DNA of 64,000 nucleotides. It comes from Atopobiaceae bacterium. Its GTDB lineage: Bacteria > Actinomycetota > Coriobacteriia > Coriobacteriales > Atopobiaceae. The stretch lies in contig JAKVOB010000001.1 in NCBI GenBank assembly GCA_022483015.1, positions 682,001 through 746,000 on the forward strand, read 5' to 3'. Position numbers and translations under genes: made by a program. This document shows positions 1-64,000 of this stretch, piece after piece. The notes under the pieces were generated by a model, which was given only the letters and a program-made list of their open reading frames with translations, did not search any database and was not told the origin of the DNA. The stretch's first letter is position 1; the number at the start of each line of letters is the position of its first letter.

Positions 1-108
1 ATCAACGTGATCGGCGTCGGCGAGGCCACCGCATACAACCTCATCGACAACGGCGCCCTGCTCATGTGCGCGGATGTCGCGACCAAGCTCGAGGAGGTGC
101 TCGCTTAA
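1..108 (+). CDS. rplD: 50S ribosomal protein L4, C-terminal end (partial)
   Basis: The reading frame is open from base 1 and ends at TAA 106-108, giving the last 35 residues (INVIGVGEATAYNLIDNGAL and onward, ending KLEEVLA). This matches the C-terminus of L4, and the position directly before rplW is the standard S10-operon order. The 5' part lies outside the window. The L23 start codon follows the stop with no gap, so the two are probably translationally coupled. L4 binds 23S rRNA and lines the exit tunnel; in some bacteria it also represses its own operon, which cannot be judged from this fragment. Confidence 0.85.
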   Translation: MNVIGVGEATAYNLIDNGALLMCADVATKLEEVLA

Positions 109-411
109 ATGAACTCCGTCTACAACGTCATCGTCAAGCCGATCGTCTCCGAGCGCTCGTTCGATCTCATGAGCCAGAACAAGTACACCTTCGAGGTGGC
201 TCCTGCCGCTTCGAAGGGAGAGATCGCCGACGCGATCGAGAAGCTCTTCGACGTGACCGTCACCAAGGTCAACACCATGTCGGTCAAGCCCAAGAAGAAG
301 CGCGTCCGCTATGCGCTCGGTAACACCCGTTCCTGGAAGAAGGCCATCGTGACCCTCGCTCCGGGCAACACCATCGAGATCTTCGGCAACCAGAAGGCCG
401 CCGAGGAGTAA
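109..411 (+). CDS. rplW: 50S ribosomal protein L23
   Basis: This 100-residue protein has the L23 hallmarks: an N-terminal KPIVSERS segment, the YTFEV strand, and the basic loop NTMSVKPKKKRVRY that enters 23S rRNA domain III near the exit tunnel, where trigger factor and SRP dock. Length is normal for bacterial L23. The ATG abuts the rplD stop codon without its own spacer, indicating coupling to L4. It is followed by an unusually long 156-nt gap before rplB that contains two stem-loops. Confidence 0.97.
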   Translation: MNSVYNVIVKPIVSERSFDLMSQNKYTFEVAPAASKGEIADAIEKLFDVTVTKVNTMSVKPKKKRVRYALGNTRSWKKAIVTLAPGNTIEIFGNQKAAEE

Positions 412-423
412 GTCAGCATCCAG

Positions 424-447
424 TGTCCTCCCCACTCGGGGAGGACA
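424..447 (+). other. perfect stem-loop in the rplW-rplB spacer
   Basis: A 10-bp perfect stem (TGTCCTCCCC at 424-433, GGGGAGGACA at 438-447) closes a 4-nt loop. No T-run follows, so it is not a standard Rho-independent terminator. A second stem pairs 502-509 with 531-538 and encloses a smaller hairpin (511-514 with 519-522), ending 29 nt before the rplB start. Together they suggest a processed or regulatory intercistronic leader for L2. Confidence 0.55.
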
Positions 448-567
448 GGAGTGGTGCCGTACGTGTTATGGATACGCGCGGTACCGTGGTAATCCGGCGT
501 CAACCCGTTCGGCCCAAGGGCCCATCCCTCAACGGGTTTGGCCAACGGAAACAGAAGGGAACAGGTT

Positions 568-1401
568 ATGGGAGTCAAGCACCTCAAGCCGACCAGTGCA
601 GGCAGGCGTTTCCAGACGGTCTCCGACTTCGCGGAGATCACGACGGACACCCCCGAGAAGTCACTTCTCGAGCCGCTGCCCAACAAGGCTGGCCGCAACA
701 ACAATGGTCGCATCACCACCAGGCACCAGGGCGGCGGCCACAAGCGTCAGTACCGTCGCATCGACTTCAAGCGCAACAAGGACGACGTGCCTGCGAAGGT
801 CGCCACGATCGAGTACGACCCCAACCGCTCCGCGCGCATCGCGCTGCTCCACTATGCGGACGGCGCCAAGAGCTACATCCTCGCGCCCAAGGGCCTCTCC
901 GTGGGTGACACGGTCGTCTCCGGCGTCGGCGTCGACATCAAGCCCGGAAACGCCATGCCGCTCTCCGAGATCCCCGTCGGCACGCTCGTGCACGCCGTGG
1001 AGTTCCAGCCTGGCAAGGGGGCTGCCATCGCCCGCTCGGCCGGTACCTCCATCCAGCTCATGGGCAAGGAGGGCGGCTATGCCGTCCTGCGCATGCCCTC
1101 CTCCGAGATGCGTCGTGTGCCTCTCGACTGCCGCGCCACCATCGGTGAGGTCGGCAACGCCGATCACTCCAACATCTCCGGCGGCAAGGCTGGTCGTACG
1201 CGTTGGCAGGGCGTCCGTCCTACCGTCCGCGGTACGGTCATGAACCCTGTCGACCACCCGCACGGCGGTGGCGAGGGCAAGAACCACACCTCCGGCCGTC
1301 CGTCGCTGTCGCCCTGGGGCAAGCCCTCGAAGGGCTACAAGACGCGCGAGCCCAAGAAGGGTTCGAACCGTCTCATCATCCGTCGTCGCAAGACCAAGTA
1401 G
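568..1401 (+). CDS. rplB: 50S ribosomal protein L2
   Basis: L2 helps form the peptidyl-transferase centre and subunit interface. The 277-residue product carries the RNA-binding core ([19 protein letters not shown] near residues 45-65) and the signature [13 protein letters not shown] near residue 220, which contains the conserved functional histidine. An in-frame codon exists 30 bases upstream, but the ATG at 568 is preferred: it has an AGAAGGGA ribosome-binding site and gives the family start [14 protein letters not shown]. It is followed by rpsS after 36 nt. Confidence 0.97.
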
Positions 1402-1437
1402 CACACGGCACACGTCAAGTAAGAGGAGATAGAACCA

Positions 1438-1713
1438 ATGAGCAGAAGTCTCAAGAAGGGCCCCTACGTGGAGACTCGCCTTCTCACGCGTGTCGCCGCG
1501 CAGAACGAGGCAGGCACCAAGGAGGTCATCAAGACCTGGTCGCGCGCCAGCACCGTCTTCCCGGAGATGGTCGGTCACACGATCGCCGTCCACGATGGTC
1601 GCAAGCACGTGCCCGTGTACATCACCGAGTCCATGGTCGGTCACAAGCTGGGCGAGTTCGCGCCCACCCGTACCTTCCGTGGTCACAAGATCAACTCCGC
1701 GCCGACCGCGTAG
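1438..1713 (+). CDS. rpsS: 30S ribosomal protein S19
   Basis: This 91-residue protein starts [12 protein letters not shown] and contains [16 protein letters not shown], the classical S19 signature. S19 sits in the head of the small subunit, contacts S13 and binds near the A-site tRNA. The start has a strong AAGAGGAGA ribosome-binding site. Spacing to rplV is 16 nt, in the conserved L2-S19-L22-S3-L16-L29-S17 order of the S10 operon. Confidence 0.97.
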
Positions 1714-1729
1714 GGGAGGGAACTAGACA

Positions 1730-2092
1730 ATGCCTAAGAGCACCAACACAAACCGCGTGTCCGCGACCGCGAAGTACGTCCGCGTCGCCCCGCGCAAGGC
1801 GCGTCTGGTCATCGACCAGATCCGCAACAAGTCCGTCGAGGCAGCCATGGAGACCCTCCAGTTCTCCGAGCGTGCCGTCGCCGAGGACGTCGAGAAGGTC
1901 CTCCGCTCCGCCGTGGCCAACGCCCAGAACAACGCCGGCCTTCGTGCCGACGACCTGGTCGTCGCCGAGGCCCACGTCGACGAGGGACCCACGCTGAAGC
2001 GCATCCGTCCTCGCGCAAAGGGTTCCGCATCGCGTATCAACAAGCGCACGAGCCACATCACTGTCACCGTCGCACCTCGAAAGGAGGCGTAG
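1730..2092 (+). CDS. rplV: 50S ribosomal protein L22
   Basis: The 120-residue product carries the L22 globular-domain motif [20 protein letters not shown] and the beta-hairpin end ([20 protein letters not shown]) that reaches into the nascent-chain tunnel near the macrolide site. Length is typical. It has a GGGAGGGA ribosome-binding site and is followed by rpsC after 7 nt. Nothing unusual was seen in the tunnel-loop residues. Confidence 0.97.
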
Positions 2093-2099
2093 GGGAAGC

Positions 2100-2807
2100 A
2101 TGGGCCAGAAAGTCTCACCTACCGGTTTCCGTCTCGGCATCACCGAGAACTGGCGCTCCCGCTGGTACGCCGACAAGGACTACGCCACCACGCTCGGCAA
2201 CGACCTCGAGATCCGCAAGTTCCTCTCGAAGAAGCTCGAGCGCGCCGCCCTCTCCCGCGTGGAGATCGACCGCGCCGGCGACAAGGTCACCGTCACCATC
2301 TACACCGCCCGTCCGGGCATCGTGATCGGCAAGAAGGGTTCCGAGATCGACAACCTTCGTGCTGACCTCGAGAGGATCGCGAAGGTCGGCAAGGGTCAGG
2401 TCAAGGTCGACGTCATCGAGGTCAAGCGCCCCGAGCTCGACGCCAGCCTCGTGGCCCAGTCCATCGCCGAGCAGCTCGAGCAGCGCATCGCCTTCCGTCG
2501 TGCCATGAGGAAGGCCGTGCAGTCCGCCCGCAAGGCCGGTGCCAAGGGCATCCGTATCCAGTGCTCCGGTCGTCTCGGCGGTGCCGAGATGGGCCGTCGC
2601 GAGTGGTACCGCGAGGGCCGCGTGCCCCTGCACACCCTTCGTGCAAAGATCGACTTCGGCGAGGCCACCGCTCGCACCGCCATGGGCGCCTGCGGCGTGA
2701 AGGTCTGGATCTACCAGGGCGAGAAGCTCCCTGGTCAGCCCGCGCCCCAGCCTCAGCTCGAGGGCTCGAGCCGTCCTCGTCGCCGCAACGAGAGGAGGGG
2801 CAACTAA
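2100..2807 (+). CDS. rpsC: 30S ribosomal protein S3
   Basis: The 235-residue protein begins [14 protein letters not shown], has a type II KH domain ([14 protein letters not shown] near residues 75-90) and the C-terminal signature [21 protein letters not shown]3 forms part of the mRNA entry channel and helicase. The stop overlaps the rplP start by one base (TAATG), so L16 translation is coupled. The tail beyond residue 215 is basic and proline-rich, as in other actinobacteria. Confidence 0.97.
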
Positions 2808-3235
2808 TGCTGGCCCCTAAGCGTGTTCTACATAGGAAGGTGCAGCGTGGCTCCATGAAGGGCCAGGCAAAGGGCAACACCGAGCTGCACTTTGGTACCT
2901 ATGGCCTCATGGCCCTCGACCGTCATTGGATCACCAACCGCCAGATCGAGGCCTGCCGTGTCGCCATGACGCGTGCCATGAAGCGTGGCGGTAGGGTCTG
3001 GATCACCATCTTCCCGGACAAGCCCATCACCAAGAAGCCCGCCGAGACCCGCATGGGCAAGGGCAAGGGTAACCCCGAGGAGTGGGTGGCCGTCGTGAAG
3101 CCTGGCCGCATCATGTTCGAACTTGGTGACGTAGACGAGGAAACGGCCAAGGAGGCCCTTCGTCTCGCACAGTACAAGCTGCCGATCAAGACCAAGATCG
3201 TCACCCGCGCCGACCAGGACGGGGAGGAAAAGTAG
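2807..3235 (+). CDS. rplP: 50S ribosomal protein L16
   Basis: L16 organises the A-site side of the 50S subunit. The 142-residue product starts [19 protein letters not shown] and contains [19 protein letters not shown] and [18 protein letters not shown], both diagnostic. The frame stays open far upstream, but the ATG at 2807 is the family start, overlaps the rpsC stop, and has the ribosome-binding site GAGGAGGGG inside rpsC. Length is normal. Confidence 0.97.
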
Positions 3236-3237
3236 AT

Positions 3238-3453
3238 ATGAAGTCAACCGAGATCCGCGAGCTCACGGACGACGAGCTTGCCAAGAAGCTTGAGGAAGGC
3301 CGCTCCGAGCTCTTCAACCTGCGCTTCCAGATGGCAACGAGCCAGCTCGACAACACCGCTCGCGTCACAACCGTCAAGCGCGACATCGCCCGCGTCCAGA
3401 CCGAGATGCGCGCACGTCAGATCGCAGCGGACGCCGCGTCCGCCACGAAGTAG
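3238..3453 (+). CDS. rpmC: 50S ribosomal protein L29
   Basis: A small 71-residue protein beginning [20 protein letters not shown] and continuing with [18 protein letters not shown], the helical-hairpin L29 signature. L29 lies by the tunnel exit next to L23. The start is two bases after the rplP stop, with GGGGAGGAAAA upstream as ribosome-binding site. Length and position in the operon are standard. Confidence 0.96.
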
Positions 3454-3472
3454 AGAGCGCAGGAGAAGACAA

Positions 3473-3739
3473 ATGAGCGAAAGCGATACCCGCAACCAGC
3501 GCAAGGTCCGTACCGGAATCGTCACCGCCATCTCTGGCGACAAGACCGTGACCATCCAGATCACCGACCGCAAGCGCCATGCCAAGTACGGCAAGATGAT
3601 TACCGTCACCAAGAAGCTCCACTGCCATGACGAGGAGAACGCCGCCCACGTTGGCGACACCGTCCGCGTCATGGAGACCCGTCCCCTCTCCAAGACCAAG
3701 CGTTGGCGCGTCGTGGAGATTGTCGAGCAGGCCAAGTAG
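3473..3739 (+). CDS. rpsQ: 30S ribosomal protein S17
   Basis: The 88-residue OB-fold protein contains RKVRTGIVTAISGDKTVTI, then ITVTKKLHCHDEENAAHVGD and the ending LSKTKRWRVVEIVEQAK, all S17 features. S17 is a primary binder of 16S rRNA. The frame is open upstream, but the ATG at 3473 has AGGAGAAGA upstream and gives the expected N-terminus (MSESDTRNQRK). An 85-nt gap with a small stem (GTGCGCC/GGCGCAC) separates it from rplN. Confidence 0.96.
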   Translation: MSESDTRNQRKVRTGIVTAISGDKTVTIQITDRKRHAKYGKMITVTKKLHCHDEENAAHVGDTVRVMETRPLSKTKRWRVVEIVEQAK

Positions 3740-3824
3740 GCTGCATCAATCGTAGGCCGCTTCGACACATGTGCGCCGCACGCGTGGGCGCACCTCTGGG
3801 GTCGGACAAGGTTCGGAGGAACCA

Positions 3825-4193
3825 ATGATTCAGATGGAGACCATGCTCGCCGTCGCCGATAACTCCGGCGCCCGTCGAGTGAAGTGCATCAAGATTATGG
3901 GCGGCTCCAAGCGTCGCTATGCCGGCCTCGCCGACATCGTGATCTGTGCCGTCCAGGAGGCCACCCCCGGTGGCTCCGTGAAGAAGGGCGACATCGTTCG
4001 TTGCGTCATCGTCCGCACGGTCAAGGAGTGCCGCCGCAAGGATGGCAGCTATATCAAGTTCGACCAGAATGCGTGCGTGCTGGTCGACAAGGACGGCAAC
4101 CCCGTCGGCACGCGTATCTTCGGGCCTGTCGCTCGTGAGCTGCGCGACCACAAGTATATGAAGATCGTCTCGCTCGCACCCGAGACCCTGTAG
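3825..4193 (+). CDS. rplN: 50S ribosomal protein L14
   Basis: The 122-residue product ([56 protein letters not shown]) is a full-length L14, a 23S rRNA binder at the subunit interface. The ATG at 3825 follows a TTCGGAGGAACCA ribosome-binding site; the longer upstream frame is rejected because it adds non-homologous residues. As first gene of the spc block it could have its own promoter in the 85-nt gap, but no clear one was seen. Confidence 0.97.
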
Positions 4194-4206
4194 AGGAGTG
4201 ACCACC

Positions 4207-4512
4207 ATGAACGTCAAGAAGGGCGACCTCGTCGAGGTCATCTCCGGAAAGGACCTTGGCAAGCAGGCAAAGGTCCTGCGTTGCATCCCCGCCGAGGGCA
4301 AGGTCGTCGTCGAGGGCGTGGCCGTCGTGAAGAAGGCCCAGCGTCCGACCCAGGCCAACCAGCAGGGTGGCATCATCGAGCAGGAGGCGGCCATCGACGT
4401 CTCTAACGTGATGCTCGTCTGCCCGAAGTGCGGCAAGGCGACTCGCGTCGCCCGTGGCACCTCGACCGAGGGCAAGGTCCGCGTCTGCAAGAAGTGCGGC
4501 GCCGAGTTCTAA
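4207..4512 (+). CDS. rplX: 50S ribosomal protein L24
   Basis: L24 is an assembly-initiator protein of the large subunit. This 101-residue copy has the N-terminal KOW motif ([20 protein letters not shown]) and a C-terminal zinc-ribbon-like segment with two CxxC pairs ([10 protein letters not shown] and CKKCGAEF). ATG 4207 is chosen over an in-frame GTG at 4198 because GAGGAG lies 8 nt upstream of the ATG. A strong hairpin with a T-run follows, splitting it from rplE. Confidence 0.96.
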
Positions 4513-4539
4513 GGCACGGCCCATCGCGCGTCAGTTCCT

Positions 4540-4577
4540 GACGTCTCTGTGGAGAATTCCACAGAGACGTCTTTTTT
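4540..4577 (+). terminator. Rho-independent terminator or attenuator inside the spc operon
   Basis: A perfect 14-bp stem (4540-4553 with 4558-4571) around the loop GAAT is followed by six T residues. This is a canonical intrinsic terminator, lying 28 nt after rplX and 177 nt before rplE. A further stem (4675-4681 with 4690-4696) occurs in the rplE leader. A new promoter is therefore likely between 4580 and 4750, but I saw only weak candidates (such as TTGAAC at 4618). Confidence 0.85.
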
Positions 4578-4753
4578 CGCTGGTGACCTGGTAATCGCGC
4601 GTAGGAAAACGTACTATTTGAACTTGCGTCTCTCTGCAGGGAGTATTCTGCCCATGCGTCGCGGAGGGACCAGGCTCCCAGGCATCCGTCTGGGAGGCAC
4701 GAGGCAACAACCCCGTGCCCAAAGCCCCGTACCCTAGGAACTGGAGAACAAGC

Positions 4754-5344
4754 ATGGCTGATAAGAAGGACAAGAAGGTCGAGGAGACCGCGAGCACGTA
4801 CGTCCCTCGCCTCAAGACCAAGTACAACGACGAGGTGCGTGACGTCCTCGTCAAGCAGTTCGGCTATACCAACCCGCACATGGTCCCGCGCTTCGAGAAG
4901 ATCGTCGTCAACATGGGCGTCGGCGAGGCTGCCACGGATGCCAAGGCCATCGACGGCGCCATCGCGGACCTGCGTACCATCACCGGACAGCAGCCGGCCA
5001 TCTGCCGTGCCCGCAAGTCCATCGCAACGTTCCACCTTCGCGAGGGCCAGGCCATCGGTGCCAAGGTGACCCTTCGTGGCGACCGCATGTGGGACTTCTT
5101 CGACCGCCTCATCTCGGTCGCGATCCCTCGTATCCGCGACTTCCGTGGCGTCTCGCCCAAGAGCTTCGACGGCCATGGTAACTTCTCCATGGGCGTCACC
5201 GAGCAGCTCATCTTCCCCGAGATCGACTTCGACAAGATGGACCACGTCCGCGGCATGGACATCACGATCGTGACGAGTGCCCCCACCAACGAGGAGGGCA
5301 AGGCGCTCCTCTCGGCCTTCAACTTCCCGTTCGCAGACAAGTAG
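4754..5344 (+). CDS. rplE: 50S ribosomal protein L5
   Basis: L5 binds 5S rRNA in the central protuberance. The 196-residue product carries [36 protein letters not shown] and [18 protein letters not shown], all typical. It is about 15 residues longer than most L5 proteins because of a charged N-terminal tail ([16 protein letters not shown]). The ATG at 4754 follows the weak ribosome-binding site CTGGAGAACAAGC. It is probably transcribed from its own leader after the terminator at 4540-4577. Confidence 0.96.
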
Positions 5345-5405
5345 AGACAAGTCAGGCAACCCCGTCCCGGACAAGGGTCCGAGGCGTGCACAAGAAGGAG
5401 GATCT

Positions 5406-5591
5406 GTGGCTAAGACATCGATGATCGTCAAGGCAAACCGTGAGCCTAAGTACTCCACGCGTACCCAGAACCGCTGCCAGCGCTGTGGGCGTCCCCACTC
5501 CGTCTATCGCAAGTTCGGGCTCTGCCGTGTCTGCTTCCGCGAGCTGGCAAGCAAGGGCGAGCTTCCTGGCGTCAAGAAGTCGAGCTGGTAG
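5406..5591 (+). CDS. rpsN: 30S ribosomal protein S14, zinc-binding type Z
   Basis: A 61-residue S14 of the short zinc-binding class, with CxxC pairs in [10 protein letters not shown] and GLCRVCFRE holding one zinc. It starts at GTG 5406 ([20 protein letters not shown]) directly after an AAGGAGG ribosome-binding site; the longer upstream frame has no homology. S14 organises the head of the 30S subunit. The C+ type Z form is the usual one next to L5 in actinobacteria and Firmicutes. Confidence 0.96.
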
Positions 5592-5686
5592 GCTCGGCGC
5601 GCTGAAGCACCCGCGTCCAGGCGACCGTGCCACGGGCATGACCGAACCAGACGCAGAGGATTCATCTCAGACAAAGGAGAATCTGC

Positions 5687-6085
5687 ATGAACGTTACTGA
5701 CCCAATCGCCGACATGTTGACGCGCATCCGCAACGCCAACTCCGCCGGCAAGGCTACGGTGTCGATGCCGTCGAGCAAGGTGCTCGTCGAGATCGCACGC
5801 GTCATCAGCGAGGAGGGCTACGTCGAGGGCTATGCCGTCGAGGACACGAAGCCCCAGAAGACGCTCACCATCACGCTCAAGTATGGTGCCCGTCGCTCGC
5901 GCATCATCCGCGGCATCCGTCGCATCTCCAAGCCGGGCCTGCGCATCTACTCCGCAGCCAACGAGCTTCCCCGCGTCCTCGGTGGGCTCGGAACGGCCAT
6001 CATCTCGACCTCGAAGGGTGTCATGTGCGACCGCGACGCCCGTACCGCCGGCGTCGGCGGCGAGGTTCTCGCATACGTCTGGTAA
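5687..6085 (+). CDS. rpsH: 30S ribosomal protein S8
   Basis: The 132-residue protein opens [20 protein letters not shown] and closes with [20 protein letters not shown], the two S8 signatures. S8 is a primary binder of 16S rRNA central domain and in some bacteria represses the spc operon by binding near L5. An AAAGGAGA ribosome-binding site lies just before the ATG. Length is normal. Confidence 0.97.
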
Positions 6086-6114
6086 CAACGGCAGGACAAG
6101 GAAAGGAGACCACC

Positions 6115-6651
6115 GTGTCCCGTATCGGTAAAATGCCTGTCCAGATTCCCGCCGGAGTCACCGCGACAGTCAAGGGCAACAGCATCCACGTGAAGGGCCC
6201 CAAGGGCGAGCTCGACCGTTCGTTCTCGGACCTCGTGACCATCAAGCAGGAGGGCGAGCAGGTCATCGTCGAGACCGTCGACGACTCGCGCGAGTCCAAC
6301 TCGCAGCACGGCCTCACGCGCACGCTCATCCATAACATGGTCCTGGGCGTCTCCGAGGGCTTCTCAAAGAACCTCGAGCTCCAGGGCGTCGGCTATCGTG
6401 CCGCCCTCAAGGGCAAGAGCCTCGACCTCTCGCTGGGTTACTCGCATCCCGTCATCGTCGAGGCCCCCGAGAACATCTCCTACGAGGTCCCGGACAACAC
6501 GCACATCGTCGTCAAGGGCATCTCGAAGGAGCAGGTCGGCCAGGTCGCGGCCGAGATTCGCGACAAGCGTCCGCCTGAGCCCTACAAGGGCAAGGGCATC
6601 CGCTACGAGGGCGAGCATGTCCGTCGCAAGCTCGGCAAGGCTGCCAAGTAG
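6115..6651 (+). CDS. rplF: 50S ribosomal protein L6
   Basis: The 178-residue L6 starts at GTG 6115 (VSRIGKMPVQIPAGVTATVK) after an AAAGGAGA ribosome-binding site. It has the duplicated L6 fold, including GVGYRAALKGKSLDLSLGYS and the C-terminal DKRPPEPYKGKGIRYEGEHV signature. L6 supports the sarcin-ricin loop region of 23S rRNA. The frame is open to 6025, but that extension is arginine-rich and unlike L6. Confidence 0.97.
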   Translation: MSRIGKMPVQIPAGVTATVKGNSIHVKGPKGELDRSFSDLVTIKQEGEQVIVETVDDSRESNSQHGLTRTLIHNMVLGVSEGFSKNLELQGVGYRAALKGKSLDLSLGYSHPVIVEAPENISYEVPDNTHIVVKGISKEQVGQVAAEIRDKRPPEPYKGKGIRYEGEHVRRKLGKAAK

Positions 6652-6715
6652 CGCATCGTCCCACGTCGCAAGTCCGTCACCCCGTCAGGTGGCGGCGTGA
6701 AGAAGGAGCTAGGGA

Positions 6716-7084
6716 ATGAACAAGCAGAAGGCAAAGAAGGCCGGGCTCAAGCGCCGCGAGCGCAGGGTCCGTTCGAAGATCTGCGGCACCGCCGAGTGCC
6801 CGCGCCTCTCGGTGCATCGTTCGAACGCGCACATCTATGCGCAGATCATCGATGACGTCGACGGCAAGACGGTCTGCACCGCCTCGACGCTCGACGCCGA
6901 GATCAAGGCTGACGGCAAGGTCGGCTCGAACTGCGAGGCTGCCGAGAAGGTCGGCAAGCTCGTGGGCAAGCGTGCGATGGATGCAGGTGTCACCGAGGTC
7001 AAGTTCGACCGCGGCGGCCGCATCTACCACGGTCGTGTCAAGGCACTCGCTGACGGCGCCCGCTCCGCGGGTCTGAAGTTCTAG
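6716..7084 (+). CDS. rplR: 50S ribosomal protein L18
   Basis: The 122-residue protein has a basic N-terminus ([20 protein letters not shown]) and the L18 core ([38 protein letters not shown]). L18 delivers 5S rRNA together with L5. It has an AAGGAG ribosome-binding site and is followed by rpsE after 10 nt. Confidence 0.97.
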
Positions 7085-7094
7085 GAGGAATCAC

Positions 7095-7616
7095 ATGGCT
7101 CGTAACCAAAGGCGCAACGAGGACTCCGATCTTCAGGAGCGCGTCGTCTTCATCCACCGCGTGTCCAAGGTCGTCAAGGGCGGTCGTCGCTACTCGCTCG
7201 TCGCGATGGTCGTCGTGGGTGACGGCAAGGGTAACGTCGGGCTCGGCATGGGCAAGTCAGCCGAGGTGCCCCTGGCAATCCAGAAGGGCGTAGACGACGC
7301 GAAGAAGAACATGTTCAAGGTGCCCGTCACTGACACCGGAACCGTCCCCCACGAGGTCATCGGGCACTTCGGTGCCGGTCGCGTACTCATCAAGCCGGCA
7401 ATCGAGGGTACCGGCGTCATCGCCGGCGGCCCGGTTCGTCCGCTCTTCGAGCTCGCTGGCATCAAGAACGTCCTCTCGAAGTCGCTCGGGACGTCCAACT
7501 CGCTTAACAGCATCAAGGCGGCTGCAGACGGTCTCAAGCGCCTGTCGAGCCCCGCAGACACCGCCGACCGTCGCGGCATCACCGTCGCCGAGATGTTCGT
7601 CGGGAAGGAGAACTAA
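7095..7616 (+). CDS. rpsE: 30S ribosomal protein S5
   Basis: S5 shapes the decoding centre and mRNA entry. The 173-residue product contains the dsRBD-like segment [19 protein letters not shown], the loop [20 protein letters not shown] and the C-terminal [20 protein letters not shown]. Length is typical. The ATG follows a TAGGAGGAATCAC ribosome-binding site overlapping the rplR stop. Confidence 0.97.
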
Positions 7617-7618
7617 CG

Positions 7619-7804
7619 ATGGCTAAGACCCTCAAGATCAAGCTCGTGAGGAGTGCCGTCGCGAGCGTCAAGCACGATCAGACGGCCACGTGCGCAGCCC
7701 TCGGCCTCCGCCGTATCGGCGACGTCGTGGAGCAGCCTGACAACGAGTCCATCCGTGGCATGGTCTTCAAGGTCAAGCACCTTGTTGACGTGGAAGAGAA
7801 CTAG
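7619..7804 (+). CDS. rpmD: 50S ribosomal protein L30
   Basis: A 61-residue L30 (LKIKLVRSAVASVKHDQTAT, then LGLRRIGDVVEQPDNESIRG). L30 is a small ferredoxin-like-fold protein of the large subunit, absent from some bacteria. It starts two bases after the rpsE stop, in the standard S5-L30-L15 order, with GGGAAGGAG within the end of rpsE. Confidence 0.96.
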   Translation: MAKTLKIKLVRSAVASVKHDQTATCAALGLRRIGDVVEQPDNESIRGMVFKVKHLVDVEEN

Positions 7805-7814
7805 GAGTCTCCAA

Positions 7815-8264
7815 ATGCAGCTCAACGATCTCCATCCCGCGGAGGGCTCGAAGAAGTCCCGCAAGCGCATCGGACGCGGCAACGCCTCCGGTCATGGCAC
7901 CACTGCCGGCCGCGGCACCAAGGGTCAGCTTTCCCGTGCCGGCGGCGGCAAGGGTGCTGGCTTCGAGGGCGGGCAGCAGCCTCTCGCGATGCGCCTCCCC
8001 AAGCTCCCCGGGTTCCGCAATGTGAACAGGGTCGAGTACGCGCCCGTGAACGTGAGCCGCCTCGAGGCGAACTTCGCCGACGGCGATACCGTCGATGCCG
8101 AGGCACTCAAGGCCAAGGGCATCATCAAGAGCACCGATGTGGCTGTCAAGGTCCTCGGCGACGGTGAGCTCACCAAGAAGCTCTCCGTGCGCGTGGACAA
8201 GGTCTCCGCCTCCGCTCAGTCCAAGATCGAGGCGGCCGGAGGAAAGGTCGAGCTCCCGTGCTAA
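7815..8264 (+). CDS. rplO: 50S ribosomal protein L15
   Basis: The 149-residue product starts MQLNDLHPAEGSKKSRKRIG and contains the glycine-rich RGNASGHGTTAGRGTKGQ stretch and GFEGGQQPLAMRLPKLPGF, both diagnostic. L15 is a late-assembly protein. ATG 7815 is chosen over the upstream open frame because it matches the family start and has AGGAG upstream. The stop codon lies inside the start of secY (7-nt overlap), suggesting translational coupling. Confidence 0.97.
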   Translation: MQLNDLHPAEGSKKSRKRIGRGNASGHGTTAGRGTKGQLSRAGGGKGAGFEGGQQPLAMRLPKLPGFRNVNRVEYAPVNVSRLEANFADGDTVDAEALKAKGIIKSTDVAVKVLGDGELTKKLSVRVDKVSASAQSKIEAAGGKVELPC

Positions 8265-9544
8265 ATGGGATACTCAACGCGTTCCGCGTTCCGGAGCTTC
8301 GTCGCAAGCTCCTGATCACGATCGGTATCCTGGTGCTGTATCGGGTGGGTGCCTACCTGCCCGTGCCGGGCATCCCGTTCTCGGACATGCTCACGCAGTA
8401 CCAGAACTCCGCTGATACGACGGGTGCCGTCGCCGTGCTGAACCTGTTCAGCGGCGGCGCGCTCTCGCGTATGTCGGTCTTCTCGCTCGGGATCATGCCC
8501 TACATCACCGCCCAGATCATCATGCAGATGATGCAGTCGGTGGTTCCCTCTCTGGGAGACATGGCCAAGGAAGGCGAGTCCGGTCAGCGCAAGATCACGC
8601 AGTACACGCGCTACCTCACGGTAGGCCTGGCACTTCTCAACGCCATCGGGTACCTGTTCCTCTTCAAGAGCGACTCGTACGGCATCAGCTGGGACTCCAC
8701 TGGCGTCCCTGGCGTGCTCATGGACATCATGGTCGTCGTGACGATGCTCGCGGGCGCAATCCTCATCATGTGGCTTGGCGAGGTCATCACGCAGCGTGGT
8801 GTCGGCAACGGCATGTCGCTCATCATCTTCGCTAACATCATGAGCGGGCTTCCCACGTCCATCATCCAGTCGTTCCAGAACTCTGACAACGGCGGCATCA
8901 TGACGATCCTCATCGTCGTGGTCATCCTCGCGATTATCCCGCTCATCGTCTTCATCGAGCGTGGCCAGCGACGGATTCCCGTGCAGTATGCCAAGCGCGT
9001 CGTCGGACGGCGCGTCATGGGCGGGCAGGCAACGTACCTGCCGATCAAGGTCAACACGGCCGGCGTCATCCCCATCATCTTCGCGAGCGCGCTGCTGTAC
9101 TTCCCCGCGCAGATCGCCGTGTTCTTCCCTAGCATCGACTGGATGCAGACCTTCGCCAACGCCGTCTCGTCCGGCTGGGTCAACTGGATCCTCTCGGTCG
9201 TGCTCATCGTCTTCTTCGCGTACTTCTACACCTCCATGGTGTTCAACCCCGAGGAGACGGCGGACACGCTCCGTAAGCAGGGCGGCTTCATACCCGGCGT
9301 CCGTCCGGGTGCGGCCACTGCGGCTTACATCAAGTCGACGCTGAGCCATATCACGCTGCCGGGCGCACTCTTCATGGCAGTCATCGCCGTCGTGCCTTCC
9401 ATCATCTTCACCTTCACGTCGAACTCGCTCATCCAGGCCTTCGGCGGAACCTCGATCCTGATCATGGTGGGCGTCGCGCTCGACACCATCTCGCAGCTCG
9501 AGAGTCAGCTCAAGACTCACGACTACGAGGGCATCTTCAAGTAG
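8258..9544 (+). CDS. secY: protein translocase subunit SecY
   Basis: SecY is the channel of the Sec translocon in the plasma membrane. The 428-residue protein has about ten membrane segments and family landmarks: RKLLITIGILVLYRVGAYLP in TM1, NLFSGGALSRMSVFSLGIMP, the loop RRIPVQYAKRVVGRR, and NPEETADTLRKQGGFIPGVR. It starts at GTG 8258, overlapping the end of rplO. It is followed by adk after 17 nt in the widely conserved secY-adk-map-infA arrangement. Confidence 0.97.
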   Translation: MLNGILNAFRVPELRRKLLITIGILVLYRVGAYLPVPGIPFSDMLTQYQNSADTTGAVAVLNLFSGGALSRMSVFSLGIMPYITAQIIMQMMQSVVPSLGDMAKEGESGQRKITQYTRYLTVGLALLNAIGYLFLFKSDSYGISWDSTGVPGVLMDIMVVVTMLAGAILIMWLGEVITQRGVGNGMSLIIFANIMSGLPTSIIQSFQNSDNGGIMTILIVVVILAIIPLIVFIERGQRRIPVQYAKRVVGRRVMGGQATYLPIKVNTAGVIPIIFASALLYFPAQIAVFFPSIDWMQTFANAVSSGWVNWILSVVLIVFFAYFYTSMVFNPEETADTLRKQGGFIPGVRPGAATAAYIKSTLSHITLPGALFMAVIAVVPSIIFTFTSNSLIQAFGGTSILIMVGVALDTISQLESQLKTHDYEGIFK

Positions 9545-9561
9545 AGCTGGGAGGATATCCG

Positions 9562-10188
9562 ATGAACATCGTTCTGCTCGGAGCCCCCGGTGCCGGCAAG
9601 GGCACCCAGGCACAGAAGCTCGTGGAGGACTTCGGCATCGCCCACATCTCGACGGGTGACCTGCTCCGTGCCGCCGTCAAGGAGGGGAGCCGGCTCGGCC
9701 GCGAGGCCAAGTCCTACATGGACGAGGGCAAGCTGGTCCCGGACAAGCTCGTCATCGACCTGGTGAAGGAGCGCCTGGACGCAGATGACGCCCAGGGCGG
9801 CTTCATCCTCGACGGGTTCCCTCGCAACACGGCTCAGGCGGTCACGCTCGACTCGGAGCTCTCCGACCTCGGCAAGTCGCTCGATGCCGCGCTGCTCGTC
9901 GATGTGGCCCCCGAGGTCATCGTCGGGCGTCTCTCGTCCCGTCGTACCTGCCGTTCGTGCGGATACACCGCTCCTGCAGGTGTGGACGTCTGCCCCGCCT
10001 GTGGCGGCGAGATGTACCAGCGTGACGACGACAAGCCTGAGACCATCCAGCATCGTCTCGATGTCTACCAGTCGCAGACGGCACCGCTCGTGGAGTACTA
10101 CCTCGGTCATGGGATCCTCGTCAAGGTCGACGGCGACCGTCCCGTTGATGATGTCTACGCCGACGTGAAGGCGCGTCTTTCACTATGA
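9562..10188 (+). CDS. adk: adenylate kinase
   Basis: Adenylate kinase interconverts ATP + AMP and 2 ADP. The 208-residue enzyme has the P-loop GAPGAGKGT at residues 7-15, the AMP-binding STGDLLR segment, GFPRNTAQA, and a LID domain carrying a four-cysteine zinc site (CRSCGYT and CPACGG), as in Gram-positive long-form enzymes. It has a GGGAGGA ribosome-binding site. The stop overlaps the map start by 4 nt (ATGA). Confidence 0.97.
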   Translation: MNIVLLGAPGAGKGTQAQKLVEDFGIAHISTGDLLRAAVKEGSRLGREAKSYMDEGKLVPDKLVIDLVKERLDADDAQGGFILDGFPRNTAQAVTLDSELSDLGKSLDAALLVDVAPEVIVGRLSSRRTCRSCGYTAPAGVDVCPACGGEMYQRDDDKPETIQHRLDVYQSQTAPLVEYYLGHGILVKVDGDRPVDDVYADVKARLSL

Positions 10189-10982
10189 TCAAAATCAAGA
10201 CAGCTACTGAGATCGAGGGTATGAAGCCTGCAGGCTCCCTCTCGAAGATGGCCCTTCGTCGTGTCGGCCAGATGATCGAGCCTGGCGTGTCTACGCTCGA
10301 GCTTGACCGCGCGGCCGAGGGTCTCATCCGGCTCCACGGCGGGATTCCTGCCTTCAAGGGCTACGGCGGCTTCCCTGGCACCATCTGCTCGTCCATCAAC
10401 GAGCAGGTCGTCCATGGCATCCCCTCCGAGGGCGTCATCCTCGAGGAGGGCGACATCGTCTCCATCGACACGGGTGCCATCGTCGACGATTGGGTCGGGG
10501 ACAACGCATGGACCTTCTTCTGCGGCGAGCCCTCCCGCGAGCAGCGCGCCCTCTGCGAGGTCACGCGCGACTGCCTCAAGGCCGGCATCAAGCAGGCCGT
10601 CCCCGGCAATCACCTCGGTGACATCGGCCATGCCGTCCAGGAGCTCGCTGAGCGTCACGGCTTCGGCGTCGTCCGTGAGTATGTGGGACACGGTGTCGGT
10701 CATGACATGCACGAGGATCCCAACGTCCCCAACTACGGCAAGGCCGGTAGGGGTGTTCGGCTCCAGGCAGGCATGGTCATCGCCATCGAGCCCATGATCA
10801 CACTCGGCACCTATGAGTGTGACGTCATGCCCAACCGTTGGACCGTGGTCACCGCTGACCACAAGAGCGCTGCGCACTATGAGAACACCATCGCCATCAC
10901 CGAGGACGGTCCCGTGATCCTCACCACCGATGACGAGGGCTCTTGGTGCCCGCTCGAAGGTGGGAGCGAGGCCGCAGAATAG
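10185..10982 (+). CDS. map: methionine aminopeptidase type I
   Basis: This enzyme removes N-terminal methionine from new proteins. The 265-residue protein keeps the dinuclear metal ligands: Asp in SIDTGAIVDDWVGDNAW (two Asp), His in GHGVGHDMHEDPNV, Glu in AIEPMI and Glu in AITEDGPVIL. The start overlaps the adk stop. The last 15 residues form a short extension after the catalytic core. Length is slightly above the E. coli enzyme (264). Confidence 0.96.
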   Translation: MIKIKTATEIEGMKPAGSLSKMALRRVGQMIEPGVSTLELDRAAEGLIRLHGGIPAFKGYGGFPGTICSSINEQVVHGIPSEGVILEEGDIVSIDTGAIVDDWVGDNAWTFFCGEPSREQRALCEVTRDCLKAGIKQAVPGNHLGDIGHAVQELAERHGFGVVREYVGHGVGHDMHEDPNVPNYGKAGRGVRLQAGMVIAIEPMITLGTYECDVMPNRWTVVTADHKSAAHYENTIAITEDGPVILTTDDEGSWCPLEGGSEAAE

Positions 10983-11020
10983 GCCTCTTGGGGAGATTCC
11001 TTGTCGGGGTCTGCCTACAG

Positions 11021-11049
11021 TGGACTTGTGCTCGGTTCTTCTGTAAGAT
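11021..11049 (+). promoter_or_regulatory. candidate promoter for infA-alpha operon
   Basis: TGGACT at 11021-11026 and TAAGAT at 11044-11049 are separated by exactly 17 bp, four of six matches each to the -35 and -10 consensus. They lie in the 106-nt gap between map and infA. Transcription would start near 11056, about 33 nt before the TTG start of infA. Confidence 0.4.
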
Positions 11050-11088
11050 GTTCTATCGCTGTCATGGTGCGAGGAGAGGGTACGGAAT

Positions 11089-11307
11089 TTGAGCAAACAA
11101 GACGCAATCGAGCTAGAGGGCACGGTCGTAGAGCCGTTGCCTAACGCCATGTTCAAGGTGGAGCTCGAGAACGACCACACCATCCTCTGCACCATCTCGG
11201 GCAAGATCCGAATGAACTACATCAGGATCCTCCCCGGCGACAAGGTCGTCGTAGAGATGAGTCCCTACGACCTCACGCGCGGCCGAATCACCTACCGCTA
11301 CAAGTAG
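11089..11307 (+). CDS. infA: translation initiation factor IF-1
   Basis: A 72-residue S1-like OB-fold protein ([55 protein letters not shown]), a textbook IF-1. It starts at TTG 11089 after a GAGGAGAGGG ribosome-binding site. IF-1 binds the A site during initiation. It heads the infA-rpmJ-rpsM-rpsK-rpsD-rpoA-rplQ cluster. Confidence 0.97.
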
Positions 11308-11399
11308 GGTGGGCGCGTTGCACCATTCAGCCTAGGATATTCACGCCAGCGGCTGGGCGAAGACATAAGTTCGTATCAGCGCTACCGAAAGGAAGATCG

Positions 11400-11513
11400 A
11401 TGAAGGTACGCCCTTCGGTCAAGAAGATGTGCGACAAGTGCAAGATCGTCCGTCGCCATGGCAAGGTTTACGTCATCTGTGAGAACCCGCGCCACAAGCA
11501 GCGCCAGGGCTAG
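11400..11513 (+). CDS. rpmJ: 50S ribosomal protein L36
   Basis: A 37-residue protein ([20 protein letters not shown], then [17 protein letters not shown]) with the C-x2-C...C-x4-H zinc arrangement of zinc-binding L36. It lies between infA and rpsM as in most Gram-positive alpha operons, with GAAAGGAAGATCG as ribosome-binding site. It is a complete gene despite its small size. Confidence 0.97.
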
Positions 11514-11527
11514 AGAGGAGCACCAGG

Positions 11528-11899
11528 TTGGCACGTATCAACGGCGTCGACCTCCCGCGCGAGAAGCGCGTTGAGATCGGCCTCACCTATATCTTCGGCA
11601 TCGGTCGTACGACTGCCTCCAAGATCTGCGCCGAGTGTGGCGTGGACCCTGCGACCCGCGTCCGCGATCTCACTGAGGACGAGGTCACCAAGATCCGCGA
11701 CTACATTGACGCTAACTACGTCGTCGAGGGTGACCTTCGCCGCAACACCAAGCAGAACATTTCCCGCATGATGGAGATCGGCTGCTATCGTGGCCTTCGC
11801 CATCGCAAGGGTCTCCCTGTCCGTGGCCAGCGCACCCACACTAACGCTCGCACCCGTAAGGGCAAGAAGCGTCAGATCGGTGCCAAGAAGAGGGTCTAA
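11528..11899 (+). CDS. rpsM: 30S ribosomal protein S13
   Basis: The 123-residue S13 starts at TTG 11528 ([20 protein letters not shown] follows the initiator), then [11 protein letters not shown], and has the basic tail [19 protein letters not shown] that contacts P-site tRNA. A GAGAGGAGCACCAGG ribosome-binding site precedes it. S13 forms bridges to the large subunit in the 30S head. Confidence 0.97.
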
Positions 11900-11911
11900 G
11901 GGAGAATACAC

Positions 11912-12307
11912 ATGGCAGTTGCTAAGAAGAGCACTCGAGTCAAGCGTTCCGAGCGCAAGAACATCGCCGTGGGCCAGGCCCACATCCGGTCGACGTTCAA
12001 CAACACGATCATCTCTATCACGGACCCCCAGGGCAACGTTATTTCCTGGCAGTCCGCGGGTACCGTGGGCTTCAAGGGGTCGCGTAAGTCCACCCCGTTC
12101 GCAGCTCAGATGGCAGCCGAGGCATGCGCCAAGGCAGCCATGGAGCACGGCGTCCACAAGGTCGCCGTCTTCGTCAAGGGCCCCGGCTCCGGTCGCGAGA
12201 CGGCCATCCGCTCGCTTCAGGCAGCAGGGCTCGAGGTTTCGAGCATCCAGGACAAGACCCCAATCCCGCACAACGGTTGCCGTCCGTGCAAGCGTCGTCG
12301 CGTGTAG
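11912..12307 (+). CDS. rpsK: 30S ribosomal protein S11
   Basis: The 131-residue protein contains [20 protein letters not shown] and the signature [20 protein letters not shown] followed by [18 protein letters not shown]11 lines the 30S platform near the E site. Length is typical, and the gene lies 12 nt after rpsM. Confidence 0.97.
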
Positions 12308-12325
12308 TCAGGAAGGAACCAAGCA

Positions 12326-12919
12326 ATGGCAGTTGATAGGACCCCTGTCCTGAAGAGGTGCAGGTCCCTTGACATTGACCCCATCGTCATGGGGATCAAC
12401 AAGAAGTCGAACCGTCAGCCCAAGCGTCAGCGTCGCCAGGAGAGCGAGTACGGCCATCAGCTTCGCGAGAAGCAGAAGGCCAAGTTCATCTATGGCGTCC
12501 TCGAGGACCAGTTCCGTGGTTACTACGAGAAGGCACTCAAGCTCGAGGGTGTCACTGGCGACAACCTCATGGTCATTCTCGAGACCCGTCTCGACAACGT
12601 CGTGTTCCGTCTCGGCTTCGCCCGTACGCGCAAGGAGGCTCGTCAGACCGTCCGTCATGGTCACATCACCGTGAACGGCAAGCGTGTCGACATCCCCTCG
12701 TACCGCGTCAAGGCTGGCGACGTCGTGGCCGTTGGCGAGAAGTTCAAGGAGCTCCTTCCCATCAAGGAGTCCCTCATCTCCACCGAGCACATGGCCGTGC
12801 CTGCGTGGCTTGAGGTCGACATCGAGAAGCTCCAAGGCTCAGTCCTGCAGCTTCCCACGCGCGACCAGATCGATCTCGACATCGATGCTCAGCTCATCGT
12901 CGAGCTCTACTCCAAGTAG
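12326..12919 (+). CDS. rpsD: 30S ribosomal protein S4
   Basis: S4 is a 16S rRNA 5'-domain primary binder and fidelity factor. The 197-residue product has an S4 RNA-binding domain (RLDNVVFRLGFARTRKEARQ, then VRHGHITVNGKRVDIPSYRV). The N-terminal part (KRCRSLDIDPIVMGINKKSN) lacks a four-cysteine zinc knuckle, so it is the C-minus form. An AGGAAGGAACC ribosome-binding site precedes the ATG. Confidence 0.96.
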   Translation: MAVDRTPVLKRCRSLDIDPIVMGINKKSNRQPKRQRRQESEYGHQLREKQKAKFIYGVLEDQFRGYYEKALKLEGVTGDNLMVILETRLDNVVFRLGFARTRKEARQTVRHGHITVNGKRVDIPSYRVKAGDVVAVGEKFKELLPIKESLISTEHMAVPAWLEVDIEKLQGSVLQLPTRDQIDLDIDAQLIVELYSK

Positions 12920-12942
12920 CCCGCACCCGGTTGGAGGTACAC

Positions 12943-13884
12943 ATGTCCGAATTCATCCGACCGCAAGTGTCGGTAGAAGAGGTCAAGAACAATCTAGCTC
13001 GCGTGACCGTAGAACCGCTGGAGCGGGGCTACGGCGACACGCTCGGCAACTCGCTCCGTCGCGTCCTGCTCTCCTCTCTTGAGGGGGCGGCCGTCGAGGC
13101 CATCCAGATCGATGGCGTGCAGCATGAGTTCCAGACGGTCGAAGGCGTCTTCGAGGACGTCACCGACATCGTTCTCAACGTCAAGGGACTCACGTTCGCC
13201 TCGATGGGAACCGGTGACGAGGCCCTGGCCAGCATCTCCATCGATGGCCCTGCAACGGTCACCGGTGGCGACTTCAAGGTCCCTGCCGAGTTCGAGCTCA
13301 TCAACCCCGAGCATGTTATCTGCACGCTCGGCGAGGGAGCCCACCTCACCATGCATATGCGCATCGGTGTGGGCCGCGGCTACGTCTCGGGAGACAACAA
13401 CAAGCGCGACGATGACCCTATCGGTATCATCGACGTCGACTCGCTGTTCTCGCCTGTGCGTCGTTGCGCCAAGTCGGTGGAGCCCTGCCGCGTCGGTCAG
13501 CATACCGACTACGACCGTCTCGTCCTCGAGATCGAGACCGACGGTGCCATCACGCCGAGGGATGCCGTGGTCGAGGCTGCCAACATCATCAACCAGCACA
13601 TGAGCGCCTTCATGACGCTGGCCGAGGAGGATGCGCCGGAGGAGGACTCCTCCATCTTCGCCCAGGGCGAGGAGGACGATAACTCAGAGCTCGACAAGCA
13701 GATCGAGGACCTGGACCTTTCCGTCCGCTCCTACAACTGCCTCAAGCGCGCCGGCATCCACTCCGTGCGTCAGCTCGTGGAGTTCTCGGAGAACGACCTG
13801 CTCAACATCCGTAACTTCGGCGTCAAGTCGATCGAGGAAGTCAAGGACAAGCTCGAGTCGATGGGGCTGGGCCTCAAGGCCTAG
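12943..13884 (+). CDS. rpoA: DNA-directed RNA polymerase subunit alpha
   Basis: The 313-residue alpha subunit has the N-terminal assembly domain (RGYGDTLGNSLRRVLLSSLE) and the C-terminal helix-hairpin domain (LKRAGIHSVRQLVEFSENDL, then RNFGVKSIEEVKDKL) that contacts UP elements and activators, joined by an acidic linker (EEDAPEEDSSIFAQGEEDD). ATG 12943 is chosen over the in-frame TTG at 12931 because TTGGAGGT acts as its ribosome-binding site and MSEFIRPQVS is the family start. Confidence 0.97.
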   Translation: MSEFIRPQVSVEEVKNNLARVTVEPLERGYGDTLGNSLRRVLLSSLEGAAVEAIQIDGVQHEFQTVEGVFEDVTDIVLNVKGLTFASMGTGDEALASISIDGPATVTGGDFKVPAEFELINPEHVICTLGEGAHLTMHMRIGVGRGYVSGDNNKRDDDPIGIIDVDSLFSPVRRCAKSVEPCRVGQHTDYDRLVLEIETDGAITPRDAVVEAANIINQHMSAFMTLAEEDAPEEDSSIFAQGEEDDNSELDKQIEDLDLSVRSYNCLKRAGIHSVRQLVEFSENDLLNIRNFGVKSIEEVKDKLESMGLGLKA

Positions 13885-13917
13885 CACGCTGTAGAAAACC
13901 CTTTAGGAGCAACAAGC

Positions 13918-14436
13918 ATGAGGCACAACAAGAAGAAGGGCATGAAGCTCGGCACCGACGCGAGCCATACCAAGGCCATGAAGAGGAGCCTCGTCGGCGC
14001 CCTCCTTGCGAACGACCGTATCAAGACCACGCTTCCGCGGGCCAAGGCCATTCGTCCCGATGTCGACCGCATCATCACCTGGGCCAAGAAGGGCGACCTC
14101 AGCAGCCGTCGTAATGCCATCGCGTGGCTGGGCGATGCCGAGCTCGTTCGCGAGACCTTCGAGAAGGCCGCTCAGGGCATGTGGTCCGACCGCAACGGCG
14201 GCTACACGCGCATCATGAAGCTCGGTCCCCGCAAGGGAGACAATGCCGAGGTCGTGATCATGGAGGTCGTCACCGAGGCCGTCAAGCCCAAGGACTCTGG
14301 CAAGACCGAGGTCAAGAAGGCTGCCAAGCCGCGCAAGGCTGCCAAGAAGGCCGAGACGCCTGCCGAGGAGGCTCCCGAGCCCGAGGCCGTGGCCACCGAG
14401 GCCGCGAGCGACGCCGAGGACACCAAGTCCGAGTAG
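13918..14436 (+). CDS. rplQ: 50S ribosomal protein L17 with charged C-terminal extension
   Basis: The first 115 or so residues are normal L17 (MRHNKKKGMKLGTDASHTKA, RSLVGALLANDRIKTTLPRA, RNGGYTRIMKLGPRKGDNA). A 55-residue Lys/Ala then Glu/Ala-rich tail follows (KKAAKPRKAAKKAETPAEEA), giving 172 residues instead of about 120. Such low-complexity tails on L17 are seen in other actinobacteria and are probably disordered. It is the last gene of the alpha operon, closed by a terminator. Confidence 0.96.
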   Translation: MRHNKKKGMKLGTDASHTKAMKRSLVGALLANDRIKTTLPRAKAIRPDVDRIITWAKKGDLSSRRNAIAWLGDAELVRETFEKAAQGMWSDRNGGYTRIMKLGPRKGDNAEVVIMEVVTEAVKPKDSGKTEVKKAAKPRKAAKKAETPAEEAPEPEAVATEAASDAEDTKSE

Positions 14437-14467
14437 ATGCGTCTGGCTCTCATGACGTAGGACCTAT

Positions 14468-14503
14468 GAGGGAGGCCCGGCTGCTGCCGTGGCCTCCCTC
14501 TTT
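14468..14503 (+). terminator. terminator of the alpha operon
   Basis: GAGGGAGGCC (14468-14477) pairs with GGCCTCCCTC (14491-14500), with an inner CGGC/GCCG stem around loop TGCT. A short T-run (TTTC) follows. It lies 31 nt after the rplQ stop. Confidence 0.8.
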
Positions 14504-14556
14504 CATTTCACGTCCCGTAGCGGGCCGACCGCGCAAGAACCGGAGGGAGGGTCGAC

Positions 14557-15948
14557 ATGATCGAGGTCTCACATGTGAGCCTCACCTATCAGGGTGAGGC
14601 TGCCCCTGCCCTCGACGACGTCTCCCTCCGCCTGGCGCCGGGCGAGCGGCTTGGCATCATGGGCCCTAACGGCTCCGGCAAGTCCACCCTCGCACGTCTC
14701 ATGAATGGTGGGCTCGCTCCCGACTCTGGCAGCGTGGTCGTGGATGGGGCCGATCCCTCGTCAAGTCGTGAGCAGGCGCGTGAGGTCGCCCGTCTCGTCG
14801 CCTTCGTCCGTCAGGACCCGACCTCGCAGATCGTCTCGTCGAACGTACTGGAGGAGGTCTGCTTCGGTCCCTGCAACCTCGGTATCCCCCAGGAAGAGGT
14901 CTTGCAGCGGGCCCGCGGGTGCATCGATGAGGTAGGCCTAGGCAGACTTTCGTCGCAGAGGGTCGACACGCTCTCGGGCGGCGAACTCGAACGTCTGGCA
15001 TTGGCCGGCGTCCTTGCCATGGACCCTTCCTACCTGGTGCTTGATGAGTCGCTCTCGCAGCTTGACGAGCCATCGCGTGCTCGCCTCCGCGCGCTCGTGT
15101 CGTCGCGGGTCGCTCGCGGCATGGGGCTTGTGCAGGTGACGCACGACCTTGCTGACGTAAGGTCGCTCGATCGGGTCATCTGCCTCGTTGACGGGGCCGT
15201 CGCATGGCAGGGCGCGCCCGCGGCCCTCCTGTCCGACGAATGCCTCCTCAAGCGCTTGGGCCTCGCGTGCGACCTGCCGACCCATGTGGCCCATGCGAGG
15301 GAGATGGGGGACACGCTCGAGGCAAGACAGCTGCGTGTCACGTACGGTGGTCGCCTCGTCCTCGATGACGTCATCCTGGCCGTGAGGCCCGGCGAGGTCG
15401 TCTGTGTGTCAGGAGCTTCCGGATGTGGGAAGACGACCCTCGCTCGTGTGCTGGCAGGTGTCCAGGAGCCTGATGCCGGTGAGGCGTTCCTCGGTGACCA
15501 TGCCGTCGTGCCCGGACAGGTGGGTCTTGCCTTCCAAAGGCCCGAGGACCAGCTCTTCGCGGCGACGGTTGCCGAGGACGTCTCCTATGGCCCACGCAAC
15601 CTCGGGGTCTCGGATGAGGACGTGCGTGAGCGTGCGAGAGGTGCCCTCGAGGCGGTTGGGCTCGACCCAGAGACGGTCGGCAAGCGGTCTCCCTTCCTGC
15701 TCTCTGGCGGCCAGAGGAGACGTGTCGGACTCGCGGGCATCGTGGCGCTGTCGCCTCGGGCCTATGTGTTCGACGAGCCCACGGTCGGTCTCGACGCCCG
15801 TGGTAAGGCCTTCCTGCATGGCCTGGTCGAAGACCTCGCGTCGGGTGGGGCACCGGTGGTCGTCGTGAGCCATGAGGTAGGGGAGTGGAAGGCCTCCTCC
15901 GACAGGGTGGTCCGACTTCGTGGAGGGGTGCTGGTCCCATGGGAATAG
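14557..15948 (+). CDS. ECF transporter, fused A1-A2 ATPase subunit
   Basis: A 463-residue protein containing two complete ABC ATPase domains, equivalent to EcfA1 and EcfA2 joined in one chain. Domain 1 has Walker A GPNGSGKST (36-44), signature LSGGE and Walker B-like LVLDES (Ser after Glu). Domain 2 begins near residue 245 with GASGCGKTT, LSGGQRRRVGLAG and VFDEPTVGLD. ECF modules import vitamins and metals together with an EcfT scaffold and a substrate-binding S protein. EcfT follows directly, but no S component is adjacent, so this is probably a shared (group II) module. A second A1A2 fusion lies at 50160-51911. Confidence 0.9.
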   Translation: MIEVSHVSLTYQGEAAPALDDVSLRLAPGERLGIMGPNGSGKSTLARLMNGGLAPDSGSVVVDGADPSSSREQAREVARLVAFVRQDPTSQIVSSNVLEEVCFGPCNLGIPQEEVLQRARGCIDEVGLGRLSSQRVDTLSGGELERLALAGVLAMDPSYLVLDESLSQLDEPSRARLRALVSSRVARGMGLVQVTHDLADVRSLDRVICLVDGAVAWQGAPAALLSDECLLKRLGLACDLPTHVAHAREMGDTLEARQLRVTYGGRLVLDDVILAVRPGEVVCVSGASGCGKTTLARVLAGVQEPDAGEAFLGDHAVVPGQVGLAFQRPEDQLFAATVAEDVSYGPRNLGVSDEDVRERARGALEAVGLDPETVGKRSPFLLSGGQRRRVGLAGIVALSPRAYVFDEPTVGLDARGKAFLHGLVEDLASGGAPVVVVSHEVGEWKASSDRVVRLRGGVLVPWE

Positions 15949-16751
15949 CGGCTCCGTTCGGGTCATACGTCATGACGGACTCCCCGGTGCATCGCCTCGA
16001 TGCGCGTGTCAAGCTCATCCTCCTGCTTGCGCTCACCGTGGTGCTCTTCGTATGCCAGGAACCTGCGCTGGTCGTCCTCTGCGCCCTTGCCCTCATCCCA
16101 CTCGTGCTGATGGCAAGGGTACCTCCCGCATCCCTCGCGCGTGGCGTCCTGCCCTGCATCGTGATCCTCGCGTTCTCGTTCCTCGCGAACGCGTTCGTGC
16201 TCGATGGGTCTGCCGACGTCGTTCTCTGGGGAAGCCTCGGGCTCTCGTGGGCCGGTCTGCTGCGGGGTGCCATGGCGGTGGCGCGAATCGTGCTGCTCGT
16301 GTGCTACGCGCTCGTGGTGTCGGCCACGACCACGTCCAACGAGCTTGCCGACGGGCTCGTGTCGCTCATGATGCCATTGCGTGCGCTCCATGTGCCCGTC
16401 GGTGACATCGCCATGACCCTCTCGATCGCACTTCGGTTCATTCCTGTGACGGTCTCGGAGTTCGATCGCATCCGCGCGGCACAGAGGGCACGTGGGGCCG
16501 ACTTCGAGAGGGGGTCGGTGTTCCATCGCGTCGCGCGATGGGGCTCCGTGTTCGTGCCCCTCGTGGTGTCGCTCTTCATACGTGCCGACGGCCTTGCCGA
16601 TGCCATGCGCGACAGGTGCTATCAGGGTGCTGACCGGACGCGGCTGTCCCAGCCCTTGCGCCGTGCCGATGTGGTCGTGCTCGTGGTGGGGGTCTTGGCC
16701 TGCTGCGGCGTCTGCCTGCTCGTAGGCATCTCGGCATGGGTGGTGCGCTGA
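15939..16751 (+). CDS. ECF transporter T component (EcfT)
   Basis: A 270-residue membrane protein with five or six hydrophobic segments and the cytoplasmic coupling motif region (ALRFIPVTVSEFDRIRAAQR and then ARGADFERG), which contains the A-R-G triplet of EcfT proteins. It begins MGIAAPFGSYVMTDSPVHRL; the DSPVHRLDAR segment is characteristic. The ATG at 15939 overlaps the ATPase stop codon, indicating coupling. The stop overlaps the next gene as TGATG. Confidence 0.88.
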   Translation: MGIAAPFGSYVMTDSPVHRLDARVKLILLLALTVVLFVCQEPALVVLCALALIPLVLMARVPPASLARGVLPCIVILAFSFLANAFVLDGSADVVLWGSLGLSWAGLLRGAMAVARIVLLVCYALVVSATTTSNELADGLVSLMMPLRALHVPVGDIAMTLSIALRFIPVTVSEFDRIRAAQRARGADFERGSVFHRVARWGSVFVPLVVSLFIRADGLADAMRDRCYQGADRTRLSQPLRRADVVVLVVGVLACCGVCLLVGISAWVVR

Positions 16752-17644
16752 TGGGCATGCCAGAGGATCATCGCGAGGTCCCCGAGATGCTGTCGGCCCT
16801 TCGCGCCGCCTGGTCGGCGGTGCCGCACGAGGCCCCGCGTATCGGAGGCAAGCCGGCTGCGGCCATGCTCGTCCTCTTGCTCGGATATCGAGGGGCTGGC
16901 TTTGCGGGTTATGCCGAGCAGCCTGGACAGCGCACGGTGGCCGGTCAGCTCAGGCAGGCGCTCGAGACCTATCTACGTCGTCCCGTCGACATCACGTGCG
17001 CTGGGCGCACGGATGCTGGCGTCCATGCGCTCGCACAGTATGTGAGCCTGCCTGTCACGGAGGCCGAGCTCGGCATCCAGGGCAGGAGCCTGCTCCGTGG
17101 GCTCACGGCGCTCACCCCCGACGACCTGTCCGTCATGCGGGCCTATCGCGCCGAGGTCGGCTTCTCCGCACGATTCGACGCGCTCTCGAGGACATACCGA
17201 TACCGCATCAGCGCCGGCCCGTCCCGCCCGGTGCTCGCCTGGGACCATGCCTGGTGGCTCAAGGGGAGGCTTGACGTCGATGCCATGGCGCGGGCCTCAA
17301 AGGTGCTCGTGGGCGAGCATGACTTCGCGAGCTTCTGCAAGACGTCCTCCGCGTTAGGCCGTCCGACCTGCCGGTATGTCAGCGACCTGTCGGTGGGAGA
17401 GGTCGACGAGTGCGGCGAGCGCCTCATCGCGATCGACGTCTGCGGCAATGCCTTCCTCCATTCCATGGTGCGCACCATCGCGGGCACGCTCGTCGAGGTG
17501 GGCTCCGGCCGCCGATCGGTCGAGTGGGTCTCCGAGGCGCTCGCGGCCTGCGACCGCCGCGCTGCGGGTCCCTGCGCCCCGGCCCGCGGGCTCACCTTCG
17601 TCGCGGTGGACTATCCCTCGGACTCGCTCGTTCCCTGGAAGTAG
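16751..17644 (+). CDS. truA: tRNA pseudouridine(38-40) synthase TruA
   Basis: TruA makes pseudouridine at positions 38-40 of tRNA anticodon stems. The catalytic Asp is in CAGRTDAGVHALAQY; other landmarks are YRGAGFAGYAEQPGQRT, RTYRYRI, and FLHSMVRTIAGTLVEVG near the end. At 297 residues it has about 38 extra N-terminal residues compared with E. coli TruA. The start at 16751 (overlapping the ecfT stop) is uncertain; ATG 16865, giving MLVLLLGYRG, would match the usual length. TruA genes often follow ecfAAT in Gram-positive genomes. Confidence 0.93.
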   Translation: MGMPEDHREVPEMLSALRAAWSAVPHEAPRIGGKPAAAMLVLLLGYRGAGFAGYAEQPGQRTVAGQLRQALETYLRRPVDITCAGRTDAGVHALAQYVSLPVTEAELGIQGRSLLRGLTALTPDDLSVMRAYRAEVGFSARFDALSRTYRYRISAGPSRPVLAWDHAWWLKGRLDVDAMARASKVLVGEHDFASFCKTSSALGRPTCRYVSDLSVGEVDECGERLIAIDVCGNAFLHSMVRTIAGTLVEVGSGRRSVEWVSEALAACDRRAAGPCAPARGLTFVAVDYPSDSLVPWK

Positions 17645-17653
17645 GCATATCCC

Positions 17654-18631
17654 ATGGACATCATCATCGACGCCCTTTCCGACGGCGTCATAGACACGCT
17701 CAAGCTCGTTCCCTTCCTCCTCGCGACCTATGTGGTCATGGAGCTGCTGGAGCATGGCGCATCTGCTGCCAGCGAGCGCTTCGTGCGTGATGCGGGCCAT
17801 GCCGGCCCTGTGGTGGGAGCCGTCCTCGGTGCCCTGCCGCAATGCGGGTTCTCGGCCATGGCAGCGACGCTCTATGCCGGTCGCGTGGTCACGTTGGGCA
17901 CGCTGCTGGCCGTGTTCCTCTCGACCAGTGACGAGATGCTGCCTGTCTTCATCGCCAGCCAGGCCCCACTCTCGACGATGGCGGCCATCCTGGGGTCGAA
18001 GGTCGCGCTGGGCCTCGTGGCGGGCCTCGCGATTGATGCGGTGCTCCGCGCGCTCCATCGGGCGGGGGATGGGCACATCCACATCCATGAGCTCTGCGAG
18101 CGTGCGCACTGCCACTGCGAGGAGGAGGACGAGAAGGGCCATGGGGCTGACGAGGACGCGTCGGAAGGCGACGCCACCTCGTGTGGGACCTGCGTCCATG
18201 ACGGCCACGAGCATGGGTCCTCGCATGTCCGTGCATGGTCGGTCGTGAGGAGCGCCCTCGTGCACACCTTGCAGGTGAGCTTCTTCATCCTGCTGGTGAG
18301 CGTCGCACTCGACATCGTGATCTCGCTCGTGGGGACGGATGCCTTCGCGGCCGTGGCAGCCCAGCATCCCGTCCGCGCCACGCTCCTTGCGGGGCTGGTC
18401 GGGCTCATTCCCAACTGTGGGGCCTCTGTCGCCATATCGGAGCTCTATCTCACGGGCTCCTTGGGGGCCGGGGCCATGTTCGCGGGGCTGTCGGTCTCTG
18501 GTGGCGTGGGCCTGCTCGTCCTGTTCCGCACCAACTCGAGCGCGCGCGAGAACCTGCTCATCATGGTCCTGCTCTATGCTATCGGTGTCACGGCGGGCCT
18601 CCTGGTGGGGGCCCTGGGCATCACCTTCTAG
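17654..18631 (+). CDS. putative 10-TM heavy-metal exporter (ArsP_2-like)
   Basis: The 325-residue membrane protein has two hydrophobic halves, each with a polar motif in a membrane segment (GALPQCGFSAMAATLYAGR at about residues 58-76, and GLIPNCGASVAISELYLTG at about 252-270), so it looks like an inverted or duplicated repeat with P-x-CG. Between the halves is a loop rich in His, Cys and acidic residues (GHIHIHELCERAHCHCEEED, then CGTCVHDGHEHG) that could bind a metal. This fits the family of putative 10-TM heavy-metal or manganese exporters; the substrate is not known. The preceding truA is 9 nt away. Confidence 0.72.
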   Translation: MDIIIDALSDGVIDTLKLVPFLLATYVVMELLEHGASAASERFVRDAGHAGPVVGAVLGALPQCGFSAMAATLYAGRVVTLGTLLAVFLSTSDEMLPVFIASQAPLSTMAAILGSKVALGLVAGLAIDAVLRALHRAGDGHIHIHELCERAHCHCEEEDEKGHGADEDASEGDATSCGTCVHDGHEHGSSHVRAWSVVRSALVHTLQVSFFILLVSVALDIVISLVGTDAFAAVAAQHPVRATLLAGLVGLIPNCGASVAISELYLTGSLGAGAMFAGLSVSGGVGLLVLFRTNSSARENLLIMVLLYAIGVTAGLLVGALGITF

Positions 18632-18642
18632 GGTGGTCGGGG

Positions 18643-19416
18643 ATGTTGAAGGGGCGCAAGGCGATGGGTCGCGAACGCTATCAGAGGCCTGACGACCCGC
18701 GGGGCTCCTCGGGGCACCGTACGGTAGGTGCCGTCGTCGTGCTCCTGGTGCTCGTCATAGGCGGCATCCTCGGGGGTCTCTGGCTGTGGGACAAGGCCAA
18801 CGATGACTCCAAGGTCGGGAGCCATGACCTCGCCCAGGCGGCGACGGCGAGCGCGACGGCGGCGACGGCCCCGTCGGGCACGCACCTCTCGACCGACGCA
18901 TTCTCCAACCTCCTCGTCCTCACGGTGGATGACACCTCTGCAGGGAACCCCTCCCTCCAGGGGGCCTATCTCCTCGTCCTGGACACGACCGCTTCGAAGG
19001 GCACGCTCGTCACCCTGCCGACCGCCATGTCCGTCGATGCGGGCTCAGGAGGGCAGACCCTGGCGCAGCTCTTCTCGTCCGAGGGTTCCGCCTCATGCGT
19101 GGTGCCCCTCGCCGAGGCGACGTCCGTGTCGGTCTCACATGTGGTCGAGATGGACGTGTCGAGCTGGGACACGCTATGGGGGATGCTCAAGGACGGGGCC
19201 TCGGCATCCGACCTCATGTCGCAGGCGACGGGCCTCGTCTCCTCGATGCGCACGGACATGGACGCGACGTCGCTGCTCTCGTACATGCAGGAGGTCAGGG
19301 GCGTCGGGAGGGCGAACCTGTCCGAGGATGACCTCACGTCCTCCGGGGGCTCGACCGCGAACGTCGATGCCACGCAGCTCGGCATGGCGGTGGGGACGCT
19401 CGTCGCGGACGAGTGA
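18643..19416 (+). CDS. membrane-anchored protein with degenerate LCP (LytR-CpsA-Psr)-like domain
   Basis: A 257-residue protein with a basic N-terminus, one membrane segment (VGAVVVLLVLVIGGILGGLW, residues about 26-45) and an extracytoplasmic domain. NLLVLTVDD, LLVLDTTASKGTLVTLPTAM and SVSHVVEMDVSSW follow the layout of LCP domains that attach polymers to peptidoglycan. The Arg-Asp pair expected after the proline (LP-TAM here, usually IPRD) is missing, so catalysis is doubtful. It starts at ATG 18643, shortly after the exporter gene. It could be a regulatory or sensory relative. Confidence 0.5.
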   Translation: MLKGRKAMGRERYQRPDDPRGSSGHRTVGAVVVLLVLVIGGILGGLWLWDKANDDSKVGSHDLAQAATASATAATAPSGTHLSTDAFSNLLVLTVDDTSAGNPSLQGAYLLVLDTTASKGTLVTLPTAMSVDAGSGGQTLAQLFSSEGSASCVVPLAEATSVSVSHVVEMDVSSWDTLWGMLKDGASASDLMSQATGLVSSMRTDMDATSLLSYMQEVRGVGRANLSEDDLTSSGGSTANVDATQLGMAVGTLVADE

Positions 19417-19561
19417 GCCGCTCGGTCCCGTCGGCCTTGGCTCGCGTGCGGATTTCTCCTGGAATCAGGCAGGCATCACGCTTGCTGCAACCGTTCCCCC
19501 CTGCCGTGCTGATACCCTTTCCACTGATGGCATCAATGGCTGACGGTAGGAGGGCTGCTCC

Positions 19562-20641
19562 TTGTCTCGTGTCTCTACGCACACCCCTCGGGTCACGGTC
19601 ATCATGCCCGTCTATAACGTCGACCGCTACGTCGGTCGCGCCATCGAGAGCATCCAGAACCAGACCCTTTCCGACTTCGAGCTCCTCGTGGTCGATGACG
19701 GGTCCACCGACCGCAGCGGCGAGGTGGCAGACCGAATCGCCGAGCAGGACATCCGTATCGACGTCATCCATACCGAGAACCAGGGCGCCGCTCGCGCCCG
19801 TAACGTCGCGCTCGACCGGGCCCGCGGCACGTATGTCGCCTTCATCGACGGCGATGACTGGCTCGACCCAGGCGCCTTGGCCGAGCTCGTCTCGATAGCC
19901 GACACCAACGACCTCGAGCTCGTGGTCGCGGGCTTCTTCATCGAGACCTTCTATGGCAACGGTGACCAGCATACGACCGAGGTCAAGTCCCAGCCGTCGC
20001 AGGTCTTCTCGACGCAGCAGGAGTTCCGCACGCAGGCCTGGCGCCTGTTCGACCAGAACCTCCTATATCCGCCCTGGAACAAGCTCTACCTGCGCAGCCG
20101 CATCGAGGAGCTTGGGCTCCGATTCAAGCCGACCTTCTGGGACGACTTCCCCTTCGTCCTCGACTTCATCCGAGATGTGAGTCGGGTGGGGGTCACCGAG
20201 AAGCCGTACTACCATTTCATCCGACTCAGGGCCGAGAGCGAGACGAGCCGCTGGCGCGACAACATGTACGAGAAGCGCGAGGAGGAGCACGGCTGGATGC
20301 TCGACCTCTACGAGCACTGGGGGCTCTCTGGTGACCCTGCGAGCATGGAGGTCGTGCAGCGACGTTACATCGAGCGCCTCGTGGGGTGCATAGAGAACGT
20401 CTGCGAGCCGAGCTGCACGCTCAGCACCACCGAGAAGCGCGCGCTCATCGCCAAGATGATCTCGACCGATCGCGCCCAGCTCGCGGTGGAGGTCGCCCAT
20501 CCCCAGTCCAAGATGATGAGTGCGATGCTCGTACCGATACGTCGCAAGGACGCCGCGATGGCCCTCACGGAGGGCCAGGTCATCTCATACGTCAAGCGTC
20601 ATAACACGAAGCTCTTCGCCACGCTCAAGGCCAATCGCTAG
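19562..20641 (+). CDS. glycosyltransferase family 2 protein
   Basis: A 359-residue GT-A fold enzyme. The N-terminal half is canonical: VTVIMPVYNVDRYVGRAIES, LLVVDDGSTDRSGEVADR, NQGAARARNVALDRARG and the metal-binding FIDGDDWLDP. The C-terminal part (from about residue 220) is charged and not recognised. It probably transfers a sugar to a cell-surface glycan or teichoic-type polymer. It starts at TTG 19562 with AGGAGG upstream. Its stop codon overlaps the convergent GH13 stop within the same CTAG. Confidence 0.85.
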   Translation: MSRVSTHTPRVTVIMPVYNVDRYVGRAIESIQNQTLSDFELLVVDDGSTDRSGEVADRIAEQDIRIDVIHTENQGAARARNVALDRARGTYVAFIDGDDWLDPGALAELVSIADTNDLELVVAGFFIETFYGNGDQHTTEVKSQPSQVFSTQQEFRTQAWRLFDQNLLYPPWNKLYLRSRIEELGLRFKPTFWDDFPFVLDFIRDVSRVGVTEKPYYHFIRLRAESETSRWRDNMYEKREEEHGWMLDLYEHWGLSGDPASMEVVQRRYIERLVGCIENVCEPSCTLSTTEKRALIAKMISTDRAQLAVEVAHPQSKMMSAMLVPIRRKDAAMALTEGQVISYVKRHNTKLFATLKANR

Positions 20642-22476
20642 CGGTCGGCCTCGTCGCCGGTCATGACCCAGGCGCATGCGTCCTGGCAGAGCCGTCCCTC
20701 CTCGTCGAGTGGGGCGGAGGTGAGGAGTACCCTCCCCTCCGGGAGCGTGCATGGCTGCCTGCCGAAGTTCGCGAGGCAGGCCCAGCCGTTCGCACGTCGG
20801 TAGGCGATGACGCCGCCCTCGAGACCTTCCGCGCCGTCGGGGGCACCTGACGGCGCATCCTCATCGAGCCACTGGAAGTCGTTCATCCGGGCGAGGTCGT
20901 CCGTGGGGTTCCTGAGGGTGTGACGCAGGCGGAGCGCCTCGCGATAGAAGGCGAGTGTCGAGCTCTCGTCAGACGACTCGACGTCGACGGCGTCCCCGCC
21001 GAACCAGGACGGCTGGGGGAGGTGCGGGCCAGTGGCCTCTCGACCGTCCTGCGCCGTCCGAGGGGAGAACCCGAAACTGCCTCCGAGGCCGAACTCGTCG
21101 TCCGCATGTGCCAGGCAGGGGGCGTCCGAGGACGTCCACGGAAGCGGGACCCGGCATCCGTCACGTCCCTTGAAGGTCGCGGCCTGTACGGAGCAGGTGG
21201 CGGTGGGGTCCTCGAGGCAGTCCCAGGGCAGGTCGGCGACCTCGAAGAGGCCGAGCTCCTCTCCCTGCCAGAGGTAGGCCGAGCCCGGGAGTGCCAGCTC
21301 GAGGAGGAGTGCCGCACGTGCCCTCCTGAGCCCGAGTGCGCGATCCTCGTGGTAGCTCCTGCCGTCGCGCGTGAGCCAGTCCTTCGCAAGCTGATGGAAG
21401 GCGGTCCCCTCGACCTGGGGGAGGGCATAGCGCGAGGTGGCCCTCACCATGTCATGGTTGGAGAGGACCCAGGTGGATGTGGAACCTGCCCTCCTGCCGC
21501 TGGCGACGCCCGCCTCGATGGCGTCATGGAGCCCATCGCGGCTCCAGAGGCTCTTCGCGAAGTCGAAGTTGAACACCTGGCCGAGCTCGTCGGTGCTGGC
21601 GTAGAGGTACTGACGCTCCGGCTCGACCCATGCCTCGCCCACGGCGAACCGGCGGGGCTCGTACTCGTCCAGGACGCGTCTCCAGGAACGGTAGATGTCA
21701 TGCAGCTCGTTACGGTCGTAGAGCGGGTGGCTCCCATCGATGGGAAGCCATGACTCCCCGACCGCGTCCCAGCGGTCGAGCTCCTCGACGGGACGGTCGA
21801 GGTCCTTCGCGAGACCATGTGCCACGTCCACGCGGAACCCATCCGTCCCGTGGTCGCACCAGAAGCGCAAGGTCCTCTCGAAGTCGGCGCGCACCTCGGC
21901 GTTGTCCCAGTTGAGGTCTGGCTGCTGCCAAGCGAACAGGTGCAGGTACCACTGGCCGTCGGGGGTGCCGTCGGACATGGTCTCGGGCATGCGTTCCCAG
22001 GTCGATCCCCCGAAGTGCGAGGTCCAGGTGGTCGGGGGCTCCTCCCCGTGTTCCCCGAGACCGTCACGGAAGAGGTAACGGTCCCTTGCGGGCGAGCCCG
22101 GGGGAGAGGCGATGGCCTCCCTGAACCAGGGGTGGAGGCGTGAGGTGTGGTTGGGCACGAGGTCGACCACGACGCGGAGGCCTCGCGCATGGGCTGCTGC
22201 CGTGAGGGCATCGAAGTCGTCGATGGTCCCCAGGCGTGGGTCGATGGCCCGATAGTCCTCGACGTCATAGCCGCCGTCTGCGAGCTCGCTCGGATAGAAG
22301 GGGGTGAGCCAGAGGGCGTCGACCCCCAGGTCTGCGAGGTAGTCGATCTTCGAGGTGATCCCGGCGAGGTCGCCGATGCCGTCGCCGTCGGAATCCTTGA
22401 ACGACCGGGGGTAGACCTCGTACACGACCGCCTGGGCCCACCAGTTCTCGTCGGTGGCCTGTCCCATGGAATCCAT
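20638..22476 (-). CDS. GH13 alpha-glucosidase (oligo-1,6-glucosidase / trehalose- or sucrose-type)
   Basis: A 612-residue family 13 glycoside hydrolase. Conserved regions in order: WWAQAVVYEVYPRSFKDSDG at the start, VVVDLVPNHTS, GFRVDVAH (nucleophile Asp), FAVGEAWVEPE (acid/base Glu) and VLSNHDMVR (third catalytic Asp). It would release glucose from short alpha-glucosides in the cytoplasm (no signal peptide). An AAAGGAG ribosome-binding site lies 6 nt before the ATG. It is divergent from the sugar ABC operon, with which it shares operator-like palindromes. Exact substrate cannot be told from sequence; the TreR-like regulator nearby favours trehalose or a related alpha-glucoside. Confidence 0.9.
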   Translation of the reverse strand: MDSMGQATDENWWAQAVVYEVYPRSFKDSDGDGIGDLAGITSKIDYLADLGVDALWLTPFYPSELADGGYDVEDYRAIDPRLGTIDDFDALTAAAHARGLRVVVDLVPNHTSRLHPWFREAIASPPGSPARDRYLFRDGLGEHGEEPPTTWTSHFGGSTWERMPETMSDGTPDGQWYLHLFAWQQPDLNWDNAEVRADFERTLRFWCDHGTDGFRVDVAHGLAKDLDRPVEELDRWDAVGESWLPIDGSHPLYDRNELHDIYRSWRRVLDEYEPRRFAVGEAWVEPERQYLYASTDELGQVFNFDFAKSLWSRDGLHDAIEAGVASGRRAGSTSTWVLSNHDMVRATSRYALPQVEGTAFHQLAKDWLTRDGRSYHEDRALGLRRARAALLLELALPGSAYLWQGEELGLFEVADLPWDCLEDPTATCSVQAATFKGRDGCRVPLPWTSSDAPCLAHADDEFGLGGSFGFSPRTAQDGREATGPHLPQPSWFGGDAVDVESSDESSTLAFYREALRLRHTLRNPTDDLARMNDFQWLDEDAPSGAPDGAEGLEGGVIAYRRANGWACLANFGRQPCTLPEGRVLLTSAPLDEEGRLCQDACAWVMTGDEADR

Positions 22477-22503
22477 GGCGCTCCTTTCTGCATGCTCGTA
22501 AGA

Positions 22504-22513
22504 GGTTCAAACA
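22504..22513. promoter_or_regulatory. operator-like palindrome (site 1) near the GH13 transcription start
   Basis: GGTTCAAACA carries the GTT-N2-AAC palindrome core found three times in this divergent region and once before the PTS gene. It lies about 20 bp downstream of the candidate -10 for the GH13 gene on the minus strand, a position suited to repression. The bound protein is unknown; the GntR regulator at 27374 is the nearest candidate. Confidence 0.5.
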
Positions 22514-22532
22514 AATAACGTCGATATTCTTA

Positions 22533-22558
22533 TCATAGATGAGGCGTCCATCCGTCAA
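22533..22558 (-). promoter_or_regulatory. candidate promoter for the GH13 gene
   Basis: On the minus strand, TTGACG (22558-22553) is followed after 15 bp by TATGAT, or after 17 bp by TGATAA. This gives a plausible -35/-10 pair within an AT-rich stretch. The GH13 start codon is about 55 nt downstream, and operator site 1 sits in the early transcribed region. Confidence 0.5.
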
Positions 22559-22661
22559 GAACTCAAAGTTTTACCTACTAATTTCTGAGATTTAAATGGA
22601 CAGCTCGTTTACCAGGTGCAATACCGCTCGTTGTCAAAATCCTACCATTGAGCCGAAAACA

Positions 22662-22671
22662 TGTTCAAACA
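22662..22671. promoter_or_regulatory. operator-like palindrome (site 2) before the sugar ABC operon
   Basis: TGTTCAAACA is a TGTT-CA-AACA palindrome. It is identical, in reverse orientation, to the site before the PTS gene at 46995-47004. It lies in the 320-nt intergenic region upstream of the binding-protein gene; site 3 starts 35 bp further on. The rest of the region (22560-22660) is AT-rich and holds no gene. Confidence 0.55.
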
Positions 22672-22696
22672 AATTACGCATGACTTAGAGTGTAGA

Positions 22697-22706
22697 CGTT
22701 CAAACA
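22697..22706. promoter_or_regulatory. operator-like palindrome (site 3) before the sugar ABC operon
   Basis: CGTTCAAACA repeats the GTT-CA-AAC core, 35 bp after site 2. The two sites flank a weak -10-like TAGAGT (22686-22691), so a dimeric repressor bound here could block the ABC operon promoter. No definite -35 box was identified. Confidence 0.5.
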
Positions 22707-22796
22707 ACAGAGTCAACGAGGAGCGCGCTCCTCAGAGGACAGGAATCAGGGTGGGGCCACAGGTCCTGCCTAGGCGGTATCAACAGGGAGGAAGAC

Positions 22797-24134
22797 ATGG
22801 GCGCTAACGGATTGAACCAGAGCATGAGCAGGAAGCAGTTCGTGATGCTGGGAGGTGCCGTCCTCGCGGGGCTCGGCCTCAGCGCATGTGGCGGCTCCGG
22901 CTCCTCGACGAGCTCGAGCACGACAAGCTCCACCACGGCCGCGGCCACGGGAACGGTCTACTACCTCAACTTCAAGCCGGAGGCCGACGAGCAGTGGCAG
23001 GCGCTCGCGAAGACCTATACCGACCAGACGGGCGTCGAGGTCAAGGTCGTCACCGCAGCCTCCGGAACCTATGAGGAGAAGCTCAAGAGCGAGATGTCCA
23101 AGAGCTCTGCGCCGACGCTCTTCCAGGTCAGCGGCTATGTCGGACTCGAGAACTGGAAGGAGTACTGCGCCGACCTCTCGGGCACCGACATCTACAACCA
23201 GCTCACCGACACCAACCTGGTGCTCAAGGAGGACTCGAAGGTCGACGCCATCGGCTACGTCGAGGAGTACTTCGGCATCATCTACAACAAGACCCTGCTC
23301 ACGAAGGCGGGCTACTCCGAGTCCGACATCACGAGCTTCGCCACGCTCAAGAAGGTCTGCGACGACATCCAGGCCCGCAAGGACGAGCTCGGCGTGAAGG
23401 GTGCCTTCACGAGTGCCGGCATGGACTCGAGCTCGAGCTGGCGCTATACCAACCACCTCGCTGACATTCCCCTGTACTACGAGTTCAAGGAGGACAACGT
23501 CACCAACCCCGATTCGATCAAGGGCACCTACCTCCCCAACTACAAGGACATCTTCGACCTCTACATCACGGACAGCACCTGCGACAAGGCGTCCCTCTCG
23601 GCCAAGACCGCTGATGACGCCACGAGCGAGTTCGTGAACGGCGAGGCCGTCTTCTATCAGAACGGCACCTGGGCCTATGACGACATCAAGGCCCTCGGCG
23701 ACGACACCTTCGGTCTCCTCCCCATCTACATCGGCGTGACCGGCGAGGAGAAGCAGGGCATCTGCGCGGGTACCGAGAACTACTGGTGCGTCAACACCGA
23801 GGCCTCCGAGGATGACCAGAAGGCAACGCTCGACTTCATGAACTGGGTCGTCACCTCTGACGAGGGCACCAAGTCGCTCGCCGACGACATGGGATTCAAC
23901 TGCCCGTTCAAGAGTGCGAAGGCGGCCTCGAACCCGCTCGTCAAGATCGCGAACACGGTGAACTCCTCCAAGACCCCCGTCTCGTGGGCATTCTCCGTCC
24001 AGCCGGGCGACGAGTACCGCAAGACCCTCGCCAACGCGCTCACTGCGTATGCCGCAGGTGGCACATGGGATGACGTCAAGGTCGCCTTCGTGGACGACTG
24101 GGCGACCGAGAAGGCGGCCTCTGCGTCCGCATAG
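22797..24134 (+). CDS. sugar ABC transporter substrate-binding lipoprotein
   Basis: A 445-residue family 1 extracellular solute-binding protein. The signal peptide ends in lipobox GLSAC with the lipidated Cys at residue 31, followed by a Ser/Thr linker. The mature part has the usual carbohydrate-binding layout (YYLNFKPEADEQWQALAKTY near the start, FVNGEAVFYQNGTWAYDDIK in the middle, MNWVVTSDEGTKSLADDMG near the end). It captures a sugar outside the membrane for the two permeases that follow. A GGGAGGA ribosome-binding site precedes ATG 22797. The GH13 enzyme and GntR regulator point to an alpha-glucoside. Confidence 0.92.
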   Translation: MGANGLNQSMSRKQFVMLGGAVLAGLGLSACGGSGSSTSSSTTSSTTAAATGTVYYLNFKPEADEQWQALAKTYTDQTGVEVKVVTAASGTYEEKLKSEMSKSSAPTLFQVSGYVGLENWKEYCADLSGTDIYNQLTDTNLVLKEDSKVDAIGYVEEYFGIIYNKTLLTKAGYSESDITSFATLKKVCDDIQARKDELGVKGAFTSAGMDSSSSWRYTNHLADIPLYYEFKEDNVTNPDSIKGTYLPNYKDIFDLYITDSTCDKASLSAKTADDATSEFVNGEAVFYQNGTWAYDDIKALGDDTFGLLPIYIGVTGEEKQGICAGTENYWCVNTEASEDDQKATLDFMNWVVTSDEGTKSLADDMGFNCPFKSAKAASNPLVKIANTVNSSKTPVSWAFSVQPGDEYRKTLANALTAYAAGGTWDDVKVAFVDDWATEKAASASA

Positions 24135-24171
24135 GGCCTGGGGAACCGCATCTCATCCATGTCATGAGAGG

Positions 24172-24207
24172 GGAGGGGCGCAGCGTGCACGTCGTCTGCG
24201 CCCCTCC
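24172..24207 (+). other. intercistronic stem-loop after the binding-protein gene
   Basis: GGAGGGGCGCAG (24172-24183) pairs perfectly with CTGCGCCCCTCC (24196-24207), a 12-bp stem, followed by TTCC. Such a structure between the binding-protein and permease genes usually stabilises the upstream mRNA or partly terminates transcription, so the binding protein is made in excess. Confidence 0.65.
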
Positions 24208-24224
24208 TTCCGGAAGGAGACCAA

Positions 24225-25079
24225 ATGTCCAAGGTGCTGAAGAAATGGTGGCCGCTCTTCGTGCTTCCGACCGCCCTGTCGTTCGTCTTCGGGTTCGTGA
24301 TTCCGTTCGTCCAGGGGACGTACCTCTCGTTCTGCCAGTTCAAGGTCATCAGCGACACGACGTTCGTGGGGCTGCGCAACTACGTTGACGCCCTCTCCGA
24401 CTCGCAGTTCATGAGCTCGTTCGGCTTCACGGCGCTGTTCGCCGTGACGGTGACGGTGCTCGTGAACGTGTTCGCCCTCGCCATCGCGCTCGCCCTCACG
24501 CGCAACCGTCTCAGGGGAACGAACGCCTACCGCACGGTGTTCTTCATGCCCAACCTCATCGGTGGCATCGTGCTCGGCTACATCTGGCAGATCCTCATCA
24601 ACTGCGTCCTGTCCAACGTGGGCGCGGACCTCCTCGCGCTCAACACGGTGGCCGGCTATTGGGGCCTCGTGCTGCTCACGCTCTGGCAGCAGGTCGGCTA
24701 CATGATGATCATCTACATCGCTGGCCTGCAGTCGATCCCGACCGACTATATCGAGGCCGCAAAGGTGGATGGTGCCAACGCCTGGAAGACGCTCTGGAAG
24801 GTCAAGATCCCCAACCTGATGCCCACGATCACCATCTGCCTGTTCCTCACCATCACGAACGCCTTCAAGCTCTTCGACCAGAACCTCGCGCTCACGGGAG
24901 GTGACCCCAACCACTCCACCGAGATGCTGGCACTCAACATCTACAACACGTTCTACTCGCGCGTCGGGGCCAAGTGGATGGGCATCGGCCAGGCCAAGGC
25001 GGTCATCTTCTGCATCCTGGTCGTCGCGATCTCGCTCATCCAGCTCAGGGCGACGAAGTCCAAGGAGGTGCAGCAGTAA
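24225..25079 (+). CDS. sugar ABC transporter permease (MalF-type)
   Basis: The 284-residue inner permease has six predicted membrane segments and the ATPase-contacting EAA loop (YIEAAKVDGANAWKTLWKVK, residues about 177-196). It starts with FVLPTALSFVFGFVIPFVQG, typical of MalF/UgpA-type sugar permeases. An AAGGAG ribosome-binding site precedes it. The stop overlaps the next permease start (TAATG), so the two subunits are coupled. Confidence 0.92.
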   Translation: MSKVLKKWWPLFVLPTALSFVFGFVIPFVQGTYLSFCQFKVISDTTFVGLRNYVDALSDSQFMSSFGFTALFAVTVTVLVNVFALAIALALTRNRLRGTNAYRTVFFMPNLIGGIVLGYIWQILINCVLSNVGADLLALNTVAGYWGLVLLTLWQQVGYMMIIYIAGLQSIPTDYIEAAKVDGANAWKTLWKVKIPNLMPTITICLFLTITNAFKLFDQNLALTGGDPNHSTEMLALNIYNTFYSRVGAKWMGIGQAKAVIFCILVVAISLIQLRATKSKEVQQ

Positions 25080-25960
25080 TGGGAACCAAGAGGTCATCAG
25101 CTGTCGCGTCGGGCAAGGGCATCGGTCGCGAGAAGCTCACCAACCGCATCATCAGCATCTTCTTCGCGGTGCTCTCACTCGCCTGGATCTACCCCATGGT
25201 CATGATCTGCATCAACTCCTTCAAGCAGGAGTCGGCGATCAACACCAGCAGCGTGTTCGACCTGGTCACGGGGGACACCTTCGCGGGAGTCGCGAACTAT
25301 ATCACGGCACTCACCAAGCAGGGGTTCGCCTCGGCGTTCGGGTACTCGCTCGTCATCACGGTCACGTCGGTGGTGCTCATCCTCGTCTGCTGCTCGATGT
25401 GTGCCTGGTACGTCGTGCGCGTCAACAACCGCTTCTGCAAGGTGCTCTATCTCCTCTTCGTCTTCTCGATGGTCGTGCCCTTCCAGATGCTCATGTTCAC
25501 GCTCTCCAACCTGGCTGACACGCTGGGGCTCAACACGCCCTTCAACATCTGCTTCATCTATCTGGGATTCGGTGCCGGGCTCGCGGTGTTCATGTTCTCG
25601 GGCTTCGTGAAGACCATTCCCACCGAGATCGAGGAGGCGGCCATGATCGACGGCTGCAGCCCGGTCCAGACGTTCTTCCATGTGGTCCTCCCCATCATGA
25701 AGCCGACGTACATCTCGGTGGGGATCCTCGAGACCATGTGGGTGTGGAACGACTACCTCCTGCCCTACCTCGTGCTCGACACCACCAAGTACAAGACGAT
25801 CCCCATCCTCATCCAGTACTTCCGCGGTGGCTACGGCAGCGTGGAGCTGGGGCCGATGATGGCCTGCATCATGATGGTCATCATCCCGATCGTGGTCGTC
25901 TATCTCATCTGCCAGCGTTACATCATCAACGGTGTCGTCGCAGGTGCCGTCAAGGGCTGA
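25079..25960 (+). CDS. sugar ABC transporter permease (MalG-type)
   Basis: A 293-residue permease with six membrane segments, the MalG-type start (AWIYPMVMICINSFKQESAI) and the EAA loop (EIEEAAMIDGCSPVQTFFHV). It pairs with the preceding MalF-type subunit. ATG 25079 overlaps the upstream stop; the ribosome-binding site AAGGAGGTG lies inside the upstream gene. It is followed after 80 nt by the ATPase gene. Confidence 0.92.
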   Translation: MGTKRSSAVASGKGIGREKLTNRIISIFFAVLSLAWIYPMVMICINSFKQESAINTSSVFDLVTGDTFAGVANYITALTKQGFASAFGYSLVITVTSVVLILVCCSMCAWYVVRVNNRFCKVLYLLFVFSMVVPFQMLMFTLSNLADTLGLNTPFNICFIYLGFGAGLAVFMFSGFVKTIPTEIEEAAMIDGCSPVQTFFHVVLPIMKPTYISVGILETMWVWNDYLLPYLVLDTTKYKTIPILIQYFRGGYGSVELGPMMACIMMVIIPIVVVYLICQRYIINGVVAGAVKG

Positions 25961-26040
25961 GGGCCCGTACGGACAGGTCGTATCAGGGATCATGTAGCAT
26001 CCATGCACGGGCATGCGATGCCTTACGGAAGGAACGCACA

Positions 26041-27240
26041 ATGGCTGAGGTCGTGCTCAACAAGCTGAAGAAGGTCTATCCCAAGGAGACGGTCAAGAAG
26101 TCCCGTCGTCGCCGGAAGTCTGCCGACGAGCCCGAGAGGAAGAGCAACCTCCAGGTGACCGACGAGGGCGTGGTGGCGGTGCAGGACTTCAGCCTCACCG
26201 TCCATGACAAGGAGTTCGTCGTGCTCGTAGGTCCCTCGGGCTGCGGGAAGTCCACGACGCTGCGCATGGTGGCCGGCCTGGAGGACATCTCCTCCGGCGA
26301 GCTCACCATCGATGGCAAGGTGATGAACGACGTGGCGCCCAAGGACCGCGACATCGCCATGGTGTTCCAGAGCTATGCCCTGTACCCCAACATGACGGTC
26401 TACGAGAACATGGCCTTCACGCTGAAGCTCAAGAAGATCCCCGAGGCCGAGATAGACGCGAAGGTGCGGTCGGCGGCCGAGACCCTTGGCATCACCGACT
26501 ACCTGGACCGCAGGCCCAAGGCCCTCTCGGGAGGCCAGCGCCAACGTGTGGCCATCGGTCGCGCCATCGTGCGTAACCCGAAGGTGTTCCTCATGGACGA
26601 GCCCCTCTCGAACCTCGATGCCAAGCTCAGGAACCAGATGCGCACCGAGCTCATCAAGCTCCGCCATGAGATCGACGGCACCTTCATCTACGTCACGCAC
26701 GACCAGACGGAGGCCATGACGCTGGGCGACCGCATCGTCATCATGCGCGACGGGTTCATCCAGCAGATCGACACCCCCCAGGAGGTCTTCAACCATCCTG
26801 CGAACCTCTTCGTGGCCGGGTTCATCGGCGTTCCGCAGATGAACTTCTTCGACGCGGAGCTCGAGCACATGGACGGCAGCTATTCCCTCAGGACGGCGTT
26901 CGCCCAGGTCGATCTCGCCCCCGAGACATGCCGGAGGCTCGCGGCCACGGGTGCCGAGGGGGGCTCGGTCCGAGCGGGCGCGCGCCCCGAGCAGATCGAG
27001 CTCGCCCCGGCGAACGAGCCTGGCGCCCTGTGCGGCACCGTGGACGTCTCAGAGCTCATGGGCTCGACGGTCCACGTACATGTGGACGTGGCGGGCAACG
27101 ACTTCGTCCTCGTCATCCCCACGGTCGACTTCGACCGCGATGCCGCCGGCTCGTTTGCCCGCGGCGACGAGATCTGGTTCAAGTTCGAGCCGGATGCCGT
27201 CCACCTCTTCGACCAACAGACCGAGAGGAACCTCATCTAG
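26041..27240 (+). CDS. sugar ABC transporter ATPase (MsmX/UgpC type)
   Basis: The 399-residue ATPase has Walker A GPSGCGKST, the Q-loop MVFQSYALYPNMTVYENM, signature LSGGQRQRVAIGRAI and Walker B FLMDEPLSNLDAKLR, plus a C-terminal MalK-like regulatory OB domain (SVRAGARPEQIEL and onward). Between residues about 17 and 40 it has an unusual basic insert (KKSRRRRKSADEPERKSN) before the first strand resumes. A dedicated ATPase gene within the operon suggests it powers this importer, though such ATPases are often shared. A perfect hairpin follows. Confidence 0.92.
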   Translation: MAEVVLNKLKKVYPKETVKKSRRRRKSADEPERKSNLQVTDEGVVAVQDFSLTVHDKEFVVLVGPSGCGKSTTLRMVAGLEDISSGELTIDGKVMNDVAPKDRDIAMVFQSYALYPNMTVYENMAFTLKLKKIPEAEIDAKVRSAAETLGITDYLDRRPKALSGGQRQRVAIGRAIVRNPKVFLMDEPLSNLDAKLRNQMRTELIKLRHEIDGTFIYVTHDQTEAMTLGDRIVIMRDGFIQQIDTPQEVFNHPANLFVAGFIGVPQMNFFDAELEHMDGSYSLRTAFAQVDLAPETCRRLAATGAEGGSVRAGARPEQIELAPANEPGALCGTVDVSELMGSTVHVHVDVAGNDFVLVIPTVDFDRDAAGSFARGDEIWFKFEPDAVHLFDQQTERNLI

Positions 27241-27313
27241 CAAGGCGCCTCCCAGTCCGTTCGTGACCTGTTCCCTTCGGCGCCCCCTCCTTCCGGAGCC
27301 GGTGGGATAGGCC

Positions 27314-27348
27314 GGCCCCCGTGCGAAACCTGTCTTCGCACGGGGGCC
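27314..27348 (+). terminator. hairpin terminator between convergent ABC and GntR genes
   Basis: A perfect 14-bp GC-rich stem (27314-27327 with 27335-27348) around a 7-nt loop. There is no long T-run on either strand, but the position between two converging genes supports a bidirectional terminator. Confidence 0.65.
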
Positions 27349-27373
27349 AACTTGTGCGTGGGTGTCTGCGGGC

Positions 27374-28093
27374 CTAGCGGTGCGAGACGGTACGGTAGCG
27401 GAAGGAGTCGGGATGGCTCCTCGTCTCCGTGTACTCGACCATGATGCCGTTCGTGTCGAAGGCGTTGTTGTCGAGGACGGCCACGCAGTTGTAGGAGCCG
27501 AGGTCGAGGTGGACCTTGTCGAGGTCGGTCGCAAGCTGCACCGTGATCGTCCGCTTGCTCGTGACGATGTGGGTGCCGAGGTCCTCCTCGAGGTAACGAT
27601 AGATGGACTGGGAGGCGATCTGGGGCGTGAGGCCCGGGACGGTCGAGGCGAGGAAGTAGTTGAAGTCGATCTGCTTGCTCACGCCGTCGAGCTTGCGCAC
27701 CCTGACCACGTGGACGAGCTTCGTGCCTGGCTCGAAGCCCGTGGTGCGTACGAGGTCGTCAGCGCAGGTGACGTTCTCGAACAGGATGACGTCGGTCGAG
27801 GGGACGCAGCCGTTGCTCCGCGCGTACTCCTCGAACGACTCGACCCCGATGAGCGAGCCGCGGGCGAGCTTGGCCACGGGCTGCCAGATCACGCGCACGC
27901 CCTTGCCGTGGAGGGGCTGCACGTAGGCCTCGTCGGCAAGCATCTGCAGGGAGCGCCTGAGGGTGTTGCGAGAGCAGGAGTAGGCGGCGACGAACTCCTT
28001 CTCGGTCGGAAGGAACGTCTGGTAGGCATAGGTGCCATCAAGAATCTTCCTCTTGATGTCGAGGTAGATGTCTCCAAATACGGCCTTTGGCAT
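27374..28093 (-). CDS. GntR-family transcriptional regulator (TreR-like, UTRA domain)
   Basis: A 239-residue regulator with an N-terminal winged helix (PTEKEFVAAYSCSRNTLRRS, then LADEAYVQPLHGKGVRVIW) and a C-terminal UTRA effector domain (VPGLTPQIASQSIYRYLEED). The layout and length match the TreR branch of the HutC subfamily, which senses sugar phosphates. It probably controls the adjacent GH13 and ABC genes, possibly through the GTT-N2-AAC palindromes. ATG 28093 is preferred; a TTG at 28150 in frame would add 19 residues. CTCGAG repeats occur upstream at 28114 and 28127. Confidence 0.85.
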   Translation of the reverse strand: MPKAVFGDIYLDIKRKILDGTYAYQTFLPTEKEFVAAYSCSRNTLRRSLQMLADEAYVQPLHGKGVRVIWQPVAKLARGSLIGVESFEEYARSNGCVPSTDVILFENVTCADDLVRTTGFEPGTKLVHVVRVRKLDGVSKQIDFNYFLASTVPGLTPQIASQSIYRYLEEDLGTHIVTSKRTITVQLATDLDKVHLDLGSYNCVAVLDNNAFDTNGIMVEYTETRSHPDSFRYRTVSHR

Positions 28094-28168
28094 GACGGCC
28101 CCCAGACGGATGCTCGAGACGGTACCTCGAGGGACAAGACGTGCATACAACTACGGTAAAGTAATGTA

Positions 28169-28193
28169 CCACAGCCCCATGGTGGGGTTGTGG
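28169..28193 (-). terminator. stem-loop after the K+ channel gene
   Basis: CCACAGCCCC (28169-28178) pairs with GGGGTTGTGG (28184-28193), 10 bp with one G-T, around a 5-nt loop. On the minus strand the following bases are moderately T-rich (TACATTACTTTA). It probably ends transcription of the channel and phosphatase genes before the GntR promoter. Confidence 0.5.
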
Positions 28194-28267
28194 CACAACC
28201 GTAGGTCGGGGACGTCGCATCGTCTGGCTGGGGTCATGCCGACGGGCCCCATGCATGTGGCAGATGC

Positions 28268-28684
28268 CTAGCGCATCGCCTTGACCTTCTCCGAGATCTC
28301 CACGAGCTCCTCGTGCGAGAGCTTGGGCAGGTTCTCGAGCTTGTCGAGGTACTCGGAGAGCGTCTCGCTCTGCTGGGCCTGTGCGACCTCGCTGTAGTAG
28401 TCGACGATGACGCCGGTGAGGATGGCGATCACGATGACCGCATAGAACGACAGCAGCACCGAGACGACCTTGGCCAGCAGCGACGTCACGCAGATGTCGC
28501 CAAAGCCCACCGTGGTCACCACGGCATAGCAGTACCAGAGGGCGTCACCATAGTTGGTGATGTCGGGCTCGAAGAGGTCTATGAGGAAGGCCGAGAAGAA
28601 CACGAGGCCGATAAAGCCCCAGAGGATCTTGTCGGCGTGGGAACGCTTCAGGATCACGTTGAGCACATGCAGCGAATGAAGCAT
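28268..28684 (-). CDS. small two-TM potassium channel protein
   Basis: A 138-residue protein with a first membrane segment (ILWGFIGLVFFSAFLIDLFE), a pore loop with the K+ selectivity filter TTVGFGD (residues about 60-66), a second segment (VVSVLLSFYAVIVIAILTGV) and a short charged C-terminal helix (QSETLSEYLDKLENLPKLS). It would form a tetrameric channel without a large regulatory domain. The start ATG 28684 has GGGAGG upstream; the gene is 10 nt after the DUF89 gene and probably co-transcribed. Confidence 0.88.
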   Translation of the reverse strand: MLHSLHVLNVILKRSHADKILWGFIGLVFFSAFLIDLFEPDITNYGDALWYCYAVVTTVGFGDICVTSLLAKVVSVLLSFYAVIVIAILTGVIVDYYSEVAQAQQSETLSEYLDKLENLPKLSHEELVEISEKVKAMR

Positions 28685-28694
28685 CTGTGCCTCC

Positions 28695-29588
28695 CTAGAC
28701 GAGGACCTCGTGGTCGTTGCGCACGCAGACCAGGCTGGCCTGGGGCACGTCGCAGAGGCGCGCGATGCGGTCGCACTTGGCCATGAGCATGAAGAACACG
28801 TCGGCGCGGTCGATGTGGCAGAGGGTCTCGAGGTTGCCCTGTCCCTTGGCGATGACGACGTCGGCGTCGAAGATGGCATCGTGACAGGCCGCAGAGACGT
28901 GCGAGAGGGGCGTGCCGGCGGTGCGGGACGTGTCGCCGTTGGTGATGACGCGGGCGACCTCTCCCATCCCGGCCTGGTCCGCGTCGACCATGGTGACGTC
29001 ATTCAGGATCGGGAGCGCCCGGACCACATACGTGATGTCGAGGGCGGGCACCTCCCGGTGGAACTCCTCGAGCAGCAGCTTGTCGAAGGCGACCTCGCCG
29101 CAGTTGTCCGCAAGGTAGACGAGGGAGTCGGCTGCGCGGACGGCCTCGACGAGGGCGGGGGTGTCATCGAGCTCGAACGAGAGGGACGGCGCGGAGCGCA
29201 CCAGGTCGGCCACCTTCGCCTCGTCGAAGACGACGCCGGGCCCGAAGTCGATGAGGTTGCCGATGGCCGCGATGCGCAGGGCCATCTGGGCCGGGTCGTC
29301 GGCGCCTGAGACCAGGGACCGTGCCTCGTCATAGAGCGAGAGCGTGACCTCGTTGTAGTGGCGCTTCGTGTCGACATAGGGGTCGTCGGTCCCGAGGATG
29401 GGCGTGATGGCCTTCCAGATCTCACCCATCGACTCGGGGTTGTCCTCGTAGCGGTCGACGTCGTCATAGGAGGAGATGGCGTCCGTGGCGGCTGCCACGG
29501 CGGCGGCCTCCTGCTCGTCCGGGAGGTCGATGAAGGACGCGATGTTGTGGACGGCGCGGATGTTGCACCGCTTGCAGGCCTCGTTCAC
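28695..29588 (-). CDS. DUF89 / damage-control phosphatase family protein
   Basis: A 297-residue member of the ARMT1-like DUF89 family, metal-dependent phosphatases thought to remove harmful sugar phosphates. Conserved segments visible: the N-terminal CKRC pair, GNLIDFG, LADNCGEVAFDKLLLEE (metal-binding Asp-Asn), VRALPILNDVT and VIAKGQGNLE. It starts at GTG 29588 after GGAGGAG. It precedes the K+ channel gene by 10 nt on the same strand. The true substrate is not known. Confidence 0.82.
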   Translation of the reverse strand: MNEACKRCNIRAVHNIASFIDLPDEQEAAAVAAATDAISSYDDVDRYEDNPESMGEIWKAITPILGTDDPYVDTKRHYNEVTLSLYDEARSLVSGADDPAQMALRIAAIGNLIDFGPGVVFDEAKVADLVRSAPSLSFELDDTPALVEAVRAADSLVYLADNCGEVAFDKLLLEEFHREVPALDITYVVRALPILNDVTMVDADQAGMGEVARVITNGDTSRTAGTPLSHVSAACHDAIFDADVVIAKGQGNLETLCHIDRADVFFMLMAKCDRIARLCDVPQASLVCVRNDHEVLV

Positions 29589-29764
29589 GGGAACTCCTCC
29601 GATGTGTCGTGTGTCGTCCGTGATTGTACCGCAGGTGGCTGGCCCGAGGCATAGGTTGGGCGGAGGAGGGTAGATAGCTAGCGTCGCGTCGGCACAAGGC
29701 AGGCGCAGCGCTCGCCCGGGGCATCCGCCCGTCAGGTGCGGGCCACCCCAAGACGGGAGCTCCC

Positions 29765-30193
29765 ATGTCCAACCAAGGCAAGAAGGTCAAGGCCCACTAC
29801 CGCGGGACGCTTGATGACGGCACGCAGTTCGACAGCTCGTACGACCGTGACGAGCCCATCGAGTTCACCTGCGGTGCCGGCCAGATGATCGCCGGCTTCG
29901 ACGACGCCGTGGTCGACATGGAGGTGGGCGAGAAGAGGACCGTGCATCTCGAGCCTGCCGATGCCTACGGTGAGGTGCGCGAGGACCTCGTGGTGGAGTT
30001 CCCCATCGACCAGGTCCCCAATGCCGACGAGCTCACGAAGGGCGACCACGTCTATCTGCAGGGTCCTGGCGGTCAGCCCATCCCCGCCGCCATCGTGGAG
30101 GTCACGGACGACCATGTCACCGTCGATGCCAACCACGAGCTGGCCGGCAAGGCCTTGAACTTCGACATCGAGCTGGTCGAGGTCGAGGACTAG
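29765..30193 (+). CDS. slyD: FKBP-type peptidyl-prolyl isomerase, SlyD-like
   Basis: A 142-residue cytoplasmic FKBP (KVKAHYRGTLDDGTQFDSSY, AGQMIAGFDDAVVDMEVGEK) with a SlyD-type insert-in-flap domain (YGEVREDLVVEFPIDQVPNA to VTVDANHELAGKALNFDIEL). It acts as a prolyl isomerase and chaperone. The His/Cys-rich metal tail of E. coli SlyD is absent. The 176 nt between it and the divergent DUF89 gene hold no gene that I can see. Confidence 0.9.
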   Translation: MSNQGKKVKAHYRGTLDDGTQFDSSYDRDEPIEFTCGAGQMIAGFDDAVVDMEVGEKRTVHLEPADAYGEVREDLVVEFPIDQVPNADELTKGDHVYLQGPGGQPIPAAIVEVTDDHVTVDANHELAGKALNFDIELVEVED

Positions 30194-30225
30194 GGAACCG
30201 AAGGTTCCTCCTGTGCACACCCGCG

Positions 30226-30261
30226 TCGGCCGCCGGGGACGATCCCATCCTCGGCGGCCGA
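30226..30261 (+). terminator. hairpin after slyD
   Basis: TCGGCCGCCG (30226-30235) pairs with CGGCGGCCGA (30252-30261), with an inner GGGA/TCCC stem. A smaller stem (GGAACC-GAA-GGTTCC) precedes it right after the stop codon. No T-run is present. The rest of the 244-nt gap before the surface-protein gene holds no gene. Confidence 0.55.
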
Positions 30262-30437
30262 GCTGTGGAGATGCCGAATGTTGCTTGTGGGTGACCAGGT
30301 CTCCGAGGTGACAGGAACCGATTAGACTATTGCCATATCAGACCACGGGCCGTGGTGGATGCCATGGGATGGCACCGCTCGAGCGGCGACTTGGTCCACG
30401 TCCTGAGTGACATCAGGCGATACACGGAGGTACGAGG

Positions 30438-33400
30438 ATGAGGGCACCAAGACTACCCAAGGCCGTCTGGATTCTGATGGCGATGGCCATGCTGGTGGCG
30501 CTCTCGCTGCCGTCCGTCGCGATGGCGGGTGACCCCTCGTCGACCGTCGCGGATGGCTCCTCCTTGACGACGGCCTCCTCCGCGAGCGCCGTGACGGTGG
30601 ACGATAAGCTAGTCCAAACATCGGACTATTCGGCAGACGGAAGACTGGCCACTGCGACCCATGAGGTCACCCTTACCAACACGTCCGATGTGGATGTTGC
30701 CGACTATAAGCTTTACGACACACTGGTCAACGGCACCTATTTAGGTAATAGCATCGCGGTCGTTTACCCCACTGATGCCACGGTGACCTATGCCACCGCC
30801 GGGCCTGCCACGACGGGCACCTTCACGGTGGACAACATCTCCGCGAAGGGCACCGTCACCTTCACCTACCAGGCAAGGATCGACGTCTCGGCGCTCGGCG
30901 CATCCAACCAGCTCAAGCCTGCGGACTCCACGTGGAACCTCACCAACACCCGCGTGACCGGCAACAGGGAGACCGCTGCTGATACGAGCTCGCTCAATGT
31001 GGGCGATGACGCATGGTATCTGGTCGAGATCGACAACAGCGAGGGCACACAGGCCGTCTCTGTCGCCGACGCCACGCTGACCGACACGTTCTCCAACCTC
31101 ACCTACCTGGGCGCGGGCACGGTGAGCAGTGGTAGCGTGAGTACCGATGGTTCCACCGTCACCTTCACCCCGGCTGCCGACGTGGCCGCAGGCGACAAGG
31201 TCCAGATCTGGCTCCATTACGCCGTGGCTTCCTCGGCGACCGACGCCTCGGGTGGTACCGCTTCCTCGCCTGCTGACATGGTGGAGAGCACGGTGGCGAC
31301 CAACGGCCGCGCCACTACGACCGACACCCCGGTCGTGACCGTGGCGCTTGCCAAGACCCTCGACACTGTCGCCTACAACAACGACGGCAGCGCGACCCTC
31401 TCCTACACGCTCACGCTCAAGAACACGTCCGAGTCCATCGCGACAAACTACCAGGTTGCCGACACCATGAGCAGCGGCTCGATCAACGACGACTACACGG
31501 CCAGTGATGGCACCCAGAGCATCACGGGGCAAGTCGGTTTGGATGGCAGCGTGTTCACCATCGCCACGATAGCCCCTACCACCGGCACCGTGAGCATCTC
31601 CTACCGGGTCACCGTGCCTGCGGCCGACATGGGCAAGCAGATCTCCAACCAGGCGAAGCCCGCTGACGCGACCTGGAACCTCTCCAGGTCCCGTGTGGCT
31701 GGCGAAGACTCCGAGACGAGCATCGACGACAGCTCGCTGTCCGTGGGCGATGACGTGTGGTATCTCGTGGAGGTCGACAACACCGCGGGCGCACAGTCCG
31801 TCTCGGTTGCCGACGCTACCGTGACCAGCACGTTCTCTGGCCTCACCTACCAGGGTGCGAGCACGAGTGATGGTACGGTCGAGTCTGATGGCAATGGGAA
31901 CCTGACCTTCACGCCAGGCGCCGACGTGGCCGCTGGTTCCAAGGCCCGAGCCTGGCTCCACTTCACGGTGAGCAACGCCGCCACCGTAGTCTGCACCTCC
32001 TCTACCAACTCGCACGCATCCGTGACCGAGCAGTCGACGGTGAAGGTCGACGCTGCCAAGGACATCAGCAGCGTGACCTACGACTCGGACGGCACTGCTG
32101 CCGTGGCGTATACGGTGACGCTCACGAACGAGTCCGACGTGCCGGCCGACGGCTACCGGCTTGCCGATGCGCTGACGGGCGGCACCGTGGACGAGAACAG
32201 CTGGTCCGTCACGGGTACGGACAACACCGTGACCTACGAGAGTGACGTCTTCACCATCGGCACCATTCCTGCCCAGTCCAGCGTCACCCTCACCTATACG
32301 GCCACCATGGGGAACTCCTCCGACCTCGGGGTCACCGATGTCAACGAGGCCAAGTCCGCTGGGTCCGCATGGGACCTCACCGATACACGCGTGACCGGCG
32401 ATGGCTCCGAGACGAACGCGAACGACACCATCTGCGTGGGCGAGGACGTGTGGTACCTCATCACAGTCGACAATACCGAGGGCACCGAGAACATCTCCGC
32501 CGCCGACGCTACCGTGACCGATGCCTTCGCCAACCTCACCTACGTGGGCGCGGGCACCGCGACCCAAGGCAGCGTCAGCGACAATGGCACGACCGTCACC
32601 TTCGCACCCGGCGAGGTGGCCGCTGGCAGCAAGGCCCAGGTCTGGCTCCACTTCTACGTGGCGAGGTCTGCCACCCATAGCTCCGAGGCCGCCTACAATC
32701 CCAAGCTTGCAGGCGTCTTCGTGAACACTGCCAAGGCCGATGGCCACGCAGCGGCCACGAACGACCCCGTGGCGCACGTGGACTCCAAGAAGGAGGCCAC
32801 CAAGGTCACCTACAACACGGATGGTACGGCCACCGTGGACTACAAGGTCACCCTCACCAACGCCCGCAATGGTGTGGTCAATGACTACGCGTTCGTCGAT
32901 GGGCCCGCCAACGCCAGCATCGATGTCACGAGCATCAAGGGCGCGACGTTCGACAACGGCGACTTCGTCGTGGACCAGATCGCTGCAAGGGCGACGCAGG
33001 TCGTGACCTATACGGCTACCATCCCTACCTCCGAGCTCAACGCGACCAACCTGGTGAGCCGCCTCGGCTCCATGTGGAGCCTCGATGCGACCCGTGTGGG
33101 CTCCGATGGCGCGACCTCCGAGGCCACCGGCGTGCTCTTCTCGGGAGACACCGTCTGGTACCTCGTTGAGGTCGATAACACCGCTGACACCACCGACACC
33201 GATGTCATCTCTGCCGCCGATGCCGCGGTGACCGACACCTTCTCCAACCTCACCTATGTCGGCTCCGGCCAGGTCAAGGTGGTCGACCAGAACGGCGACG
33301 ACGTCTCGGGGGCCACGCTTGGCACCGTGACGTCGAGCGGCACCTCGACGGTCACCTTCGCGCCCGGCGAGGTCGCTGCGGGCACCAAGGCCCAGGTATG

Positions 33401-34574
33401 GTTGCAGTTCGCCGTGGCCGGCAGTGCCACCGACAGCACGGATGCCAGCTATCAGTCTGGCCTTGCCGGTACGGTGGCCGACACCGCCAGCGCCAGCGGT
33501 ACCAGCATCGTCGTGACCTCCCCGGTCGCAACGGTCAACGTAGACAAGGACGTGCAGAAGGTCTCTTACGGCGCGGACGGCACGACGGCCACCACGACCT
33601 ACAAGGTGACCCTCACCAATGCGTCCGATGTCAGCGTGAGTGACTACCAGCTCTCTGATGCCCTCACCAATGGCACATACGTCGACGGGAGCATCGCTGG
33701 CATCGTCGCGAGCGACGGCAGCACGCCTGCCGTGAGACATGCTGGCACCACGTCTGCCAGTGGCGCCTTCACGGTGAGCGACCTCCCTGCCGGCAGCACG
33801 GTGACCTTCACCTACCAGGTGGCCGTTCCCCAGTCGGCCCAAGCCGGCTCCAGCGAGGACAAGCCTGCTGGCTCCGCATGGGACCTCACCTTGGCACGCG
33901 TGGCCGGCAGCGGCTCGGCGGCCGTGGCTACGGGCACGCCCCGCACGGGTGATGACGTGTGGTATCTCGTATCGGTCGATAACGCCAAGGGCACGCAGGC
34001 CGTCTCGGTCGCCGACGCCACCGTGTGCGACACCTTCACGAACCTCACCTATGTGGGAGCGTCCACGACGGACGGCAGCGTCACCACTGACGGTGCCAGC
34101 GCTGCGGCTGCCACGACCGTGACCTTCACGCCTGCGACCGAGGTCGCTGCCGGTGGTACCGCTCGGGCCTGGCTCCACTTCACCGTGAACGCGAATGCCA
34201 CCGATGCCACGACGCCACTCCAGAGCACCATTATCAACAAGGCCTCCGCCGGCTCTCATGTCACGACGGTGAACGAGCTGGTGAAGAAGGCCATCAGCCC
34301 CACCACGCCCGAGCCCACCACGCCCGAGCCCACCACGCCCGAGCCCACCACGACCGAGCCCACCACGCCCGAGCCTGCAACGACGGGGGCCGCAACGACG
34401 GGGGCCGCAACGACATCGGATACCGTCACTCCTGATGTCTCCGCAACTGCCACGACGGCGACTCCCCAGACGGGTGACACGACGTCTGCGGGGCTGCCCG
34501 CCCTTCTTGTTGCCTCCGCCCTCCTCCTTGCGACCTCCTGGCTCCTTCGGAAGGGGACGAGGCGAGATAGGTAG
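30438..34574 (+). CDS. large repeat-containing cell-wall-anchored surface protein
   Basis: A 1378-residue secreted protein: signal peptide (VWILMAMAMLVALSLPSVAM, cleaved after AMA near residue 31), five tandem units of about 250 residues, a proline-threonine stalk and a sorting signal. Each unit has two beta-rich modules: one with a DGTATVDYKVTLTN-like core and D-x-LT-x-G-T, the second with DDVWYLVEVDN, ADATVTDTFSNLTYVGAG, and a W-x-L...R-V linker. They resemble DUF11-type repeats of adhesins. The tail has TPQTG at residue 1342 (a variant of LPxTG), a hydrophobic span and KGTRRDR, so a sortase probably links it to peptidoglycan. It likely acts as an adhesin or matrix protein; ligand unknown. 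Confidence 0.88.
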   Translation: MRAPRLPKAVWILMAMAMLVALSLPSVAMAGDPSSTVADGSSLTTASSASAVTVDDKLVQTSDYSADGRLATATHEVTLTNTSDVDVADYKLYDTLVNGTYLGNSIAVVYPTDATVTYATAGPATTGTFTVDNISAKGTVTFTYQARIDVSALGASNQLKPADSTWNLTNTRVTGNRETAADTSSLNVGDDAWYLVEIDNSEGTQAVSVADATLTDTFSNLTYLGAGTVSSGSVSTDGSTVTFTPAADVAAGDKVQIWLHYAVASSATDASGGTASSPADMVESTVATNGRATTTDTPVVTVALAKTLDTVAYNNDGSATLSYTLTLKNTSESIATNYQVADTMSSGSINDDYTASDGTQSITGQVGLDGSVFTIATIAPTTGTVSISYRVTVPAADMGKQISNQAKPADATWNLSRSRVAGEDSETSIDDSSLSVGDDVWYLVEVDNTAGAQSVSVADATVTSTFSGLTYQGASTSDGTVESDGNGNLTFTPGADVAAGSKARAWLHFTVSNAATVVCTSSTNSHASVTEQSTVKVDAAKDISSVTYDSDGTAAVAYTVTLTNESDVPADGYRLADALTGGTVDENSWSVTGTDNTVTYESDVFTIGTIPAQSSVTLTYTATMGNSSDLGVTDVNEAKSAGSAWDLTDTRVTGDGSETNANDTICVGEDVWYLITVDNTEGTENISAADATVTDAFANLTYVGAGTATQGSVSDNGTTVTFAPGEVAAGSKAQVWLHFYVARSATHSSEAAYNPKLAGVFVNTAKADGHAAATNDPVAHVDSKKEATKVTYNTDGTATVDYKVTLTNARNGVVNDYAFVDGPANASIDVTSIKGATFDNGDFVVDQIAARATQVVTYTATIPTSELNATNLVSRLGSMWSLDATRVGSDGATSEATGVLFSGDTVWYLVEVDNTADTTDTDVISAADAAVTDTFSNLTYVGSGQVKVVDQNGDDVSGATLGTVTSSGTSTVTFAPGEVAAGTKAQVWLQFAVAGSATDSTDASYQSGLAGTVADTASASGTSIVVTSPVATVNVDKDVQKVSYGADGTTATTTYKVTLTNASDVSVSDYQLSDALTNGTYVDGSIAGIVASDGSTPAVRHAGTTSASGAFTVSDLPAGSTVTFTYQVAVPQSAQAGSSEDKPAGSAWDLTLARVAGSGSAAVATGTPRTGDDVWYLVSVDNAKGTQAVSVADATVCDTFTNLTYVGASTTDGSVTTDGASAAAATTVTFTPATEVAAGGTARAWLHFTVNANATDATTPLQSTIINKASAGSHVTTVNELVKKAISPTTPEPTTPEPTTPEPTTTEPTTPEPATTGAATTGAATTSDTVTPDVSATATTATPQTGDTTSAGLPALLVASALLLATSWLLRKGTRRDR
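34299..34373 (+). repeat. 15-bp tandem repeat coding the PTTPE stalk
   Basis: Five 15-bp units encode PTTPE (the fourth is PTTTE), directly followed by two more 15-bp GC-rich units encoding TGAAT. This is the wall-spanning spacer just before the sortase signal of the surface protein, and its copy number could vary between strains. Confidence 0.85.
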
Positions 34575-34734
34575 GGTCTGGCAGCCCGGTCTGGTCGTCG
34601 GCCCCTGCCTTCGGGCTCAGGCGAAAACATCGACCTTCTCCCGATATGTGGGTCCTTCTTCCTTGGCAAGCGGTATCTTGTAGCTGTGATCCTGCGGATA
34701 TGGCTCGGGGCCTTGCCCCGGATCGGAGGTCTCC

Positions 34735-36429
34735 TTGTTCTCTGACGGCAAGCTCGTCATAGCCCACGCCGATGCCGACCTGTGCCTCCTTCCGGCCATG
34801 TGTAACCGACACGGCCTCATCGCGGGTGCCACGGGCACGGGCAAGACGGTCACGCTCAAGACCATCGCCTCGAGCCTTTCCGATGCCGGCGTCCCATGCT
34901 TCCTTGCCGATGTGAAGGGTGACGTCTCCGGTGTGGCCGTGGCAGGCGAGCCCACTGACAAGCTCGCGGCTCGCCTCCATGCCCTCGGCATCGATGACAT
35001 GGACTTCCATGCGTGTCCCACACGCTTCTGGGATGTCTATGGCGAGGGGGGCACCCCGGTGCGGGCCACCGTGTCGCAGATGGGCTCGGCATGCATGGCC
35101 CGTATCCTCGACCTCACCGACGTGCAGACCGGGGTCCTCTCGATCGTCTTCCATGTGGCTGCCGACCAGGGCCTTGCGCTCATAGACCTCAAGGACCTGC
35201 GCGCCATGGTGGCGAGCGTGGGACAGAACGCGGCGACGTACCGTACGACCTATGGGAACGTCTCCACGGCAAGCATCGGTGCCATACAGCGCTCGCTCCT
35301 CTCGCTCGAGGACGCAGGCGGCGACGTCTTCTTCGGGGAGCCAGCGCTCGACATCAATGACTGGTTGGCCACCGATGACGCCGGCCATGGCTACCTCAAC
35401 GTGCTCGACTGCACGAGGCTCGTCCAGTCGCCCCTGCTCTACTCCACGTTCCTCCTCTGGATGCTGACCTCGCTCTATGAGACGCTTCCCGAGGTGGGGG
35501 ACCAGGAGAGGCCCAAGGTCTGCTTCTTCTTCGACGAGGCCCATCTCCTGTTCGACGACGCCTCCAAGGCGCTCGTGCAGAAGGTCGAGCAGGTGGTCCG
35601 TCTCATCCGTTCCAAGGGCGTGGGCGTCTTCTTCATCACGCAGGTTCCCTCCGACATCCCTGACCCGGTGCTCGCCCAGCTGGGCAACAGGGTGCAGCAC
35701 GCCCTTCGCGCGTACACGCCGTCGGACCAGAGGGCGGTCCGCGCGGCGGCTGACAGCTTCAGGGCCAACCCGGCCTTCGACACGGCCGAGGCCATCGGTG
35801 AGCTGGCGACGGGGGAGGCCCTCGTGAGCCTCCTCGATGCCGACGGCAAGCCAGGTGTGGTGGAGCGTGCGAAGGTCATCGCCCCCTGCTGCTCGATGGG
35901 GGCATGTGCCGATGACGTCCGCGAGAAGGTCCGCTCCGCGGACACGCTCGCTCCCAAGTACCTTGCCGAGGTCGACCGTCCGAGTGCCTATGAGAGCCTC
36001 TCGGGCCAGCCGACCACACAGCCACAGACAGGCCAGACGGCCGAGACAGCTCCCGTCGCCGACGGGACCGATCCTCAAGGGGGAACCATCATGGACGACC
36101 AGACACAACCTGTACCCGCAGCACCTGCGTCCGCACCCGCAGCGGCGGCAGCAGCTCCGAGTGCAAAGGAGCAGGCCGAGATCGCAAAGGCCCAGGCCGA
36201 GGCTGCAAAGGCCCAGGCAGAGGCAGAGATCGCCCAGGCCAAGGCCGAGAAGGCGAAGGCTGATGCTGAGGCGGCCGAGGCACGCGCCGACAAGGCCAAG
36301 CAGAGTGCGTCCGTCCATCAGAAGTCGGATGCCGAGAAGCTCGCCGGCTCCGTCGCCACCTCGATGAGCCGCAGCATCGGCACGAGCGTCGCCCGTGGCC
36401 TCATGGATGCCATCAAGAAGAGCATCTAG
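34735..36429 (+). CDS. HerA/DUF853-type ATPase with C-terminal coiled coil
   Basis: A 564-residue P-loop protein of the DUF853 (YjgR-like) group. Walker A is [13 protein letters not shown] (near residues 31-43) and Walker [15 protein letters not shown], with [20 protein letters not shown] and [18 protein letters not shown] typical of the family. The function of this helicase-like family is not settled. Residues from about 445 onward are Ala/Glu/Lys/Gln-rich ([20 protein letters not shown]) and probably form a long coiled coil, ending [13 protein letters not shown]. It starts at TTG 34735 with GGAGG upstream. The last 38 nt are duplicated after the Fic gene. Confidence 0.82.
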
Positions 36430-36430
36430 G
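36393..36430 (+). repeat. 38-nt direct repeat, copy 1 (3' end of the DUF853 gene)
   Basis: This copy begins CCGTGGCCTCATGGATGCC and ends at AGCATCTAGG, covering the last codons and stop of the ATPase gene. It matches 37917-37954 at 37 of 38 positions (T/A difference at one base). The two copies bracket a 1.5-kb segment carrying the Fic gene and an AT-rich upstream region, as the two ends of an integrated element would. Confidence 0.8.
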
Positions 36431-36631
36431 CACCGCTTATGGGGGCGTCATCGGCGGAGAGGGTTCTATAGGGCTTCGGTGCTCGGACGGTTTTGTCGTA
36501 TTTGTACAAACAGGAGAAAATTATAGATAAGAATGACATGAATCTTGTCTAATTGATACTATCAGGCGAATCATATCAACAAGAAGTGGCCTGCGCCACT
36601 CGTCTTGCTATCTGTCGTCTGGAGTCGGGCC

Positions 36632-37882
36632 ATGCCAACCGTGCCGCTTTCGAAGCTGTTCCATATGGATTCCTCGCCCGAGCGCTTCTCGACGAGCAGG
36701 GAGCGTGCCAAGCAGCGGCTTGAAGCCGACTCGACCTTCCGCACCGGCATCATGACCCCCTCTGGGGAACTCTTCCTGGCGGTGCCTCGGGAGCTGTCCC
36801 TTCTCAACGAGAAGGTCCTTCGCCTCGAGCGTAAGGTGTCGGGTACCATGCGGAGCCTCCCTCCTGTTGCCCGGGGAGCACTCGTGAGGGGGCTCGTCAT
36901 GGACGAGGTCGTCTGCACCAACGACCTTGAGGGAATCCACAGCACGCGCAAGCAGATACACGACCTCCTGGATGCCGAGCTTCCTGACGACCCCCTTAGG
37001 GCAAAGAGGTTCAGGGAGCTCGCCAAGATGTACCTCGAGCTCAGCAACCAAGACAAGACGTTCCCCCTGACTCCCATGGACATTCGCGCCATATATGACA
37101 AGCTCATGCAGGGTGAGCCGCTGTCTGATGCGAGCAAGCCCGATGGCAAGGTCTTCAGAAGGGGCGAGGTCGAGATAATCGGCAGCGGGTCGAAGGTCCT
37201 TCATCAGGGACTGTATCCGGAGAGCAGGATCATCGAGGTGATGGGCCTCATGCTCGACCTTGCCAACTCCGATGAGGTCCCCAACACATATAGCGCGATC
37301 ATGGCGCACTATGTCTTCGAGTACGCTCACCCGTTCTATGACGGGAACGGCCGGACGGGGAGGTATCTGCTCGCCCTCTTCCTAACGAGGCCGCTCTCGG
37401 TGGTGACCGCGTTGTCCGTCTCCCGCGTGATCGCAGAGAACAGGGACGCCTACTACAAGTCGTTCAGGCTTGTCGAGGACCCTCTCGACCATGGCGAGCT
37501 GACGTTCTTCGTGATGAACATTCTCGAGGACGTGAGGATGGCCCAGAGCGAGATCGTCGAGGACCTCGAGGAGAAGGTCAATCGGCTCGACGATGTCCTC
37601 GAGAGACTCGAGGCCCTCAGCGAGGGGGAGGGCCTCGCCAAGAGCGAGAAGGATGCCATCTTCATGCTCGTGCAACTCGATCTGTTCGCGACGTTCCCTG
37701 AGGCATCCACCTCCGAGGTGGCGAGTCATCTCGGGCTGGGAACGCAGCAGACGAGGAAGCACCTCAAGGCCCTGGAGGGGCGCGGGCTCATCAGGACGAT
37801 ATCCAAGAGGCCCCTTCGCTTCATCCTGACGGATACGGCTCGGGAGCACTTCGGTCTCGGGGAGACCCATCAAGATGGCTGA
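36632..37882 (+). CDS. Fic family protein (AMPylase-type) with winged-helix C-terminus
   Basis: A 416-residue Fic protein. The active-site loop HPFYDGNGRTGR fits HPFx(D/E)GNGRxxR, so it should transfer AMP to a target hydroxyl. An N-terminal inhibitory motif (TNDLEG, pattern S/T-x3-E-G) suggests a self-inhibited class II enzyme. The C-terminus (EASTSEVASHLGLGTQQTRK, LKALEGRGLIRTI) looks like a winged helix for DNA binding. ATG 36632 with TGGAG upstream is chosen over an earlier TTG at 36605. No antitoxin gene is adjacent. The upstream 36470-36600 region is strikingly AT-rich for this genome, and direct repeats flank the gene, suggesting transfer. Confidence 0.87.
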   Translation: MPTVPLSKLFHMDSSPERFSTSRERAKQRLEADSTFRTGIMTPSGELFLAVPRELSLLNEKVLRLERKVSGTMRSLPPVARGALVRGLVMDEVVCTNDLEGIHSTRKQIHDLLDAELPDDPLRAKRFRELAKMYLELSNQDKTFPLTPMDIRAIYDKLMQGEPLSDASKPDGKVFRRGEVEIIGSGSKVLHQGLYPESRIIEVMGLMLDLANSDEVPNTYSAIMAHYVFEYAHPFYDGNGRTGRYLLALFLTRPLSVVTALSVSRVIAENRDAYYKSFRLVEDPLDHGELTFFVMNILEDVRMAQSEIVEDLEEKVNRLDDVLERLEALSEGEGLAKSEKDAIFMLVQLDLFATFPEASTSEVASHLGLGTQQTRKHLKALEGRGLIRTISKRPLRFILTDTAREHFGLGETHQDG

Positions 37883-37916
37883 CAACAGCTCTGTCAGGCG
37901 CGGGACCTGATATGGT

Positions 37917-37954
37917 CCGTGGCCTCATGGAAGCCATCAAGAAGAGCATCTAGG
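37917..37954 (+). repeat. 38-nt direct repeat, copy 2 (orphan 3' end of the DUF853 gene)
   Basis: This copy repeats the final codons (RGLMEAIKKSI and stop) of the ATPase gene without the rest of the gene, 34 nt after the Fic stop codon. The only difference from copy 1 is one base (GAA for GAT, Glu for Asp). The terminator at 37975-38010 now follows this copy, so it may once have served the ATPase gene directly. Confidence 0.8.
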
Positions 37955-37974
37955 GTCGGTCCCCTGTTTGCCGA

Positions 37975-38010
37975 AGAGGGCCCGCCTCCCTTGGGGGAGA
38001 CGGGCCCTCT
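37975..38010. terminator. bidirectional terminator between fic and nfnB
   Basis: AGAGGGCCCG (37975-37984) pairs with CGGGCCCTCT (38001-38010), with an inner CTCCC/GGGAG stem. It sits between converging genes, 20 nt after copy 2 of the direct repeat and 21 nt after the NfnB-like stop codon on the other strand. Confidence 0.75.
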
Positions 38011-38030
38011 CATATTCGTGCGTGGTGGTG

Positions 38031-39437
38031 CTACTCGCCCAGCAGGGCCTTCTCGATGGAGGCAGCGGCCTTCTTGCCGGCACCCATGGCCAGGATGACG
38101 GTGGCCGAGCCGGTCACGATGTCGCCGCCGGCCCAGATCTTGGGGTTGGACGTGCGACCGTCCTCGTCGGTGTCGATGTAGCCCCACTTGTTGGTCTCGA
38201 CGTCGCCGATCATCTTGGCGAACGGGTTGGCGTTCGTGCCGATGGCGGTGACGACCACGTCGCAGTCGATCTCGAAGTCCGAGCCCTCGATGGGCTTGGG
38301 GCGACGACGGCCGGACTCGTCGGGCTCGCCGAGCTCCATGCGCTCGAGCTCGACCTTGGCCACGTTGCCGTCCTCGTCGGCCTCGAAGGCCAGCGGGCTC
38401 ACGAGTGGGAGGATCTCGACGCCCTCCTGCTTGGCGTGGTGAAGCTCCGCGCGCCTCGCGGGCATCTCCTCCTCGCCACGGCGATAGGCGAGCGTGACCT
38501 TGTCGGCACCCAGGCGCAGGGCCGTACGGGCGGAGTCCATGGCCACGTTGCCGCCACCGAAGACGACGACATGCTTGCCGTGCTTGGTGGGCGTGTCGAA
38601 CTTGGGGAAGCGGTTGGCCTTCATGAGGTTGACGCGCGTGAGGTACTCGTTGGCGCAGAACACGCCAGGGAGGTTCTCGCCGGGCACGTTGAGGAACTTG
38701 GGAAGGCCGGCACCCACGGCGACGTAGATGGCCTCGAAGCCCTCGTCGAAGAGGTCCTGGGCGTTGAAGAGGCGCCCGACCACGGAGTCGTACTCGAAGT
38801 TGACGCCCATGAGCTCCAGGCCGTCGATCTCGCGCTTGACGATGGCCTTGGGAAGACGGAACTCGGGGATGCCGTAGGTGAGCACGCCGCCGCCGGTGAA
38901 GAAGGCCTCGAACACGGTGACGTCGAAGCACTGGGATGCGAGCTGGCCGGCGCAGGCGAGGCCGGAGGGGCCGGAGCCCACGACGGCGACCTTGTGCGTG
39001 TTCTTGTGGCGACAGACCGGGTCGGTCGCCTGGTCGCGGGCGTTGTCGCCGAGGTAGCGCTCGAGCTGGCCGATGGCCACCGGCTCACCCTTCTTGCCGA
39101 GGATGCACTTGCCCTCGCACTGGTTCTCCTGCGGGCAGACGCGGCCGCAGATCGAGGGGAGCATGCTGGCCTCGCGGATGATGTCGAGGCCCTGGCCGCA
39201 CTTCTCGTCGCGGATCTTCTCGATGAAGCCCGGGATGTTGATGCCGACGGGGCAGCCCGTCACGCAGAGGGGCTTCTTGCAGTCGAGGCAACGGTTGGCC
39301 TCGGCGATGGCGTCGTCACGGGTGAAGCCGGTGTCGACCGGACGGAAGTCCTTGGCGCGCTCGGAGGCAGGCTCCTCGCGGGCAGGCGTGCGCGGGGCAC
39401 CGATGTTGGGCTTGTACTTTCCGTCTACCTGTGGCAT
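38031..39437 (-). CDS. nfnB: NADPH-dependent oxidoreductase NfnB-like / glutamate synthase small-subunit type
   Basis: A 468-residue flavoprotein with an N-terminal pair of [4Fe-4S] motifs (CLDCKKPLCVTGCPVGINIP, ICGRVCPQENQCEGKC), an FAD-binding Rossmann fold (VAVVGSGPSGLACAGQLA), an NADP-binding fold (VVVFGGGNVAMDSARTA) and the end GDIVTGSATVILAMGAGKKA. In combination with the upstream ferredoxin-reductase-like gene it forms an NfnAB complex, which bifurcates electrons between NADPH, NADH and ferredoxin in anaerobes. ATG 39437 is preferred over GTG 39443 by spacing to GAGGAG. It overlaps nfnA by 13 nt. Confidence 0.85.
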   Translation of the reverse strand: MPQVDGKYKPNIGAPRTPAREEPASERAKDFRPVDTGFTRDDAIAEANRCLDCKKPLCVTGCPVGINIPGFIEKIRDEKCGQGLDIIREASMLPSICGRVCPQENQCEGKCILGKKGEPVAIGQLERYLGDNARDQATDPVCRHKNTHKVAVVGSGPSGLACAGQLASQCFDVTVFEAFFTGGGVLTYGIPEFRLPKAIVKREIDGLELMGVNFEYDSVVGRLFNAQDLFDEGFEAIYVAVGAGLPKFLNVPGENLPGVFCANEYLTRVNLMKANRFPKFDTPTKHGKHVVVFGGGNVAMDSARTALRLGADKVTLAYRRGEEEMPARRAELHHAKQEGVEILPLVSPLAFEADEDGNVAKVELERMELGEPDESGRRRPKPIEGSDFEIDCDVVVTAIGTNANPFAKMIGDVETNKWGYIDTDEDGRTSNPKIWAGGDIVTGSATVILAMGAGKKAAASIEKALLGE

Positions 39438-40264
39438 GGGCACGTCTCCTCCTCATAGGCCTTGAGGGCCTGACCCTCTTCTGTGCGATATGACGCCTGG
39501 CGGGCGCGAAGGTCGTTCCAGTCGACCTTGGTGGCATCGAAGTCAGGGCCGTCGACGCAGGCGAACTTGGTCTTGCCGTCGACCTCGACGCGGCAGCAGC
39601 CGCACATGCCCGTGCCGTCGACCATGATGGGGTTGAGGCTCGCGGTGATGGGCACGTCGTACTTCTCGCAGGTCATGGCTGAGAACTTCATCATCGGCAC
39701 GGGGCCGACGGCGAAGACGTGGTCGAGCTCCTTGGCCTCGCACATGCGCTCGAGCGGGAGCGTGACGACGCCCTTCTCGCCGGCGGTGCCGTCATCGGTG
39801 GTGATGTAGAGGTGCTCGAGGGGAAGCTGCTCGAACTGCTCGGTGAGCAGGAGCAGGTCCTTGGTGCGGGCGCCCATGATGACGTTGACCTTGTGGCCGG
39901 TCTCGCAGAGCATGCGGGCCACGGGGTAGGCGATGGCGAGTCCCACGCCGCCTCCGATGACGGCCCAGGTGCCCTCCTCCATCTCGGTGGGGTTGCCCAG
40001 CGGGCCGGTGATGTCGGCGAGCGAGTCGCCGGCCTCGTAGGTGGCGAGCATCTTGGTGGTCTTGCCGATCACCATGAAGATGAACTCAATCCAGCCCTCG
40101 TCAGCGTTCCAGTTGGCAAAGGTGAAGGGCACGCGCTCGCCGCGGTCGTCCGCACGAACCATGAGGAACTGCCCGGCCTGTGCCTTCTTGGCCATCTGCG
40201 GTGCCTCCACGCGGAACTTGAACACCTTCTCCGAGTACTGCTCCTTATCGAGGATCTTGAACAT
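39425..40264 (-). CDS. nfnA: NfnA-like FAD/NAD-binding, [2Fe-2S] oxidoreductase subunit
   Basis: A 279-residue protein of the dihydroorotate dehydrogenase electron-transfer / sulfide dehydrogenase family. It has the FAD-binding RVPFTFANWN region, the NAD-binding GGGVGLAIAYPVARML fold and a C-terminal cysteine cluster (GTGMCGCCRVEVDGKTKFAC) for [2Fe-2S]. It partners the overlapping NfnB-like gene. A GAGGAG ribosome-binding site precedes ATG 40264. The complex could supply reduced ferredoxin for the nitrogenase-like system, which is only an inference. Confidence 0.85.
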   Translation of the reverse strand: MFKILDKEQYSEKVFKFRVEAPQMAKKAQAGQFLMVRADDRGERVPFTFANWNADEGWIEFIFMVIGKTTKMLATYEAGDSLADITGPLGNPTEMEEGTWAVIGGGVGLAIAYPVARMLCETGHKVNVIMGARTKDLLLLTEQFEQLPLEHLYITTDDGTAGEKGVVTLPLERMCEAKELDHVFAVGPVPMMKFSAMTCEKYDVPITASLNPIMVDGTGMCGCCRVEVDGKTKFACVDGPDFDATKVDWNDLRARQASYRTEEGQALKAYEEETCPCHR

Positions 40265-40385
40265 GCACGAACTCCTCTCGTAGTTGCCTGCTGCGCATCG
40301 CTCCCCTCGGTCCTAGGAGGACCTTGCGAGCGACCACGGTCTTACCTACCCATTTTGCTACAGCGCACGCGAAATGTTCCTCCAT

Positions 40386-41006
40386 TTAGGCGTGCGTGTT
40401 GAACTTGTCCCTGGTCGGTATGACACCATCGTTCACACACGATTCCACGACATCCGCTGCGGTGGTGACCATGGCCGCGAAGTCGTCGGCGAAGCTGCCC
40501 TTGAGGGTGCGCAGGACGTAGTCGGCTGGGTCCATCCTTCCGGGCGGACGGCCGATGCCGCAGCGTACGCGAGAGAAATCGCGACTCGTGAGCTTGTCGA
40601 TGATGGAGCGCAGCCCGTTGTGGCCCCCATGTCCGCCGCCGAACTTCACGCGCACGTCCCCGGCTGGGATGTCAAGGTCGTCATGGACCACGAGGATGTT
40701 CCGCGCTGCGATGCCATGGGCGCTCGCGAGCTTTGCCACCGGTCCGCCCGAGCAGTTCATGTAGGTCTGGGGCTTGGCGAGAAGGACCTCGTGGCCCGAG
40801 ATGGTCGTGGAGGCCACGTCGGCGCCCTCCTCGCTCTTCCAGTAGGTGGCACCATGACGGCGGGCGAGCTCGTCGATGGTGGCGAAGCCGGCGTTGTGGC
40901 GGGTCCCGGCATACTCGGCCCCAGGGTTGCCAAGGCCGAAGACGACGAGGACCTCGCCAGGCGTCGCCTGACGAGGTCCTCCGTTGCCCGCATGGTTGTG
41001 AGACAT
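40386..41006 (-). CDS. pth: peptidyl-tRNA hydrolase
   Basis: The enzyme recycles tRNA from prematurely released peptidyl-tRNA. The 206-residue product has FGLGNPGAEYAGTRHNAGF with the catalytic His, AKPQTYMNCSGGPVAKL, the Asp-containing VVHDDLDIPAGDVRVKFGGG and GHNGLRSI. The N-terminus has about 18 extra residues before the usual start. ATG 41006 follows AGGAA. It is 10 nt after prs on the same strand. Confidence 0.95.
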   Translation of the reverse strand: MSHNHAGNGGPRQATPGEVLVVFGLGNPGAEYAGTRHNAGFATIDELARRHGATYWKSEEGADVASTTISGHEVLLAKPQTYMNCSGGPVAKLASAHGIAARNILVVHDDLDIPAGDVRVKFGGGHGGHNGLRSIIDKLTSRDFSRVRCGIGRPPGRMDPADYVLRTLKGSFADDFAAMVTTAADVVESCVNDGVIPTRDKFNTHA

Positions 41007-41016
41007 CGAGCCGTTC

Positions 41017-42027
41017 CTACAGCGTGAGGTCCGCACCGAACTGGCGAGAGACGCTCGTCTCGGTGAAGACGTGATAGATGGCCTCGGCAAGCTCGTTGGC
41101 CACCGAGATGTAGTGGATGTGCTCGCAGGCGTGTGCGGCGTCGCAGGGCACGGAGTCGGTGACGGCGCACTCCTTGATGGGGGCATCCGCGAGGCGCTCG
41201 ATGGCGGGGCCCGAGAAGATGCCGTGCGTGGCACCCACGTAGATGTCACCGGCGCCCTTGGCCTTGAGCTCCTTGACGGATCCGCAGAGGGTGCCCGCGG
41301 TGTCGATCATGTCATCGTTGATGATGCAGGTCTTGCCATCGATGTCTCCGATGACGGCCATGACCTCGGCCATGTTGTGCTTGGGACGGCCCTTGTGGGC
41401 GATGGCCAGCGAGCAGCCCAGCATGTCGGAGAGCTTCTTGGCGGCCTTGGCACGGCCCACGTCGGGGGAGACGACGACGGTGTTGTCCCAGTCGAGGTCC
41501 TTCTCCTTGTAGTACTCCGCGAAGAGCGAGAGCGCCGTGAGGTGGTTCACGGGGATGTCGAAGAAGCCCTGGATCTGGCCCTGGTGCAGGTCGAGCGTGA
41601 TCACGCGGTCGCAGCCGGCGGTCTCGAGGAGGTTGGCCACGAGACGTGCCGTGATGGGCTCGCGGGGAGCGGCCTTGCGGTCCTGGCGGGCATAGGCATA
41701 GTGGGGGAGGACCGCCGTGAAGGTGCGGCAGCTCGCGCGCTTGGCGGCGTCGCAGGCGATGAGCACCTCCATGAGCATGTCGTTGACGTTGCCGGCGACC
41801 GACTGGATGAAGAAGACGTCGCTGCCACGCACGGACTCGTCATAGCGTGCGTAGATCTCGCCGTTCGCGAACTTCTCGAGGGTGAGCCCCTGCAGCTCCA
41901 CATGGAGGATTTCTGCGATGGCCTCGGCCAGCGCAGGGTTGCTCGTGCCCGTGTAGAGCTTGAGGTTCTTCCTGACGGGGGTGAGCTCGTCGAGGTCCTC
42001 GAGGTTCTTGAAGTGTGCCTCTGCCAT
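41017..42027 (-). CDS. prs: ribose-phosphate pyrophosphokinase (PRPP synthase)
   Basis: This 336-residue enzyme makes PRPP from ribose 5-phosphate and ATP. Landmarks: LYTGTSNPALAEAIAEILHV at the start, the flexible-loop region VLPHYAYARQDRKAAPREPI, VVSPDVGRAKAAKKL and the PRPP loop NDDMIDTAGTLCGSV. The ATG overlaps the glmU stop by one base (TAATG), the conserved glmU-prs-pth order of Gram-positive bacteria. AGGAAGGG lies upstream. Confidence 0.96.
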   Translation of the reverse strand: MAEAHFKNLEDLDELTPVRKNLKLYTGTSNPALAEAIAEILHVELQGLTLEKFANGEIYARYDESVRGSDVFFIQSVAGNVNDMLMEVLIACDAAKRASCRTFTAVLPHYAYARQDRKAAPREPITARLVANLLETAGCDRVITLDLHQGQIQGFFDIPVNHLTALSLFAEYYKEKDLDWDNTVVVSPDVGRAKAAKKLSDMLGCSLAIAHKGRPKHNMAEVMAVIGDIDGKTCIINDDMIDTAGTLCGSVKELKAKGAGDIYVGATHGIFSGPAIERLADAPIKECAVTDSVPCDAAHACEHIHYISVANELAEAIYHVFTETSVSRQFGADLTL

Positions 42028-43425
42028 TACCGCTGCCCTTCCTTTTCCTGCTCGAGACGCTTCCTTCGGACTGGTGCATAGCCTTCGACCATCTTCTGCT
42101 CGCTGCGCTCGAGGGCGAGCGCGTCGGCAGGGACGTCCTTCGTGATGCAGCTGCTGGCGCCTACGAGTGCGCCGGCACCGATGTTGACGGGGGCCACCAT
42201 CATGGTGTCGGAGCCGACGAAGACGTCGTCGCCGATGGTGGTGTGGTTCTTGTTGATGCCGTCATAGTTGCAGGTGATGGAGCCGGCGCCGATGTTGACG
42301 CCCGACCCCATGGTGGTGTCGCCGATGTAGGAGAGGTGCGGCACCTTGGAGCCGACGCCGATGGTGGAGTTCTTGATCTCCACATGGGTGCCTGCCTTCG
42401 AGTCGTCGAGGAGGTGCGCCCCGGGACGCAGGTAGGCACGAGGCCCGCAGGTGACATGGTTCTCGAGGGTCGCCGAGATGGCGACCGTCTCGTCCACGAC
42501 ACAGCCGTCGCCCACGCGGGTGTCGGTCAGGCGTGTGTTGGGACCCACGGTGCAGTCGGAGCCGATGTGGGTGTCGCCGGCAAGGAAGGTGAGGGGGAGC
42601 AGCGTCGTGTCCTGGCCCACGGTGACGTCAGGACCCACCCAGACGAGCGAGGGGTCGAGCATGGTGACGCCCTCGTCCATGAGGCTCGCGTTGATGCGGC
42701 CCTGCATGATGCGCGTGGCATCCGCGAGCTGCGAGCGAGAGTTCACGCCGAGCATCTCGGTGTCGTCGTCGACGTGGACGGAGCAGACCGTGCGGCCCGC
42801 CTTGCGGAGGATCTCGATCATGTCGGTGAGGTAGTACTCACCCTGCGCGTTGTCGCGGCCGATCTCACCGATGTGAGCCGTGAGCTGCGACGCATCGAAG
42901 GCATAGACGCCCGAGTTGCACTCCGTGAGGCTGGTGCGCTGCTCAGGGCGTGCAGTCCTTGTCCTCGATGATGGCGGTGACCTGGCCGCCGTCGAGCTTG
43001 ATGCGCCCGTATCCGGAGGGGTCGGAAGGACTCATGGTGAGCACTGCCGCGGCGGTGTCACCGGTGGTGACGCGGTCGGCCAGCGCCTTGATGGTGGAGG
43101 CGCGCACGAGCGGGGTGTCCCCGTACATGACGACGACGGTGCCCGTGAGGGTGCCGACCGAATCGAGGGCACAGCGCACGGCATGTCCCGTGCCCAGGCG
43201 CTCGGCCTGCTCGACGCACTCGACGCCTGTGGCGGAGAGCGTGTCCCGGACCTCTTCGGAGTCATTGCCCACGACCACGACGACCCGGTCGCAGCCGGCG
43301 TCCTTGGCGGCACGGACCGCCCAGCTGACGAGCGGCTTCCCGAGCATCTCGTGCAGGACCTTGGCACGGCGCGACTTCATGCGCGTGCCCTCTCCGGCAG
43401 CAAGGACGATGGCGGTGGTTGGCAT
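42027..43425 (-). CDS. glmU: bifunctional GlmU, interrupted by a +1 frameshift at CCC-TGA
   Basis: GlmU acetylates glucosamine-1-phosphate and then makes UDP-GlcNAc, a cell-wall precursor. The N-terminal uridyltransferase part (VLAAGEGTRMKSRRAKVLHE, MYGDTPLVRAS) runs in one frame from ATG 43425 to TGA at 42945-42943. The rest (EQRTSLTECNSGVYAF, then the left-handed helix hexapeptides and NYDGINKNHTTIGDD) continues in the +1 frame to 42027. Reading ACG-CC-TGAG as ACG CCT GAG, with one C fewer, restores a 465-residue protein. An essential gene is unlikely to be dead, so this is either a sequence error in a C-run or a true +1 shift at CCC-UGA. Confidence 0.85.
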
Positions 43426-43556
43426 GTGGTGGGGCCTCCTGGTTGGGCATGACACAGCTGTCCCATCATACCGCAGGGCATGGGACGTTCCACGCACGCA
43501 AAGGGGGCTTGCAGGAAACCTACGCACGGACGGCAGGCTCGTCGTGACCTGCATGC

Positions 43557-43584
43557 ACGAGGCCCCCATGGTCGGGGGCCTCGT
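43557..43584. terminator. hairpin downstream of tRNA-Gln
   Basis: An 11-bp perfect stem, ACGAGGCCCCC (43557-43567) with GGGGGCCTCGT (43574-43584), around a 6-nt loop, lies 10 nt past the 3' end of the tRNA on the minus strand. It has no T-run but is placed as a tRNA terminator, with glmU starting 130 nt further on. Confidence 0.6.
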
Positions 43585-43593
43585 ATGACGCAT

Positions 43594-43667
43594 TGGCTGG
43601 GGCAGAGGGATTCGAACCCCCGTTCCAGGCACCAAAAACCCGTGTCCTGCCGCTGGACGATGCCCCA
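43594..43667 (-). tRNA. tRNA-Gln (anticodon UUG)
   Basis: A 74-nt tRNA on the minus strand. The acceptor stem TGGGGCA/TGCCCCA is perfect over 7 bp, followed by discriminator G and an encoded CCA. The D stem is GTCC/GGAC, the anticodon loop TTTTGGT gives TTG at positions 34-36, and the T loop is TTCGAAT. The body resembles bacterial tRNA-Gln, including the U1-A72 pair important for glutaminyl identity. Confidence 0.93.
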
Positions 43668-43724
43668 TCTCCGGAGGCTGGCTCCGCTCGAACAGTGTAT
43701 CAGGTATGGGCCCTGATGCGGCTC

Positions 43725-44636
43725 CTACGCAGAGAAGGCGGTGCAGATCGCGTCGAGCAGCATGACGGCCAGCGTCTGTGCGTCGGCGGTGGTGAAGGTG
43801 CCGTCGCAGGCGTCACCGCAGGGGAGCTGGATGCGCACCGTGGGGGGACGCATCGTGGTGCTGCCGCAGGCGGTCCGGATGCGCATGGGCAGCTCGCTCA
43901 TCTCTCCCATGACGACGTTGGCGACCTTCTCGCCGTCGTCCGGGGCCTTGCATGCGAGCACGAGGACGGCGTTGTCGGTCGGGTCGCCCTCGGAGGCAGA
44001 CTCGACCAGCCTGATGCCCGAGGCATCGGCCGTGGCCGTCGCGAGGTTCCAGATCCTGCCGGCGACGTTCCTCGAGATGGGGTCGCAGGCGGTGATGGAG
44101 AGGCTCACGCCCTCGAGCACGCGGGCCGCGCGGGCGAAGCCCATGGGACCCATGGGGTGCGGCCCTGCGGCCGGCTTTCCGGCCCAGACGTGGTGCAGGC
44201 GCTCGATGGCGTCGAAGGTGTCCTGGAAGGCCATGCCGTCGGCAAAGACGCCCACGTTCTCCTGGAACTGCTTCACGGCGGCCTCGGTGTGCACACCGTA
44301 GCAGCCGTCGGTCTCGCCGCACGAGAAGCCCAGGATGTTGAGGCAGGTCTGCAGGGACCGCACGTCATTGCCATGGAAGTTGGGGAGACGCAGGTACAGG
44401 GTCCTATCGCCCATCTCGTAGGTCTCGTCCACAAGGGCTGCCCAGGTCTGGGAGTCCATGTCGGTGCCGAGGGCGAGGTTGTGGTCGACCCTGAAGCGGG
44501 CCACCGCCTGTGCCGTCGCATGCCCGAAGGCATGCGCGTCGCGCTCGTCGGCCGGTACGTCATATCCCAGGTGCGCGAGGCGGTCCTGTATGTCCTCGAC
44601 GGCGGCGCCGCTCATGCCCTCGACGATAGGTTCCAT
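43725..44636 (-). CDS. protein with two peptidoglycan-binding-like domains
   Basis: A 303-residue protein with two tandem PG_binding_1-like modules: residues about 7-65 (GMSGAAVEDIQDRLAHLGYD to QTWAALVDE) and about 80-150 (GNDVRSLQTCLNILGFSCGE to AAVKQFQENV). A C-terminal region (about 170-303) follows, with no recognised catalytic motif. No signal peptide or membrane segment is visible, odd for a wall-binding protein. In related actinobacteria such repeats are fused to an amidase; here no amidase motif was seen. It lies between tRNA-Gln and the polyprenyl synthase gene. Confidence 0.7.
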   Translation of the reverse strand: MEPIVEGMSGAAVEDIQDRLAHLGYDVPADERDAHAFGHATAQAVARFRVDHNLALGTDMDSQTWAALVDETYEMGDRTLYLRLPNFHGNDVRSLQTCLNILGFSCGETDGCYGVHTEAAVKQFQENVGVFADGMAFQDTFDAIERLHHVWAGKPAAGPHPMGPMGFARAARVLEGVSLSITACDPISRNVAGRIWNLATATADASGIRLVESASEGDPTDNAVLVLACKAPDDGEKVANVVMGEMSELPMRIRTACGSTTMRPPTVRIQLPCGDACDGTFTTADAQTLAVMLLDAICTAFSA

Positions 44637-44669
44637 GGTTCGTGTTCTCCCTTGCCGGTGGTCGGGCGC

Positions 44670-45737
44670 TCAGGCGCCGCGTGCCACGAAGAAGTCTGCC
44701 ATCGATGCGAGCGTGGCCATGTAGCCGGCCGTGAGGCTGCTGCCTGCGAGGGTCCGCTTGGCCCTGTCGACCAGCTCGAGCGCGTGCGTCCGTGCCTGGT
44801 CGACCGCTCCACAAGCCTCCATGATATCAACCGCCCGGGCGAGCTGGTCCGTGCCCGTCTCATGAGCAGAGAGAATCCGCACGAGCTCGTCCGCCTCCGG
44901 GGCGGGGGCGGATGCGAGCGCGAGCACGGCGACGAGGGTCCGCTTGCCCTCCGTGATGTCACCGCGGAAGTCCTTGCCTTGGGCCTCTGCGTCGCCGACG
45001 AGGTTGAGGAGGTCGTCCTGCAGCTGGAAGGCGAGCCCGCAGTCGAGGCCGAACGACCGGAGCGCCTCGACGTCCGTCTCGTCCGCCCCGCCGATGATGG
45101 CGCCGATCGCCAGGGGCGACGCCGCCGAGTAGTGCGCCGTCTTGAGCGTCGCCATGGCGAGGTAGTCCGCGGCGGTGACGTCCCATCGTCCGTCACGGGC
45201 CCAGCCGAGGTCGAGCGCCTGGCCCTCCATCGTGCGGCGGCACATGGCATAGAGCTCCGAGAGGACGCGGCAGCGCACGTCCACGGCAAGCGTCGTGTCG
45301 TCGGCCACGAGTCCCAAGGTGGTGGCCAGGCCCAGGTCACCGCAGTTGGTGGCCAAGCCTATACCCTCCGTGAGGTGGAGGCATGGCTCGCCGCGACGTG
45401 TCGTGCCCTCGTCCGCTATGTCGTCGTGGATGAGGGCTGCGCCCTGGAAGTGCTCGATGGCAGCGGCTGCGCTCATCGCGTCGGCCGCGTGCCCGCCCGT
45501 GGCCTCGCAGGCCAGCAGGCAGATGAGTGGCCTCACCCGCTTGCCCGCGTTGGACGTGTAGCGGGTGAGCGGCCCATAGAGGTAGCGCGCAAGGTCAGGC
45601 CTCACGGAAGCGGGTGAGGCCTGGTCACGCGTGGGGTCATAGGGTTCGAGCAGGTAGCTGTCGAGATCATGGGCATGCCGGGAGAGGAACTCCCTGAAGC
45701 GCGCCCCGCCGTCGCCTTCCTGGGAGGGACGCCCCAT
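44670..45737 (-). CDS. polyprenyl diphosphate synthase family protein
   Basis: A 355-residue trans-isoprenyl diphosphate synthase that elongates isoprenoid chains. The first Asp-rich motif is LIHDDIADEG (DDxxD) and the second QLQDDLLNLVGDAEAQGKD, in which the last Asp of DDxxD is Asn (DDLLN). Other landmarks are AGKRVRPLICLLACEATGG and GDITEGKRTLVAVLAL. Chain length cannot be told from sequence. ATG 45737 lies one base after the galE stop, so the two are probably co-transcribed. Confidence 0.9.
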   Translation of the reverse strand: MGRPSQEGDGGARFREFLSRHAHDLDSYLLEPYDPTRDQASPASVRPDLARYLYGPLTRYTSNAGKRVRPLICLLACEATGGHAADAMSAAAAIEHFQGAALIHDDIADEGTTRRGEPCLHLTEGIGLATNCGDLGLATTLGLVADDTTLAVDVRCRVLSELYAMCRRTMEGQALDLGWARDGRWDVTAADYLAMATLKTAHYSAASPLAIGAIIGGADETDVEALRSFGLDCGLAFQLQDDLLNLVGDAEAQGKDFRGDITEGKRTLVAVLALASAPAPEADELVRILSAHETGTDQLARAVDIMEACGAVDQARTHALELVDRAKRTLAGSSLTAGYMATLASMADFFVARGA

Positions 45738-45738
45738 G

Positions 45739-46800
45739 CTACTCGGCCGTCGCGTAGCCGTCGGGGTTCTTCTGCTGCCAGTTCCAGGAGTCCCGGCACA
45801 TGTCATCGATGTCATACCGCGCATGCCAGCCCATCTCGCGGGCCGCCTTGTCGCAGTTGCCGTAGTTCTCGGCGATGTCGCCTGCGCGGCGCGGCTCGAT
45901 CTTGTAGGGGAGGTCCTTGCCGCATGCCTTGGAGAAGGCCTTGATGACCTCGAGCACGGAGGACCCCTTGCCGGTGCCCAGGTTGAAGATCTCGACACCA
46001 GCCTTGCCGTTCATCCAGGCGAGCGCGGCCACATGGCCGCTTGCGAGGTCCATCACGTGGATGTAGTCGCGCACGCCGGTGCCGTCGGGGGTGGGGTAGT
46101 CGTCACCATAGACGCGGACGTACTCGCGCTTGCCGATGGCGACCTGGGCCACGTAGGGCACGAGGTTGTTGGGGATGCCCTTGGGGTCCTCGCCCATGAG
46201 GCCGCTCTCGTGTGCGCCGATGGGGTTGAAGTAGCGGAGGAGGACGACGTCCCACTCGGGGTCAGCCGTGTACAGGTCGGTCAGGATCTGCTCGATCATC
46301 CACTTGGTCCAGCCATAGGGGTTGGTGGCCGGCTTCTTGGGGCTCTCCTCGGTCAGCGGCAGGCTGTCGGGGTCGCCGTAGACGGTCGACGAGCTCGAGA
46401 AGATGATCGACTTGCAGCCGTGCTCGCGCATCACGTCCACGAGCGTGAGGGTGTTGCCCAGGTTGTTGGCGTAGTACTCGATGGGCTTGGTGACCGACTC
46501 GCCCACGGCCTTGAAGCCGGCGAAGTGGATGACGCGGTCTATCGCGTTCTCGGAGAAGACCTCCTCGAGCTTCGCGCGGTCGTTGACGTCAGCCTGGTAG
46601 AACGTGAGGTTCTTGGCGGCCTCGGGACCGACGATCTGCTTGATGCGGTCGACGGCCTTCTCCGAGGAGTTGGAGAGGTCGTCGACGATGACGGCGTGAT
46701 ATCCGTTCTGGAGAAGCTCGACCACGGTGTGGCTTCCGATGAAGCCGGCGCCGCCGGTGACGAGGACGCAGGTGTCTTCAGATGTCTTGGCCTGGGCCAT
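45739..46800 (-). CDS. galE: UDP-glucose 4-epimerase
   Basis: GalE interconverts UDP-glucose and UDP-galactose (and sometimes the N-acetyl forms). The 353-residue SDR enzyme has the NAD fold GGAGFIGSHTVVELLQNGY, catalytic SSSSTVYG and NPYGWTKWMIE (YxxxK), and substrate region RYFNPIGAHESGLMGEDP. ATG 46800 has GAGAGGAACC upstream; the longer upstream frame lacks homology. It may feed precursors to the cell-surface glycans made by the nearby transferases. Confidence 0.95.
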   Translation of the reverse strand: MAQAKTSEDTCVLVTGGAGFIGSHTVVELLQNGYHAVIVDDLSNSSEKAVDRIKQIVGPEAAKNLTFYQADVNDRAKLEEVFSENAIDRVIHFAGFKAVGESVTKPIEYYANNLGNTLTLVDVMREHGCKSIIFSSSSTVYGDPDSLPLTEESPKKPATNPYGWTKWMIEQILTDLYTADPEWDVVLLRYFNPIGAHESGLMGEDPKGIPNNLVPYVAQVAIGKREYVRVYGDDYPTPDGTGVRDYIHVMDLASGHVAALAWMNGKAGVEIFNLGTGKGSSVLEVIKAFSKACGKDLPYKIEPRRAGDIAENYGNCDKAAREMGWHARYDIDDMCRDSWNWQQKNPDGYATAE

Positions 46801-46994
46801 GATGGTTCCTCTCGACGTTGGTATCGCGAACCGCCGTGCGGGCGGTGATGTGCCGAAGCACCAGAGAGTATATCTTCTCGGCCATGCGCATGGGATGGAG
46901 GGACGTCGCGCCTGCCGGCAGGTGTCGACCGTTCGCGTCCGCCGACCGCCCGTTCCTCCCATGGCCCCCAATGGTCACAGCAATCATGCTAAGC

Positions 46995-47004
46995 TGTTTG
47001 AACA
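46995..47004. promoter_or_regulatory. operator-like palindrome before the PTS gene
   Basis: TGTTTGAACA is the exact reverse complement of site 2 (TGTTCAAACA at 22662) in the sugar ABC region. It is 95 bp before the PTS IIBC start. The remaining 298-nt galE-PTS gap holds no gene and no certain promoter. Confidence 0.5.
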
Positions 47005-47098
47005 AGTTGGGACGGCCTGTGGTGGGCGGCAGGGGCACCTGGGCGCATGCACGTCCCAGGCGACGCGGCCATCGAGCTGACGGGGAGAAGCGCCTGCG

Positions 47099-48694
47099 AT
47101 GATGCAGAGGATTCAGAGGTTCGGCGGCGCCATGTTCACCCCCGTGCTGCTCTTCGCGTTCGCGGGGATGGTCGTGGGCATCGGCACCCTCTTCACCACG
47201 GAGACGATCTTCGGTGACCTGGCCGCCAAGGGGACCGTCTGGTATGACTGCTGGAGCGTCGTGCTCGCGGGCGGATGGACGGTCTTCAACCAGATTCCCC
47301 TGCTGTTCGCCGTATCGCTGCCCATAGGGCTTGCCACCAAGCAGAACGCGCGATGCTGCATGGAGGTGCTCGTCGCCTACCTCACGTTCAACTACTTCGT
47401 GAACGCCATCCTCACCGCCTGGGGACCCCAGCTCGGCGTCGACTTCTCTGCCGAGGTCGGTAACGCCTCGGGCCTTGCCAGCATCGCCGGCATCAAGACG
47501 CTCGACATGGGCATGATCGGGGCGCTCGCCATCTCGGGTGTCGTCATCTGGCTGCACGACCGCCTCTTCGACACGGAGCTCCCGGAGTGGCTGGGGGTCT
47601 TCTCGGGCTCGACCTTCGTGTACATGGTCTCGTTCGTGGTGATGATCCCGCTCGCCGTGCTCGCCTGCCTGCTCTGGCCCAAGGTGCAGGTGGGGATGCA
47701 TGTGTTCCAGGGGTTCATCATGACCTCTGGGGCGCTGGGCGTCTGGGTCTTCGTCTTCCTCGAGAGGATCCTCATTCCCTTCGGGCTCCATCACCTGCTC
47801 TACGCGCCGTTCTACTATGACAACGTGGTCGTCGATGGAGGCATCTACGCGGCCTTCGCCAAGCAGCTGCCACAGATCGCGGCCTCGACGGACTCGCTCA
47901 AGGACCTGGCTCCCTATGCCTCCTATACGGCTACCGGATGGTCGAAGGTCTTCGGATGCCCCGGCATCGCGCTCGCCTTCTATGCCACCGCCAGGCCCGA
48001 GCGGCGTAAGGAGCTCCTTGCCCTGCTCATCCCCATCACGGTCACGGCCGTCCTATGCGGCGTGACCGAGCCCATCGAGTTCACGTTCCTCTTCGTGGCG
48101 CCGCCGCTGTTCCTGGTGCATGCGCTGTTGGCAGCGACCCTGTCCATGGTGCTCAACCTCCTGGGCGTGGTGGGGGTCTTCTCGGGCGGGCTCATCGAGA
48201 TGGCCTCGCTCAACCTCATCCCACTGGCGGCCAGCCATGGGAGCACCTATCTCGTGGCCTTGGGGGTCGGCCTCTGCTTCACGGCCATCTACTTCGTGGT
48301 CTTCCGCTTCCTCATCATCCGCTTCGACTTCAGGACGCCCGGGCGCGAGGATGACGAGGAGCAGGTCGAGTTCAAGAGCCGGAAGCAGGTCATGGAGGCA
48401 CGAGCCCGTGAGGCGACAGGTGCCTCGGACGGTGGGCTGCCCGAGGACAGGTGGACTGCCGTCGCACGTGCCTCCCTCGGGCTGCTTGGCGGTGCAGACA
48501 ACATCGTCGACGTGAGCAACTGTGCCACCCGCCTTCGGGTGAGCGTGGTCGACGAGGCCCTGGTGGGCTCGGACGAGGACTTCAAGGCAGCGGGTGCCCT
48601 CGGGTGTGCGAAGAGCGGCCGTTCGGTCCAGGTGATCATCGGGCTGTCGGTGGTCCAGGTGCGCGAGCGCTTCGAGGCACTGCTCGGCAGGTAG
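47099..48694 (+). CDS. PTS alpha-glucoside/maltose-type EIIBC component
   Basis: A 531-residue PTS permease: an EIIC membrane domain of about ten segments (GGAMFTPVLLFAFAGMVVGI, PFGLHHLLYAPFYYD, GVTEPIEFTFLFVAPPLFLV) followed by a short EIIB domain with the phosphorylated cysteine in DVSNCATRLRVSVVD (near residue 480). It fits the MalX/AglA/GlvC branch that imports and phosphorylates alpha-glucosides or maltose. No EIIA is fused. The shared palindrome suggests co-regulation with the ABC and GH13 genes. GGGGAG precedes ATG 47099. Confidence 0.88.
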   Translation: MMQRIQRFGGAMFTPVLLFAFAGMVVGIGTLFTTETIFGDLAAKGTVWYDCWSVVLAGGWTVFNQIPLLFAVSLPIGLATKQNARCCMEVLVAYLTFNYFVNAILTAWGPQLGVDFSAEVGNASGLASIAGIKTLDMGMIGALAISGVVIWLHDRLFDTELPEWLGVFSGSTFVYMVSFVVMIPLAVLACLLWPKVQVGMHVFQGFIMTSGALGVWVFVFLERILIPFGLHHLLYAPFYYDNVVVDGGIYAAFAKQLPQIAASTDSLKDLAPYASYTATGWSKVFGCPGIALAFYATARPERRKELLALLIPITVTAVLCGVTEPIEFTFLFVAPPLFLVHALLAATLSMVLNLLGVVGVFSGGLIEMASLNLIPLAASHGSTYLVALGVGLCFTAIYFVVFRFLIIRFDFRTPGREDDEEQVEFKSRKQVMEARAREATGASDGGLPEDRWTAVARASLGLLGGADNIVDVSNCATRLRVSVVDEALVGSDEDFKAAGALGCAKSGRSVQVIIGLSVVQVRERFEALLGR

Positions 48695-48747
48695 CCGCTA
48701 CAATCTTCCACGACGGAGGTCGTCGGCCTGACGGGAGGGGATCGGGT

Positions 48748-49344
48748 TTGGCACGGAACTCGAAGCGGGCCCGCGATGCCCGGCGTGGCACGAGGGCGGA
48801 CTCGGACGAGGGGACCCCTCGTCCTCCCGCATCCCAGGCGCCCGAGCCTTCCCGTGGGCTCGACCGGCTCTTCCTGGTCCTTGAGGTCCTTCTCTGCATC
48901 GTGCCGTTCGTCGCGACGGGAATCGTCATGTCCGGTGCCTCGGCCGCAGGCCAGGACCTCTCCGAATACCTGCGTGATGACGGCGTGGTCCTCGTCGAGT
49001 TCATCGCTGCCATGGCCCAGGTGCTCGTGGCATGGGTCCTGCGCATCGTGCACGACCATCACGCGTGCGGGGATGGTGGATATGCGCTGGCCAACGCGAT
49101 CGGGCTCGTCTGCGGCGAGTTGCTGCTCCAGAACCTCGTCGGGGCGATCGGGTGCGGCCTTGTCCTATGGCGTCTCTGGCGACATGACGCGGCGGCGCTC
49201 GCCCCCTGGGCGCGTGCGCGCGGGGTGGGAGGCGTGCTCGCGGATGTGTCGGGTGCCATCGTGCTGGTCTGCCTGGGCGGCATCTGCACCTTCGCCCTGG
49301 CGAGGCTCTCGGCCCAGGGGCTGATACCCGCTGGGCTGCTCTAG
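48748..49344 (+). CDS. hypothetical four-TM membrane protein
   Basis: A 198-residue protein starting at TTG 48748 (ribosome-binding site GGGAGGGG). A basic, proline-rich N-terminus of about 45 residues (LARNSKRARDARRGTRADSD) is followed by four hydrophobic segments (FLVLEVLLCIVPFVATGIVM, VVLVEFIAAMAQVLVAWVLR, ALANAIGLVCGELLLQNLVG, VLADVSGAIVLVCLGGICTF). No domain was recognised. It lies 53 nt after the PTS gene, on the same strand, and converges on the riboflavin ECF genes. Confidence 0.6.
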   Translation: MARNSKRARDARRGTRADSDEGTPRPPASQAPEPSRGLDRLFLVLEVLLCIVPFVATGIVMSGASAAGQDLSEYLRDDGVVLVEFIAAMAQVLVAWVLRIVHDHHACGDGGYALANAIGLVCGELLLQNLVGAIGCGLVLWRLWRHDAAALAPWARARGVGGVLADVSGAIVLVCLGGICTFALARLSAQGLIPAGLL

Positions 49345-49363
49345 GACGTATCTTCCCTAAGGC

Positions 49364-50158
49364 CTATCCCAGGAAGAGGAGGATGGCGAGGTAGCCTGCG
49401 GCGAGGGCTGCGAAGGCACCGTCACGCGGGTGCAGGCGCAGCTCGTGATAGTGGGTGCGCGCCGCGCCGCCCTCGTAGCAGCGGGCGTCGAGGGCGCGCG
49501 AGAGACCGTTCGCATGTCGTATGGCGCCGGCGAGCAGGGGCACCATGAGGGCCATGGCCGCACGTGCGCGTTCCATGGGACGCCCCGTCTCGAGCGTGCC
49601 GCCGCGTGCGGCCTGGGCCTGGCGGATGTCGGCCGCCTCGTCGGAGAGCGTCGGCACGAAGCGCAGGGCGAGCGACATGACCATGGCGACCTCATGCACC
49701 GGTAGCCCCAGGTGGGACAGGGGCGAGAGCAGGGACTCGAAGGCGTCGGCGAGTGCCGTGGGGGTGGTGGTGACCATGAGGGTCGCGCCCATGACCACGA
49801 GCAGGCCGAAGCGGCACGAGTAGAGCACGGCCGCCCAGACGCCACCGGTCGTGAGACGAACGGGACCCAGGGTCGCGACCACGTCTCCCGTCTGCACGAA
49901 GAGGAGGTTGAAGAGGCCGACCACCAGGAGGAACACGAGGATCCCCCCAACCGACGAGAGCACGCGGCCTGGTCGCACCCCGCAGGCGAGCACGAGGCAT
50001 GCGGTGAGGGCGGCGGCAAGCGCCAGCTGGGCCGGCGTTCCCACGAGCATGCTCGAGACCATGAGCACAAGCATCACGAGCGCCTTGCACCGTGGGTCGA
50101 GCCGGTGGAGGGGCGAGTCGCCGGGGACGTAGCTCCCCATGCCGATGCGTGCGGACAT
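49364..50158 (-). CDS. ECF transporter T component (riboflavin operon)
   Basis: A 264-residue EcfT with membrane segments such as ALVMLVLMVSSMLVGTPAQL and the cytoplasmic coupling region (ALRFVPTLSDEAADIRQAQA, then ARGGTLETG) carrying the A-R-G triplet. The N-terminal YVPGDSPLHRLDPRCKALVM resembles the other EcfT at 15939. It is the third gene of the ribU-ecfAA-ecfT operon, one base after the ATPase gene, and scaffolds the S protein to the ATPases. Confidence 0.9.
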   Translation of the reverse strand: MSARIGMGSYVPGDSPLHRLDPRCKALVMLVLMVSSMLVGTPAQLALAAALTACLVLACGVRPGRVLSSVGGILVFLLVVGLFNLLFVQTGDVVATLGPVRLTTGGVWAAVLYSCRFGLLVVMGATLMVTTTPTALADAFESLLSPLSHLGLPVHEVAMVMSLALRFVPTLSDEAADIRQAQAARGGTLETGRPMERARAAMALMVPLLAGAIRHANGLSRALDARCYEGGAARTHYHELRLHPRDGAFAALAAGYLAILLFLG

Positions 50159-50159
50159 C

Positions 50160-51911
50160 TCAGCGCCTCCCCGCGATGGCATCTGCGAGTGCACCGATGG
50201 TGAGGGGGCCACGCCCGCCTGGTGCGAGCGGGGGGCCGGCATGCCCGCGTCGGTCGAGGAGCCGTGCCCAGGCAAGGGGTGACGGCACCCCGAGTCCCAT
50301 GGCCGTGAGCTCGTCCCCATGCGAGAAGACCTCCGCCGGCGTGTCGTCGAGGCACATGCGCCCGTCGTCGAGCACGCAGACGCGGTCGGCGAGCTCGGCG
50401 ACCGTCTCCATGGAGTGCGAGACGAGCAGGATGGTCCTGCCGCCCTGATGGAGGCGGCGGACGAGGTCGGTCACGTGCGCGGCCCCGCGCGGGTCGAGCC
50501 CGCTCGTGGGCTCGTCGAGCACGAGGACGTCAGGGTCCGAGGCAAGGGTCCCCGCAATCGCGGCCAGGCGCTGCTGACCTCCCGAGACCTCGAAGGGGGA
50601 GGAGTCGGCCAGGTCCGATATCCCCAGGAATTCGAGGGTGCGGGTCACGCGGTCGGAGACCTCCTGCGCATCGAGGCCGAGGTTGGTCGGGCCGAACGCG
50701 ACGTCCTGGGCGATGGTCTGGGCGAAGAGCTGGCGCTCGGGGTGCTGCATGACATAGCCCACATGGCCCCTGAGCTCGCGCCGGCGCCTGCGGTCATGGG
50801 TGTCGACGCCGCAGATGCGGACGTTCCCCCGGTCTGGCATGGCAAGGGCGCACACGAGGTGGGCGAGCGTGGACTTGCCCGAACCGGTCTGTCCCACGAG
50901 GGCCACGAGCTCGCCTTTCCCCAGGGCCAGCGTGAGGTCGTCCACGGCCGGGCGTGTCCCATACGAGAAGGACACATGGTCGAGCTCGACGACGGTGTCG
51001 GCCTGGGCGGGCTCCACCTGGGGACCCGTGGGCGCGCGGTGCCTCTCGGCCGCCTGTATGCCCTTGTGGGCGACCGCGTCGAGAAGGACCTCGTCATCGC
51101 AGGTGGAGGGCACGTCGACCGAGCGGTCGCGGAGGGCATGCGAGAGGCGCGCCGCGAAGGGCATCGTCAGGCCGAGCGCGAGGAGCTCGTCGCCATGCGA
51201 GAAGACCTCCTCGGGGGTCCCCTCGAGGGCGACGTGACCGTGGTCGAGCACGAGGACACGGTCAGCCGAGAGGGCCTCGTCCACGAAGTGGGTGATGTGG
51301 ATGGTGGTGACGTCCGTCTCGGCAAGCTCGTCGAGCACGTGCATGATGCCGGCACGGCCGCGTACGTCGAGCGAGGCACCGGGCTCGTCGAGCACGAGGA
51401 CGGACGGTCCCATGGCGAGCGCCCCCGCCAGGGCCACACGCTGCTGCTGGCCACCCGACAGGTGGGTGGGGTCGGCCTGGGCATAGGCCCCCATCGCCAC
51501 ACGCCCCAGCTCGCGGTCCACGCGACGGCAGATCTCGCCACGAGGCATGCCGAGGTTCTCGGGGCCGAAGGCGACGTCGTCTGCGACCACGGTGGTCACG
51601 ATCTGGTCCTCGGGATTCTGGAAGACCAGCCCGATGTCTCGGCGTGCGGCGCGGTAGGCGTCCGGATCGGGCGTCCCGTCCGAGAAGACCGTCCTGCCTG
51701 CCAGCTCGACGGTGCCACCGTCGGGGGCCAACAGGCCGCAGAGGACGCTCGCGAGCGTGGACTTGCCGCTCCCGTTGGCGCCGAGGACGCAGAGCCGCTC
51801 GCCGGCAGCCACATCGAGGTCGATGCCGGCGAGGGCCCAGGTGGAGCCCTCGTCATAGGTGAGCCGCACGCCGCGCAGGCGGATGGGCGGCCTGTCAGGC
51901 GAGCCCGCCAC
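50160..51911 (-). CDS. ECF transporter, fused A1-A2 ATPase (riboflavin operon)
   Basis: A 583-residue protein with two ABC ATPase domains. Domain 1 has GANGSGKST, VFQNPEDQIVTTVVADDVAF, LSGGQQQRVALAGALAMGPS and VLVLDEPGASLDVRG. Domain 2 has GQTGSGKST, VMQHPERQLFAQTIAQDVAF, VSGGQQRLAAIAGTL and VLDEPTSGLDPRG. Both domains look active, unlike the first domain of the orphan fusion at 14557. The gene is 3 nt after ribU and is probably dedicated to riboflavin uptake. Confidence 0.93.
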   Translation of the reverse strand: MAGSPDRPPIRLRGVRLTYDEGSTWALAGIDLDVAAGERLCVLGANGSGKSTLASVLCGLLAPDGGTVELAGRTVFSDGTPDPDAYRAARRDIGLVFQNPEDQIVTTVVADDVAFGPENLGMPRGEICRRVDRELGRVAMGAYAQADPTHLSGGQQQRVALAGALAMGPSVLVLDEPGASLDVRGRAGIMHVLDELAETDVTTIHITHFVDEALSADRVLVLDHGHVALEGTPEEVFSHGDELLALGLTMPFAARLSHALRDRSVDVPSTCDDEVLLDAVAHKGIQAAERHRAPTGPQVEPAQADTVVELDHVSFSYGTRPAVDDLTLALGKGELVALVGQTGSGKSTLAHLVCALAMPDRGNVRICGVDTHDRRRRRELRGHVGYVMQHPERQLFAQTIAQDVAFGPTNLGLDAQEVSDRVTRTLEFLGISDLADSSPFEVSGGQQRLAAIAGTLASDPDVLVLDEPTSGLDPRGAAHVTDLVRRLHQGGRTILLVSHSMETVAELADRVCVLDDGRMCLDDTPAEVFSHGDELTAMGLGVPSPLAWARLLDRRGHAGPPLAPGGRGPLTIGALADAIAGRR

Positions 51912-51914
51912 GGG

Positions 51915-52487
51915 TCATTCTCCCACGAGCTTGGAGACGCTCTTGTAGACCAGGAAGGTGACCACGCAGTTGATGGCAATCTTGAGCAGGTTGAACGGCA
52001 GCAGGATCGGCACGATCATGGCCGCGACCTGGTCGACCGAGACGGCCGAGTAGAGCGGCGTCACGACGAGGTTGCCTCCGATGCAGGCGGCCAGGCAGAC
52101 GACGGCGCCCACGGCCATGCCGATGACGGCACCCCTGCGGGTGTGGATGTGCTGGTAGACGAGGGCGGTGGGAACCGTGAGCGAGACGGCGGCCACGATG
52201 CCCATGAGGGCGCCGAACGGGTCCACGAAGAGGTGGGGCAGCCACATGAGCACGCAGACGAGGGCGCCCGTGGCGGGTCCGAAGGCGAGCCCGGCCACGA
52301 GGCAGACGATGCCCGAGGGGTCGTACTTGAGGTAGGGGGCCGCCGGGAAGATGGGCAGCTCGATGAAGCTCGCGACGATGGCGACTGCCACGAAGAGCGC
52401 ACAGGTGGCGATGCGTCGCGTGTTCCAACCACCTATGGTGCCGGTGGTGGAGTGCGTCGCGGGACGTGCAGAGGGATTGGTGGCCAT
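51915..52487 (-). CDS. ribU: riboflavin ECF transporter S component
   Basis: A 190-residue membrane protein with about six segments. The stretch FIELPIFPAAPYLKYDPSGI is the RibU-type substrate-binding signature, and FGALMGIVAAVSL follows. It binds riboflavin or FMN precursor outside the cell and passes it inward through the downstream ecfAA-ecfT products. ATG 52487 has AAGGAGGG upstream, directly next to the FMN riboswitch, so vitamin status probably controls its translation. Confidence 0.9.
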   Translation of the reverse strand: MATNPSARPATHSTTGTIGGWNTRRIATCALFVAVAIVASFIELPIFPAAPYLKYDPSGIVCLVAGLAFGPATGALVCVLMWLPHLFVDPFGALMGIVAAVSLTVPTALVYQHIHTRRGAVIGMAVGAVVCLAACIGGNLVVTPLYSAVSVDQVAAMIVPILLPFNLLKIAINCVVTFLVYKSVSKLVGE

Positions 52488-52499
52488 GGAAGGCCCTCC

Positions 52500-52628
52500 T
52501 TCTCTTGTGTCCGGACTTTGACCGTTGGCCCTGGAATCACACCAGGTCAGCCGCTTTACGCGGGTCGCGGGCTCCGGCATGCGCACATGCCGTTACCGCC
52601 AGTGGGGAATCTCACCCCGCCCTGAGAA
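52500..52628 (-). ncRNA. FMN riboswitch (RFN element) controlling the riboflavin ECF operon
   Basis: Read on the minus strand, the conserved RFN blocks appear in order: CAGGGCGGGGTGAGATTCCC, CACTGGCGGTAA, GAGCCCGCGACCCGCG, GACCTGGTGTGATTCCAGG, GCCAACGGTCAAAGTCCGGA. The closing stem pairs TTCTC with GAGAA, and the ribosome-binding site AAGGAGGG of ribU follows at once, so FMN binding probably blocks translation. An extended -10-like TGCTAGCAT lies just upstream (near 52640). Confidence 0.93.
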
Positions 52629-52809
52629 TGCGATGACGATGCTAGCACATGTGCATGGGTGCATGACAGGGGTGTTTCGCTCATCATCTGCTCCTTGCTG
52701 GTCCAGCAACGCTCGTGGCCTGTGACCTGGCATAGGCTCGCAGCGGCGGCATGTGACTCGTGAGCTGATGCGGCATGAGCCTGATTGTTCGGCAATTTAC
52801 GATTTTGAG

Positions 52810-52838
52810 TTGACTTGGCAAAACAGGCGCCGTAATAT
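52810..52838 (+). promoter_or_regulatory. strong sigma-70-type promoter of the met-nif-like operon
   Basis: TTGACT at 52810-52815, a 17-bp spacer and TAATAT at 52833-52838 match the -35/-10 consensus at five of six positions each. It is the best promoter in the window. Transcription would start near 52845, leaving about 350 nt of leader before metN. The 160 nt before it (52630-52800) hold no gene. Confidence 0.8.
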
Positions 52839-52844
52839 CTCTCA

Positions 52845-53192
52845 TAACCTAGCGAATCACTAGGAATTATCAAGCTACGATACGAGAGGGGTAGAGTCCA
52901 TGACCAGCCACACGTCCAACAAACGCGACGTCTTCATGGTTGGCAGGCTCCCCCTATGCTATGGCCATTTTCGTATCGAACGAATGATGTGCTCCCGGAT
53001 GTGTTGTTCGACTCATCGCTAGTCGGTGCATCCGGGAGAAGAGACGAAGTGCTCGCGGCCGCTGGTCGGCGCGCGTCTTCGTCTACGGTTCCCTCCCCAG
53101 ACAACTCAGGTGTCGGATGAGCGAGTCGCGCCCATCGACAAACGGTAGAGAAGGAGCGAAGCGACACGCCTCGCGTGGGCAGTCGCAGCTAT
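52845..53192 (+). promoter_or_regulatory. long structured 5' leader of the met-nif-like operon (candidate riboswitch)
   Basis: About 350 nt without a gene, rich in nested stems. CCTAG 52848/CTAGG 52860. An 8-bp stem CGATACGA 52878-52885 with TCGTATCG 52971-52978, enclosing CCATGA 52898/TCATGG 52934 and ACGTC 52912/GACGT 52927. A 10-bp stem 52992-53001 with 53029-53038, holding CGACT/AGTCG. An 8-bp stem 53042-53049 with 53077-53084. Then GCGAC/GTCGC (53161/53182), around the ribosome-binding region. I could not match it to SAM-I, SAM-IV, SAM-VI, cobalamin or T-box consensus from memory. It may sense a metabolite of the pathway. Confidence 0.5.
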
Positions 53193-54053
53193 ATGAAGCC
53201 ATACATACAGATTCATGACCTACACAAGTCATTCGATACGAACAAGGGCCGCATCGAGGTTCTCAAGGGTGTTGACCTGCAGATAGCTCGTGGTGAGATA
53301 TTCGGGATCGTGGGTTTCTCTGGTGCAGGCAAGTCGACGCTCGCGCGCTGCATCAACCATCTCGAGACCCCTGATGCAGGTGACGTCCTTATCGACGGTG
53401 TCGACATCACCAGCCTCGATGCCGCCAGCCTGCGGGCCGAGCGGCAGAAGGTCGCCATGATCTTCCAGAACTTCAACCTCTTCTCGTCCAAGACGGTCTA
53501 CGGCAACATCGCCTATCCCCTGAGAATCGTCGGGACGAAGAAGGACGAGGTGGACGCTCGCGTACGGGAGGCAGCCAGCTTCGTGGGCCTCGGGGATAAG
53601 CTCCCGGCCTATCCGGGCGGTCTCTCCGGTGGCCAGAAGCAGCGTGTGGGAATCGCCCGTGCCATCATCTCGAAGCCCGACGTGCTCCTCTCTGACGAAG
53701 CGACCTCGGCGCTCGACCCGCAGACCACGATCCAGATTCTCGACCTGCTCAAGCGCATCAACCGCGAGACGGGCATCACCATCGTCATGATCACCCACGA
53801 GCTTGATGCCATTCGATATACCTGCCACAACATGGCTGTCCTCGAGGAGGGGAAGGTCATCGAGCAAGGCGCGGTGGACGAGATCTTCTCGAACCCGCGG
53901 AGCCGTACGGGCGCTCTGTTCGCGAAGGTCTTTCGCAGCCTCCAGTCAGTCCCCGTCCGTGCCGAGGCCATGCGTGGCCCGGTCGTCGAGCGGAGGCATC
54001 AGGACCCGTCGGCACGAGAGGCGCGTGGCACCCTCGAGGCGGTCGGCGCATGA
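53193..54053 (+). CDS. metN: methionine-type ABC transporter ATPase, lacking the NIL domain
   Basis: A 286-residue ATPase of the MetN family: Walker A GFSGAGKST, the Q-loop MIFQNFNLFSSKTVYGNIAY, signature LSGGQKQRVGIARAI and SDEATSALDPQTT. MetN is usually about 340 residues with a C-terminal NIL/ACT-like domain that binds methionine and shuts transport; this copy ends about 50 residues after the ATPase core with a charged tail, so that control seems lost. ATG 53193 has no close ribosome-binding site; AAGGAG at 53151 would be brought near if the 53161-53186 hairpin folds. GTG 53175 in frame is an alternative. It overlaps metI by 4 nt. Confidence 0.9.
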   Translation: MKPYIQIHDLHKSFDTNKGRIEVLKGVDLQIARGEIFGIVGFSGAGKSTLARCINHLETPDAGDVLIDGVDITSLDAASLRAERQKVAMIFQNFNLFSSKTVYGNIAYPLRIVGTKKDEVDARVREAASFVGLGDKLPAYPGGLSGGQKQRVGIARAIISKPDVLLSDEATSALDPQTTIQILDLLKRINRETGITIVMITHELDAIRYTCHNMAVLEEGKVIEQGAVDEIFSNPRSRTGALFAKVFRSLQSVPVRAEAMRGPVVERRHQDPSAREARGTLEAVGA

Positions 54054-54760
54054 GCCTTCTCAAGTATCCGTTGTGGGAGGTGGTCGCGCACTCCTTCAGC
54101 GCGGATGTCTGGTCCGTCATCATCCCGGCAATCGGCGAAACGCTCTATATGGCACTCCTCGCCTCACTCATCATGCTCGTGGGTGGCATCCTCGTGGGAT
54201 TGGCTCTCATGCTCACGAATCCCAATGGGCTTCTCCCCGTGAAGCCGGTGCATGCGGTGGTGGGGACCTTCATCAACATCCTGCGCTCCCTGCCGGAGAT
54301 GGTCATGATCATCCTCATGATTCCCGTGACGCAGCTGCTGTTTGGCCAGTCGTATGGATCGAACTCGTGCATCATCGCGGTCTCGGCCTGCTGCATTCCC
54401 TTCTATGCCCGCATCGTCGAGAGCTCCCTGCTTGAGGTCGACCGAGGTGCCATCGATGCCGCCAGGTCGATGGGGAGCACCAATGCCCAGATCGTGTTCG
54501 GTGTCATCATCCCCGAGACCCTTCCCTCGCTCACGCGAGGCTTCACCACTGCCATCATCTCGGTGATCTCGATGACGGCCCTGTCGGGTATGTTCGGCGC
54601 GGGAGGCCTGGGAGATATAGCCGTGCGCTTTGGCTACCAGCGCTTCCAGCACGACGTGCTTCTCGCGGCGGTCTACGCACTGCTCGTGATCGTCTCGGTC
54701 GTGCAGATAGCGGGCAACGTCTGCTCCCGTGCCGAGCTGCGCCGTCGGGCCCTCGTGTGA
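54050..54760 (+). CDS. metI: methionine-type ABC transporter permease
   Basis: A 236-residue permease with five membrane segments, matching MetI: YMALLASLIMLVGGILVGLA, FINILRSLPEMVMIILMIPV and the coupling loop (VDRGAIDAARSMGSTNAQIV), ending with SGMFGAGGLGDIAVRFGYQR. It moves D/L-methionine or a related small sulfur compound with MetN and MetQ. The start overlaps the metN stop (ATGA). A 87-nt gap with nothing recognisable separates it from metQ. Confidence 0.93.
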   Translation: MSLLKYPLWEVVAHSFSADVWSVIIPAIGETLYMALLASLIMLVGGILVGLALMLTNPNGLLPVKPVHAVVGTFINILRSLPEMVMIILMIPVTQLLFGQSYGSNSCIIAVSACCIPFYARIVESSLLEVDRGAIDAARSMGSTNAQIVFGVIIPETLPSLTRGFTTAIISVISMTALSGMFGAGGLGDIAVRFGYQRFQHDVLLAAVYALLVIVSVVQIAGNVCSRAELRRRALV

Positions 54761-54847
54761 GGGAGCCCTCCCGAGCATCCCATCACCGTCTCTGGCATCA
54801 CATCAATTCGCTATTAATCGGTCCATCACTTGGATAAGGAAACCTCC

Positions 54848-55753
54848 ATGTCAAATCACACTTCGTTTACATCTGCCAACGTCCTTCTTACTCGACGTGA
54901 CTTCACACGACTGGCTATCGGTGCGCTGGGCCTCACGGCACTCTCCGGCTGCTCTTCCGCGGACGCGTCCGCTCCCGGCACGGCTGCTGCGACTGCGGCG
55001 GCCACCTATCCCATCACCAAGGCTTCGGATGGCACGTACGTGCTCAAGGCCATTGCTGATGCCACGCCCCACGCCGAGATCCTCGCCTATGCAGCGCCGG
55101 CCCTCGCGGCTGATGGCATCACCGTCGATCTCGTCTCCACAGCCCCGGACGACACCCTCAACCAAAGGACCGAGGACGGCGAGATCGACTTCAACTATGA
55201 CCAGCATGTCCCCTACCTCAACGAGTGGAACCAGAAGAACGCGGGCGACCTGGTGAGCGCCGGCAACATCCACGTGGAGCCCATCACCGCCTACTCGGAC
55301 ACGTACGCAACCACGGCCGACGTGCCCGATGATGCCAAGGTGGCCATTCCCAACAACGCGACCAACGAGTACCGGGCCCTCAAGATCCTCGAGGACAACG
55401 GCTTCATCGTCCTGTCCGATGCGTCGAAGGACAGCCTGTCGGCCTCCAAGGAGGACATCACCACATACGTGAGACCGGTCGAGATCGTCGAGCTTGATGC
55501 CGCCCAGATCATTCCCACCCGGGAGAGCTTCGACCTCTACATCACCAATACCAACCGCTACATCGAGTCAGGTATCACTGCCAACAAGCTCTTCAGCGAG
55601 AGTGCCGACAGCCCCTACGCGAACGTCGTCGTGGTGCGTCCTGAGAACAAGGACAACGAAGCCATCACGAAGCTCGTCGAGGTGCTGCGCTCCGACGACG
55701 TGAAGGGATTCATCGAGCAGAAGTACAACGGCGCTGTGGTCCCGTCCGCCTAG
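54848..55753 (+). CDS. metQ: NlpA/MetQ-type substrate-binding lipoprotein with a Tat-like signal
   Basis: A 301-residue NLPA-family binding protein. The N-terminus has a twin-arginine pattern (TRRDFTRLAIGALGLTALSG) ending in lipobox LSGC, Cys at residue 35, so it may be exported folded through Tat and then lipidated. The mature part (TPHAEILAYAAPALAADGIT, EIDFNYDQHVPYLNEW, VAIPNNATNEYRALKILEDN) is typical of methionine-binding proteins. ATG 54848 has AAGGA upstream. The nifD-like gene begins only 41 nt later with its own ribosome-binding site, linking uptake to the reductase. Confidence 0.9.
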   Translation: MSNHTSFTSANVLLTRRDFTRLAIGALGLTALSGCSSADASAPGTAAATAAATYPITKASDGTYVLKAIADATPHAEILAYAAPALAADGITVDLVSTAPDDTLNQRTEDGEIDFNYDQHVPYLNEWNQKNAGDLVSAGNIHVEPITAYSDTYATTADVPDDAKVAIPNNATNEYRALKILEDNGFIVLSDASKDSLSASKEDITTYVRPVEIVELDAAQIIPTRESFDLYITNTNRYIESGITANKLFSESADSPYANVVVVRPENKDNEAITKLVEVLRSDDVKGFIEQKYNGAVVPSA

Positions 55754-55794
55754 ACGGCCCATCGCTTCGTCCATCTCACGCGAAAGGAGAGACC

Positions 55795-57279
55795 ATGCCT
55801 GCACAGGGCATCAACCTCGAGTTGGCGGCGGTACCCGTCCGCGAGGTCCGCATCAACTCGGTGACGAGCTACCAAGGGAGTGCTGCTGACCTCGTCCATG
55901 ATGCGCGCCAAGGCTGCGTCAAGGATTCCGGTCGTTCGTTCAGCCAGTGCCTGGGATGCTCGACCACCAAGGCTGCCTGCATGACCGTCCTCATCCAGGA
56001 CGGTGCCGTGATCAGCCATGGGCCAGTCGGCTGCTCCTCATGTCTGAGCGGCTATGACTTCACCTATCGGGTGAACGCCCCCCTACGTGGCGTGAAGCAT
56101 CCCACGACCAGGCACATCTACTCCACCAACCTCAAGGAGACTGACACCGTCTATGGGGGAGGGGCCAAGCTGGCGCGCACGATTCGCGAGGCGTATGAGC
56201 GCTCGGGTCATCCCCACGCTATCTTCGTGCTCACCACCTGCGCGGCAGGCATCATCGGCGACGATGTCGAGAGCATCTGCAGCGAGGCCGAGGAGCGAAT
56301 CGGCGTTCCCGTGGTTGCGATCTTCTGCGAGGGATTTCGTTCCAAGGTCTGGACCAGCGGATTCGATGCTGCTTACCATGGCATCGCCCGCAAGCTAATC
56401 AAGCCCGCGCGCGAGCGTCGTGACTTCGTCAACGTCATCAACTTCTGGGGCAGCGATGTCTTCGGGAAGTGGCTCGAGCCCTTTGGGGTCAAGCCCAACT
56501 ACATCACGCCCTACTCGACGGTCAACACGCTCGAGCATGCGAGCGAGGCACGTGCGACCATCCAGGCCTGCTCGTCGCTCGGCTCCTATCTGGGTGCGGT
56601 TCTCGAGCAGGACTTTGGCGTCCCCGAGGTCCAGACGGCCCCTCCCTACGGCATCAGGCAGACCGAGAGATGGTTCGAGGAGCTGGGCCGCATCCTGGGC
56701 CAACCTGACGTGGCTGCTCGAGTCGTGGAGGAGCGTCGTGAGAGATACCTTCCCCAGATCGAGGAGCTACGCCACCAGCTCGCAGGCAAGCGCGCCTACG
56801 TCGCTGCCGGGGCAAGCCATGGGCACGCGCTCATAGCCGTTCTGCGGGAGCTGGGCCTTGACGTGGCGGGCACGTTCATCTTCCACCACGATGTCACCTA
56901 CGACAACCACAACACGGAGGCCGACCTGCTTGGTCATGACGTGAGCGACTATGGCGACATCCCTCATTACAACGTGTGCAACAAGCAGGAGTACGAGCTC
57001 GTCAACATGCTCTCGCGCCTGCGGCCCGACGTGTTCATCGCGCGTCATGGCGGCATGACGTTGTGGGGTGCTCGCTTTGGCATACCCACCCTGCTCATCG
57101 GTGACGAGCATTACATGATGGGCTACGAGGGGCTCGTGCGCTATGGGAGAAGGCTCGTAGAGACGGTCGAGAACGATGAGTTCGTCGAGAACCTGTCACA
57201 GCATGCGATTAACCCCTACACGAAGTGGTGGTACGAGCAGCCGACAGACACGTTCCTCAAGGGAGGCGCATCAAGGTGA
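55795..57279 (+). CDS. nitrogenase-like component 1, NifD-type subunit
   Basis: A 494-residue oxidoreductase/nitrogenase component 1 protein. P-cluster-type cysteines are present: C55 (LGCSTTKAAC), C80 (SHGPVGCSSC) and C149 (TTCAAGIIGDD), matching NifD C62/C88/C154. C259 (QACSSLGSYLGAVLEQDFGV) aligns with the FeMo-co ligand C275. The region expected to hold the second ligand His442 (RFGIPTLLIGDEHYMMGYEG) has no His at that position, the nearest being H439. Extra Cys (C41, C52, C62, C83) cluster near the N-terminus. It probably forms an alpha2beta2 reductase with the next gene. A group IV nitrogenase-like enzyme fits better than Nif, Vnf or Anf. Confidence 0.85.
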   Translation: MPAQGINLELAAVPVREVRINSVTSYQGSAADLVHDARQGCVKDSGRSFSQCLGCSTTKAACMTVLIQDGAVISHGPVGCSSCLSGYDFTYRVNAPLRGVKHPTTRHIYSTNLKETDTVYGGGAKLARTIREAYERSGHPHAIFVLTTCAAGIIGDDVESICSEAEERIGVPVVAIFCEGFRSKVWTSGFDAAYHGIARKLIKPARERRDFVNVINFWGSDVFGKWLEPFGVKPNYITPYSTVNTLEHASEARATIQACSSLGSYLGAVLEQDFGVPEVQTAPPYGIRQTERWFEELGRILGQPDVAARVVEERRERYLPQIEELRHQLAGKRAYVAAGASHGHALIAVLRELGLDVAGTFIFHHDVTYDNHNTEADLLGHDVSDYGDIPHYNVCNKQEYELVNMLSRLRPDVFIARHGGMTLWGARFGIPTLLIGDEHYMMGYEGLVRYGRRLVETVENDEFVENLSQHAINPYTKWWYEQPTDTFLKGGASR

Positions 57280-58625
57280 GTAAACAAGAGGCGGGCGTGA
57301 TCGAACAGGGGCGCTACACGTGTGCCATCGGGGCCCTCGAGACGGTTGCCGCCATCCCACATGCGATGCCCATCCTGCACTCGGGCCCAGGCTGTGGCGA
57401 GATGCAGCAGGGCTTCTTCGGCAACGTGGGCGGTTACGCCGACGTCAACACCACGCCCTGCACCAACTTCACCGAGCGTGAGGTCGTCTTTGGTGGGGTC
57501 GACCGGTTGCGCGAGAACATCGCCAACGCCTCCAAGGTCCTCGACTCGGACCTCCAGGTGGTGCTCACGGGCTGTACCGCGGGCATCGTGGGCGACGACG
57601 TCGAGAGCGTGGTCGAGGAGTTCCGTGAGCAAGGTCAGCCGATCGTCTCGGTCGAGACTCCCGGCTTCAAGAGCAGCAACTTTGAGGCGCACAGTGTGGT
57701 GGTCAACGCCATCATCGATCAGTACGTCGATGCGACGGCGAACGACGCGACGGTCCGCAGTGAGAGGGCATGCGTCAACCTGTTCGCGTCCATCCCCATG
57801 CAGGACCCCCTCTGGAAGGGAAACCTGCGCGAGTACAAGCGGCTTCTCGAGGGCATCGGCCTCAAGGTGCACGTGCTGTTCGGCATGGAGAGCGCCGGCG
57901 TGGCCGAGTGGCGCCAGATTCCGCAGGCGAATTTCAACGTGCTCGTCTCGCCATGGTATGGCCTGCCGATCGTGCGTCACCTGGAGCAGCTCTATGGCCA
58001 GCCCTTCGTGCAATTTCCCCACGTGCCCATCGGGGCCAACGAGGCGGAGGCCTTCCTGCGGAGCGTGCTTGATGCAGCGCAGGACAACGATGCTGGCCTG
58101 GACCTCGATGCTGCGGAGCATTTCATCACGTGCGAGCGTGCCTCCTACTACGAGGCTCTCGACACGCTCGCCGTGTTCCTGCTGGAGTTCCGTTACGGAC
58201 TGCCTGTCTTCGCCCACATCATCCACGATGCGGGCTATGTCGTAGGCATGTCTCGGTTCCTGCTGCATGAGACCGGCATCGTGCCAACGGAGCAGTTTGT
58301 GGTCGACGGCACGCCCAAAAGGTTCCAGGGCGCCATTCGTGCGGACCTTGCCGCGACGTCAGACAAGCGGACCATTCCCCTCACGTTCGAGCCGGATGCC
58401 GGGCACGTGCAGGACCTCATCCGTGACATCACCCATGAGGGACGTGGCCTTGTCATCGGCAGCGGCTGGGACAGGGAGCTTGCTCGCGAGAAGGGCTACG
58501 ATTTCCTCTCTGCGGCCGTACCCTCGCCCTATCGGCTCAATCTGACCACCAACTACGTTGGCTTCACCGGGGGCCTGCGTCTCATCGAGGACGTCTACAA
58601 CGGCGTCCTGGCGACGTACCGATAG
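57276..58625 (+). CDS. nitrogenase-like component 1, NifK-type subunit
   Basis: A 449-residue partner subunit, shorter than NifK (about 520). The P-cluster-type cysteines C16 (GRYTCAIGALE), C40 (LHSGPGCGEMQ) and C100 (LTGCTAGIVGDD) match NifK C70/C95/C153. TNFTEREVVFGGVDRLRENI is a strong NifK/NifE signature. The long N-terminal arm of NifK is missing. It starts at GTG 57276, overlapping the nifD-like stop (GTGA), with GGGAGG upstream, so the two subunits are coupled and probably equimolar. With NifD-like it would form the catalytic reductase fed by the NifH-like protein. Confidence 0.85.
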   Translation: MSKQEAGVIEQGRYTCAIGALETVAAIPHAMPILHSGPGCGEMQQGFFGNVGGYADVNTTPCTNFTEREVVFGGVDRLRENIANASKVLDSDLQVVLTGCTAGIVGDDVESVVEEFREQGQPIVSVETPGFKSSNFEAHSVVVNAIIDQYVDATANDATVRSERACVNLFASIPMQDPLWKGNLREYKRLLEGIGLKVHVLFGMESAGVAEWRQIPQANFNVLVSPWYGLPIVRHLEQLYGQPFVQFPHVPIGANEAEAFLRSVLDAAQDNDAGLDLDAAEHFITCERASYYEALDTLAVFLLEFRYGLPVFAHIIHDAGYVVGMSRFLLHETGIVPTEQFVVDGTPKRFQGAIRADLAATSDKRTIPLTFEPDAGHVQDLIRDITHEGRGLVIGSGWDRELAREKGYDFLSAAVPSPYRLNLTTNYVGFTGGLRLIEDVYNGVLATYR

Positions 58626-58639
58626 GGGAGGTGGTACGC

Positions 58640-59005
58640 GTGGCAGATGGCGGGAGGCATCGCGTGGCGGTTGCTAGCAGCAATGGCGACTACGTCGATG
58701 AGCACTTTGGCAATGCCTTGTACTACCAGGTCTACGACAGCGACGGGCACGGATGGTCCTTCGTGGAGACGCGCAAGTCGCGTCCGGGATGCGGTGGTCC
58801 CGGGGGCTGTGGGGGAGGGGCCTGCCTGCTGTCCGAGACGCTCGCGGACTGCGAGGCGGTTTTCGTGCTGAGAATCGGCCCCTCTGCGGCGGTTTCCGCC
58901 GCGCGTGCGGGGCTTCGCGTGTTCGAGGCGGGAGGCCCTGTGGATGACATGCTCGACTACGTGTTTGCCAACGGGTTGCTTGACGACACTGGGGAGGTGA
59001 TGTGA
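58640..59005 (+). CDS. NifX/NifB-C-terminal-like cofactor carrier protein
   Basis: A 121-residue protein of the dinitrogenase iron-molybdenum-cofactor biosynthesis family, which carries NifB-co or FeMo-co. It has VAVASSNGDYVDEHFGNALY at the start and AARAGLRVFEAGGPVDDML near the end. Between them is a dense Cys/Gly segment (RPGCGGPGGCGGGACLLSET) that could hold a metal cluster. GTG 58640 is preferred over GTG 58631 by spacing to GGAGGT. It sits between the nifK-like and nifB-like genes, the right place to hand a cofactor from the radical-SAM maturase to the reductase. Confidence 0.82.
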   Translation: MADGGRHRVAVASSNGDYVDEHFGNALYYQVYDSDGHGWSFVETRKSRPGCGGPGGCGGGACLLSETLADCEAVFVLRIGPSAAVSAARAGLRVFEAGGPVDDMLDYVFANGLLDDTGEVM

Positions 59006-59006
59006 G

Positions 59007-59882
59007 ATGGCGCATACGCTCGAGGAGCTCTCGCTCCTGCACCCCTGCTTCGCGCAGGGAGGCCTCAACGACAAGGGACGTATCCACCTGCCTGTGAGCC
59101 CGGGATGCAACATCCAGTGCAAGTTCTGCGTACGCAAGATTGATGACGAGGCACAGGCGCCGGGTGTCTCGGCAGACATCATCACGCCGCAGGAGGCTGC
59201 CGATGCGGTCGCGCGTGCCGTGGCGGCTGAGCCTGGCATCACGGTGGCGGGCATCGCGGGCCCTGGGGACACGCTCGCAAGCCCTCATGCCCTCGAGACC
59301 TTCCGTCTCGTCAAGAGGCGGTTTCCCAATATGCTTGCCTGCATGAGTACCAATGGTCTCATGCTCCCCGACAAGGTCGACGAGATCGTCGAGGTGGGCG
59401 TCGACACGCTTACCGTGACCGTCAACGCGGTCGATCCTGCCATCCAGGAACAAATCTGCTCGCACGCGATCTATCACGGCAGAACCTACACGGGCACCGA
59501 TGCCGCGAGGCTGCTCATCACCAACCAGCTCGAGGGCATCCGCGCGGCGAGCGCGGCGGGCATCACCGTGAAGGTGAACACCGTGCTCGTGCCTGAGATT
59601 AACGCTGACCACGTGCCCGAGGTCGCGCGGTCGGTCGCAGACGCAGGCGCAAGCCTATACAACATCATCCCGCTCATTCCACAAGGCGAGCTCGCCTGGT
59701 GTTCCACGCCAGACTGCGCACTCCTAGGCAGGCTTCGCGTCGAGGCGGGTGAGTGCCTGCAGGTGTTCTGTCACTGCCAGAGGTGTCGCGCCGACGCGGT
59801 CGGCATCCTCGGCGGGACGGACATCTCGCGCAGGGTCTATGCTCGGCCGATTCGGGCGGAGCAGACCTTCTCGCACGGCTAG
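59007..59882 (+). CDS. NifB-like radical SAM cofactor maturase
   Basis: A 291-residue radical SAM protein with the NifB layout: HPCF at residues 12-15, SPGCNIQCKFCVRK with the CX3CX2C cluster (C34, C38, C41), AGPGDTLASP, TLTVTVNAVDP and the C-terminal FCHCQRCRADAVGILG that binds the K2-type cluster. NifB fuses two [4Fe-4S] clusters into the 8Fe-9S-C precursor NifB-co. It has no NifX domain fused; that domain is encoded just upstream. Its presence implies the reductase carries a carbide-containing Fe-S cofactor and not a simple [4Fe-4S]. One base separates it from the upstream gene. Confidence 0.9.
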   Translation: MAHTLEELSLLHPCFAQGGLNDKGRIHLPVSPGCNIQCKFCVRKIDDEAQAPGVSADIITPQEAADAVARAVAAEPGITVAGIAGPGDTLASPHALETFRLVKRRFPNMLACMSTNGLMLPDKVDEIVEVGVDTLTVTVNAVDPAIQEQICSHAIYHGRTYTGTDAARLLITNQLEGIRAASAAGITVKVNTVLVPEINADHVPEVARSVADAGASLYNIIPLIPQGELAWCSTPDCALLGRLRVEAGECLQVFCHCQRCRADAVGILGGTDISRRVYARPIRAEQTFSHG

Positions 59883-60815
<933 letters not shown>

Positions 60816-60953
60816 GGGTTGAGTCAGGGGGAGTGACGAGGGGGCATTGCGTTCGTCACGCCGCTCAGGCCGCTTTGTCCCGACATGGCGGAGAAATAGC
60901 AGCCCATGTCGGCTAGAGAGATTCGGTTGCTGTCGCTCGAGGGGGCCGTGCCA

Positions 60954-61241
60954 TCAGAGCACATAATCAAAACTCGATGGTAGTCGTCCTCGCTGCAAGT
61001 AGATTGGAGATGGTTTCGCTTCTTCTACAAGCCTGTTCTGCGAGAACCGGCTGGCTAGCTTCTCCACGTTGGTCATGTGGGTGTTACTTGGGGTGGCGAA
61101 GAGGCGGATTCGCTCGTCGATGGGTTTTAGAACATCCCATTGTCTCTCTGCATGTCTACCAAAAGCACCTCTGGTTTGATCGTGGTCGCAATCTCGTTGC
61201 CACAGAGGCCTTTTGGGAGGTGGCCGCAGCGCGGTGATGGC
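60954..61241 (-). pseudogene. decayed or start-less reading frame
   Basis: On the minus strand, 95 codons are open from the stop of the next gene to TGA 60956-60954, without a clear start codon. The translation contains stretches of ordinary composition (WDVLKPIDERIRLFATPSNT, NVEKLASRFSQNRLVEEAKP) unlike shadow frames. The region 60860-61140 also has lower GC than its neighbours. I do not recognise the family; it could be the tail of a lost gene. The rest of the 426-nt gap holds no feature beyond the hairpin at 60834-60859. Confidence 0.3.
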
Positions 61242-62181
61242 TCAGGCTTTACGTGGCGCGAACGCGGGGCGCAGTCCCGGGAAGCAGAACATGGCGGCGA
61301 CCACCCATATGAGCGCGCCAGCCGAGACCTCAAGGGCATACATGAGCGGGTCGATTCCAGGGATGAGCAGCGCCAGCAGCATGACGGCGCCGGCGGGTGG
61401 CAGCCAGGTGGCGAAGCCTGCCCAGATGCCCACGAGGATCACGAAGCCGAGAAGCCCGCAGGTGGCAAGCGGCACTCCGGCATCTGCCAGCAGGCGACAA
61501 CATGCGCCTGTCACGGCTGCGAGCACGAGCACGCCCACACCCCTCCAGGGGCGAAGCCGCAGCGTGAAGTCGGGGCGTGAGAACGTCGTGAATGCCACGA
61601 GCAGCGGTGGCACGGCGAAGAGCACGTTGCCGGTGAGGTAGGCGGGGGCCGAGAGCACGGCGAAGACCACGGACCTGCGGCCCCAGTAGGAGAGGGTGCG
61701 CACCATCGAGTCACGCAGGGGCTTGAAGCGGATCGGTTCGCGCATTCCCACATGCTCCAGCACGACCTGGCCCGCGCACACGAGTCCCACCATCACGACC
61801 ACGGCGGCAGGGTAGGTCCAACTGGTGGTTCCCAGGAGCACCGGCAGGATGGCGGCCGAGACCATGGGGCTCATGTCGGCACCGGCGACGTTCATCGCGA
61901 TGGCGCAGAACAGGTAACCCAGAAGCGCGCGTACCCAAAGCGACCCCGGGACGTAGAGGTTGAGCAGGATCCCAAAGACGGCTCCCGCTCCCATGAGCAC
62001 GAGCATGCGCGGGCCGGCTCACGTTCCATGCCTGGTGGGGGAGGATCCACGCACCGCAGAGGATGGCGGCCATCTCGGGGAAGAGGACCTCGGTCAGGCC
62101 CGTGACCTGCGCGATGCCGCACATGAGGGCTACGAAGGCGGCCGAGAGCGCAATGGGGAGCCAGCGGTCGCGCAGGGACAT
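61242..62181 (-). pseudogene. integral membrane protein gene with a +1 frameshift
   Basis: The start (MSLRDRWLPIALSAAFVALM, FPEMAAILCGAWILPHQAWN) runs from ATG 62181, then shifts frame near 62015 at CGGCCCGCG; one C fewer would join it to RMLVLMGAGAVFGILLNLYV and the rest, giving about 312 residues. The product has roughly eight hydrophobic segments in two similar halves, somewhat like HPP or FUSC-type membrane proteins, but I cannot assign a family. Either a sequence error in a C-run or a recent mutation explains the break. Confidence 0.6.
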
Positions 62182-62260
62182 CGGACGCTCTCCTCCTCAT
62201 GGCTCGCTACGTGTCATACGACGCTCGCCATGGTAGCGCAAGGGGCCTGTCCTCGACCGC

Positions 62261-62293
62261 TCGCCCCCGTGCATGGGTCGTTCGCCCCCGTGC
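62261..62293 (+). promoter_or_regulatory. 12-bp direct repeats upstream of a promoter
   Basis: TCGCCCCCGTGC occurs at 62261-62272 and again at 62282-62293, exactly 21 bp (two helical turns) apart. Directly after them are TTGACG (62296-62301) and TGTATT (62318-62323), a plausible -35/-10 pair with 16-bp spacing, for the gene at 62353. The arrangement suggests an activator or repressor binding site. Confidence 0.45.
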
Positions 62294-62352
62294 GTTTGAC
62301 GTGGATATCCATATGGGTGTATTGAGCATTCCCCACCATCGAAGGAGCGTCC

Positions 62353-63447
62353 ATGAGCGAGCGACCCATCCAACGGTCCCATGAGCCCGACCTGGCTGGC
62401 CTTGCGCTGTCCGAGACGGAGCTTGCCACCCTCGAGCGGGCTCGTTCCGACGCGCTTGCCGAGACGGAGCGGGTCGAGTTCTCGGACGGTCCGATCGTCT
62501 TGCTCGCACGCATGCTCTCCTCCTCTCCCTTCCGCGATCCTGGTGCGGCGGCGGTGCAGCTCGGCGAGCTCCAGGCCCAGTTCTATCGCCTCAAGGATGA
62601 CACCCTGGATGTGGCCTCGGACGAGGATGTGCTGGCCTCGCTGTCTGATGCCTTCGAGGCTGCGGCGGGAGATCTCGCGCTTACCTATGACCTCGCGTTC
62701 GATGAGCTACGTCGGCAGGACGCCGGGGACCCAACGGATCCCGAGGCCGTCGCCTCGCCATCGTTTGGGTCCTCCCTCCCTGCATGGGTGGCCTATGATC
62801 GCTTGGTCTCAGCCGACTATGTCGTGTCCCAGGCGGGCGACGCTGCGCTTGTGCGTCTCGAGTCGCTGGATGCCGATGACCTGCGCGAATCGTTCGAGCG
62901 AGGGCTTCGCGGCATCGAGGAGAAGGTCTCGCGGACTCATGACCTCTGGAGGCAGGCGTGTGAGGGTGCGCCACCCTTCGCAAGCCGAGCCCTTGCCGAC
63001 ACCCTCACGAGCATCGGGCAGGGATTCGATGCCTACGAGCCTCGCCTCCTCGCGCAGGAGTTTCCGGCGGACATCGACTATCAGTTGGCCCATCCCGTCT
63101 CGGAGGAGCTTGTGGGCATCGACTACGTGGCTGTATGGCTGCACCGTCTCTGCGTGGAGGATGACCTGCTCTCCCATCTCGGGGAGCGAACCTGTCGCCG
63201 CGTGCTCGACGCGGGCCTTCCCGAGTGGCACGAGCAGGTGGCCAATGTCTGCGAGCTCGTCATCTGGGGTCTGCTCGACGAGGCGGCAGGGCCTGGTGCC
63301 GCACCCGATGGCCTGGTCCAAGCGGGTGAGCACCTCTCGGCAAGCCTCCTCCTCGAGGATGAGGCCGCGGCCTACCTCGATGGCATGGCACGGGAGATGG
63401 CGACGAGACGAGCGCTCGCGCAGGGTTCGGGACGCGTTGGGGCATGA
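62353..63447 (+). CDS. uncharacterised protein (possibly DUF6179-like)
   Basis: A 364-residue soluble protein, acidic (many Asp/Glu), without signal peptide or membrane segments. Segments such as AHPVSEELVGIDYVAVWLHR and RLCVEDDLLSHLGERTCRRV recall the DUF6179 family of unknown function, an identification made from memory and not firm. ATG 62353 has AAGGAG upstream. The gene is divergent from the frameshifted membrane-protein gene and converges on the GrpB-like gene. Confidence 0.5.
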   Translation: MSERPIQRSHEPDLAGLALSETELATLERARSDALAETERVEFSDGPIVLLARMLSSSPFRDPGAAAVQLGELQAQFYRLKDDTLDVASDEDVLASLSDAFEAAAGDLALTYDLAFDELRRQDAGDPTDPEAVASPSFGSSLPAWVAYDRLVSADYVVSQAGDAALVRLESLDADDLRESFERGLRGIEEKVSRTHDLWRQACEGAPPFASRALADTLTSIGQGFDAYEPRLLAQEFPADIDYQLAHPVSEELVGIDYVAVWLHRLCVEDDLLSHLGERTCRRVLDAGLPEWHEQVANVCELVIWGLLDEAAGPGAAPDGLVQAGEHLSASLLLEDEAAAYLDGMAREMATRRALAQGSGRVGA

Positions 63448-63473
63448 CGCGTGGGTCGTGCACAAATCTCAAC

Positions 63474-63551
63474 TAACGGACGACCGAGTGCGGGATGGGG
63501 GCAATCATCTCCCGTCGCAGGATGAGTCCATTTGGACTCGGTCGTCCGTTA
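63474..63551. repeat. 16-bp perfect inverted repeat between converging genes
   Basis: TAACGGACGACCGAGT (63474-63489) is the exact reverse complement of ACTCGGTCGTCCGTTA (63536-63551). The 46-nt middle can form a smaller stem (CGGGATG with CATCTCCCG, one bulge). It lies in the 140-nt gap between the gene ending at 63447 and the one ending at 63588. It could be a bidirectional terminator, a protein-binding site or the remains of a small mobile element. Confidence 0.7.
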
Positions 63552-63587
63552 TCGAAGAAATGTGTCAGGCCGCCTTGCTCGCAACGG

Positions 63588-64000
63588 CTAGGCCTCCGCG
63601 CGTGCGAGCGTCACCTGTTCGCGGATGAACGCACCCTTGGCCTCGGTGTAGGCGTCGCGGTCGTGCTCGTAGTGCGCCGCGAGCTCGCGCTTGAGGGCCA
63701 CATAGTCGGCGGCCACCTCGGGATGTGTGCGCAACCAGTCGCGAAAGACGAGCTCGTCCCAGTCTCCAGGCTCCTTCACGTGCAGATGGAAGACCTTCTC
63801 GGCGAACCCCCGGAGGGTGTAGCCCTGGTTGAGGTCGATGCTGTGGTCCGTATCGTCGCGGCACATCACCACCCAGTCGGCCCCCTCGAGCAGCGCGATT
63901 GCCTGGTCCATGTCATAGCCGGGTGCGAGCTCGAGCAGGATGTCGACGATGGGCTTGGCCACGAGGCCGTCCACGCTGGTGGACCCGATGTGGCTCATGC
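63588..64000 (-). CDS. GrpB/UPF0157 family protein (partial, 5' end beyond window)
   Basis: The visible 137 codons end at TAG 63590-63588. HIGSTSVDGLVAKPIVDILL is the GrpB family signature (a nucleotidyltransferase-like fold), and ENVFHLHV-type and WDELVFRDWLRTHPEVAADY segments follow in the usual order (here EKVFHLHVKEPGDW). The N-terminal part, upstream of the conserved HIGSTS, lies past base 64000. Function of the family is not established. Confidence 0.85.
   Translation of the reverse strand, partial: MSHIGSTSVDGLVAKPIVDILLELAPGYDMDQAIALLEGADWVVMCRDDTDHSIDLNQGYTLRGFAEKVFHLHVKEPGDWDELVFRDWLRTHPEVAADYVALKRELAAHYEHDRDAYTEAKGAFIREQVTLARAEA

Follow-up and report, generated by a model that had tools for sequence, protein, structure and literature searches.

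What does a nitrogenase-like enzyme do in the genome of a gut-type Atopobiaceae bacterium in which NifE, NifN and NifV cannot be found? We addressed this question for a 64,000-nucleotide stretch of DNA (the window) containing a pair of genes that the earlier note had described as NifDK-like.

Ligands and family of the D and K subunits

The D gene (55795..57279, + strand) and the K gene (57276..58625, + strand) are intact open reading frames. K starts at a GTG at 57276 that overlaps the D stop codon by 4 nt (GTGA), and this start reproduces the C16/C40/C100 numbering of the earlier note. While the reading frames and their ligands are real, the nearest solved relative of the pair is MarDK of R. 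rubrum, not NifDK: in sequence searches, the best PDB match of D is MarD (E 5e-125; ~40% identity) and that of K is MarK (E 2e-111). Because of these E-values, chance is excluded as a source of the sequence homology of either subunit. An AlphaFold model of D (pLDDT 86.8) superimposes on 9fmg_A with a Z of 47.7 and an rmsd of 1.8 over 465 residues, compared with a Z of ~29-30 for NifD and NifE. Further, D misses the NCBIfam cut-offs for nifD, vnfD and anfD (nifD, 128 bits vs a cut-off of 654) and for nifE (162 vs 505), and K misses that for nifN (51 vs 327).

The metal ligands proposed in the earlier note hold up in alignment. C55, C80 and C149 of D correspond to C66, C91 and C158 of R. rubrum MarD, and C16, C40 and C100 of K to C32, C56 and C121 of MarK, which makes up the expected six P-cluster cysteines; those of K are conserved in 104-105 of 105 aligned K sequences. 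C259, proposed as the equivalent of the cofactor ligand Cys275, aligns with MarD C270. The column of nitrogenase His442 does read Gly, since the NifD motif R-Q-[ML]-H-S aligns to L-[IL]-G436-D; H439 does not take its place, and it varies among proteins with the R-H loop (L011 reads GDVNV). The suggestion that the cofactor would lack a histidine ligand did not survive, however. R417-H418 of D aligns with Arg428-His429 of R. rubrum Mar, whose His429 ligates the L-cluster in PDB 9FMG (PMC12552129), and H418 is invariant in the R-H loop of all 85 group IV-A sequences. The predicted cofactor histidine is therefore relocated to H418 rather than absent. The putative site includes the ligands C259 and H418 together with R417, W186, F190, H364 and C62; nitrogenase His442, Gln191, His195 and Val70 are replaced by Gly436, Trp186, Phe190 and Cys62/Met63, and His194 and Gln74 of Mar by Val185 and Met63.

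Phylogeny and gene content firmly place the window enzyme, as judged from sequence, in group IV-A (Nfa), a known and widespread group that is sister to the Mar group IV-C. D falls in a 33-row clade (support 100/98) with NfaD of Endomicrobium proavitum, and R. rubrum MarD clusters with L105, L044 and L106 (100/100) in a sister clade; membership of D in the MarD clade is ruled out by this tree. The window holds B, H, D and K, with NifEN not found, which is the gene set of group IV-A. The Mar-type ligand set occurs in every IV-A D sequence examined (85/85), E. proavitum included, and ten Mar ligand or active-site positions (C66, C73, C91, C158, W195, F199, C270, H375, R428 and H429) are conserved in 84-85 of the 85 and mostly differ in NifD controls. 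Two active-site positions depart from Mar across the group, with I, V or M at His194 and T, M, Q, A or V at Gln74, so the IV-A substrate may differ from that of Mar. One scan recovered at least 579 IV-A-encoding stretches.

The structural precedent for such an enzyme is already published for the sister group: R. rubrum Mar contains a P-cluster and an [Fe8S9C] L-cluster and uses neither molybdenum nor homocitrate (PDB 9FMG, PMC12552129). By homology, this precedent makes sound the earlier suggestion that NifB-co (the L-cluster) enters the reductase directly, without molybdenum, homocitrate or an EN scaffold. The observation behind it, that nifB is present in the window and nifE, nifN and nifV are absent, extends to the whole host genome (2.28 Mb, single contig), where a loose first look by family searches (PF00148 and NCBIfam) did not find NifEN, returned only a 2-isopropylmalate synthase for NifV, and found no sulfite reductase (NIR_SIR). 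The PF00148 search, which overlooked one weak PF00148 protein, gave five strong places: the two subunits D and K, plus a set of three component-1-like proteins at C1:152-161 kb whose NifE scores do not exceed 48 bits (cut-off 505).

The surrounding operon and its leader

D and K sit within a run of eight intact + strand genes, metN-I-Q-D-K-X-B-H (53175-60815). These encode a methionine-type ABC transporter ATPase, MetN (53175..54053; probable start ATG 53193; NCBIfam ABC_MetN, 307 bits, under the equivalog cut-off of 500), a MetI permease (54050..54760; NCBIfam MetI, E 1e-42, under cut-off), a MetQ/NlpA-type substrate-binding lipoprotein (54830..55753; PF03180, 209 bits), D, K, a NifX/NafY-like cluster-binding protein (58631..59005; PF02579, 65 bits), a radical SAM NifB core without a fused NifX domain (59007..59882; NCBIfam nifB, 271 bits, under the cut-off of 344) and a NifH/MarH-type Fe protein (59934..60815; TIGR01287, 447.7 bits, over the cut-off of 394) with [4Fe-4S] ligands C99 and C134. 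NifB retains its HPC, CxxxCxxC, AGPGD, TVTVN and CxxCRxDAxG motifs. Gaps are small (41 nt between metQ and D, 5 nt between K and X).

Upstream of metN lies a 40-codon leader reading frame (52900..53022, + strand), MTSHTSNKRDVFMVGRLPLCYGHFRIERMMCSRMCCSTHR followed by a stop codon, with GAGAGGGG upstream of it. It terminates in MMCSRMCCSTHR and carries 3 Met and 3 Cys within 8 codons; it is the sole such short reading frame on either strand of the 64 kb window, and 20 Markov controls gave none. A sigma-70-like promoter, TTGACT-17 nt-TAATAT (52810..52838, + strand), precedes it, a consensus match that by itself is no evidence of function. In the RNA fold of 52846-53200, a stem (52992..53038, + strand) pairs CTCCCGGATG (52992-53001) with CATCCGGGAG (53029-53038), and its 5' arm overlaps the Cys/Met codons. 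We infer that the leader governs the operon by attenuation, since the stability of the overall fold barely exceeds that of shuffled sequences (z-score -1.7); as the leader also shows no T-run terminator, we do not claim a classical terminator.

Comparable leaders occur elsewhere in the group: 13 Cys/Met-rich leader reading frames, all on the operon (+) strand, are found at 12 of 81 IV-A loci (null mean 0.15), 12 of them at 11 loci besides that of the window. Short Cys/Met reading frames at L038, L039 and L041 (~10.3 kb) were discarded because they are located inside K, and there is no strong leader at the E. proavitum locus or at the Olsenella locus L064. No SAM riboswitch or T-box reached gathering threshold in 8 IV-A loci, and a riboswitch scan of window positions 44000-64000 returned only an FMN riboswitch belonging to another operon. 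In mycobacteria, polycysteine leader peptides attenuate cysteine operons. The window leader is likewise a short upstream reading frame, rich in the presumed regulated amino acid, before sulfur genes; unlike the mycobacterial leaders, it mixes Cys and Met codons, has a ribosome-binding site, and has relatives across Clostridia, Synergistota and Coriobacteriia.

Sulfur genes are also common around IV-A enzymes. At 23 of 80 loci, D has metN, metI and metQ all in its vicinity. Among the 55 loci flanked by 10 kb or more, 41 carry a cystathionine/OAH-sulfhydrylase-family (PF01053-type) gene, 30 a cysK-like gene and 8 a metA-like gene. Three strong PF01053 genes in the host's own 2.28 Mb genome give an expectation of ~0.02 per 16 kb. 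The host encodes two OAH sulfhydrylases scoring over cut-off and a cystathionine-lyase and CysK-like pair, all outside the operon. An independent observation places IV-A genes near methionine-salvage-type mlp clusters (PMC10418091).

The proposed pathway and its rivals

The best explanation of the whole operon, which we judge fairly probable, is that it encodes a C-S reductase that works with an L-cluster and salvages sulfur for cysteine and methionine synthesis. The eight genes would be transcribed as a single unit that serves this salvage under anaerobic conditions and is switched on by Cys/Met shortage through the leader peptide. The MetNIQ-type transporter would take up an organosulfur compound; alternatively, it may carry methionine alone and be co-regulated without sharing the enzyme's substrate. 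NifB would build the [Fe8S9C] L-cluster, which the NifX-like protein probably ferries and which would enter DK directly, without NifEN, molybdenum or homocitrate, to be held there by C259 and H418. Electrons would pass from the ATP-dependent Fe protein, H, via the P-cluster with its six cysteines to the L-cluster, where a C-S bond would be reductively cleaved and a thiol released, likeliest methanethiol from a methylthio-compound. O-acetylhomoserine sulfhydrylase could turn this thiol into methionine, and the sulfur could then reach cysteine via the cystathionine-lyase and CysK-like pair. Homology to Mar suggests the cluster identity and electron path, the gene absences point to insertion without NifEN, and the genomic context argues for the sulfur role and its regulation. 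Weighing against the pathway, the NifB encoded in the window departs from the ExRPG motif, and in this genome the sulfur enzymes lie outside the operon.

The closest rival is a strict methylthio-alkane reductase acting on the substrates of R. rubrum Mar (2-methylthioethanol, dimethyl sulfide and ethyl methyl sulfide). The ligands and most active-site residues are identical to those of Mar, the fold agrees, and the host OAH sulfhydrylase could use methanethiol; even so, we regard it as unlikely given the fully supported split in the tree, the modest identity and the replacement of His194 and Gln74. R. albus and Paenibacillus also hold separate Mar-clade and IV-A copies, and this coexistence suggests different jobs for the two enzymes. 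Such a reductase would be a special case of the salvage pathway. A sulfonate reductase that releases sulfite, as in the neighboring group IV enzyme Isr, is the least probable reading of all. A sulfonate transporter accompanies Isr (PMC11423573), and a second, non-Met ABC transporter is encoded at many IV-A loci, but IsrD lacks two of the three P-cluster cysteines and Cys275, all of which D keeps, and IsrB is BciD-like rather than NifB-like (PMC11423573). Sulfite would also be useless to this host because it has no detectable sulfite reductase.

Another reading is a true NifEN-less nitrogenase that fixes N2 on the L-cluster. E. proavitum, whose D subunit is 61% identical to that of the window, is reported to incorporate 15N2 although it has no nif-like genes other than NfaDK (PMC9147875, PMC8399215), and L-cluster-bound NifEN can reduce a little N2, as cited in PMC12552129. 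Against this, the Mar set replaces V70, Q191, H195 and H442 in E. proavitum too, Mar itself does not reduce N2 (PMC12552129), NifEN and NifV were not found in the host genome, the E. proavitum locus itself carries metY-like, cystathionine-lyase and cysK genes, and leader peptides of Cys/Met codons do not suggest nitrogen control. We consider nitrogen fixation by the window enzyme quite improbable. Still less credible is a decaying import whose NifB makes no L-cluster, leaving DK empty or with simple clusters only. NifB has A-x-A-PG in place of the ExRPG motif, whose R is retained by 55 of the 57 sequences aligned; few members of the host's family carry IV-A enzymes, and the one same-genus genome searched has none. 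Yet the eight reading frames are intact and tightly packed behind promoter-like and leader sequences, and the D and K ligands and other NifB motifs are perfect.

The sulfur-salvage reading can be extended, more tentatively and with doubt prevailing, to all IV-A enzymes, including the reported NifEN-less nitrogenase of E. proavitum: these would be non-nitrogenase L-cluster organosulfur reductases with a substrate unlike that of Mar, induced through Cys/Met leaders on joint cysteine and methionine shortage. We know of no assay of an IV-A enzyme with a sulfur substrate; the single experiment described for an organism of the group is the 15N2 incorporation by E. proavitum. Surveys of nifH/nifD pick up IV-A sequences, and the literature cites E. 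proavitum as evidence that N2 fixation can do without NifEN. Because all 85 IV-A D sequences have the ligands of a C-S-cleaving enzyme and their loci are full of Cys/Met genes, this disputed claim is directly testable. If the extension is true, many gut, rumen and termite anaerobes would spend an ATP-costly nitrogenase cofactor on sulfur acquisition rather than on nitrogen fixation, and methane or other small hydrocarbons might be given off in the process.

Relation to known systems

The window enzyme is closest to the NfaHDK group (E. proavitum, Paenibacillus riograndensis and Heliophilum NflDK1), with which it shares its clade, the B/H/D/K set, ligands, the lack of a detected NifEN and a sulfur-gene context that includes the E. 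proavitum locus. It differs in having metNIQ directly before D and metY/cysK genes elsewhere in the genome; further, it is for E. proavitum that NfaHDK was reported as a nitrogenase. With R. rubrum MarBHDK (IV-C; PDB 9FMG, 9D9U), it has in common the six P-cluster cysteines, Cys270, the Arg428-His429 loop, Trp195, Phe199, His375, Cys73, a NifB-type maturase and the fold, and it departs from Mar in its sister clade, Val185/Met63 and metNIQ operon. Like IsrBHDK of Rhodobacter capsulatus, it would be a group IV nitrogenase-like reductase of sulfur assimilation with an ABC transporter, a role that genomic context suggests for the window, but its D keeps all three P-cluster cysteines and C259, and its B is NifB. 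Finally, it shares with Mo-nitrogenase NifHDK the fold, P-cluster cysteines, Cys275 equivalent, Fe protein and NifB, and is set apart from it by the lack of an in-place His442 and of V70, Q191 and H195, by NifEN and NifV not being found, and by D scores far below the NifD and NifE cut-offs.

The cofactor site of D and K and their group

Among solved proteins, those closest in sequence to D (55795-57279, +) and K (57276-58625, +) are the D and K chains of the methylthio-alkane reductase (Mar) of R. rubrum (9fmg, 9d9u; E values of 5e-125 and 2e-111), with NifD and NifE matches far behind. D as modelled by AlphaFold (mean pLDDT 86.8, pTM 0.89) matches 9fmg_A with Z 47.7 and an rmsd of 1.8 over 465 residues, against a Z of about 29-30 for vanadium nitrogenase, NifE and NifD. 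In Mar, which is produced alongside the NifB-like MarB, the P-cluster ligands are MarD C66/C91/C158 and MarK C32/C56/C121, and Cys270 and His429 hold an [Fe8S9C] cluster without Mo, V or homocitrate (PMC12552129). Aligned to these chains, D C55/C80/C149 and K C16/C40/C100 are the P-cluster equivalents, bearing out an earlier note on the six cysteines and on the cofactor cysteine, C259, which pairs with Cys270; R417 and H418 pair with Arg428 and His429. The same note read the NifD His442 position as glycine, and that column is indeed Gly436. Its picture of a histidine-less site holds for this column only: since H418 aligns with a Mar ligand, the cofactor histidine has moved to H418 and is not lost. 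His429 lies in a loop that nitrogenases do not conserve, which is why it was overlooked in earlier sequence analysis (PMC12552129).

When 58 D proteins are placed in a maximum-likelihood tree, the window D falls inside a 33-member clade (support 100/98) with Clostridia, Paenibacillus, Chlorohelix, Synergistaceae, Treponema and Endomicrobium sequences. Because the D protein of Endomicrobium proavitum (L119) is among them, this clade is group IV-A, named Nfa in PMC9147875 and PMC11423573; the window enzyme thus belongs to a group already known. The clade is sister (99/95) to that of the R. rubrum MarD, and strict Mar identity was rejected because D lies outside the latter. Sequences from four other stretches (L012, L018, L122, L123) form a distinct group IV subclade (100/100), in which C66/C91/C158/C270 are retained and the R-H loop is missing altogether.

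An operon preceded by a Cys/Met-rich reading frame

Both ORFs are uninterrupted, and K probably starts at GTG 57276, a 4-base overlap with the D stop that reproduces the cysteine numbers of the earlier note. On the same strand, metN, metI and metQ lie 5' of D, and genes for a NifX-like protein, a NifB core and NifH lie 3' of K; given the tight gaps (metQ-D 41 nt, D-K -4, K-X 5, X-B 1, B-H 51), 53175-60815 reads as a single operon.

Upstream of metN are a promoter-like site (TTGACT-17-TAATAT, 52810-52838) and a 40-codon ORF (52900-53022) ending in MMCSRMCCSTHR*. No other short ORF on either strand of the window has six Cys/Met in eight codons, and Markov controls (n=20) gave zero; a 10-bp stem places its 5' arm on these codons. 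In the intergenic regions of 80 IV-A loci and of the window, we looked for short ORFs that combine a Shine-Dalgarno-like site with five or more Cys/Met within eight codons. Thirteen were found at 12 loci, all on D's strand (null mean 0.15), although some of these loci are related and the ORFs therefore not fully independent. They sit 118-475 nt ahead of the next called gene boundary, and the loci beside the window (L021, L023, L024, L027, L040, L042, L048, L066, L083, L085, L088) span several phyla. No other residue pair tested rose above 3 on one strand in this set, and the IV-A loci tested gave no Rfam match. We infer from these features that Cys/Met-tRNA charging may switch the operon, through candidate attenuation or coupling.

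Nearby on the minus strand, an FMN riboswitch (52495-52633, 97.8 bits) precedes genes for a 223-aa membrane protein (51915-52586) and an ECF-type ABC transporter, presumably for riboflavin uptake.

Sulfur amino-acid genes and a proposed mechanism

One scan of GTDB genomes gave at least 579 stretches that encode relatives. All of metN, metI and metQ are near D in 23 of 80 loci queried with the window's proteins; for metNIQ we use this count only, because among the 55 loci flanked by 10 kb or more the MetN, MetI and MetQ clusters blend the methionine type with a second, SsuABC/NMT1-like transporter (named by eye). In those 55, a B/X-type gene occurs at 48 and H at 39, a PF01053-type PLP enzyme (cystathionine lyase/OAH sulfhydrylase family) at 41, a cysK-like gene at 30 and a metA-like gene at 8; the PF01053 expectation is ~0.02 per 16 kb, from three strong genes in the host's 2.28-Mb genome. 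The E. proavitum locus (L134, 832000-851000) reads OAH-sulfhydrylase-like (474 bits against a cut-off of 495), substrate-binding protein, permease-like, D, K, X, cystathionine lyase-like, cysK, B, X, H (H only 49% identical to typical IV-A H). The enzyme of the sole bacterium with a claimed group IV nitrogenase therefore sits amid sulfur amino-acid genes. On a plasmid of Candidatus Chlorohelix allophototropha (Chloroflexota; L117, 28285-49742), the IV-A B-X-H-D-K set has an O-acetylhomoserine sulfhydrylase gene as its neighbour.

The host genome itself encodes two OAH sulfhydrylases above cut-off, and a cystathionine-lyase-like gene overlapping a cysK-like gene. It lacks a NIR_SIR domain, by a search positive in 11 of 14 control genomes; the host thus needs reduced sulfur, a need that an enzyme setting free a thiol would fit, unlike one setting free sulfite.

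The earlier note reported nifE, nifN and nifV absent from the window, and neither NifEN nor NifV was found in the genome (one contig, estimated 96% complete): besides D and K, a PF00148 search returned three proteins from a different cluster (C1:152-161 kb), far under the NifE/NifN cut-offs, and the sole NifV-like match is a 2-isopropylmalate synthase. That region of the contig (L006, G000:C1:146000-165999; minus strand, 3474-16562) holds a NifH-like protein, four PF00148 component-1-like proteins as two pairs, HypF, HypD and HypE, and HydF (544 bits) adjoining HydE (522 bits). One component-1 protein occurs in 36 of 121 genomes of the host's family, 34 with at least two matches, often about 7 kb apart; the cluster is possibly a cofactor pathway linking Hyp and Hyd maturation to a nitrogenase-type reductase.

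We propose that NifB would assemble the L-cluster, [Fe8S9C], which DK, for lack of NifEN, would take up directly; H would pass electrons to the P-cluster and on to the L-cluster, where a C-S bond would be reduced. Cluster identities and electron path would follow Mar by homology, and C-S bond reduction is suggested by the Mar active-site set and gene context. OAH sulfhydrylase would turn the methanethiol released by cleavage into methionine, and the lyase/CysK-like pair would make cysteine from homocysteine (via SAM). The earlier note's idea that NifB-co may go straight into the reductase without Mo, homocitrate or EN is supported in part, Mar being a precedent.

Several points count against this reading. 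In the window NifB (59007-59882), residues 49-53 are A-Q-A-P-G where ExRPG is expected; the loss of E and R, the latter present in 55 of 57 aligned sequences, speaks against the proposed mechanism, with the remaining NifB motifs all intact. We know of no IV-A enzyme assayed on sulfur compounds. PMC9147875 and PMC8399215 report 15N2 incorporation by E. proavitum, which counts against a sulfur role. The idea itself is not entirely new: on the basis of mlp gene clusters, such a role had already been suggested for IV-A (PMC10418091). What gives the finding its worth is the test it offers of the claimed group IV nitrogenase, together with the Cys/Met leader peptides.

Group IV-A compared with Mar and NifD

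Several bacteria hold a Mar-clade and an IV-A copy together; Paenibacillus sinensis and Ruminococcus albus 8 have many PF00148 paralogues, with Mar-clade, IV-A and further unassigned group IV copies side by side. Given this coexistence, and differences from Mar at positions 74 and 194, the substrate may differ from that of Mar. Across 85 aligned IV-A D proteins, the equivalents of Mar C66, C73, C91, C158, W195, F199, C270, H375, R428 and H429 are kept in every row with a letter there, whereas position 194, His in Mar, is I/V/M, and position 74, Gln in Mar, is T/M/Q/A/V. Canonical NifD-type rows (n=5) keep the four cysteines, as in Mar, but read V, V, S, Q, H, A, gap and G at Mar positions 73, 74, 194, 195, 199, 375, 428 and 429.
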